Below are positions 1-38,308 of a stretch of 38,308 nt of DNA, one piece after another. The first letter of the stretch is position 1. Each line of letters begins with the position of its first letter. Both the position numbers and the translations under genes were made by a program. Under the pieces are notes generated by a model, which did not search any database, was not told where the DNA came from, and was given only the letters and a program-made list of their open reading frames with translations. The stretch is taken from assembly GCA_003602605.1 (NCBI GenBank), contig QQRW01000043.1, positions 6,611 to 44,918 of the forward strand, read 5' to 3'. The stretch is from Candidatus Poseidoniales archaeon (GTDB lineage Archaea; Thermoplasmatota; Poseidoniia; Poseidoniales; Poseidoniaceae).

Positions 1-4467
<4,467 letters not shown>

Positions 4468-4471
<4 letters not shown>

Positions 4472-7400
4472 CTTCGGTCCTCCAGTTCGAGACGCATGGC
4501 CACACCTAAACTCTTCATTTCGTCGAGGAGCAGCTTGAATGCATAGGATGTTTGTACTTTGTACACTTCTGCGCCATCGCCGTGAATCGGGCTGACGTAG
4601 GTGCGTCGCTTCGGGTCGTACCAAGCGATGTGACCGGATTGAGCACAGACATACATGTCAATACCGTCCGATTCATCGAGCAGTCGATCCTTGATGACCA
4701 TTGACGCACCGTGTGCAATCAAACAGTCACGTTCCATTTCACCGAATCGCAGACCACCTTGGCGGGCACGACCTTCAGTAGGTTGACGGGTGAGGATTTG
4801 GACACGTCCACGAGAACGGGCGTGAATCTTGGACGACACCAAGTGGTGCAAACGTTGGTAGTAGATACAGCCAATGAAAATATCAGCAGGGTAGACTTCT
4901 CCAGTTTCACCGTTAATCATTGTTTCACGACCAGTGTGGGCAAGTCCGTTTCGGACAAGTCCGTCACGTAGACTGCCTTCCTTTTCTCCACGGAAAGCGG
5001 TAGCGTCGATGCGACGGCCTTCCATTGAACCAACTTTACCACCGATCATTTCCAGAACGTGTGCAACAGTCATTCGTGATGGGATAGCGTGGGGGTTGAT
5101 GACAAGGTCAGGGACGATACCGTCTGCGGTAAATGGCATGTCTTCAGGTTCAACTAGGCGCCCAATGACACCCTTTTGTCCGTGTCGAGATGCGAATTTG
5201 TCGCCGACTTCTGGGACCTTGTGACTTCGAACCATAACTCGGACCAAACGGCCTGAATCAAGAGATTCGGTCACGTAGACATTGTCGACGTATCCCTTCT
5301 CACCATGTCGAACAAGCATCGAGGATTCACGTCGTTCTTGAGCAAGCAGGAAAGCACCGCCAGCGGATTCTTCGAGGAACCGAGGTGGGCTGGTCTTACC
5401 GACCAAAACATCGCCGCCTTCAAGGTACATCTCAGGCAATGGCAATCCATCTGCTTCGAGATGTCGGTAGGACTCTTCAGGTTTGAGTCCCTTGACTTCT
5501 TGCAATGAGCTGCCTGGCTTTTCGATTTCTTCGACTTGACCACCAGGGAATCGGCGGCGTTCGGCGTTGTAGGTTCGGTTGAATGTTGAGCGTCCGAGTG
5601 CACGGTCGACTGAACCTTTGTTCATAATGACAGCATCTTGCATGTTGTAGCCGTGAAGCGACATAATAGCGACAATGAAGTTCTGTCCACCTGGACGGTC
5701 GTCGAAGTGCGTCGATTCCATTGCAGCAGTTCGAGTGATCGAACGTTGCGTGTAATGGAGAATGTGAGCACGGGTGTCAGGTCGCATCCTGTAGTTTGAA
5801 CTCGGTAGACCGAGAGATTGCTTGACCATTGCTGTTCCACCGGTAACACGAGGGGTAGAGTTGTGTTCCGGGTATGGAATCAATGAAGCACAAACACCCA
5901 AAACGAGTTGTGGGTCAATTTCACAGTGCGTGTATTCTTCGTCGTAAAGCAACGGAAGCGAAATTTCTGCGGATTCCCAAGCACCGTTTGGCATTCGAAC
6001 CTTGGCAATGAGCTTTGCTTCGGTTGCGCCTGGTTCACCCAGGTTGACCCATTCGACGTTCTCGTTGGTCAGCGGGCGACCAGCGAGAGGACCGGATGGA
6101 ACGGTTTCAGGTAGAACGAACGGGCGTGCTGCAATAAGAAGGTCTTCTTCTTCTTCTGCATCGACCCATTCAACGACACCGTCGTTAACGAGGTCTTTGA
6201 AGGTCATTTCCGAATCACGGAGTGCTTGGAGGTGATCTCCAGTCAAACGAGGTGCACCATCGTAAAGGATAACCAGAGGTCGTAGAATACGCCCCTTGTC
6301 GGTGTTGATGAAGATATCCTTGTTTTCCTTGTCGTGGCGGATAGAAACTTCAGCAGGAATCGTTCCACGTCGGCGAGCCGACTTGAAGTGACGAACCAAG
6401 TTCTTACCGTTTTTGTGAATACCGTAGATGTCACCGTTCACGTGAATTCGGTCACCGGAGCTCCAGTCTTCGAGTTCGCTGTTGACATCGAGTTCGTCAA
6501 GTTGTTCGCGAACTTCGACTTCACTGATGTGTTCAGAGATGTCAATCATTTGAGCAGCATTCTTGACCAGACCACAGTTCTGTCCTTCAGGTGTTTCGTT
6601 CGGGCACAAACGTCCCCATTGAGTTGGGTGCAGGTCACGAGCCTCGAAGTGAGGTTGGCTGCGGACAAGAGGAGAGGTGACACGGCGCATGTGCGACAAC
6701 GAAGCGAGGTAGGTCGTTCGGTCGAGCAATTGACTGACACCAGATCGTCCACCGACCCAGTTTCCAGTTGCGAGAGCGTGCATAATCTTGGAGGTCAAAA
6801 CATCCGGACGCAAGCAGGAAGTGATTTTCAGCTCTCGCTTACGGTTGTGGTGGCGCTCGAGTTGGTACTTCAGGTCACGAGCAAGTTGGCCGCTCGATAC
6901 ACGGAACAAGTCTTCAATCAAATCGCCCGCAAGTCGCACACGCTTGTTTGCGTAGTGGTCCTTGTCGTTTGGTTCACGGTTGGTAAGGGCCATTTCAAGA
7001 ACTTGTCGAACGATGCGTCCAAGGAAAATAGCCTTCTTCTTGCGGTCTCCTGGTTGGTCGCCCAAGTGAGGGAGAAGTTCACGGTCAAGCAACTGGTTCA
7101 CTCGCTGTTCACGGTATTCCTTTTGTTGGCCAGCAGCGAATTTCTTCTGCAACCATTCGTGAGCTTCATCTCGAGATTGAACTGCATACTCTTCATTGTC
7201 GTTGACTTCGTTCAGATTAGCAACGATGTACTTGAATGTCTCTGTAGGACCTGCAACCGTCTGGAACACTTCTTGGTCGTTCTCGATACCGAGTGCACGC
7301 ATGAGGAGTACCACTGGAATAGCGGTTGTTCCAGCAGTACTGATTTTGACCATGAGCATTCCATCTCGACGCTTTTCAACGTTGAGTGGCTTACGCATAC

Positions 7401-8079
7401 CGTCTTTCTGTGAGAAAATCTTTGCGACTTCGGTTCGCTTTGCATAACGCTTGTTGATTTCAACAGTGACACGGTTTGGAGCAAGGTCTTCCATGGAGAT
7501 GAGGACACGCTCAGTACCGTTGATGATGAAGTAGCCTCCGGGGTCGAGAGGGTCTTCGCCTCGCTTGCGGAGCAAATCGTCCCAAAGTGCGGAGTCCTCA
7601 GTCGAAGTGGTTGGGTAAAGTTGGCGCTCTCCAGCAATGTGCTTAGCGTGGAGGTTGCAGCGGGAAGAGCGTACCATGATTGGCATACTTCCAACTTGTA
7701 CTCCAGCTTCAACAGGCGAAGGTACACCGTTGCGAGAGATTTGGAAGTCGATGGTGACTGGGGACATGTAGGTGAGCTTTCGCAGACGGCATTCCATTGG
7801 AGTAGATGGGTGTTCAGCACCGTTTGCTTCACGGATGGTTGGTTCACCGAGTTTGATGTTCTTCAAACGGATGGTAATGTCGTGGTCTACGACGTCAAGT
7901 TTGATGTAACCGCCAAGGTCATCGTTGATTTCTTCGTCGGTTCCGACACGAATGTTGCGAATGATTTTCTCCATGCGGGAGATTGAGTTGTCGCCAGACG
8001 GGATACAGTCGTCGTATGAAGCGAGTTGGTGGTTGACGAGGCTACGTTCTTTGAAAAATGATTGAATGATTTCTTGCAT
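4468..8079 (-). CDS. rpoB: DNA-directed RNA polymerase subunit B (RpoB), unsplit
   Basis: Second-largest RNA polymerase subunit, 1203 residues, a single chain rather than the B''/B' split found in many methanogens. Diagnostic blocks include GYNMQDAVIMNKGSVDRALG, GDKFASRHGQKGVIGRLVEP and GGLRFGEMERDCLIAHGASM. A strong GGGGAGGTG site precedes the ATG. The C-terminal zinc ribbon is degenerate: the usual C-x2-C...C-P-x-C reads Cys1145-AQ-Ser1148 ... Ser1163-PI-His1166, so three of the four ligand positions are not Cys. The C-terminal YAFKLLLDEMKSLGVAMRL clamp anchor is retained. The stop overlaps the rpoA' start (ATGA). Confidence 0.98.
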
Positions 8080-8094
8080 AATTTACACCTCCCC

Positions 8095-8745
8095 TCAGTT
8101 ACCCTCTACAATAAGTCGGTAGGCAACTGTTCTACCCGCAGATGGGGACTTGCGGATAACTTTCAGTACGCGGTCGGCAATCCAACCTGCAGCGAGTGGT
8201 TTGTGATCTGGGTCAGCAGCAAGACGAGCGTTGTCTTGAGCTTCAGCAGTTTCTTTGATGACTTGAACGACTGGATCCGTAATGAGGATTTTCGGTAGCC
8301 ATTCTTTGGCAAGACGAGGTTCACCGGTTTCTTCGTCGGTTTGAACCATTTCCCAAGGAGCGAGTTCTTCGCTCTCGATTGTGAATTGTTCTTCGACAGA
8401 GATGTTCGCTTCGCCGACCAGTTCTTGATGAGGTACAAGATCGTGGTTGAGTGCGTTGAAACGCATGGTGACTTCAGGTCGGTCGAAGTCATCGATGGCT
8501 TTGGCTCGAATGGTGATTTTCTTACTCTTCGACTTTGAGCGGCGACGGGAGCCTTGTTCTGCAATTACAGACATAGTGCTAATGAATTGTTCAGAATCTT
8601 TGGAGACACCAAGAGTAGAAGCGACTTCATCAGAGGACATTGCCTTGATGTCAGTCATGTTGCGATCGGTTGCGAGTTTGTGTGCGTATTCTTCGGAGAC
8701 TCCAAGCTCCATGAGTCGTTTCTTTGTTGCGCTTTTTACTACCAT
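8095..8745 (-). CDS. rpoH: DNA-directed RNA polymerase subunit H (RpoH/Rpb5-like), extended
   Basis: Small jaw subunit of archaeal RNA polymerase, normally ~75-85 residues and here ~216. The canonical pieces are present in order but separated: FNALNHDLVPHQELV (near residues 95-110), LPKILITDPVVQVIKE (near 150-165) and LKVIRKSPSAGRTVAYRLIV (C-terminus). Extra material lies between them (about 28 residues before LKVIRKSP) and in a ~75-residue N-terminal extension. Its first 47 residues closely match the N-terminus of RpoA''. The second ATG (8745) is preferred over 8751 because GGGGT then lies at ribosome-site distance and the protein begins MVVKSATKK exactly as RpoA'' does. First gene of the operon, 15 bases before rpoB. 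Confidence 0.95.
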   Translation of the reverse strand: MVVKSATKKRLMELGVSEEYAHKLATDRNMTDIKAMSSDEVASTLGVSKDSEQFISTMSVIAEQGSRRRSKSKSKKITIRAKAIDDFDRPEVTMRFNALNHDLVPHQELVGEANISVEEQFTIESEELAPWEMVQTDEETGEPRLAKEWLPKILITDPVVQVIKETAEAQDNARLAADPDHKPLAAGWIADRVLKVIRKSPSAGRTVAYRLIVEGN

Positions 8746-8795
8746 CCTCATACCCCGCTCATGCCCAACTATTCGAGCCAGTAAACCCAGTCAGG

Positions 8796-8869
8796 CGGGC
8801 CTGACGGGGTTCGAACCCGCGACCATCGGATTAAAAGTCCGACGCTCTACCTGACTGAGCTACAGGCCC
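8796..8869 (-). tRNA. tRNA-Lys (anticodon UUU)
   Basis: Complete cloverleaf on the minus strand. The acceptor GGGCCTG pairs with CAGGCCC, the D stem is GCTC/GAGC, the anticodon stem is TCGGA/TCCGA around loop CTTTTAA (anticodon TTT), and the T arm is GCGGG-TTCGAAC-CCCGT. The discriminator base is G, as expected for archaeal tRNA-Lys. CCA is not encoded and there is no intron. The gene lies 50 bases upstream of rpoH on the same strand, so the polymerase operon may be co-transcribed with it and released by tRNA processing. Confidence 0.97.
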
Positions 8870-8910
8870 AAAATAGCAACTTGGGCTTTTTGCCCGACTT
8901 ACCAACTGTT

Positions 8911-8918
8911 CTTATAGG
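8911..8918. promoter_or_regulatory. TATA-like element between divergent tRNA-Lys and methyltransferase-BirA genes
   Basis: The element reads CTTATAGG on plus and CCTATAAG on minus, preceded on minus by a purine/A-rich TFB-type context (CGTAA). On minus it predicts transcription starting near 8888, about 18 bases before tRNA-Lys. On plus it predicts a start near 8940, shortly before the ATG at 8953. It may serve one or both directions. Assigned by position and composition only. Confidence 0.45.
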
Positions 8919-8952
8919 TTACGCAAGTGTTGTTTCGTCCCAAGACACCGCT

Positions 8953-10545
8953 ATGGAGAACCAATGCACACCCCTACCAATCCACGGAAAGAACGATTAC
9001 TGCCTGTGTGACCCGATTCATGGTACTCGGATAGGGCTAAATGCTACCCGACAGTGGATGAAATCGAGGCAAATGGGAAACGAGAAAATCTTCGGCCCAG
9101 AGGATGCCGAGCATGAAATTGAACGGTTTGAAAGGACTGCGAAATTCGTGGTTTGGAGAACACCTCAAGATCGCGAGATAGAACTCCTCATCCCTCCGAC
9201 CGTATACCCTCCACGAAAAGACACAGATCTCCTCGCGCAAACCATTGCGAAATTATCGGATTCAGGCGGCAAGCGGCTGCTGGAAATTGGGTCCGGATCG
9301 GGTGCAATTTCAGTTTTCGCCGCACAACTTGGTTTCGATGTTACCGCTTGCGACATCAACCCCTTTGCTGTAGCAGCAACGAGAAATGCTGCAGTCACAA
9401 ACCGCGTCGTCATCGAGGCACGCGAGGGCGGCCCTGGACCGAATAACGATGGCTCAGTGGAACAATGGGCTGGTCGAGAACCGTTCGATGTCATCGTGTG
9501 GAACCTCCCCTACCTGACATACGAAGTAGAATCGCCGGTGTTGGGGCCATTAGAAGAAGCCGCACTCCTTGACACTGACCACAAAGGCCTCGTAGCGCGC
9601 CTCATGGCGCAATTGAAATCCAACGCACTCCTCAAGCAAGACGGTTTCATGTTCTTACTGGTTTCTCAAAACGAGATAGGCAGAAGGGCTCGATCCGTGT
9701 GCCTAGCAAATGGGTTTGCTGTTCGCACCGTCGCTTCGAAAACCTTCGAAGACGGAGAACAATTGGAAGTACTCGGCATTTGGAAACCATATTCGGCTGC
9801 AGAGACGACCTATGTTGAAAGCATAGAATCAACCAATACCGAGTTGCTGAATTCAACCGCCGAAATTGGGACAATGCTCCAGGCAGGCCGTCAGACCTCG
9901 GGACACGGAAGAAGGGGGCGTTCTTGGATTCATGAGGAACAGGCGTTCGCCGCTTCCTGGGTCATCGATGAAAAACGTGGCGTACCCGACCCAAACCAGT
10001 TGCAACTGAGAGCTGGATTAGCACTGTATGAGGCGATTGTTGCGACGGGCGCACATCCCGAATTCGTCGCATTGAAATGGCCCAACGATGTGTTGCTGCG
10101 CATCGAAGAGCAAACACGTAAGGTTGGTGGTATTCTTGTCGAAAGCAGCAGTCGAGGCAAAAACACTCGAATCGTCCTAGGCATTGGATGCAACATATCG
10201 AGCTCCAATCCTCACAAGGAGGGTTTTTCACTCGCCGCTTTGAATGAATTGTTGGATGATGCATCTACAGAAAAGTTCACGCCCATCATCCACGCTGCTG
10301 TTGCATCATGGTTTGAAGAAAAGAACGGGATGGGACCCGTAAAAAATAGCGAGGTTAACACACTGTTTGAAGCAACTTTTTCCAACAGTATTCCACTACT
10401 TGGGGCACCAATCTATAGAAATATCGAAATGGCTTTTCAAGAACTCAAACCTGATGGAAATATCGTACTTGTTGACGGGAAAAAGCGTACATTCTCCATC
10501 GATGACGGTGAAGACATCCGATGGACAAAATGTTCACTGGATTAG
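8953..10545 (+). CDS. Fusion: HemK2/PrmC-like N5-glutamine methyltransferase + biotin-protein ligase (BirA)
   Basis: One 530-residue frame with two enzyme domains. Residues ~65-275 are a class I SAM methyltransferase of HemK2/PrmC type: VYPPRKDTDLL entry motif, SAM loop EIGSGSG from Glu111, and active-site NLPY at 184-187 (family usually NPPY). Such enzymes methylate the GGQ glutamine of release factors. From ~287 to the end is a biotin-protein ligase: ESTNTELL, GHGRRGRSW (317-325), KWPNDV (375-380), KVGGILVE from Lys390, GIGCNIS, and a C-terminal beta domain. No DNA-binding repressor domain is seen. The ATG at 8953 is preferred to the TTG at 8881, which abuts the tRNA and lies upstream of the predicted transcript start. 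A biotin carrier protein is encoded at 29532. The 3' end overlaps the convergent neighbour by four bases. Confidence 0.9.
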   Translation: MENQCTPLPIHGKNDYCLCDPIHGTRIGLNATRQWMKSRQMGNEKIFGPEDAEHEIERFERTAKFVVWRTPQDREIELLIPPTVYPPRKDTDLLAQTIAKLSDSGGKRLLEIGSGSGAISVFAAQLGFDVTACDINPFAVAATRNAAVTNRVVIEAREGGPGPNNDGSVEQWAGREPFDVIVWNLPYLTYEVESPVLGPLEEAALLDTDHKGLVARLMAQLKSNALLKQDGFMFLLVSQNEIGRRARSVCLANGFAVRTVASKTFEDGEQLEVLGIWKPYSAAETTYVESIESTNTELLNSTAEIGTMLQAGRQTSGHGRRGRSWIHEEQAFAASWVIDEKRGVPDPNQLQLRAGLALYEAIVATGAHPEFVALKWPNDVLLRIEEQTRKVGGILVESSSRGKNTRIVLGIGCNISSSNPHKEGFSLAALNELLDDASTEKFTPIIHAAVASWFEEKNGMGPVKNSEVNTLFEATFSNSIPLLGAPIYRNIEMAFQELKPDGNIVLVDGKKRTFSIDDGEDIRWTKCSLD

Positions 10546-11060
10546 TTCACATCCACGAGGACTGCATCAATAGATTCGCCCATTTTCTCGTCCTTCCTCT
10601 TATACAATCCAAAGACGAGACAAAGAGTACCGAGGGGGTAAATGATGAAATCAACAAGAAGCTGGCGGTCAACATCGACAAAAACTTCTCCTTCTCCTTT
10701 GGTAAACTCCACCGTGAACGAATAATATCCTCCTTCTGCAGCCTCAAATGTGTCCGAATTCGATTCACCCGGCGCTAGAACCATCGATTCAGAGTAAACT
10801 GTTTCATCACCTTCAAACAAAATTTCGACAACCACTGTCGACTCGTTAGTGGCATCAACAGTAAATTCCAATGTATCGCCTTTCATCAGCGACGCTCCGC
10901 TGATGTACGGTTCGGCATCTGAGGAAAGGGGTTCTGAGGTAGCAAGACCATGGATAAACAATCCACCAACCAAGAAGGTCACGCCGAGAAGGATGAACAA
11001 ATCGCTCATCTTCATCGCAGGTGCAGTGCCGCCTCCAGCCATGAGCAGGCCTGAGGGCAT
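10542..11060 (-). CDS. Small membrane-anchored protein of unknown function
   Basis: I do not recognise this 172-residue protein. It has an N-terminal membrane segment (SDLFILLGVTFLVGGLFIHG), an extracytoplasmic region of about 85 residues rich in beta strands and acidic residues (TLEFTVDATNESTVVVEILF), and a second membrane segment near the C-terminus (LLVDFIIYPLGTLCLVFGLY) followed by charged KRKDEK. That arrangement puts the beta domain outside. The ATG at 11060 is preferred to the TTG at 11066. It lies 21 bases downstream of the Pop5-like gene on the same strand, so the two are probably one transcript. Confidence 0.7.
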   Translation of the reverse strand: MPSGLLMAGGGTAPAMKMSDLFILLGVTFLVGGLFIHGLATSEPLSSDAEPYISGASLMKGDTLEFTVDATNESTVVVEILFEGDETVYSESMVLAPGESNSDTFEAAEGGYYSFTVEFTKGEGEVFVDVDRQLLVDFIIYPLGTLCLVFGLYKRKDEKMGESIDAVLVDVN

Positions 11061-11081
11061 AAACAAATGAAGATGGCGGTG

Positions 11082-11468
11082 TCACCGTTTTCTCGATGGC
11101 TTCGGCATCCCCATGCGTTCGCGCACCAATCGAATTTTTCCACTGCTTGTGCAACTGCGAAGTTTGTGTGAGGACATTGAATCTTCACTTTCGATGAAAG
11201 TACGGAGCAGTGTAAACGATGGGTGAGGCACCTGGAGAACGGCGTATGCACGTGGCTCAGACGCATCAAGAGTCGCCGTGATCTCTTTGCCTTCTAGAGA
11301 TGATGCAGGATAGAATTCCATTAATCGAATCTTCGAGTCAATACCAAACACATTCCAAAGTTGCTCCATATGAGCTTGGAGCGAGGAGCGGTCTTCGAAT
11401 TCAGGTGAACATGCGACGCCTACCCATCTTCGTTTGCCGCGCAATGCTTTGGACAAGCGCTTAGCCAT
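11082..11468 (-). CDS. Possible RNase P protein component 2 (Pop5-like)
   Basis: A 128-residue basic protein. Its layout resembles archaeal Pop5: an N-terminal RRWVGVAC beta strand, a helix with LWNVFGIDSKIRLMEFYP, then HPSFTLLRTFIE, and a C-terminal strand LRSCTSSGKIRLVRERM that resembles the family's VSGTIRR-type ending. Pop5 supports catalysis by the RNase P RNA in tRNA 5' maturation. The resemblance is in pattern more than identity, so this is a moderate call. The ATG at 11468 is chosen because the TTG at 11495 would place GGAGGTG inside the gene, whereas it lies upstream of 11468 as a ribosome site (spacing of about 15 is rather long). Confidence 0.5.
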   Translation of the reverse strand: MAKRLSKALRGKRRWVGVACSPEFEDRSSLQAHMEQLWNVFGIDSKIRLMEFYPASSLEGKEITATLDASEPRAYAVLQVPHPSFTLLRTFIESEDSMSSHKLRSCTSSGKIRLVRERMGMPKPSRKR

Positions 11469-11552
11469 GGTTGATTGGAAGTGCACCTCCTTCAATACCT
11501 TTGATGTTAAAATCGTGCATAGTATGAAAATAGAGGAATCCGAGGAGTAGAC

Positions 11553-12917
11553 ATGGAGGGCGAAACGAGCGTCGAGCGTAGCAAGAGCCCTCCAGAAGAT
11601 CTTCTGAAAGAACTCGCTGCAAATGAGACCTCCTTAATCGCTCTCATCAAAACACTCCTGTCTCCCAAAACAATGCCGCATTTGTTCATGATTGTTCTCA
11701 TGTCAACAGTGCTTTATTTTGTAGCAAACTCAAACAGTGGTGAAGACATAGCAGCGCTTGGTTTCATTTCTCTCTCACTCGGATATGCTGTCACTGCAAT
11801 ATTCTCTACCAATGAGAAAGTGCGAACTTGGATTACTGTTACCGACGACGCAGATGTATCTCAATTCAATGTCATCCAAAAAGCGAAGGCAGGCCTCAAA
11901 ATCTGTGCATTCCCGCTCACAGTTGCCGTTGGGATTGGAGTTCTCATTATGGTTTTGTTTAGCCAGGATTCCGCCACCGACCTTCCAGCTATATTTCCAA
12001 TAAGCTTGGCCTCATTGTTCGTCATTTGGGCGATTGCTCAAGGACGCTCATTCAGTTCATGGGCATCTTCGCTTTCTGCCAAGAATCTGCCCGACAAGCA
12101 AGCCACGACTGGAAACATAGTTACTCTGGCCGTGTCCCAATACATCGTCATCCTGTCCCTCTCACTCTTTGGACTGATTGGATTTGAGTTTCTCTATGAG
12201 AAGGAGTGGGACATCACGAACGCCATTGTGTCGAACGGCGTGTTTCTCGTCATCGCATCTGCCGCCTACGGACTAACCGCATTTTGGACTCGTGATGCTC
12301 GGCGAGTCGCAATGCATGACAAGGCATTGAAGAAGTTCACACGGCGTTGGACGCTCTTTGCTCACATTTTCGCCACTTGGCATCTGCTCACAGTATGGCG
12401 ACAGCTGGTGATGTCTCAGCAAACCATCGAGATATTTATCGAAGAAGTCCTGCTCATGATGTTCACTGTATTTATGGCCATTTGGACACTAACATCCCAG
12501 TCAATTGGTCCAAAGTTCAAAATTCTGTCCACAGAAAACGCCTTGCCTTGGGGCTTGGCGTTCGGATATGCCTATGCCGGAAGCGTCGCTATGCTGGCTA
12601 CAGCGCTTGACGACATAACCTATGTCATGGTCATTGGTCACATCATTGCCTTCCTTACGATCACATGGATGCAACGAAGTATTCTCAACAAGGTGCTCAC
12701 TCAGCATGATGTAGAAGTTGATGTTCAGCGCCGAATTGAAGCACACGCTTCCAAAACTACCGTTACCAATCAACAACCAACGGAGATAAAATCCGCAACA
12801 GAAGAACAAACAGAAGATGTTTGGCAAGAAGACGAAGACGTGCAGTGGAGCGGAGAAGTCGGCAATACCATCGGCGAGGATGTGGAATGGAACAAGGTCA
12901 TCGAATTGGACGACTAA
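11553..12917 (+). CDS. Polytopic membrane protein, unknown function
   Basis: A 454-residue protein with about ten hydrophobic segments from residue ~47 to ~385 (for example TMPHLFMIVLMSTVLYFVAN, FISLSLGYAVTAIF, VSQYIVILSLSLFGLIGFEF). It has a short charged N-terminus and a ~70-residue acidic cytoplasmic tail rich in Glu, Asp and Trp (VWQEDEDVQWSGEV, DVEWNKVIELDD). I recognise no transporter signature. An A/T-rich TATA-like stretch at 11519-11531 and a GAGGAG site precede the ATG, divergent from the Pop5-like gene. Its stop overlaps the convergent FtsZ-like gene by four bases. Confidence 0.8.
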   Translation: MEGETSVERSKSPPEDLLKELAANETSLIALIKTLLSPKTMPHLFMIVLMSTVLYFVANSNSGEDIAALGFISLSLGYAVTAIFSTNEKVRTWITVTDDADVSQFNVIQKAKAGLKICAFPLTVAVGIGVLIMVLFSQDSATDLPAIFPISLASLFVIWAIAQGRSFSSWASSLSAKNLPDKQATTGNIVTLAVSQYIVILSLSLFGLIGFEFLYEKEWDITNAIVSNGVFLVIASAAYGLTAFWTRDARRVAMHDKALKKFTRRWTLFAHIFATWHLLTVWRQLVMSQQTIEIFIEEVLLMMFTVFMAIWTLTSQSIGPKFKILSTENALPWGLAFGYAYAGSVAMLATALDDITYVMVIGHIIAFLTITWMQRSILNKVLTQHDVEVDVQRRIEAHASKTTVTNQQPTEIKSATEEQTEDVWQEDEDVQWSGEVGNTIGEDVEWNKVIELDD

Positions 12918-13831
12918 GACTCACTGCGAATACCGGAAAGTAAGGTTACTACTCGAATTGTGTCTTCGAGATCCTCGCTGACCCGTGCGCCCAAAATAAC
13001 CTGTGCATTTGGGTCCAGTGCCTCAGTAAACATGTTTGCAACTTCATCGACCTGGCCAATCGTCATACCAATTCCGCCTTCGACTTGAATCAAGCAGCCT
13101 TGAGCACCACCCACATCCAATTCAGCAAGTGGCGCCATAAGCGCAGATTGCAGAATACCTTCCGGGTCGTCTGGTCGCCCCGTACCAACCAAGAGTGTCG
13201 CCTCACCTTGCTTTTCGACGATGGCTCTCAAATCCATGAGGTCGAGGTTGATGAGCCCCATGCGCATCAATGTTCGAACCAATCCTTCTACCAAATCTTC
13301 GACCCACTCGGCCCCCATTTGCCATGCTTTGCCGCGTTCACGCGCCTGGCGTGCAAGACGCTCCAAAGACAGACGAACGGTCACATGAGCAATTTTTTCA
13401 AGCCTCTGAAGACCCTCTTGTGCGATTTCTGCACGTGTTTCCTGGACATCAAACGGAAGAGCGGCAACGGCAACCACAATAGCTCCAGACTGCCGTGCTT
13501 GTCGAGCGAATTCATGAGCGGCCCCCGTGCCGGTTCCGCCTCCGAGTCCAGTCAACAACAAGACCAACTCGACAGGCTCGAGTACCGTTCGAGCAAGAGA
13601 TGAGTAACCGCGCATCCTTTGCTCTGCAAGCGGCGGCAGTGCCGCACAACCGACCGAATCGAGGGCATGACCAAGCCGAAGAAGATGCGCTGAACCACTT
13701 TCGGTAAAACTTGCATCATCTGCGTCGACTAAACAAAGATCGGCGTTTCCCTCACAACGAAGGTGGGCGCCTTTGGCCCACGAACAACCAAGTCCACCCA
13801 CACCAGCGATGAGGATGTGAGAGGCTTCCAT
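12914..13831 (-). CDS. FtsZ/tubulin-superfamily GTPase, divergent
   Basis: A 305-residue protein with the tubulin-family GTP-binding signature GLGGGTGTGAA (Gly95-Ala105), an N-terminal nucleotide loop GVGGLGCSW (residues 10-18; FtsZ usually has GVGGAGxN), and a T7 synergy loop NLDLMD (Asn195, Asp197, Asp200) that keeps the three residues used to hydrolyse GTP across a filament interface. It is shorter and more diverged than typical archaeal FtsZ and lacks a long C-terminal tail with an obvious conserved peptide. A role as cell-division or cytoskeletal GTPase is inferred; it may be a second, non-canonical paralogue. It follows the TPR gene by about 50 bases on the same strand. Confidence 0.82.
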   Translation of the reverse strand: MEASHILIAGVGGLGCSWAKGAHLRCEGNADLCLVDADDASFTESGSAHLLRLGHALDSVGCAALPPLAEQRMRGYSSLARTVLEPVELVLLLTGLGGGTGTGAAHEFARQARQSGAIVVAVAALPFDVQETRAEIAQEGLQRLEKIAHVTVRLSLERLARQARERGKAWQMGAEWVEDLVEGLVRTLMRMGLINLDLMDLRAIVEKQGEATLLVGTGRPDDPEGILQSALMAPLAELDVGGAQGCLIQVEGGIGMTIGQVDEVANMFTEALDPNAQVILGARVSEDLEDTIRVVTLLSGIRSES

Positions 13832-13881
13832 GAGTGAGCATTCAACCGAACCTCAATGAACTTTGGCCGTATTTGCCATGC

Positions 13882-14175
13882 TCAAACATAACGAAGATAT
13901 CGCCGACGAGCATCTCTTGCCCAAGCATTATCCGGTTCCAAGGAGAGGACACGATCGTAATATTCAATGGCGGTTTCAAATTCGGAAAGATGACGTCCAT
14001 AGAGGTGTCCGAGATTGGACAAGACCGGTATGCATTCACCATCTTCCTCAAGCATTGAGAGCAGAAGGCGTTCTGCCGCTCCAAGGTCATTGCGGAGCAT
14101 CATTTCCTCGGCCTGATCGAGTTGCTCAAGTTGTTCGGGAGAAAGTTCGTAAGTGTTGTCAAAATGTGCCGCCAT
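13882..14175 (-). CDS. Small TPR-repeat protein
   Basis: About 97 residues from the ATG at 14175; in-frame alternatives are 14199/14202 (ATG) and 14235 (TTG). It contains helical tetratricopeptide-like repeats: EEMMLRNDLGAAERLLLSML, then LSNLGHLYGRHLSEFETAIE with YYDRVLSLEPDNAWARDARR. TPR domains mediate protein-protein contacts. It lies directly upstream of the FtsZ-like gene on the same strand and may act with it, but nothing in the sequence proves this. Confidence 0.7.
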   Translation of the reverse strand: MAAHFDNTYELSPEQLEQLDQAEEMMLRNDLGAAERLLLSMLEEDGECIPVLSNLGHLYGRHLSEFETAIEYYDRVLSLEPDNAWARDARRRYLRYV

Positions 14176-14299
14176 ATGATACCCGTTCACGCCAAGCATC
14201 ATCGATAGATGAACTCTCGTGTCAAAAGTGCTCAAAACAGTGAAATTTCTAAGGAATGGTTGGTATCGAAAACGAACGGTTTAAGAACCACGGTTTTCG

Positions 14300-14356
14300 T
14301 TTATAATCGACTCACTGCGTTGATGTCACCGATGGTTTTGGCTGGGAATGTTTAAG
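14300..14356 (+). promoter_or_regulatory. Candidate promoter(s) of the Rieske/cytochrome b operon
   Basis: Two TATA-like elements precede the operon. TTTATAAT at 14300-14307 would start a transcript near 14330 with a ~50-base leader. GTTTAAGG near 14350-14356 would start it close to the ATG at 14383, giving a leaderless message. Called from composition and spacing only. Confidence 0.4.
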
Positions 14357-14382
14357 GGGCACTTACTGGTGGGTCTAATCAC

Positions 14383-15222
14383 ATGGGTGAGGCTATGCTA
14401 AGGAACTCATTTTCCACACGTTCCGGAGTAGTGCTCGCGCTAGCGATTTTATTGCTCGTCCCAGGCTTCGCAACATCGCTCCACAGCGGCGTTGGAGGCC
14501 CCCAAAACAATGCCGGAGAAACCATCGACGATGTTGCGAAAGAGGGTTGCCTTTGCCACAATGAAGCTGCCGACAATTCTGTCCAAATCATCCTTGACGA
14601 TGTCCCATATGGATGGATTGGTGGTGAAACATACACCATGACGCTCCAAATTATCGGAGGACCCCCTGCAACAGGAGTCTACACCGCAGGATTCGCAATT
14701 CGAACAACCGATGGGGTCCTCGGCGGAGAAGGCGTCCAAAACTGGGATGATGATGTCACAACACTCACCCACACTGAGGCGAGTGCAGATGAAGCTGAAC
14801 GACTCTGGACCATCACATGGCAAGCGCCTGCATCTGGTTCAGGAGTGGTCAACTTTTGGATCACCGGTAACGCCGTGAACGGCGACCAACTCAACAATGC
14901 AGGCGGCCAAGAAGACAAGTGGAATCAATTGCTCTTTACCCTTCAAGAGGGCAGTGATTCTACAACAGCTCTTGGCACCCGAACACTGTTCGCCGGTGAC
15001 GGAAATGTCAGCCCACCTGAGCCTGCACACAGTGGAGTCGACCTCGAACACATGGGCGCTGAACTGCGAGCACACTGGCTCGGATTACTCGGATTTGGCG
15101 CAGTTATTCTCGTGATTATTTTCGCTGGATTGATGCTGAGATACAGTTTCTCAACATCGTATTCTGGACGAACCAATCAACTCCGATTGCGATACAAACT
15201 CATGCGTAGAGGTGACCAATGA
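14383..15222 (+). CDS. Secreted, C-terminally anchored protein with CxCH motif; first gene of respiratory operon
   Basis: A 279-residue protein with an N-terminal signal segment (VVLALAILLLVPGFATSLHS), an extracytoplasmic beta-rich domain, and one C-terminal membrane segment (LLGFGAVILVIIFAGLMLRY) followed by a basic tail. Just after the signal is GCLCHNE, a Cys-x-Cys-His motif, followed by a domain with GWIGGETYTMTLQI that resembles the reeler/choice-of-anchor V type found in some bacterial secreted proteins. Canonical c-type heme sites are CxxCH, so CxCH would be unusual; it could bind heme or another metal, or be structural. Its place next to Rieske and cytochrome b suggests an electron carrier on the outer face, which is an inference. 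Stop overlaps the next start (ATGA). ATG 14395 is an alternative start. Confidence 0.8.
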   Translation: MGEAMLRNSFSTRSGVVLALAILLLVPGFATSLHSGVGGPQNNAGETIDDVAKEGCLCHNEAADNSVQIILDDVPYGWIGGETYTMTLQIIGGPPATGVYTAGFAIRTTDGVLGGEGVQNWDDDVTTLTHTEASADEAERLWTITWQAPASGSGVVNFWITGNAVNGDQLNNAGGQEDKWNQLLFTLQEGSDSTTALGTRTLFAGDGNVSPPEPAHSGVDLEHMGAELRAHWLGLLGFGAVILVIIFAGLMLRYSFSTSYSGRTNQLRLRYKLMRRGDQ

Positions 15223-15665
15223 TGGACGACACAATCACGACCCTGCTCCGTAAGGTGGCCAGTGGAAAAGTCAGCGTCGAAGACGCCCGCACCGCTTTGG
15301 AAGATGCATCCCTCACAGAGGAGCAAATGCAATCTGCAATCGACCACGGTGTGTTCAATCTTGCAGAATCAGGCACCATTGTCAGCGCCTCTCTCGCCCC
15401 GTCAGGAGGATCAAACCTCATCATGGCTTTCTTCGTATGGGGCATATTTTGGTCTTGCTTCTGGGTATTTTCCATGATTTACGGCCTCGCTAAAGGGTGG
15501 GACCAACAGCAATTGGCCTACCATGTAGCCATGATGCTCGTCACGCTTTGCTTGATGGGTATGGCCTACCTCAAGTTCGTTTTGCCTGACACCATCATCG
15601 TCAAGCACGGTATGAACAAGTTCGTCCCGGAACACCAGAAAGACTGGAAGGAATACAAGTGGTGA
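15219..15665 (+). CDS. Small two-helix membrane protein of the respiratory operon
   Basis: A 148-residue protein I do not recognise. Residues 1-50 are a predicted soluble helical region (LLRKVASGKVSVEDARTALE, SLTEEQMQSAID). Two membrane segments follow: LIMAFFVWGIFWSCFWVFSM and QLAYHVAMMLVTLCLMGMAY, and a charged C-terminus ends DWKEYKW. It is coupled by ATGA to the gene before and followed within 6 bases by the Rieske gene, so it is probably an accessory or small subunit of that complex. Confidence 0.8.
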   Translation: MMDDTITTLLRKVASGKVSVEDARTALEDASLTEEQMQSAIDHGVFNLAESGTIVSASLAPSGGSNLIMAFFVWGIFWSCFWVFSMIYGLAKGWDQQQLAYHVAMMLVTLCLMGMAYLKFVLPDTIIVKHGMNKFVPEHQKDWKEYKW

Positions 15666-15671
15666 TCTAAA

Positions 15672-16517
15672 ATGGCACGTGAATACGACCTCAAACCAGC
15701 ACCGTCTGCAGGTGAAGCAGGTGCTGCATCTATCTCCTCGTCGATCAATCGACGCCAATTCCTCCGCTATGGATTCAATACTGCCACCGGTGTTTTGGCT
15801 GCATCTCTCGGTGTCCTCGGATTTGCCGCAATTCTACTTCCACCCGGAGGCAGCAGCGAAGGTGAACTTGGCGTGAAGTTTTGGGCGAAGGGTCGTGAAG
15901 ACGAGGCTTGGTACGGTGCAAAGCACGAACAATTGATGACTCGCCAAGATTTCGTCGATGAAGCTGCTAAATCCAGCACTGGCACATCAGGTGCTGCAGG
16001 CATTTGGAACGGGGTCCCTGTCGTTGTCACCTACGTATCTCACAGCCAATACGCCGCTACTCCTGCCTCAAACGGCAAGGCTCGATTCCAATATACCGAA
16101 GGAGTTGATGAAACCGGAAAAACCATCGGTCACTTTGAAGACTTGAGCGATGCCGACCCTCGCCTTCTTCCATCCGACAACCTCGTGATGATTTTCGGCC
16201 GATGTACGCACCTTTGTTGCATCCCTGGATGGCAGCTTGTTTCGAACTCGTTCACTGAAGACTCTTGGACACCTGGCGGTGGAGACGACGGCGGCACCAA
16301 ACTCTTCTGCATATGCCACTCTTCACGGTTTGATCCAACGGTTTTGGAAATGAACACTAACCGAAACCGCTCAAACGGTTCCACCTTCAAATATGCGGGA
16401 ATTCGAAAAGCAGGTGGCCCTGCTCCTGTCGGACTCCCAATAATCCCCATTGTATTGAATGGCGATGTAATCGAGGGCATCGTAGACTATCTCGACTGGT
16501 ACACATACTGTGACTGA
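15672..16517 (+). CDS. Rieske [2Fe-2S] protein
   Basis: A 281-residue membrane-anchored Rieske protein, the high-potential electron acceptor from the quinol-oxidation site of cytochrome bc/b6f-type complexes. The N-terminus has a twin-arginine motif (NRRQFLR) followed by one hydrophobic anchor (GVLAASLGVLGFAAILLPP), as expected for Tat export. Cluster box I is CTHLCC (Cys178, His180, Cys183) and box II is CICHSS (Cys213, Cys215, His216): all four ligands and both disulfide cysteines are present. The usual Gly of CTHLGC is replaced by Cys182. The gene lies 11 bases before the cytochrome b gene, which has an AGGTGA ribosome site. Confidence 0.95.
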   Translation: MAREYDLKPAPSAGEAGAASISSSINRRQFLRYGFNTATGVLAASLGVLGFAAILLPPGGSSEGELGVKFWAKGREDEAWYGAKHEQLMTRQDFVDEAAKSSTGTSGAAGIWNGVPVVVTYVSHSQYAATPASNGKARFQYTEGVDETGKTIGHFEDLSDADPRLLPSDNLVMIFGRCTHLCCIPGWQLVSNSFTEDSWTPGGGDDGGTKLFCICHSSRFDPTVLEMNTNRNRSNGSTFKYAGIRKAGGPAPVGLPIIPIVLNGDVIEGIVDYLDWYTYCD

Positions 16518-16528
16518 GGTGAACATAA

Positions 16529-17395
16529 ATGACAACAATGTTTTGGGTTCTCTGGTTTTTCATCGCCTTTGTCGTGGTGCTTGTTGCTTTGACGCTTCGT
16601 CAAGAAAGCAGCGACACACCACGCCGTGAGATTCTACGTGCAGTTGAATCAACAGGTAAAATGGGCTTTGCAGAACGCCTGTTCCTTTGGGTATTCTCGT
16701 GGCTCGACACTCGCTTCCGACTCCAAGACTACTGGAACATGTCAAAAGGTGCATACTACAACATGCACCGTCAAATGCCACTCTCACACGCTGAAAAATA
16801 CAAACTACGTATCATTTGGTACTGGTATCCACTCTACTGCCTAGGTGGAATTTCGTTCCTCTCGTTCATCATTTTGGTCGTTACAGGAACTGTGCTCGGT
16901 ATCTACTATGTTCCTGGTGGAGAAGGAGATCCTTCGCCTGCCTATGCAAGCATGCAATTCATCATGACTGAACTTCCATTCGGTTACATCATTCGTGCCG
17001 TCCACCACTGGTGTACGCACTTCATGGTTGCCAGTGTGTTCCTTCACATGTGCCGTGTCTACTTCACCGGTGCATACCGCAACCCTCGTGAACTCAACTG
17101 GCTAATCGGTGTTGCACTCATGGCCCTGACCATCGTGTTTGGTTACTCAGGTTACCTCTTACCGTGGGATACGCTTGCATACGGTGCAGCGGTTATCGGA
17201 ATCAACTTGGCGAACTCGAGCCCTCTGGTTGGTAAATATATTGCAACCCTACTGTTCAGTGGTTCCTCTTTGACCTCCCGTACCGTCACACGAATGTACT
17301 TTATTCACGTGTTTATCCTGCCAGTTATCGTTACAACTTTGATTATTATTCACTTATTCATTGTCTGGGTACAAGGCATTGCAGAACCACATTGA
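16529..17395 (+). CDS. Cytochrome b, N-terminal half (b6-like)
   Basis: A 288-residue di-heme cytochrome b that carries the four-helix heme core of a quinol oxidoreductase. Heme ligand pairs are His159/His173 in helix B (HHWCTHFM...FLHMCR) and His260/His275 in helix D; the 15-residue spacing in helix D is the b6f-type spacing. GYSGYLLPWDTLAYG is the conserved loop after helix C. The chain ends after helix D, as cytochrome b6 does, and the remaining half is in the next gene. An extra N-terminal membrane segment (FWVLWFFIAFVVVLVALTL) and a ~60-residue linker precede the family domain. Confidence 0.95.
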   Translation: MTTMFWVLWFFIAFVVVLVALTLRQESSDTPRREILRAVESTGKMGFAERLFLWVFSWLDTRFRLQDYWNMSKGAYYNMHRQMPLSHAEKYKLRIIWYWYPLYCLGGISFLSFIILVVTGTVLGIYYVPGGEGDPSPAYASMQFIMTELPFGYIIRAVHHWCTHFMVASVFLHMCRVYFTGAYRNPRELNWLIGVALMALTIVFGYSGYLLPWDTLAYGAAVIGINLANSSPLVGKYIATLLFSGSSLTSRTVTRMYFIHVFILPVIVTTLIIIHLFIVWVQGIAEPH

Positions 17396-17412
17396 TACTC
17401 GGAGGTTAAATC

Positions 17413-20241
17413 ATGGGACTAATCGAAAATTTCGGACGTGTTGCTTCTTCATACATGGAGGAGAAAGAACAGTTGCAAGAAGTTGCTGGAAAGCGAACTC
17501 GCACGAGAACCGGTCACGGCTTCTGGCCTCATGAAGTTCTGCGTGATGCAATTCTTCTGTCGTTCATGGCGGCAGTATTGTTGTTCTATGCTTGGTTAAT
17601 TCCACCACCATTGCACGGTGCAGCAGACCCATACGCACAAGCTGGTTTCGTATTCCCAGATTGGTATGTGCTGTTCTCTTACGGATACCTACGATGGGGA
17701 GAATATCTACCACAATTCACAGTCCCAACAGGATTCATCGGTGAAATCGTAGGCCAGCCTGTGTTCCCGTGGAACGCAGCATGGTGGGGCGCTGCACTTA
17801 CTGGAATCCCAGTGAGTATCCTTGCATTGCCACCTTTCCTTGGCGGCCGTGAGAAGCGACCAGTGGAAGACCCGTGGTTCGCTACCGCAGGTGCTGTGTA
17901 CTTGGCACACATTTGGTTCATCTCGGTCTTTTCGATTAACATCTTCTTGGAACTGTATGAAAAGAACCGTTCAGATTACTGTAAACTGGACAGTCACGGC
18001 GATCTCTTGTGCGGTGTCCGTGAACCATGGGTGGCTGAAGCCTTCAACACGATTCCTTGGGTGATGACAGGAGTATTAGCATGGATATGTTTCTATTTCC
18101 TCGCTCGTGGAATGATGGTAAAAGCATGGGGTGCTGGCTTCAAGCCAAGCCATGCTAAGCAGATACTCATTGGAACTCTTTTGATTTCCACTGCAGGAAC
18201 TGTGGCAACCTGGGACACCTACGATGATGGATTCTGGGACCAAGGCGGTTTGCTCACCATCAAGGGCCTTACCCACGACTACTACCCAGAGCTTGAGGCA
18301 ATGCGTACGCAGCCTACTGATGTTCACGTTCACGCAACCAACGAATTCACCGACGAACGTGGATGGAGTGATACAGAAATTGTACCGACAACCGCTTGGC
18401 TTGACTGGTCTATTTACCAACCTGCACGATACATCATCATTGACTTCAACGATGCAAACGGTCACCAAGACGCGGCAAACGGCATCAATGCTGCTGCAGG
18501 CAGTACGACCTTCAACGGTGGAGACGGATGGAGCGATAGCGGAACATTCACTGTTACTGAAGACGCTTCCCTCTTCCCAGACGGACATCACGAATCCATC
18601 GAGACATTAACGACTGACCTCAGCTGTGAGTACCGTTCATCAGAGCGTAAAATCAACGATATCCCCACAGTCTCGATGATTGCAACAACATTGACCGTGA
18701 CCGATAGCAAAGGCAAGGTCGTATCTTCTTTTGACAACTGTGCCGGAGCTACCGTAGAACTACCAGTTGGTACCTATTCCTACGAATACACCGTCGCAGT
18801 GAGTGGTGCTCTTGCTCTCAACAACAGTATTCAAACAGAGACTGCTTTTGAAATCGCATCCTTCCAACCGCTCCTGGTTTGGGGAGAAAGTGCACCTGCA
18901 GCACTTGCAGGTACGACGGTCAATCTGTCAAGTTCTGCCGACATGGCAGCTGGTGGAACAAACTTTGCAGCCATTGAAAACCCGACCTACCACACCAATC
19001 CAAAGGCTCTGGACGCCAAACTCACCTACGCTATGTTCATTCCATGTTTGACCTTTGGTGCAATCGTCTTTGTCGTCTTGCGCTCGATGGGCCGAGGATA
19101 TGAGTTCGAGATGAACAAATGCTACGGCTGTGATCTTTGTGATGATGCATGCCCTGTCCGTTTGTTCAACGGTGGAGACAAACTCAACATCATCTACAAC
19201 TCATGGAACAATGAGGATGACGGAGTCCCACTCTATTCGTGTTTAACCTGTACTGCATGTACCAACGCGTGCCCACAACTGGTCAATTACGACTCTTACG
19301 TGGATATTCGTCGCTCACTCATCGTTGGTGGACCACAAGCTGAAATTGCACACACCGTCCTCCAAGCCGTCCTTGCTGCCGAAGCAGAAGAAGCAGCAGA
19401 CGAAGACTTCGTTGCTGTCGAAGATTATCCTCTTACATCGAACATCGGTTACTATCCTGGATGTGTCGATTACCTCGATCAAGAAATGGTATTCTCGCAT
19501 GTCAACGAGGGTGAAATGAACCTTGGTGATGCTACAACATCCGCATTCACACTCTTCGACGAGATGGAAATGGATGTATCCTACCTTGGCCGTGACTTCC
19601 TCAAGTGTTGTGGTCACGATCAAAAATGGCAAGGCCTCGATGAAGTCTTTGAGAAACTCAAGGCCTACAATCAGAAGAAAATCGAACAGTCAGGAATTGA
19701 TACTCTCGTCTCTTCTTGCGCTGAGTGTTTCCGTACCTTCGCTCGAGACTACGAACTTGAAGGTGTCAAGGTCATGCACACGACCGAATTCCTCATCGAA
19801 AACGGGTTTGATATGAACCTCAAGGCAGAGGAAGAAACGACAGTTACCTACCACGACCCGTGCCGACTCGGACGACAAATGGGAATCTACGAAGAACCTC
19901 GTGAACTCATTGCCGGTGTCGAGGGTGTAGAAATCGTTGAGATGGAACACCACGGTGAAGACGCAATGTGTTGCGGTGTATCCAGTATGATGTCATGCAA
20001 CGAGAATGCCCGTTCACTGCGTGTCACACGCATGGAAGAAATCCGAGCAACTGGAGCAGACACCATGCTTACTTCTTGCCCGAAGTGTGTATCCCACTTC
20101 GAGTGTCTCAAGTTTGAGGGTGACGAACGTTACGAAGACATTGAAATCCTCGATGTTGTATCCTTCCTCGCACGGCAAGTCGAAGCAAAGAAAGCAAAGG
20201 CTGCCACAGAAGTAACCTCAGTCACCGAAGTTGAAGCTTAA
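17413..20241 (+). CDS. Fusion: cytochrome b C-terminal half + extracytoplasmic domain + ferredoxin + two CCG domains (HdrD-like)
   Basis: One uninterrupted 942-residue frame. Residues ~43-267 have five hydrophobic segments (about 43-63, 124-143, 156-179, 213-232, 250-267) and the quinol-site motif PDWY at 82-85 (PEWY in many cytochromes), identifying the subunit IV/cytochrome b C-terminal half missing from the preceding gene. Residues ~268-535 form a beta-rich extracytoplasmic domain. A sixth membrane segment (~538-556) returns the chain to the cytoplasm. Two [4Fe-4S] sites follow (Cys570, 573, 576, 580 and Cys610, 613, 616, 620), then two CCG domains with full cysteine sets (684, 732/733, 769/772 and 817, 853/854, 889/892) as in HdrD, HdrB and GlcF. 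Positive-inside charges fit this topology. The role is inferred: direct electron exchange between a cytoplasmic substrate or partner and the cytochrome b quinone sites. A GGAGG site precedes the ATG. Confidence 0.93.
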   Translation: MGLIENFGRVASSYMEEKEQLQEVAGKRTRTRTGHGFWPHEVLRDAILLSFMAAVLLFYAWLIPPPLHGAADPYAQAGFVFPDWYVLFSYGYLRWGEYLPQFTVPTGFIGEIVGQPVFPWNAAWWGAALTGIPVSILALPPFLGGREKRPVEDPWFATAGAVYLAHIWFISVFSINIFLELYEKNRSDYCKLDSHGDLLCGVREPWVAEAFNTIPWVMTGVLAWICFYFLARGMMVKAWGAGFKPSHAKQILIGTLLISTAGTVATWDTYDDGFWDQGGLLTIKGLTHDYYPELEAMRTQPTDVHVHATNEFTDERGWSDTEIVPTTAWLDWSIYQPARYIIIDFNDANGHQDAANGINAAAGSTTFNGGDGWSDSGTFTVTEDASLFPDGHHESIETLTTDLSCEYRSSERKINDIPTVSMIATTLTVTDSKGKVVSSFDNCAGATVELPVGTYSYEYTVAVSGALALNNSIQTETAFEIASFQPLLVWGESAPAALAGTTVNLSSSADMAAGGTNFAAIENPTYHTNPKALDAKLTYAMFIPCLTFGAIVFVVLRSMGRGYEFEMNKCYGCDLCDDACPVRLFNGGDKLNIIYNSWNNEDDGVPLYSCLTCTACTNACPQLVNYDSYVDIRRSLIVGGPQAEIAHTVLQAVLAAEAEEAADEDFVAVEDYPLTSNIGYYPGCVDYLDQEMVFSHVNEGEMNLGDATTSAFTLFDEMEMDVSYLGRDFLKCCGHDQKWQGLDEVFEKLKAYNQKKIEQSGIDTLVSSCAECFRTFARDYELEGVKVMHTTEFLIENGFDMNLKAEEETTVTYHDPCRLGRQMGIYEEPRELIAGVEGVEIVEMEHHGEDAMCCGVSSMMSCNENARSLRVTRMEEIRATGADTMLTSCPKCVSHFECLKFEGDERYEDIEILDVVSFLARQVEAKKAKAATEVTSVTEVEA

Positions 20242-20260
20242 CGCTCTAAACCGGAAGAAC

Positions 20261-20268
20261 ATATATTT
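20261..20268 (+). promoter_or_regulatory. TATA-like box for the SAP-domain gene
   Basis: ATATATTT lies 18-25 bases upstream of the ATG at 20286 and 24-31 upstream of the in-frame ATG at 20292. The spacing predicts a leaderless message starting near 20290, and so slightly favours the second ATG. Confidence 0.5.
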
Positions 20269-20285
20269 ACGCAGTACCGCACACA

Positions 20286-21056
20286 ATGTGCATGGACTAC
20301 AGCGGAATGACCGTCGTTCAACTGAAAACGCTATGTAGAGAACGAGGACTGCGAGTTTCAGGAAATAAAGATGAAGTCATCATCCGCTTAATGGAGAACG
20401 ACGAAGCATCAAATATCTTTCAGACACAAGCTGCAGCACCTGCTCCACAGCCTATGCAAATGTATCAAACGCAACCAATGGGTGGTTATGCACAGCCTCA
20501 ATACATACAAGTCCGAAGCCAAAAAGAAGAGATGTCCAAGACCATTGGTACATTCGTCATCTTCTACGCGTTTTTCCGATTATTTTGGGCCATGGTATTC
20601 TCCATTGGCATCGGAGGCAGCGCAAGTTCTTGGCTCCTCTCAATACCTGCATTCCTTATTGGAATTGGTTTCCTCGTTGGTGGGGCAATACTTTACGCAG
20701 GATACCGCAACGGTGTTTACTTCACATTAGGCGTATTGGTCGTATCCGGAATAATGAGTGTTCTTTTCCATGGCGATGATCCGAACCCAGTGTCTGTAGC
20801 ATGGGGAGAAGAGATGATTTTGACGTCCATTATGTGCTCATTCATTTGCATGGCACTCGTTGCTCTCCCAATATTCATGTCACAACTTAAACCAGGATGG
20901 CCTGAAAATATCGAGCGCCTCTTGGGACAAGATTCCAGCACAGGTTCCGGTAAAGACAAGATTCAATGCGCACACTGCAGTGCAGCACTCCAAGTCCCAT
21001 CAGGGTACACTGGTAAGATCCAATGCCCATCATGCCAAAAAGAAATGCGAGTATAA
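20286..21056 (+). CDS. SAP-domain membrane protein with C-terminal zinc ribbon
   Basis: A 256-residue protein. Residues ~5-40 match a SAP motif (MTVVQLKTLCRERGLRVSG, KDEVIIRLM), a helix-extension-helix fold usually linked to nucleic acid binding. A Gln/Pro-rich linker follows, then about four membrane segments (for example TIGTFVIFYAFFRLFWAMVF and IPAFLIGIGFLVGGAILYAG), and a C-terminal zinc ribbon with CAHC...CPSC. The combination of SAP and membrane segments is found in various archaeal proteins of unknown role. It has its own promoter, so it may be independent of the respiratory operon upstream. Confidence 0.8.
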   Translation: MCMDYSGMTVVQLKTLCRERGLRVSGNKDEVIIRLMENDEASNIFQTQAAAPAPQPMQMYQTQPMGGYAQPQYIQVRSQKEEMSKTIGTFVIFYAFFRLFWAMVFSIGIGGSASSWLLSIPAFLIGIGFLVGGAILYAGYRNGVYFTLGVLVVSGIMSVLFHGDDPNPVSVAWGEEMILTSIMCSFICMALVALPIFMSQLKPGWPENIERLLGQDSSTGSGKDKIQCAHCSAALQVPSGYTGKIQCPSCQKEMRV

Positions 21057-21347
21057 TCAATCGCCTGAGGGTGGCGACTGGCCATCGTCCATTCCTGTGA
21101 TTTCATAGTTGGAAGGGAACAGTGCAATCAAAACTCCCAAAATCAGAGAAGCTAGGCCCCAGCCAAACATTTGGCGAACAAAGAGCATTTCAAGTGCAAT
21201 CACAACGAGCAGCATTCCACCGATGTTTGAAGTCCAAACCAGCGTCTTAAATGTGGATAGAGAGACTCCTGAAGTGCCTTCCTTGCGGTAAGGACCAAAT
21301 TCACCACCGAACCGTTGTGCAGTATCTTGTTTATCATTTTTGGACAT
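21057..21347 (-). CDS. Small two-helix membrane protein, unknown
   Basis: A 96-residue protein with a polar N-terminus (GGEFGPYRKEGTSGVS), two membrane segments (NIGGMLLVVIALEMLFV, GWGLASLILGVLIALFP) and an acidic tail. A GAGGTG ribosome site precedes the ATG. It follows the ferredoxin gene by nine bases on the same strand, so it probably belongs to the same transcript. Its stop abuts the convergent SAP-gene stop. No function is recognised. Confidence 0.7.
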   Translation of the reverse strand: MSKNDKQDTAQRFGGEFGPYRKEGTSGVSLSTFKTLVWTSNIGGMLLVVIALEMLFVRQMFGWGLASLILGVLIALFPSNYEITGMDDGQSPPSGD

Positions 21348-21356
21348 TCAAACACC

Positions 21357-21689
21357 TCATCTGTCTATCATTGTTATCGCATCTGTTGGGCAAGCCAACA
21401 CACAAAGCCGACATCCTGTACAGTCATCACGCAGAATTTTCGCTTTTTGATTCGATTCAACTTTGATAAGTGGACTTAACATGGCGACTTTGTACATCTC
21501 AATTGCATCATCATCACAAACGATTGTACATTGGTCACACCCGATGCAAAGACGTTCTTCAACAAATGCAACTGTTGATTCTCCCCCTTTTATCGATGCA
21601 CGCTGTTCACCCCGCAGACGGTTCAGTGAAGTTCGTATGCGAACCGCCTCTTGCTCACGGCGCTTTCGCAACTCATCGGATGAGGTCAT
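21357..21689 (-). CDS. Two-cluster [4Fe-4S] ferredoxin
   Basis: A 110-residue protein. The C-terminal half carries two cluster sites: Cys48, 51, 54, 58 (CIGCDQCTIVCDDDA, where CP is replaced by CD) and Cys90, 93, 96, 100 (CTGCRLCVLACPTDA). About 28 residues separate the two sites, more than in minimal bacterial ferredoxins. The N-terminal ~38 residues are highly charged and helical (ELRKRREQEAVRIRTSLNRL), possibly a partner-docking segment. It could pass electrons to or from nearby redox proteins such as the CCG fusion; that is inference from proximity. The start overlaps the upstream gene by ATGA and has a GGAGGTTA site. Confidence 0.9.
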   Translation of the reverse strand: MTSSDELRKRREQEAVRIRTSLNRLRGEQRASIKGGESTVAFVEERLCIGCDQCTIVCDDDAIEMYKVAMLSPLIKVESNQKAKILRDDCTGCRLCVLACPTDAITMIDR

Positions 21690-22408
21690 GCATTAACCTC
21701 CAATCGGTCCTTCCCTTCAAACTTGACGACAGCCAAATTAACCAATACATCACCTAAACAGTAGAATGAACCAACCAACAGTGGCGGATTCCAGGCCGTT
21801 AGGCCAGTCCATGGCACCTCACTCGCCCATGTCCAATTTCCGAGAGATGTTCCAACGATTTCCATTGCTAACGCTGCCCATACCATTGCAGCATACAATC
21901 GAGGCTGCGGACCTAAGCGAATGAACACGAGAACAAGTGCAAGGAGAAACACAGCAGAGGTGTCTCCACCGGTCCAAGCTCCATAGAAGACAATAGGAAC
22001 CAGGGGGAGTAGCACGGGAAGTGCCAAATTCTCCTTGAGTTTATCAGCAAAAATCCTTCCAAGGTCGAACAAGAAGTAATGACCGGCAGGAACGAATAAT
22101 GGCATCAGATCTCTCTGATATTCGTAAATTAGCCACACCTCGCTGAAAAAGAGTTCCATTGGTGTGGCAAAAGCAACGACCGTCAGCATTTCGATTCGCT
22201 GCTTACGTTCACCAGAACGGTAGTACCAAGCAAACAAGCCCCAGCACCAAATATTCACGGGCCATTCTGCGTATTCATCGGCCAACAAACCGTTGCATGA
22301 TGTAGCAGAAAACCAAAGCCCGAGGGCGATGGTCCCGATGTACATCCACGCCCTGTTCATGATTGCCGATGAGGTTCTCCTCTTAGCAAGAGCGGGTTCA
22401 ATCACCAC
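21686..22408 (-). CDS. Polytopic membrane protein, unknown
   Basis: About 240 residues from a GTG at 22408 that overlaps the gshA stop by 11 bases; an internal ATG at 22360 (MNRAWMYIG) is an equally good start. Around seven hydrophobic segments are seen, including YIGTIALGLWFSATSCNG, LPVLLPLVPIVFYGAW and TSAVFLLALVLVFIRLG. Charged residues within the membrane region (MELFFSEVWLIYEYQRDL, FLFDLGRIFADKL) suggest an enzyme or transporter, but I recognise no family. Coupled to the ferredoxin by ATGA. Confidence 0.75.
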   Translation of the reverse strand: MVIEPALAKRRTSSAIMNRAWMYIGTIALGLWFSATSCNGLLADEYAEWPVNIWCWGLFAWYYRSGERKQRIEMLTVVAFATPMELFFSEVWLIYEYQRDLMPLFVPAGHYFLFDLGRIFADKLKENLALPVLLPLVPIVFYGAWTGGDTSAVFLLALVLVFIRLGPQPRLYAAMVWAALAMEIVGTSLGNWTWASEVPWTGLTAWNPPLLVGSFYCLGDVLVNLAVVKFEGKDRLEVNA

Positions 22409-23618
22409 TACCGTAGGATAACAATTCTTTACCCATTGCTAACATCGAGAGTTCTGCGACAAGAGCATGCCATCCATGAGCGTGTGCACCGTAGCGGCGA
22501 CCAGATTGAGCAAATGATTCGAAAGTGGCGCTCGGAGAATTGAGATTCTCAATATCCGAACGCTTAGCGTTAATTCTATAGAACCATGAACTTGCTTGTC
22601 CATCGACCAAGTAGACAACGGGTTCAACGGGCGCACCCTCATCCGTCTTCAGTGAGGTAGGAATTCCTTCTTGAATCAAGAAATTATCGACATTTACTCC
22701 GCCTTTTGAATACATGAGCTTCTTCATTTTTCGGTTGGAGAGTTCAAGAAGTTCTGCTCCGCTGTGAACCGCCATGATTCCAAGACCGTACGTACCCCTG
22801 TCGTTCTTGATGAAGGCTACTGGTTCTCGTTCGATCCCTAACTCCTCATACTTCATGCGTATTGAATCAAGGAAGTTATCCACTTCACGGGCGAGGTCCT
22901 TTCTACACGCTTCCTTTTCGAGGCACTTATCGTTTGAAACAAACCAATCCGTCATCAAAAACCAAGCGTCAATGCCAAGGAGTTCTGCAATTTCCTCGAC
23001 GTATTCCTTGAGCACTTCATAATGCTGTGATTTTCGCCTACGGTGCCAGCCCATCGAAGGTGGTGGAGATACAACTTGATTGCCAAAACCTTCAATCAAA
23101 CCTTCTGTGAGGTCATTGTTCAACAGTACAAGATCAGGGGTAGCCCCATGAATCATCAACACTTCTTCTCCATCAATTGTATCTGAAGACACTGGATCCA
23201 GTTTGAGAGGCCCAGAAAGTCCGACTAAATGGCCTAAATTTTCAAAATCCAGCGAACCAACGGTGCACTTGAAGCCACCGAGTAGGAGCAGTTCCTTTAG
23301 TGCAGCTATATTTTCGACGTATCCTTTGTTACGGGTATGCGACTCCGGGTACAAGTGTACCCATTGACAGTCATCGTATTCCCGATTGATGTGATTCTGT
23401 AGCAATTGAGCCAAGTTCGGTTTGTCTTCTTCCGAGACGTTATTGAAACCGGCTGGGAAATGGTTTGCATCAACGACGCCAATCTTCCATCCTGCGTCAC
23501 GAATGTCAACGCTTCCGTATATTGGGATTGGGACTTCTTTACGCTTCGAATCCATCCACTCTGTAATTTTCTGCCGGTTGCTTTCTAGCAATTCTGTTAA
23601 ATTATGAACCAAAGTCAT
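22398..23618 (-). CDS. gshA: Glutamate-cysteine ligase, Acidithiobacillus-type family
   Basis: A 406-residue ATP-dependent ligase of the glutamate-cysteine ligase type first defined in Acidithiobacillus ferrooxidans, recognised from IPIYGSVDIRDAGWKIG, VDANHFPAGFNNV, FIKNDRGTYGLGIMAV and the C-terminal RYGAHAHGWHALVAEL. It would join glutamate and cysteine to gamma-glutamylcysteine, the first step of glutathione synthesis and itself the main thiol in some archaea. No glutathione synthetase is in the window. Its start overlaps the asparagine synthase stop by ATGA, so the two are translated as a coupled pair. Confidence 0.85.
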   Translation of the reverse strand: MTLVHNLTELLESNRQKITEWMDSKRKEVPIPIYGSVDIRDAGWKIGVVDANHFPAGFNNVSEEDKPNLAQLLQNHINREYDDCQWVHLYPESHTRNKGYVENIAALKELLLLGGFKCTVGSLDFENLGHLVGLSGPLKLDPVSSDTIDGEEVLMIHGATPDLVLLNNDLTEGLIEGFGNQVVSPPPSMGWHRRRKSQHYEVLKEYVEEIAELLGIDAWFLMTDWFVSNDKCLEKEACRKDLAREVDNFLDSIRMKYEELGIEREPVAFIKNDRGTYGLGIMAVHSGAELLELSNRKMKKLMYSKGGVNVDNFLIQEGIPTSLKTDEGAPVEPVVYLVDGQASSWFYRINAKRSDIENLNSPSATFESFAQSGRRYGAHAHGWHALVAELSMLAMGKELLSYGSGD

Positions 23619-25399
23619 CCGATCACCTCGTTGAGTAAATCATATGTTGAGCCGTTGGGCTTCCTTCGCCCATCTCCAAGCAAATGCATTGCTTCGAACA
23701 ACCCTAATCCCAGTGCTATTTCAGGTTGAGTGTTCAGTGCCCCTGATATCTTAGGGTATCGCGCAATAATAGCTTCGCATTGAGGTTTGAAATCATTGAG
23801 TAGAGAATCAATCAAACTTGGAGATGTGGCTCTTCCTGCAGGAAGTTTAGGTCGATGAACTATGTTTCGAGGTAATGATGTGAGGGCTGCTGCTGAGCGG
23901 AGGGCTGCCTTTTCATCACCGTTCGATGGGAGGCGCCAATCCATTGGCAACTGATGACTGGCCTGTCGATGGGAGGATGACAGGAACGGGACTCTCACCT
24001 CAAGAGAATGCGCCATAGAATGGCGGTCAACGAGGCGGAGTTGGAAATTTGAAAGTTGACCGTGATCGAGTTCGAATTGGAGGAACTCATCGAGTGAACC
24101 AGTATGGCTCGACCCGGTATGGTCTGAGACGTACCAATGCTCGCCGATTGGAAGAGCCTTGTTCTCAATTTGGCGAGCGAAAGGGTGCGACATTGAGGCT
24201 AAGCGTGCATCGATTAAATCACTGTGCTGGTTTAGATCACGGTATCGGGGATATCCTGCATGCAATTCATCAGCACCTTGCCCACAGAGACCAACTTTGA
24301 CATGTTCTGACATCTTCTCAAAAAGTGGCTGGAAAAACAGGACGGTCACGTCCAAGTCCTCGCCATGCCAAGCCAAATCTGGTAATTTGGTCTCGAAAGA
24401 ATCCTGTTCGAGAATATGCTGGTGATGTTCCAAGTCGAAGGAGGAGGCGACCTCTTCTGCGGCCATCCAATCGGGATTGTCTTCACTTTCAGCAACGGTC
24501 CAACATGCGGGAACCGGTTGCTGCGCCCGTTCAGCGGCTTCATGGGCCACAGCAGCGACCAATGAAGAATCAAGGCCACCTGAAAGTACGATACCAACTG
24601 GCACATCGGACATGAGCCGTTCTGAGACACCAGCGACAAAACTTTCCAACAGCGACTCAGCTTGTGTGTCCGGATTCCATACAAGAGAGGGTTCGACGCG
24701 TTGCCGTTCAATAACTGCAGAGTCATCAAGATAGGGTTGGCCTTCACGATCGAGGCACCAAACTTCCACTGTCCCAGGGCGTACTTGAACCACATCCTTG
24801 AGTAAAGTCGTTCCATCAAGGGGATATTCCCAAGCCAAACGAGCCACAAGAGCCAACTCATCGAGAGCAGGAGTGTAGGATTCATGCGCACGAAGTGCCT
24901 TCGTTTCGCTTGCGAACAGCAGGGAGCCATCAACCTGAGTACGAACCAGCGGCTTGATACCCATGGGATCACGGGCAAGTATGAGTTGGTTCGCTGTAGC
25001 ATCCCAAAGAGCGATTGCATACATCCCATTCAACTGCGACAACCAATGTGCATGCTGCCGAGCTGTGAGTACATCGCTCGAGTTGCTCTTAGCAGAATGA
25101 AGAAGCGACAGAATAGATTCGGAATCACCTCGAGTATTCCATGGATAATGCGGTGATTGACTTCGTAGAGTGCGGTGGTTGTAGATTTCTCCGTTGACAA
25201 TAAGCACTTCACCTGTTGGTCCGAACAAAGGTTGTGCACTGCCAGCAAGGTCGACGATTGCGAGGCGTGTGTGCCCCAATGCTACTGAGTCGTCAGACCA
25301 CACATCACTTCCATCAGGACCTCGATGTGAAAGAAGAGTGTTCATTCGGTGAATCACAGAGGGGTCAGGGCGACCTAACATCCCTCCAAGACCACACAT
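23615..25399 (-). CDS. asnB: Asparagine synthase (glutamine-hydrolysing)
   Basis: A 594-residue two-domain amidotransferase. The N-terminal glutaminase begins with Met-Cys2 (MCGLGGMLG), the nucleophile after Met removal, with SHRGPDG, HTRLAIVDL and VNGEIYNH blocks. The C-terminal ATP-pyrophosphatase domain has SGGLDSSLVAAVAH and GQGADELHAGYPRY. It transfers glutamine amide nitrogen to aspartate, or to a related acid in specialised members. GGAGGTTGA precedes the ATG. Coupling to glutamate-cysteine ligase is notable and may mean a shared role in amide or thiol metabolism. Confidence 0.93.
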   Translation of the reverse strand: MCGLGGMLGRPDPSVIHRMNTLLSHRGPDGSDVWSDDSVALGHTRLAIVDLAGSAQPLFGPTGEVLIVNGEIYNHRTLRSQSPHYPWNTRGDSESILSLLHSAKSNSSDVLTARQHAHWLSQLNGMYAIALWDATANQLILARDPMGIKPLVRTQVDGSLLFASETKALRAHESYTPALDELALVARLAWEYPLDGTTLLKDVVQVRPGTVEVWCLDREGQPYLDDSAVIERQRVEPSLVWNPDTQAESLLESFVAGVSERLMSDVPVGIVLSGGLDSSLVAAVAHEAAERAQQPVPACWTVAESEDNPDWMAAEEVASSFDLEHHQHILEQDSFETKLPDLAWHGEDLDVTVLFFQPLFEKMSEHVKVGLCGQGADELHAGYPRYRDLNQHSDLIDARLASMSHPFARQIENKALPIGEHWYVSDHTGSSHTGSLDEFLQFELDHGQLSNFQLRLVDRHSMAHSLEVRVPFLSSSHRQASHQLPMDWRLPSNGDEKAALRSAAALTSLPRNIVHRPKLPAGRATSPSLIDSLLNDFKPQCEAIIARYPKISGALNTQPEIALGLGLFEAMHLLGDGRRKPNGSTYDLLNEVIG

Positions 25400-25439
25400 A
25401 AGTCAACCTCCGAGGCGACCTTCTTGAATCATTTCCCTA

Positions 25440-25556
25440 TCAAAGATTCCAAAGAGGATATTGGACCATCGAAATTGCCAAGAATAGGATGGCGAGGGAA
25501 AACACGACGAAATAGGTAATCTGTGGGGGTTCGGAACCTTTGGTCTCTTCACTCAT
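25440..25556 (-). CDS. 38-residue single-pass membrane peptide
   Basis: A short frame beginning MSEETKGSEPPQ, followed by one hydrophobic span (ITYFVVFSLAILFLAISMV) and ending QYPLWNL before TGA. It sits in the otherwise empty interval between the polyprenol-kinase-like gene and asparagine synthase, same strand, with gaps of 68 and 40 bases. The charged N-terminus plus clean membrane helix is typical of genuine small archaeal membrane proteins, but so short a frame could be chance. Confidence 0.45.
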   Translation of the reverse strand: MSEETKGSEPPQITYFVVFSLAILFLAISMVQYPLWNL

Positions 25557-25624
25557 CCTCATCACTCAACCTTCCCAGTTGGAACCAACATTTGAACATA
25601 TGGAATCATCTCTCTCAAAGGGCG

Positions 25625-26248
25625 TTAAATTAACCCGATGAATGGCTCAAGCAAGAGAATCATGCCGAGTGGTATCAAAACCATCGTAGCATTATCATCG
25701 ATGTATCTCAATCGAGGCCATTCGGAAGCAACACACAGCGGAGCGAAGATGAACGCCAACCAAAACGGAGTTTGTACAAAATGCCAACAAGCGACCCAAA
25801 CGGCGAAGAGAAACAAGGTAGAAGAGAGGATGACGTTACGAGTATTCATCCCTTTGCGCCTCATTTCACCGAGGAAAGGATCACCCAGTGAAAGTGAGAG
25901 AATTAACGGCCAAATGTATTCCTCTGTTGGCGCCAGTAAGAAGACCAGACCAATTCCAAATGCACCCCAACCTAGGGCGGAGATTTGCCTTGCCTCGTAT
26001 TCCCTCTGACCATAGATTGTGAAACCAAACTTAAGTCGGGTTGCTTCAGCAGCAAACAAGAGAAAAACCATTGTGGAGACGAACTGAGGCAGCGTTAAAC
26101 CAAACCAATCCGACAAAACTTCACCCCATTCAAAGTAAATGTAAGGCAAGAGAGACATCCCAAGGTGTATTGCCCTCCGGAAAAGATGCCCCCCCATGCC
26201 TCCGACAGAGAGTTCTACGGGGTTTGTCAGTTCGACTTGTTCACTCAT
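25625..26248 (-). CDS. Dolichol/phytol kinase-like membrane protein
   Basis: About 207 residues with six or more membrane segments. It resembles CTP-dependent polyprenol/phytol/diacylglycerol kinases: an N-terminal FRRAIHLGMSLLPYIYF (family R-K-x-x-H segment), a central LSLGDPFLGEMRRKG (family GD..AS..GRR.G loop) and a C-terminal IDDNATMVLIPLGMILLL (family DN.T.P.....L). Such enzymes phosphorylate a lipid alcohol, here perhaps for glycan-carrier or isoprenoid salvage. The start is ATG 26248, which overlaps the meaB stop by eight bases; 26260 would overlap more. The substrate cannot be told. Confidence 0.6.
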   Translation of the reverse strand: MSEQVELTNPVELSVGGMGGHLFRRAIHLGMSLLPYIYFEWGEVLSDWFGLTLPQFVSTMVFLLFAAEATRLKFGFTIYGQREYEARQISALGWGAFGIGLVFLLAPTEEYIWPLILSLSLGDPFLGEMRRKGMNTRNVILSSTLFLFAVWVACWHFVQTPFWLAFIFAPLCVASEWPRLRYIDDNATMVLIPLGMILLLEPFIGLI

Positions 26249-27152
26249 CGGCAAATGCACCTATGAGAGAGATGGCTTCATCCAAATCAATTGAACCCTT
26301 CGCCAATTGATGAAGTAAATCGTCGAGTTTTGGAGACTCCAAAATTTTCCGCTCATGAAACGCTAGAAGACGTTCTCTCCATCGCGCACGAACGGAACGT
26401 CCGGAGGAGGGAAGATCGAGCAGAACGGTTGCTGCCTCATCGACTCCAGTGCCGTAAAGAGCCGAGGTGAGGGAAACCGGCGGGGTTGAACCGATACCCA
26501 ATTCAAAAGATTCACGAATTTCATCGGCGTGCAACTCTGCTCCCGGGAGATCAGACTTGTTCACAAGTACCGCATCTGCGAGTTCGAGTAACCCTGCTTT
26601 TTCGGCTTGTATGCCATCACCGCGAGCTGGTCCTTCAACCACCACTATTCGATCAGCTAAGGCAGCACAGCGTACTTCTGATTGACCTGCACCAACAGTT
26701 TCGATAACGACTTTTTCCCATCCGAGAGAAAGTAAAATTTTGGTCATATCTTCGACGATAACCGGGACACTGCCCGAGGCTTTACGAGTTGCTACTGAAC
26801 GAAGATAGATGTGTTGATTGAGTTCTTTGTCATCCACAACGGTCATTCGTACTCGATCACCCAACAGGGCACCCCCGGTACGAGGAGATGAAGGATCAAC
26901 TGCCAAAACAGCAACACGTAAGCCTTTCTTTGCCCAAGAAGTGAGTAAACCGTCCAATAAGCACGACTTACCTACTCCGGGTGCGCCGGTGATTGCCAAT
27001 GTTTGCCAGTTACCGTCTTCAAGGATGGGAACTGGGCCCAGAACGGCAAGTGCATCATCAAGGCGAAGCGTCCTGTTTTCTATCGCGCTCAAGGTTCGAG
27101 CCAACGAACGCCGGTCTCCGGTCTTGGCATCGCTGAGAAATTCTGTAGTCAT
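26241..27152 (-). CDS. meaB: MeaB/ArgK-type G-protein chaperone of methylmalonyl-CoA mutase
   Basis: A 303-residue GTPase that protects and reloads cobalamin-dependent acyl-CoA mutases. It has the Walker A GAPGVGKS (56-63), the family block AVDPSSPRTGGALLGDRVRM, IETVGAGQSEV, and the guanine-specificity NKSD. It follows the B12-binding mutase subunit gene by 9 bases with a GAGGTG site, matching its job. The C-terminus is shorter than in many MeaB proteins and there is no C-terminal dimer-arm extension obvious by eye. Confidence 0.93.
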   Translation of the reverse strand: MTTEFLSDAKTGDRRSLARTLSAIENRTLRLDDALAVLGPVPILEDGNWQTLAITGAPGVGKSCLLDGLLTSWAKKGLRVAVLAVDPSSPRTGGALLGDRVRMTVVDDKELNQHIYLRSVATRKASGSVPVIVEDMTKILLSLGWEKVVIETVGAGQSEVRCAALADRIVVVEGPARGDGIQAEKAGLLELADAVLVNKSDLPGAELHADEIRESFELGIGSTPPVSLTSALYGTGVDEAATVLLDLPSSGRSVRARWRERLLAFHERKILESPKLDDLLHQLAKGSIDLDEAISLIGAFADE

Positions 27153-27161
27153 TCAAGCACC

Positions 27162-27608
27162 TCATGCCGATGAGGTCCAATGCCAGTCGCTTTCTTCACC
27201 AACACCGGAGTGTTCTACTTGCACTGCTTCTTCGATGAATTGTAAAATTTCCGACGTCGGTGTACCCGGACCGAAAATAGCACGGATTCCGCAAGCATAC
27301 AAGGCATCCCGATCATCGACCGGAATAATTCCCCCACCGAAGACAATCACGTCGTTCAAACCTTCTTGCTTGAGCAAATCGCAGACCCGAGGGAAGAGGT
27401 GTTGATGGGCTCCGGAGAGTGATGACAATCCTAAAAATCGAGCGTCTTCATCACGAACTGTATCGACAATTTGTTGTGCACTTCGACGCAGTCCGGTGTA
27501 AATAACTTCATTTCCTGCATCGCGTAATGCTCTTGCCACAACTTTGGCGCCACGGTCATGACCGTCTAAACCTGGCTTGGCAACAACGATTCGCCACGGT
27601 TCGCTCAT
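27162..27608 (-). CDS. Methylmalonyl-CoA mutase, B12-binding (small) subunit
   Basis: A 148-residue cobalamin-binding domain. The base-off motif DGHDRG (His17 as the lower cobalt ligand) follows VVAKPGL, with later GLSSLSGAH and VFGGGIIP blocks of the Rossmann-like fold. It works with a separate catalytic subunit, not in this window, to isomerise methylmalonyl-CoA to succinyl-CoA. The ATG at 27608 is chosen because the in-frame GTG at 27674 adds residues that no family member needs. Divergent from the carboxyltransferase gene. Confidence 0.93.
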   Translation of the reverse strand: MSEPWRIVVAKPGLDGHDRGAKVVARALRDAGNEVIYTGLRRSAQQIVDTVRDEDARFLGLSSLSGAHQHLFPRVCDLLKQEGLNDVIVFGGGIIPVDDRDALYACGIRAIFGPGTPTSEILQFIEEAVQVEHSGVGEESDWHWTSSA

Positions 27609-27768
27609 GGTTGTTGCATACGCTGCCTCCCTATCAACACACCCCTGGAAACTGGCAAAAGATGTTGGAATCACGAACCTTGAAGAAGCCGGAAAATACG
27701 GACATTTCTCAATTCATCCATAGGCAACGCATAAGGGCGGGTTTTGCATAGAGCGTTCGGGGAAGCCT

Positions 27769-29322
27769 ATGGCATCGACTGAAGAACGACTTCAAGACCT
27801 ACGTAATCGCAAATCTCGTAGCGAGATTGGTGGAGGACAAGAAAGGATTGACAGGCAGCACCAAAAAGGAAAAATGACGGCTCGAGAACGGATTGAAGTT
27901 CTTCTCGACGAAGGCACTTTCCAAGAAATTGATGCCCTTGTCGAACACCGGTGCCGAGACTTCGGCATGGACAATGACATCATTCCCGGAGATGGAGTCG
28001 TAACTGGACACGGTTCGATTAACGGCCGTCAAGTGTTCACATTCGCTCAGGACTTCACTGCTTACGGCGGCTCACTTGGCGAAATGCATGGGCTGAAGAT
28101 TTGCAAGGTCCTTGATATGGCGCTCAAAACAGGTCGGCCGGTCATTGGATTGAACGATTCAGGTGGCGCAAGAATTCAGGAAGGTGTTGCATCACTGGGA
28201 AGTTATGCTGAAATTTTCTTCCGAAATGTTCGCGCATCCGGCGTAGTCCCGCAAATCTCGGTCATAATGGGGCCATGTGCTGGTGGTGCAGTCTACTCAC
28301 CTGCTATCACTGATTTCATCATCATGGTCGAAGAATCATCCTATATGTTCATCACAGGCCCTGAAGTCATCAAGACTGTTACCAACGAAGAGGTCAGTTT
28401 CGAAGACCTTGGCGGGGCATCGACACACGGAACCAAGTCAGGCGTATCTCACTTCACTGTAGCCGACGATGAGGCTGCAATCCAAATGGCACGGGACTTG
28501 TGCGACCTTCTGCCGCAAAACAACCTTGAGCGCCCTCCTCTAAAGAAAACCAACGACCCAATCGACAGATCTTGCGATGCGCTCGATTCAATCATGCCAG
28601 ACCAAGCCACAAAGGCGTACGATGTTGTCGATGTGATTACTGAAATCCTTGACGATGGCGGATTTCTTGAAGTTCAATCCGATTGGGCCCAAAACATCGT
28701 TGTCGGTTTCGGCCACCTAGGTGGACACACGGTAGGCGTTGTAGCCAACCAACCGAAAGTTCTCGCAGGATGTCTTGACATTGATGCCAGCGATAAAGCT
28801 GCACGATTTGTTCGATTCTGTGATGCTTTCAACATCCCACTTGTTACCCTTGAAGATGTTCCGGGATTCCTACCTGGCACCAACCAAGAATGGGGTGGAA
28901 TTATTCGCCATGGAGCAAAACTACTCTATGCATTTGCAGAAGCAACGGTGCCAAAACTCACTGTCATTCTTCGCAAGGCGTACGGAGGGGCATACGATGT
29001 CATGTCTTCGAAGCACATTCGAGGGGACTATAACGTCGCATGGCCGACCGGCGAACTCGCAGTGATGGGAGCAGACGGTGCCGTAGAAATCATCCATCGT
29101 AAGCGAATCTCAAGTTCTCGTAATGCTGAACAAGAACGTCAACGCCTGACTGAAGATTTCAATGAGAAATTCGCAAATCCCTACACTGCTGCTGCACTCG
29201 GATACCTTGATGATGTCATCGAACCGAATCAAACGAGAAGTAAACTTTGCAGGGCGCTCGAAATGCTCATCGATAAAGAGGAACTTCGCCCGGCCCGCAA
29301 ACACGGCAACATCCCGTTGTGA
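27769..29322 (+). CDS. pccB: Propionyl-CoA / methylmalonyl-CoA carboxyltransferase beta subunit
   Basis: A 517-residue acyl-CoA carboxyltransferase of the PccB/MmdA family, which transfers the carboxyl group from carboxybiotin to propionyl-CoA (or acetyl-CoA). Both crotonase-like halves are present: [15 protein letters not shown] with oxyanion loop [12 protein letters not shown], and [20 protein letters not shown] with [19 protein letters not shown]. It heads an operon with a small subunit and the biotin carrier, and is divergent from the methylmalonyl-CoA mutase genes, so propionyl-CoA is the likely substrate. No biotin carboxylase is in the window. Confidence 0.95.
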
Positions 29323-29332
29323 GGTGTGAAAC

Positions 29333-29527
29333 ATGTCCAAAACGAACGAAGAAACTCTCCGAATGGCCGCCATTGCTGCGGTCATGTCAATGCTCTCACA
29401 GAGCGGCGATGACCCTGGACAGGTGGCACGTAAGCCTGGACTTGCCTGGTCGCAGGACCATCGACGAATGAACATGGGACAATCCTCCCTCATGCACAGA
29501 AGAGCGAGCCGCTCACCATGGAAGTGA
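29333..29527 (+). CDS. Small carboxylase-associated subunit (epsilon/OadG-tail-like)
   Basis: A 64-residue protein between the carboxyltransferase and biotin carrier genes, with a GAGGTG site. It has an N-terminal helix (ETLRMAAIAAVMSML) and a basic Trp-containing tail (AWSQDHRRMNMG, ASRSPWK). This helix-then-Trp/Arg-tail pattern resembles the small epsilon subunits of actinobacterial acyl-CoA carboxylases and the C-terminal tail of OadG-type subunits, which bridge carboxylase parts. No membrane segment is present, so a sodium-pumping decarboxylase is unlikely. The similarity is one of layout only. Confidence 0.65.
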   Translation: MSKTNEETLRMAAIAAVMSMLSQSGDDPGQVARKPGLAWSQDHRRMNMGQSSLMHRRASRSPWK

Positions 29528-29531
29528 AACT

Positions 29532-29933
29532 ATGTCTGAAACACGGAAAGTAATTGTAGACGGAGTAGAATTTGAAGTTACCATCGAAGGTGAAGGAAAG
29601 GTTTGGTCGGCAACGGTTGAAGGTAAGACCTTTGATATTGAGATTCCAGATGCAGCACCTGTTGCTAAAAAGAAGAGAGCTGGTGGCGGTAAAAAGAAAA
29701 AATCCGGAACTGTGTCTGCAAACATCCCAGGGAAAGTTGTCACGGTTGAAGTCAGCGAAGGCGACAGTGTCACTGAAGGTCAAGTCATACTCATCCTTGA
29801 AGCTATGAAGATGCAAAATGAGATTCAAGCACCGATCAGTGGAACTGTAGCGGTCGTTCATTGCGAAGAAGGTCAGGCAATTGAAGCAAATATTCCTCTT
29901 GTGGTCATTGAACCTCTGCCTGAAGCAGAGTAG
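29532..29933 (+). CDS. Biotin carboxyl carrier protein
   Basis: A 133-residue carrier. Residues ~60-133 form a biotinyl domain with the modification site EAMKM (Lys93) and the mirrored hairpin NEIQAPISGTVAVVHCEEGQ. The N-terminal ~40 residues (VDGVEFEVTIEG) resemble the leading strands of OadA/PccA-type carriers, joined by a Lys/Gly-rich linker (KKKRAGGGKKKKSG). It shuttles carboxybiotin between a biotin carboxylase and the carboxyltransferase. The ligase domain at 8953-10545 could biotinylate it. Confidence 0.95.
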   Translation: MSETRKVIVDGVEFEVTIEGEGKVWSATVEGKTFDIEIPDAAPVAKKKRAGGGKKKKSGTVSANIPGKVVTVEVSEGDSVTEGQVILILEAMKMQNEIQAPISGTVAVVHCEEGQAIEANIPLVVIEPLPEAE

Positions 29934-29948
29934 TTGAACCCCTAAAAA

Positions 29949-30248
29949 GTGAAATCAAATCACTGGCTCAATACGACCCTTAAAGACCTGTCAGCACTAC
30001 AGACATTCATGACCGGCGCTGCTGTATGTGATTTCCCAGGATGCGGTGTCGAAGGCACGATTGTCTCTCGGCTTTCTCCCGAAGGATACCTTGTGGCAAC
30101 TGGTAAGAAAGCATATTCATTCCGAGAAGCTTACCGACGATTCCACTACTGCGATGCACATCACGATGAATTGATGGGCGGAGTCTGGTCACGAGTCCGA
30201 AAACCTGCTGACAAAAAAGAAGGACATGTTGCTCCTACTGCAATCTGA
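29949..30248 (+). CDS. Small Cys/His protein, unknown
   Basis: 99 residues from a GTG at 29949; the ATG at 30009 would give a ~79-residue form that keeps all Cys and His. It contains CDFPGC and, about 38 residues on, HYCDAHHDEL, a possible single zinc site (Cys, Cys, Cys, His). No membrane segment. It follows the biotin carrier by 15 bases on the same strand and may be carried on that transcript. I do not recognise the family. Confidence 0.6.
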   Translation: MKSNHWLNTTLKDLSALQTFMTGAAVCDFPGCGVEGTIVSRLSPEGYLVATGKKAYSFREAYRRFHYCDAHHDELMGGVWSRVRKPADKKEGHVAPTAI

Positions 30249-30318
30249 ACTAAATTCCTAAAAAAGGAAGAATATCTCCACTCCATACTGTCATAAACCT
30301 GTACCAGATGGTTGGGTC

Positions 30319-33300
30319 ATGTCCTCTTACCAAATGAAAGGTGACTCAAATCAACTTCGTGCAGTAATAATGGCAATACTTCTAGTGTTCACAAGCATCA
30401 GTCTCGCCAGTTTCAATGCATCTGCGGTGGGTGTAAACCAAAATGACCTCAACTCAGGCGGCGACTTGCCAGACAACACAAGCGTGAGTATTACCAATTA
30501 TATCTTCACATCATCATACACTGGTTCTGGAGAACTTGACAATGGAGATGACCATGACTTTCTACGAGTTGCGTTAAGCGCAAATCAAGGCCTTTCTGCC
30601 ACCCTTTCATTCCCATCCTCGGTCACATATCCAAACGGAACGACGATCTTTAACGACTTCGACTTAACGTTTTATGACGCAAATCTCACTTGGCTTGGCT
30701 CCTCAAATATTTCCAATCCCGAAACGCTTTCAACCAACAATACCAATCCAACAGGCGGAATGGTTTACATCGACATCGCCCGTTACTCAGGCACTGGAAC
30801 ATGGAACCTTACGCTATCAAAATTCGCAGTCAGTAATGGCACAGGAGGTGGAGGAGGTGGAACTGCCCCCCCAAGTGGATGCGCTGGAAACGGCACACTC
30901 GCTTCGGACATACTCGAACCGAACGACGCTACATCAACCGCAACTACCGCCTACAACCTCCCACTTTCCTGTTCCGGTTTATCCATACACTCATCAACTG
31001 ATGAGGACTTTTTCGAAGTCTATCTGTTAACCGGAGTAACCTACTACGTCAACGTGTCTTTCAACGGTCTAAACGGAGATATTGACACTTCGTGGGATGA
31101 TTCTACCGGAGGTTTTCTGGACAGCTCTACCTCGACAGGAAGTTTGGAATCAATGACTTACACCTCATTCAGTAACCAAACGAGTTTCATTAGAGTGTAC
31201 GGCTATATCGGTTCAACCAACATTTATGACATCGAAATATCAACCGATTTGCCTGGCGGTGGGCAGAGTTATGAGTCCATATCTGTAAGCCAAACGAACT
31301 TAACCTCTTCAACAGTTGAGATCGAAGGAATCACATCAGGTACAAACTATACAATCACTTATTCGAGCGATCAGACCTACATGAACGGTACCACTCTTAC
31401 GAGTACTTATCCGACACTAAATTTCGCTGCAAACGGCACAACACACAACACGACCTTGACCCTACAAAGTCCAATGATGGTCGAATCCGAATACTGCACC
31501 GATGTGACTCTTTCAGACGCTTCCGGATATCTCTCTTTTGACTCTGAATGCACAATGATCGAGATTTTACAATCAACCGTGTTGTCATCAACTTCAGGCA
31601 CTCATTCGGCGACCAATTTGTCAACCAATACCGCTTACACGCTCTGGTGGTTCGTTTTGAACAATGTTGATTTCGAGAATAATTATAACTCGACAAATGA
31701 CGTTAATCTCGCTCTCAATGCTTCCGCCGTTTATCAAGAATATGTCAATTTCACCAGTACTTCAACAACGGAAAGTTGGCTTATCAACTGGAGCGGTATT
31801 ACGACCATGGATGAACACGTCTTGGTAGGAATTCTCTACACTGCAAACTCTGCAATTAACCTGACATCAGGAGACGGTTACATTGGAGTGCATGATGATT
31901 ACTTCATCCCGCAACTCCCCTCCTTGGTCATTGACAGTTTCTCCTCAAGCAGCACCTCAGCAACGAATAACGTCGATGTGAAAGGTTCGGATTTAATTCC
32001 GGGAGACTCCTACAAATCAATCGTACGAATTACCGATGCAGGGGGTGCAAGTATTGCATCAACCTCATTGACGAGTTTCACCGCAACTGCACAAAACATG
32101 AGCCTGCCCACCTTCACGTATTCCACGCCAAACATTTCCGGAGTCTACTGTGCTGAAGCTCTTCTCTATTCAGATACGAATGTCCAACTGATTGGTGACA
32201 GCAACTGCTTCAGCCTTGAGTTTGACGACGATAACGATTCGATAGCAAATGAAATCGACCTTTGTCCAAACACAACTACTGGTGCGATCGTCGATGGCGA
32301 TGGTTGCGCATTGGCACAAAAAGACACAGATAGCGACGGCTACAATGATGAAATCGATGCATTCCCGAACGATTCAACTCAATACTCCGACATGGACGGG
32401 GATGGCTATGGAGATAATCCAGCGGGTAATTCACCGGATACATTCCCGAACGATTCGTCGCAATGGTCCGACTATGACGCCGATGGATACGGAGACAACC
32501 AAAACGGCAACAATTCCGATGCATTCCCATACGATCCAACACAGTGGTCCGATTCTGATGGCGATGGCTACGGTGACAATGCTTCGGGGAATTATGCCGA
32601 CGAGTATCCAACTGACAGCACACAATGGGTAGATCAAGATGGAGATGGGTACGGTGACAATCCGAACGGAACAAACGGCGACCAATTCCCGACAGACAGT
32701 ACACAATGGTCCGATCAAGACGGAGACGGATACGGAGACAACCCTACTGGAAATTCGCCTGACGCATTCCCAACCGACAGTACACAATGGGCTGACCAAG
32801 ATGGAGATGGGTACGGAGACAATCCTACTGGTAACAACGGAGATGCATTCCCTACGGACGGAACCCAGTGGGCAGATTTGGATTCCGACGGATATGGAGA
32901 CAACCAAGCAGGCAATGACCCTGACGCATTCCCTACGGACGGAACCCAGTGGTCCGATGAAGATGGAGATGGCTATGGAGACAACCAAAACGGTAACGCT
33001 GCAGACAAATTCCCAACCGAACCAACGCAATGGTTCGATGCCGATGGTGACGGATACGGAGACAATGCCAACGGCGTTTCACCCGACCAATGTTTGGACA
33101 CACCAGCTGGACAATCTGTCGATTTGAACGGCTGCTCTGAACAACAGAAAGACGATGATCTCGATGGCGTTTCCAACAATGCAGATGCATGCCCTTCTAC
33201 TCCACCCGGTGAAACGGTCGACTCGACGGGATGTTCTGGCTCTCAAGAAGACGCTGATAACGATGGGGTCATGGATTTGTTCGACGCATGCCCACTTACC

Positions 33301-34392
33301 CCTCTTGGCTATGAAGTCGATGCAGCAGGATGCGCTGACACTCAACGAGATACCGACGCAGACGGTATCAACGATCAACTGGATGAATGTCCTTCAACAA
33401 CACCAGAGATGCTGGTGAATGGCGTCGGCTGCTCGGCTGCACAACGAGACACTGACGCCGATGGCATCAACGATATGATGGACACATGTCCAATGACAGT
33501 TGTCAGCGCTGAAGTCGACGAAAACGGCTGTGCAGATGCACAAAAAGACGATGACAGTGACGCCATCAAGAACGATGCAGATCAGTGCCCAGATACCGAG
33601 ATTGGTATCATTACAGACTCTTTCGGTTGTGCAGAATACCAGCGCGATGCCGATGACGATATGATTGACGACACCGTAGATTTGTGCCCAGCGACTCCGA
33701 ACGGACAACAAGTGAACTCAGTCGGTTGTGCCGCATCACAGCTCGATCAGGACAACGATTCAATCAGTAACGACAAGGACTTGTGCCCAGATACAGATGA
33801 ATCACACAGCATCGACTTGGACGGATGTTCTGGATACCAACTTGACGATGACAGCGATGGTGTGTTCAACATTGACGATACTTGCCCATTGACACCAGAG
33901 AGCTCAATTGTCTTTGATGATGGATGTGCTCTTTCACAGATGGACTCCGACATGGACAACGTCAATGACGCTGAAGACGACTTCCCTCTTGACCCAAATG
34001 AAACGACGGATACTGACGGAGATGGAATCTCGGACACCTACGATTATTATCCAAACGACCCGAACAGATCCGAACAGGAAGCTGAAGCAGGTGGTTCCGG
34101 TCTGGTTTACGCAATCTTGGCCCTTCTTGTCATCTGTGGCCTCGGTGCGCTACTTGTCGTCCGAAGAAATCAAAACTTACCGGAAAACAGTTCTCCGTTT
34201 GCTGCTGAAAACCACAGCGACACCGCTACTGAAGCGTTCATGAATAATGAAACTGCAAAAGAATTGCCTGCAATTGAGACGGAATCTCAAGAGTGGGAAG
34301 AGGGCGGAGTCAACTGGTCAAAATCTGCAGATGGAAGTCTGTATTACTACGACAATGAAGCCGGCCAGTGGATTCTATACCAAGCAGAATGA
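30319..34392 (+). CDS. Large surface protein with thrombospondin type 3 Ca-binding repeats
   Basis: A 1357-residue secreted, membrane-anchored protein. It has a signal segment (AVIMAILLVFTSISLASFNA), two pre-peptidase C-like beta domains (about 50-165 and 195-310; LEPNDATSTATTAYNL, TDEDFFEVYL), and further beta domains to ~630. Thrombospondin type 3-like repeats of the form DxDxDG fill ~635-1255, in two classes: a 27-residue DGDGYGDN...AFPTD.TQW unit and a 33-residue unit with a Cys pair (CP...GC). One membrane helix (~1260-1282) precedes a short cytoplasmic tail that ends in a WW-like aromatic module (VNWSKSADGSLYYYD, GQWILY). Calcium binding and adhesion or cell-surface scaffolding are inferred from the repeat family. 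Many N-x-S/T sites suggest N-glycosylation. Confidence 0.92.
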   Translation: MSSYQMKGDSNQLRAVIMAILLVFTSISLASFNASAVGVNQNDLNSGGDLPDNTSVSITNYIFTSSYTGSGELDNGDDHDFLRVALSANQGLSATLSFPSSVTYPNGTTIFNDFDLTFYDANLTWLGSSNISNPETLSTNNTNPTGGMVYIDIARYSGTGTWNLTLSKFAVSNGTGGGGGGTAPPSGCAGNGTLASDILEPNDATSTATTAYNLPLSCSGLSIHSSTDEDFFEVYLLTGVTYYVNVSFNGLNGDIDTSWDDSTGGFLDSSTSTGSLESMTYTSFSNQTSFIRVYGYIGSTNIYDIEISTDLPGGGQSYESISVSQTNLTSSTVEIEGITSGTNYTITYSSDQTYMNGTTLTSTYPTLNFAANGTTHNTTLTLQSPMMVESEYCTDVTLSDASGYLSFDSECTMIEILQSTVLSSTSGTHSATNLSTNTAYTLWWFVLNNVDFENNYNSTNDVNLALNASAVYQEYVNFTSTSTTESWLINWSGITTMDEHVLVGILYTANSAINLTSGDGYIGVHDDYFIPQLPSLVIDSFSSSSTSATNNVDVKGSDLIPGDSYKSIVRITDAGGASIASTSLTSFTATAQNMSLPTFTYSTPNISGVYCAEALLYSDTNVQLIGDSNCFSLEFDDDNDSIANEIDLCPNTTTGAIVDGDGCALAQKDTDSDGYNDEIDAFPNDSTQYSDMDGDGYGDNPAGNSPDTFPNDSSQWSDYDADGYGDNQNGNNSDAFPYDPTQWSDSDGDGYGDNASGNYADEYPTDSTQWVDQDGDGYGDNPNGTNGDQFPTDSTQWSDQDGDGYGDNPTGNSPDAFPTDSTQWADQDGDGYGDNPTGNNGDAFPTDGTQWADLDSDGYGDNQAGNDPDAFPTDGTQWSDEDGDGYGDNQNGNAADKFPTEPTQWFDADGDGYGDNANGVSPDQCLDTPAGQSVDLNGCSEQQKDDDLDGVSNNADACPSTPPGETVDSTGCSGSQEDADNDGVMDLFDACPLTPLGYEVDAAGCADTQRDTDADGINDQLDECPSTTPEMLVNGVGCSAAQRDTDADGINDMMDTCPMTVVSAEVDENGCADAQKDDDSDAIKNDADQCPDTEIGIITDSFGCAEYQRDADDDMIDDTVDLCPATPNGQQVNSVGCAASQLDQDNDSISNDKDLCPDTDESHSIDLDGCSGYQLDDDSDGVFNIDDTCPLTPESSIVFDDGCALSQMDSDMDNVNDAEDDFPLDPNETTDTDGDGISDTYDYYPNDPNRSEQEAEAGGSGLVYAILALLVICGLGALLVVRRNQNLPENSSPFAAENHSDTATEAFMNNETAKELPAIETESQEWEEGGVNWSKSADGSLYYYDNEAGQWILYQAE
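32389..33036 (+). repeat. Eight tandem 81-bp repeats coding 27-residue Ca-binding units
   Basis: Eight consecutive in-register units, each starting at the DxDGDGYGDN motif and ending TQW plus one residue. Units at 32389, 32470, 32551, 32632, 32713, 32794, 32875 and 32956 are exactly 81 bases apart. A ninth, which changes into the second class, starts at 33037. Protein identity between neighbouring units is high, especially units 4-7. Confidence 0.9.
33151..33942 (+). repeat. Eight tandem 99-bp repeats coding 33-residue TSP3-like units with Cys pair
   Basis: Eight consecutive units of exactly 99 bases from 33151, each coding D-x-D-x-D ... CP ... GC ... Q plus one residue. Each unit carries two Cys that could form a disulfide. 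The units are more diverged from one another than the 81-bp class, suggesting an older expansion. Confidence 0.88.
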
Positions 34393-34414
34393 TTGTGGAG
34401 TCTGAGTTGAGTAA

Positions 34415-34870
34415 ATGACACGACGAAAAGTCCTGTTAATGCGGCATGCACAAAGCATCCCGAACGCTCCAACTGACTTTGAAAGGGCATTGACCAGTCA
34501 AGGAAGGCACGATGCGGGAAAAATTCCAAGCAACATACATTCACATGGGTGGAAACCAAGCAGGATCATGGCCAGCCGGTCGCGAAGAACCATGGAAACA
34601 GTGGAACTTTTGGCAGAATACAAGGAGATTCCAACTGAGCCAAAAGATGAGTTATATCTCGCCACGGCAGAAACAATTTACCAGTTCATCGAGAGTACCC
34701 TTGCCGATGAAACTTTACTTCTTGTAGCGCATAATCCCGGGGTCGAAATGGTTCTCTTCCAAATCACAGGAATCTACCATGAAATGCCACCCGGTGCATG
34801 TGCACTCCTTTCTGAATCGAACGGAAGTTGGGGTTGTGAGCGGGTGTTGAGGCCTGATGAATCGAAGTAA
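34415..34870 (+). CDS. SixA-like histidine phosphatase
   Basis: A 151-residue member of the histidine phosphatase (RHG) superfamily. The catalytic motif MRHAQS has the phospho-acceptor His11, and the partner His lies in LLVAHNPGVEMV. SRSRRTMETVELL is the usual substrate-pocket block. SixA-type enzymes remove phosphate from phosphohistidine or small phosphoesters; the substrate here is unknown. It starts 22 bases after the surface protein gene and may share its transcript. Confidence 0.85.
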   Translation: MTRRKVLLMRHAQSIPNAPTDFERALTSQGRHDAGKIPSNIHSHGWKPSRIMASRSRRTMETVELLAEYKEIPTEPKDELYLATAETIYQFIESTLADETLLLVAHNPGVEMVLFQITGIYHEMPPGACALLSESNGSWGCERVLRPDESK

Positions 34871-34873
34871 TCT

Positions 34874-34888
34874 TTTGCTTAAAGCAAA
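34874..34888. terminator. Weak inverted repeat between convergent genes
   Basis: TTTGC-TTAAA-GCAAA lies just past the sixA-like stop, with flanking T- and A-rich runs, in the 108-base gap between convergent genes. It may act as a transcription end for either side; archaeal terminators are mostly simple T-runs, so support is slight. Confidence 0.25.
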
Positions 34889-34978
34889 CAAAAGCCTACT
34901 GACAATTGTGAATCCAAATGGACTCTGCGGCTTTTAAGGAACCTCAGAAACGAGGACAACTTCGCAAGTGGTGTCGAA

Positions 34979-36388
<1,410 letters not shown>

Positions 36389-36440
36389 TTACCGTAGATA
36401 GTGTCGGACATGCGTTTGTTTAGAACTTAGTGAAGAGATT

Positions 36441-36887
36441 TCAATACGGACAAACCGTCATGTACCTCTGCAGACGTTCGAGCCTTCGGACGCCGTTTTC
36501 ATCAACTTCTGCCATTGCATGAATGGCTTCCTCGATCATTGCATGTTGGTCTTCTTGAATGCCGACAATGTTTCTCAAAGCGGTAAGCATAGCCCATTCA
36601 TCTTCAGTAATTATTTCATCATCAAGTGCAGCAACCAGCGCACTTTGATACGTCACAACATCGCCAGGATGGTGGCCTGAATAATCAAACGCTGTGCCGT
36701 CAAACGGATTCGTTTCATTTCCGCGTACTACCGACAAGCAAGAAGCTGTATCGCTCGGGAGAATACCGAGAGCTTCGGCAAGTATGTGAAGAATGGTTGC
36801 TTCGTCGTCTGTCAGGATTGAATCTTCCATAGCCACAGTCAATGTTCGCAAATAGAGATAGAGACCACGAGACGGTTCGAGTGCCAT
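36441..36887 (-). CDS. Small helical protein with internal duplication, unknown
   Basis: About 148 residues from ATG 36887, preferred to the GTG at 36905 because a TATA-like CTAATA near 36913 predicts a leaderless message there. It is acidic and all-helical, with two similar halves: AMEDSILTDDEATILHILAE / ALGI and ALDDEIITEDEWAMLTALRN / IVGI. The D-x-x-I/L-T-x-D/E-E pattern recalls TerB-type helical domains, but the match is loose. No function assigned. Confidence 0.65.
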   Translation of the reverse strand: MALEPSRGLYLYLRTLTVAMEDSILTDDEATILHILAEALGILPSDTASCLSVVRGNETNPFDGTAFDYSGHHPGDVVTYQSALVAALDDEIITEDEWAMLTALRNIVGIQEDQHAMIEEAIHAMAEVDENGVRRLERLQRYMTVCPY

Positions 36888-37034
36888 GCAAAGTGCTGTA
36901 GCCACCCGTATTAGAATGTTCTACTTCGCAGAACTCACGTATACGGCTCAGGGCTCAAAAACGGTGCAAATTTGGGGTTGTGTTCCGCAGGCCCCCGTTT
37001 TCTAGTGTAATCACCTGTAAGTCAAATCGTCATC

Positions 37035-37082
37035 ATTTAGATAACATTGATATACTGCCTTACCTACCGAATGATACGGAGG
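37035..37082 (+). promoter_or_regulatory. Promoter and ribosome site of the ribbon-helix-helix gene
   Basis: TATA-like ATTTAGATAAC (37035-37045) and GATATAC (37049-37055) are followed by GGAGG at 37078-37082, seven bases before the ATG at 37090. The first element would leave a leader long enough to include the ribosome site. Confidence 0.5.
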
Positions 37083-37089
37083 AATCAGA

Positions 37090-37464
37090 ATGGCCAACCC
37101 TAGCAACCTTGTCTCACTCAGAATTACTGAGGAAGAAATCGCTTTGCTTGAAGCACGCGTTGGAATCGACGGCGCACGGAACAGATCTGATGTGATCCGC
37201 ATGGCCATTCATCAATTCCTCAAGGGGCAACCGCTGCTCCCTGGAATGGACTCGATACGAATACCTCTTGGATACGGTGACAAAATGTTGCTCGGCCAAT
37301 TATACGAGCTTCAAGGAACAACACCTGAGGCCGCAGCCCAAGAAGGGCTTTCACTTTACATAGAACAAGCCATCAAGGCACGTTCTGAATTGACACAACA
37401 ACTCGATGAACTCCTTGCGGAAGCAAAGAGTTCAACGATACGACGCGAAGAATACCACGAGTGA
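37090..37464 (+). CDS. Ribbon-helix-helix (CopG/NikR-like) DNA-binding protein
   Basis: A 124-residue protein. The N-terminus has a ribbon strand (NLVSLRITEEEIALLE) and the helix-turn-helix pair of the fold, with GARNRSDVIRMAIHQFL at the second helix. The rest is helical (LGQLYELQGTTPEAAAQEGL, then SELTQQLDELLAEAK) and probably serves in oligomerisation or ligand sensing. Such proteins bind operators as dimers. The target is unknown; no inverted repeat operator was clear in its own promoter. Confidence 0.8.
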   Translation: MANPSNLVSLRITEEEIALLEARVGIDGARNRSDVIRMAIHQFLKGQPLLPGMDSIRIPLGYGDKMLLGQLYELQGTTPEAAAQEGLSLYIEQAIKARSELTQQLDELLAEAKSSTIRREEYHE

Positions 37465-37540
37465 GTGGGTGAGAGTGCAGGAGGGGATGGGAATGAATTG
37501 GCAGAACGATGATTGCGAGTCTCGGGATGCCACCTTCAAT

Positions 37541-37769
37541 GCCGTACGGAATATGTCCAAGCCGTACGGATTTGCCGCTTTGCGTCTGCGTGCCCGTCTT
37601 GCACGCGCTGGACGAACTGGTTCTTTGAACCAAAACCCAACACACCTCCCCTCGGAAGACGGGCGGGGGGACTCAGATTCCACACCGGCTTGCTAAGTTG
37701 GTTGGTTCCCACGTGCTCAGGACCCCCACATACCTGGGCACAATGATTCACTGCAGTGCAACCGCTGCA
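37541..37769 (+). ncRNA. Candidate structured RNA with kissing loops, no known class
   Basis: The 353-base gap 37465-37817 has no convincing gene. Within it, 37561-37740 is about 61% G+C by hand count, against about 43% in the gap before 37090. Plus-strand hairpins: CCGTACGG at 37542-37549 pairs with its copy at 37562-37569; GCGTGC/GCACGC (37588-37593/37601-37606) with loop CCGTCTT; TGGTTC/GAACCA (37618-37632); CTCCCC/GGGGGG (37646-37651/37665-37670, one U-G pair); GTGCTCAGG/CCTGGGCAC (37713-37721/37733-37741, one U-G); and TGCAGTG/CGCTGCA (37752-37769, one U-G). Loop CCGTCTT (37594-37600) is fully complementary to AAGACGG (37656-37662) in the 37652-37664 loop. The G-U pairs favour plus-strand transcription. 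No RNase P or SRP signature motifs were found. Ends are approximate. Confidence 0.55.
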
Positions 37770-37817
37770 TACATTTGCTCCCCAATCCTTTAGAGGTGTC
37801 GACGCAGAACTCACGAT

Positions 37818-38308
37818 ATGACAGAGGAGGGGAGTCAAGTCCAAACTGAGATGTTTGAGTACCTTGCTCATGAAAAACCCCGACCTGGGCAAATTGAGAT
37901 GATTCGAGAATCAACTGAAGCACTTCGAAGTCGAGGATACCACTTGGCCGCAGCACCAACCGGTATTGGAAAAACGGCTGCAGCACTGTCAGCAGCATTG
38001 GAGATTACTCAAAACTCTCCTACCAAGAAACATGTTTTTTTCCTTACCTCGCGCCAAAGCCAGCATCGCATAGTTGTCGATACCGTTCGCCGCATTAATC
38101 AGCGACGAACTGGCAAAGAACCAATCACGCTTGTTGACATGATTGGACAATCTGGGATGTGTGTTCAACCGTTTGCCAAAGAGTCGAACCTCGTGTTCTC
38201 GATGATGTGCAGCACTGCTAGGAAAACCAAATCATGCCGTCCATGGATCACCAGTGCACCTGGACTCACCAAGCGCATACTTGACAGTCCGCTGCATGTT
38301 GATGAACT
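37818..38308 (+). CDS. XPD/DinG-family (superfamily 2) DNA helicase, N-terminal part, cut by window edge
   Basis: Open frame from ATG 37818 to the right edge (163 complete codons). It has a Q-motif-like RPGQIEMIRE, Walker A APTGIGKTAAALSAAL, motif Ia HVFFLTSRQSQHRIVVDTVR, and then a Cys-containing stretch (GMC, MMC, KSC) where XPD-type helicases carry their [4Fe-4S] domain. A 5'-3' DNA repair or chromosome-maintenance helicase is likely. The in-frame stop at 37791 and lack of other starts fix the ATG. No ribosome site is obvious, so translation may be leaderless. Confidence 0.85.
   Translation, partial: MTEEGSQVQTEMFEYLAHEKPRPGQIEMIRESTEALRSRGYHLAAAPTGIGKTAAALSAALEITQNSPTKKHVFFLTSRQSQHRIVVDTVRRINQRRTGKEPITLVDMIGQSGMCVQPFAKESNLVFSMMCSTARKTKSCRPWITSAPGLTKRILDSPLHVDE

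Follow-up and report, generated by a model that had tools for sequence, protein, structure and literature searches.

A cytochrome b half fused to ferredoxin-type and CCG domains in the Rieske operon of Candidatus Poseidoniales, and its possible supply with electrons by ferredoxin or flavodoxin

The closest described system is complex III of Ca. Angelarchaeales, for which the available text of PMC9038741 reports hdrD-like and rnfB-like genes beside the complex and proposes entry of ferredoxin electrons. It shares with the locus analyzed here the affiliation to Thermoplasmata, the three ingredients and the proposed role, but the Angelarchaeales genes are neighbors and are reported briefly, whereas Poseidoniales harbor one fused chain. 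The earlier note on this DNA was aware of no described complex of this architecture. This does not hold for the ingredients and the ferredoxin entry, which that source already contains, but the fusion itself is undescribed in the literature searched: no paper on a cytochrome b-CCG fusion was found, with most subscription journals outside the coverage. Relative to what is available of PMC9038741, the new elements are the fusion, its distribution, the exchange between ferredoxin and flavodoxin, the ligand tests and a heme-cn-type cysteine. The unusual Rieske/cytochrome b complex of Methanoperedens is likewise an archaeal complex III with extra subunits, but according to the accessible part of PMC4683180 these include c-type cytochromes and its HdrDE is a separate complex.

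Cytochrome b6f with heme cn has a split cytochrome b, the bis-heme histidines and a cysteine at position 35 in common with the locus. Unlike b6f, the locus carries an Fe-S arm on the C-half, lacks a CxxCH protein among the operon products of the window and does not keep Arg207. EtfD (Rv0338c type, 9ojn) also couples a membrane anchor to two cubane clusters and two CCG domains and shares the fold of the CCG part, but the anchor of the fusion is the C-half of cytochrome b in a Rieske operon. In the portion of PMC13083937 that was accessible, EtfD is characterized by Thr/Ser in the first CCG motif (CCG1) and a His that completes the second cluster, and electron flow from the CCG clusters via the cubane clusters and heme b to quinone is proposed, a precedent for the arm. 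HdrDE and HdrBC share a ferredoxin domain, the HdrB-like fold and a pair of CCG domains whose cysteine sets are complete, but the fusion chain lacks an HdrE-type anchor, and it scored 21.6 bits against the curated HdrB model TIGR03288, far below the cut-off of 345.

The window, i.e. the whole stretch of 38,308 nucleotides that was analyzed, contains the following features:

14383..15222, plus strand: Reelin-N-like membrane-anchored protein with an invariant CxCH
15219..15665, plus strand: DUF7318-like membrane protein (E 0.0015, below cut-off); operon order conserved
15672..16517, plus strand: Rieske protein with conserved C178, H180, C183, C213, C215 and H216
16529..17395, plus strand: cytochrome b6-type N-half with bis-heme His 159/173 and 260/275, and C104
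17413..20241, plus strand: whole fusion protein of 942 aa (cytochrome b C-half, insert, two [4Fe-4S] sites, two CCG domains)
17413..17958, plus strand: cytochrome b C-terminal half, residues 1-182, with PDWY 82-85 and three membrane helices
17959..19008, plus strand: insert, residues about 183-532, a membrane hairpin and an extracytoplasmic beta-rich domain
19009..19080, plus strand: last membrane helix; the cytochrome b half of P0002/P0003 aligns here with its final helix
19108..19278, plus strand: two [4Fe-4S] ferredoxin-type sites, residues 566-622 (Pfam; cysteines in 39/39)
19450..19752, plus strand: first CCG domain (C684, C732, C733, C769, C772), HdrB/EtfD fold
19843..20100, plus strand: second CCG domain (C817, C853, C854, C889, C892), fold match
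21057..21347, minus strand: small protein that travels with the ferredoxin gene
21357..21689, minus strand: RnfB-type 2x[4Fe-4S] ferredoxin, the fusion's conserved partner

No stop interrupts the frame 17413-20241 (+), whose 942-aa product has PDWY at residues 82-85. ORF, Pfam and alignment agree with the earlier view that a single frame leads from the cytochrome b C-half through two [4Fe-4S] sites into two CCG domains with complete cysteines. Pfam recognized both CCG domains (E 1.2e-22) and the ferredoxin-type 4Fe-4S part at 566-622 above the curated cut-offs, and in profile searches Cytochrom_B_C was matched by the relatives P0002 and P0003. The 4Fe-4S ligand sets are C570/573/576/580 and C610/613/616/620. 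PDWY, a quinol-site motif of the PEWY type in the C-half, occurs in all 133 fusion ORFs longer than 850 aa (111 distinct), as do two CxxCxxCxxxCP motifs, while two CCG motifs were found in 132. Each Fe-S cysteine except C733 is present in 39/39 covering alignment rows and C733 in 37/39 (own row included in both), and the other cluster ligands are kept in all rows down to identities of about 34-41%. The EtfD signature is absent: CCG1 holds both cysteines (C733, as above), and E771 occupies the position of the EtfD His in 39/39 rows, where EtfD has Thr and His, respectively.

Six helices were located in the fusion by a simple hydropathy scan (46-64, 127-145, 161-179, 213-231, 251-269 and 538-556; the fifth is borderline), and an AlphaFold2 model shows helices at all six segments. 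Distances are unreadable from this model, because its confidence is low over the ferredoxin part (residues 560-648). Loop charges predict that PDWY faces outward and that the Fe-S part lies on the cytoplasmic side, which concurs with the coherent topology proposed before. The extracytoplasmic domain and the sixth helix reported together with it both exist, but the domain and helices 4-5 belong to the insert (~183-532), which is missing from P0002 and P0003, fusions from outside Poseidoniales. When this insert is subtracted, what remains of the fusion is a cytochrome b C-half of four helices, the last of which bears the Fe-S arm. The insert itself gave a weak match to the GOLD-domain fold (E 8.3e-4).

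Within Candidatus Poseidoniales, a frame of 925-988 aa was detected in 51/59 genomes, one of them stop-broken. Nine of the 51 long frames carried a stop flag; six of these, on re-reading, ran as a single frame almost as far as the match extends, two (G036, G046) were counted without re-reading, and that of G030 is truly broken. Among the named loci L032-L111, 77/80 have a single frame that covers the fusion from residue 1, a contig end truncates two more and L053 is split. Since the carrier G073 is moreover a single-contig genome, the fusion is not an assembly join, and the frameshift or join named by the earlier note as a possible refutation was looked for and not encountered. Its other refutation, homologues that are consistently two genes, does not apply either: fusion is the rule in Poseidoniales, although in the MGIII-like family a separate, adjoining gene encodes the CCG part. 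Elsewhere in the phylum, where 16 of the 17 matches outside Poseidoniales were examined (all but G103), G084 and G093 contain a shorter fusion. In G080, G059 and G089 a similar cytochrome b pair occurs with no CCG gene called alongside; absence of CCG in such lineages relies on a crude gene caller that mis-frames GC-rich loci (e.g. L150-L152, L154, L155), and a second search backs it only for G071, G080 and G059. The five CCG-less lineages form one clade in the tree of the cytochrome b N-half (support 0.998, gap-rich row L151 omitted), so the link of C104/H160/H164 with the CCG state may reflect one event and is not independent evidence.

The proposed association with Rieske and cytochrome b proteins is borne out by a near-invariant gene order. 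Where enough upstream flank was available, the cytochrome b N-half precedes the fusion in 69/70 named f1 and 20/20 f2 loci, and the Rieske gene lies upstream in 66/67 and 20/20, respectively; the only miss is L053, where the fusion is split. The N-half matches PF00033 (E 5e-42) and keeps H159, H173, H260 and H275 in 34/34 Poseidoniales and 12/12 outgroup rows, with a bis-heme His spacing of 14 and 15 that we take to be b6-type. The Rieske protein of the window gave no match in a Pfam search and matched TIGR01416 below the cut-off (E 5.6e-10); its Cys/His ligands are kept in 33/33 rows. A c1/f-type CxxCH is absent from the window's five operon proteins and, by crude gene calls, from the genes listed for L142-L161, 20 related loci. 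The CxCH protein, which takes the first operon position, is a possible outer electron acceptor.

A conserved cytoplasmic partner gene, for which the earlier note had suggested a search, does exist, and encodes an RnfB-type ferredoxin or a protein headed by ferredoxin or flavodoxin. The partner in the window resembles the 2[4Fe-4S] part of RnfB (E 4.7e-12) but misses the curated RnfB score (45.9 bits, cut-off 68.7). According to the accessible part of PMC6336850, the remainder of Rnf is missing in MGII. In f2 the gene lies 0-346 bp downstream of the fusion on the same strand in 21/21 loci (measured between stop-bounded frames). In f1 it occurs within 3.5 kb in 62/67 named loci with enough flank, on the opposite strand in 57/62, and is missing from the neighborhood in five; two of three further f1 loci have it within 3.5 kb as well. 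It lies about 14 kb from the fusion in G073 and directly behind it in the distant G084. Overall, 13/17 genomes tested contain the gene; it was not found in G080 and G059, which have cytochrome b without CCG, or in the CCG fusion genomes G093 and G098. In the MGIII-like family the partner gene is directly downstream in 14/18 loci, the four misses being at contig ends, and the encoded protein begins with a zinc-type ferredoxin in eight (P0007 matches 1xer, E 9.3e-28) and with a flavodoxin in six (PF00258, 6/6 scanned). The notion of a redox partner from the cytoplasm wired into the complex thus finds support, but the conserved one is of ferredoxin/flavodoxin type and not the dehydrogenase or disulfide originally envisaged.

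Starting from the observed chain, its ligands, the operon and the conserved ferredoxin/flavodoxin partner gene, we consider it moderately probable that this complex III uses its built-in cytoplasmic Fe-S arm to take ferredoxin or flavodoxin electrons to the inner quinone site. The RnfB-type partner would be the docking point for ferredoxin (or flavodoxin) reduced during archaeal 2-oxoacid oxidation, and electrons would pass from the CCG clusters to the two cubane clusters and leave the arm at the inner membrane face. Their point of entry into the cytochrome b core would be close to heme bH, with a putative heme on C104 as the probable route by analogy with cytochrome b6f, and quinone would take them up at the inner (Qi) site. 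Re-oxidation of this quinol would follow outside at the PDWY/Rieske site of the same kind of complex, with movement of protons. A single machine would then be ferredoxin:quinone reductase and quinol oxidase, a respiratory counterpart, by analogy, of the ferredoxin-to-b6f route proposed for cyclic photosynthetic electron flow. The more specific proposal that complex III is also a ferredoxin/flavodoxin:quinone oxidoreductase whose covalent Hdr-type arm uses a heme-cn-like cofactor to deliver electrons to the inner quinone site is more tentative, and we lean slightly against it. C104 of the N-half aligns with residue 35 of cytochrome b6 in 34/34 Poseidoniales rows, but is Ser in 12/12 genus-g21 loci containing the gene and thus not needed everywhere. 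Trp280 stands where b6f has Arg207. In the available text of PMC9342900, Arg207 contacts heme cn and this heme is postulated as ferredoxin conduit in b6f; a literature search for heme cn with Cys35 found no paper.

The same parts list would also serve flow in the opposite direction, in which quinol bifurcates at the Rieske site and the low-potential electron passes via bH and the arm to flavodoxin, ferredoxin or another acceptor, aided by the pmf. Ferredoxin potentials lie far below those of quinols, but a milder acceptor is allowed by the flavodoxin domain in 6/14 MGIII-like partner genes and by the HdrA/VhuD-like flavoprotein that follows the CCG end of the G098 fusion, a neighbor that also counts in favor of forward flow. 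Against this, the 2-oxoacid:ferredoxin oxidoreductase domain, which marks ferredoxin reduction, was present in 8/8 Poseidoniales tested and NuoF was not found in 7/8 (11/12 with MGIII-like genomes included), so ferredoxin oxidation is the more obvious need and reverse flow appears unlikely. The domain occurs in only 7/21 MGIII-like genomes, many of them incomplete. Its loss had seemed tied to C104S and CSG in the first three g21 genomes, a connection dropped as 4/14 g21 genomes have it. A catalytic role of the arm is conceivable, because CCG1 keeps both adjacent cysteines as in the disulfide-cleaving Hdr and unlike EtfD; thiol/disulfide chemistry at an Hdr-type site in the CCG pair would then be coupled to quinone, and ferredoxin would act as a co-substrate or regulator. 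Adjacent cysteines in both CCG domains (132/133 ORFs), TfrB as closest curated model (E 2.6e-32, below cut-off) and the missing EtfD histidine (E771, 39/39), expected of Hdr rather than EtfD by the accessible text of PMC13083937, point in this direction. However, CCG1 reads CSG in 13/13 g21 loci, in the only g138 locus and in a single Poseidoniales fusion while operon and partner are retained, and we regard such a site as improbable. GshA (glutamate-cysteine ligase), encoded nearby at 22398-23618, was considered as a further link and rejected: it usually adjoins in f1, but its proximity looks like local synteny, because it is near in only 7/21 f2 loci and none of the first four MGIII-like loci showed it.

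The best solved relative of the arm is mycobacterial EtfD (phmmer E 9.7e-23, fold E 2.6e-13), which would fit a donor such as ETF or a substrate dehydrogenase, as for EtfD, GlpC and GlcF. However, the same genome encodes an EtfD-like paralogue with EtfD-type residues (CSG, CPHC), and such paralogues adjoin ETF genes in four MGIII-like genomes. From these residues and neighbors, the paralogue probably serves electron-transfer flavoprotein, and ETF as main donor of the fusion was rejected since that place is filled. No dehydrogenase gene was seen to recur next to the fusion among the loci whose gene order was compared, where many flanking frames carry no annotation, and a donor of either kind is quite unlikely. 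A structural or regulatory arm on an ordinary quinol oxidase would agree with the similar cytochrome b pairs of G080, G059 and G089 mentioned above, but conservation in every row of all ligands except C733 is hard to explain without electron transfer, which leaves this reading very little probability.

It is an open question how ferredoxin electrons enter aerobic respiration in archaea whose complex I lacks its NADH-binding part, and whether ferredoxin can reduce a b6f-type complex directly at the inner site has long been debated. The former question is also raised for Angelarchaeales in the accessible part of PMC9038741. With arm and complex naturally joined in one covalent chain, both questions become testable, and the complex III of abundant marine archaea that the available text of PMC6336850 terms 'MGII specific' acquires a concrete meaning. 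If the more specific proposal with the heme-cn-like cofactor is true, the fusion would be a wired-in respiratory equivalent of the disputed ferredoxin-to-b6f route in highly abundant ocean archaea.

The protein under study is encoded in the window as follows:
17413-20241, + strand, fusion protein, single frame of 942 aa

Its N-terminal residues 1-182 form a cytochrome b C-half, and Pfam recognises a dicluster ferredoxin region and, twice, a CCG domain above cut-off. The cytochrome b C-half of the window protein received no Pfam name; P0002 and P0003, fusions from outside Poseidoniales with 34-41% identity to it, match Cytochrom_B_C. An open frame of 925-988 aa covers the fusion match in 51 of the 59 genomes of the order Candidatus Poseidoniales (marine group II; own genome counted), one of which, G030, is broken by a TGA and reads as two ORFs. 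The other eight appear to hold a partial, a split or no fusion in the assembly. Split fusions occur within one contig in G039 and across two contigs in G040, and the assemblies G011 and G014 are without a fusion. The single chain described in the earlier note is not an artefact, as it runs in one frame from residue 1 in 77 of 80 named loci (the best 80 of 243 matching stretches); two begin at a contig end and one is split. PDWY and both ferredoxin motifs are kept in all 133 fusion ORFs longer than 850 aa (111 distinct), and two CCG motifs in 132 of them.

Ahead of the fusion lie genes for a Reelin-N-like CxCH protein, a DUF7318-like protein, a Rieske protein and a b6-type cytochrome b N-half. 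The order from N-half to fusion is preserved in 69 of 70 named loci of family f1 and 20 of 20 of family f2, both within Poseidoniales and counted where flank sufficed. In the first gene of the operon (14383-15222), which has a Reelin-N-like fold, the CxCH motif is invariant (33/33 Poseidoniales, 6/6 outgroups) and His130 is mostly kept (32/33 and 5/6); the protein may stand in for cytochrome c1, carrying a heme or metal site of an unusual kind. An FtsZ/tubulin-family gene (12914-13831, - strand) adjoins the operon upstream in 61/62 named f1 and 19/19 f2 loci with enough flank.

The first 300 residues of the fusion, searched against 292 genomes of the phylum, matched in 96, 17 of them outside Poseidoniales. 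Three architectures outside the order, drawn first from 15 of these 17, were found: an insert-free fusion (789 aa in G084, 606 aa in G093, cut by a contig end in G098), a CCG pair as the next gene, and a cytochrome b half without CCG alongside. In f3, a family that shares its class with the window and that we take to be MGIII-like, the cytochrome b half bears both ferredoxin sites, and a gene for the CCG pair adjoins it in 17 of 18 loci; the remaining locus begins at a contig edge. No CCG was called next to the cytochrome b half in lineages such as G080, G059 and G089, and all five CCG-less lineages included in a tree of the N-half fall in one clade. The insert (residues 183-532) is absent from P0002 and P0003, which shows the Fe-S arm to be attached to the last cytochrome b helix. 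Cytochromes b have the end of this helix on the inner side, thus the arm should be cytoplasmic, and loop charges agree. Other joined forms were seen at L144:788-3610 and L142:6089-7975, where the N-half follows bacterial Ig-like (Big_5) domains in one fused chain (L144 has four such stretches), and at L143:3497-5233 (- strand), where a laminin-G/ConA-like domain takes the place of the Fe-S modules on the C-half.

The AlphaFold2 model of the fusion (40-row alignment; mean pLDDT 68.9, pTM 0.44) is good in the CCG region and insert and poor at residues 24-84 and 560-648, and cannot settle distances or assembly. Its best Foldseek matches include EtfD, a LutA model and several HdrB chains, besides a weak GOLD-domain match.

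The conserved cytoplasmic partner sought in the earlier note was identified as an RnfB-type 2[4Fe-4S] ferredoxin (21357-21689, - strand). Of the 17 genomes tested for it, 13 have it, and it was not found in G080, G059, G093 and G098. In G098 the fusion is followed instead by an HdrA-like protein that ends in a VhuD-like part, and the start of a similar gene lies at a contig end in G093; a few genes further in G098, L187:5071-7209 encodes an LdhH-like lactate-oxidation iron-sulfur protein. In f2 the ferredoxin follows on the same strand at 0-346 bp (between stop-bounded frames) in 21/21 loci. Of the 67 named f1 loci whose flank suffices, 62 have it within 3.5 kb, 57 of these on the opposite strand, as do two of three further f1 loci without regard to strand; in G073 it is about 14 kb away. 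The f3 partner gene is larger and immediately follows in 14 of 18 loci, the four misses all being at contig ends. The protein ends in the RnfB-type unit and begins with a zinc-type ferredoxin in eight loci (P0007 against 1xer, presumably the Sulfolobus ferredoxin, E 9.3e-28) and with a flavodoxin in six (Pfam Flavodoxin_1 in 6/6, E 6.3e-20 or better; two from one genome, G318). Because ferredoxin and flavodoxin are interchangeable carriers in many organisms, this swap gives the strongest single clue to the arm's partner. Elsewhere in the window, a glutamate-cysteine ligase (TIGR02049 above cut-off) overlaps an asparagine-synthase-like gene (22398-25399, - strand), possibly a thiol pathway, and 30319-34392 encodes a secreted-looking protein of 1357 aa with, by eye, many D-rich DGDGYGDN-type repeats.

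The 2-oxoacid:ferredoxin oxidoreductase domain is present in 8/8 Poseidoniales tested but was found in just 7 of the 21 f3 genomes, many of which are incomplete. PMC6336850 speaks of 'canonical NADH dehydrogenases' and a 'canonical' complex I, whereas the NuoF family was not found here in 11 of 12 tested genomes (7/8 Poseidoniales, 4/4 f3). For Angelarchaeales, hdrD-like and rnfB-like genes near complex III have been reported, with complex III perhaps another ferredoxin entry point (PMC9038741); the concept is therefore already in print. Among the papers searched, without the term flavodoxin, none was found to describe the fusion, its occurrence in marine group II or the carrier swap.

Electrons might enter cytochrome b via a heme-cn-type site at C104 of the N-half. 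In the alignment it falls on residue 35 of cytochrome b6, itself a cysteine, which binds heme cn covalently. This heme has been postulated to hand ferredoxin electrons to plastoquinone (PMC9342900). C104 occurs in 34/34 sampled Poseidoniales rows and in L142, L144 and L146, whereas the five readable CCG-less rows have Ser, Ala or Thr there, a correlation that may reflect one phylogenetic event. Arg207 of b6 is not retained at the aligned position and the f3 genus g21 has lost the cysteine, both of which count against this entry point.

Less probably, the arm might have a disulfide role where both CCG cysteines remain. In EtfD, the nearest solved relative, a Thr replaces a CCG cysteine, giving a linear [3Fe-4S] cluster, and a His completes the noncubane cluster, whereas Hdr retains both cysteines and is catalytic (PMC13083937). 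The window protein has Cys733 (37/39 rows) and Glu771 (39/39) at the Thr and His positions and is therefore not EtfD-like there. A paralogue in its own genome (G000:C16) has CSG and CPHC, and EtfD-type paralogues of this kind adjoin ETF genes in four f3 genomes. Within f3, genus g20 keeps both CCG and C104 (4/4 loci), g138 has CSG with C104 (1/1), and g21 shows CSG in each of the 13 loci read and Ser104 in all 12 of them that contain the b gene. Thus the two-cluster disulfide site is not conserved, whereas the ferredoxin link is, and these sequence patterns favour the arm as an electron wire.
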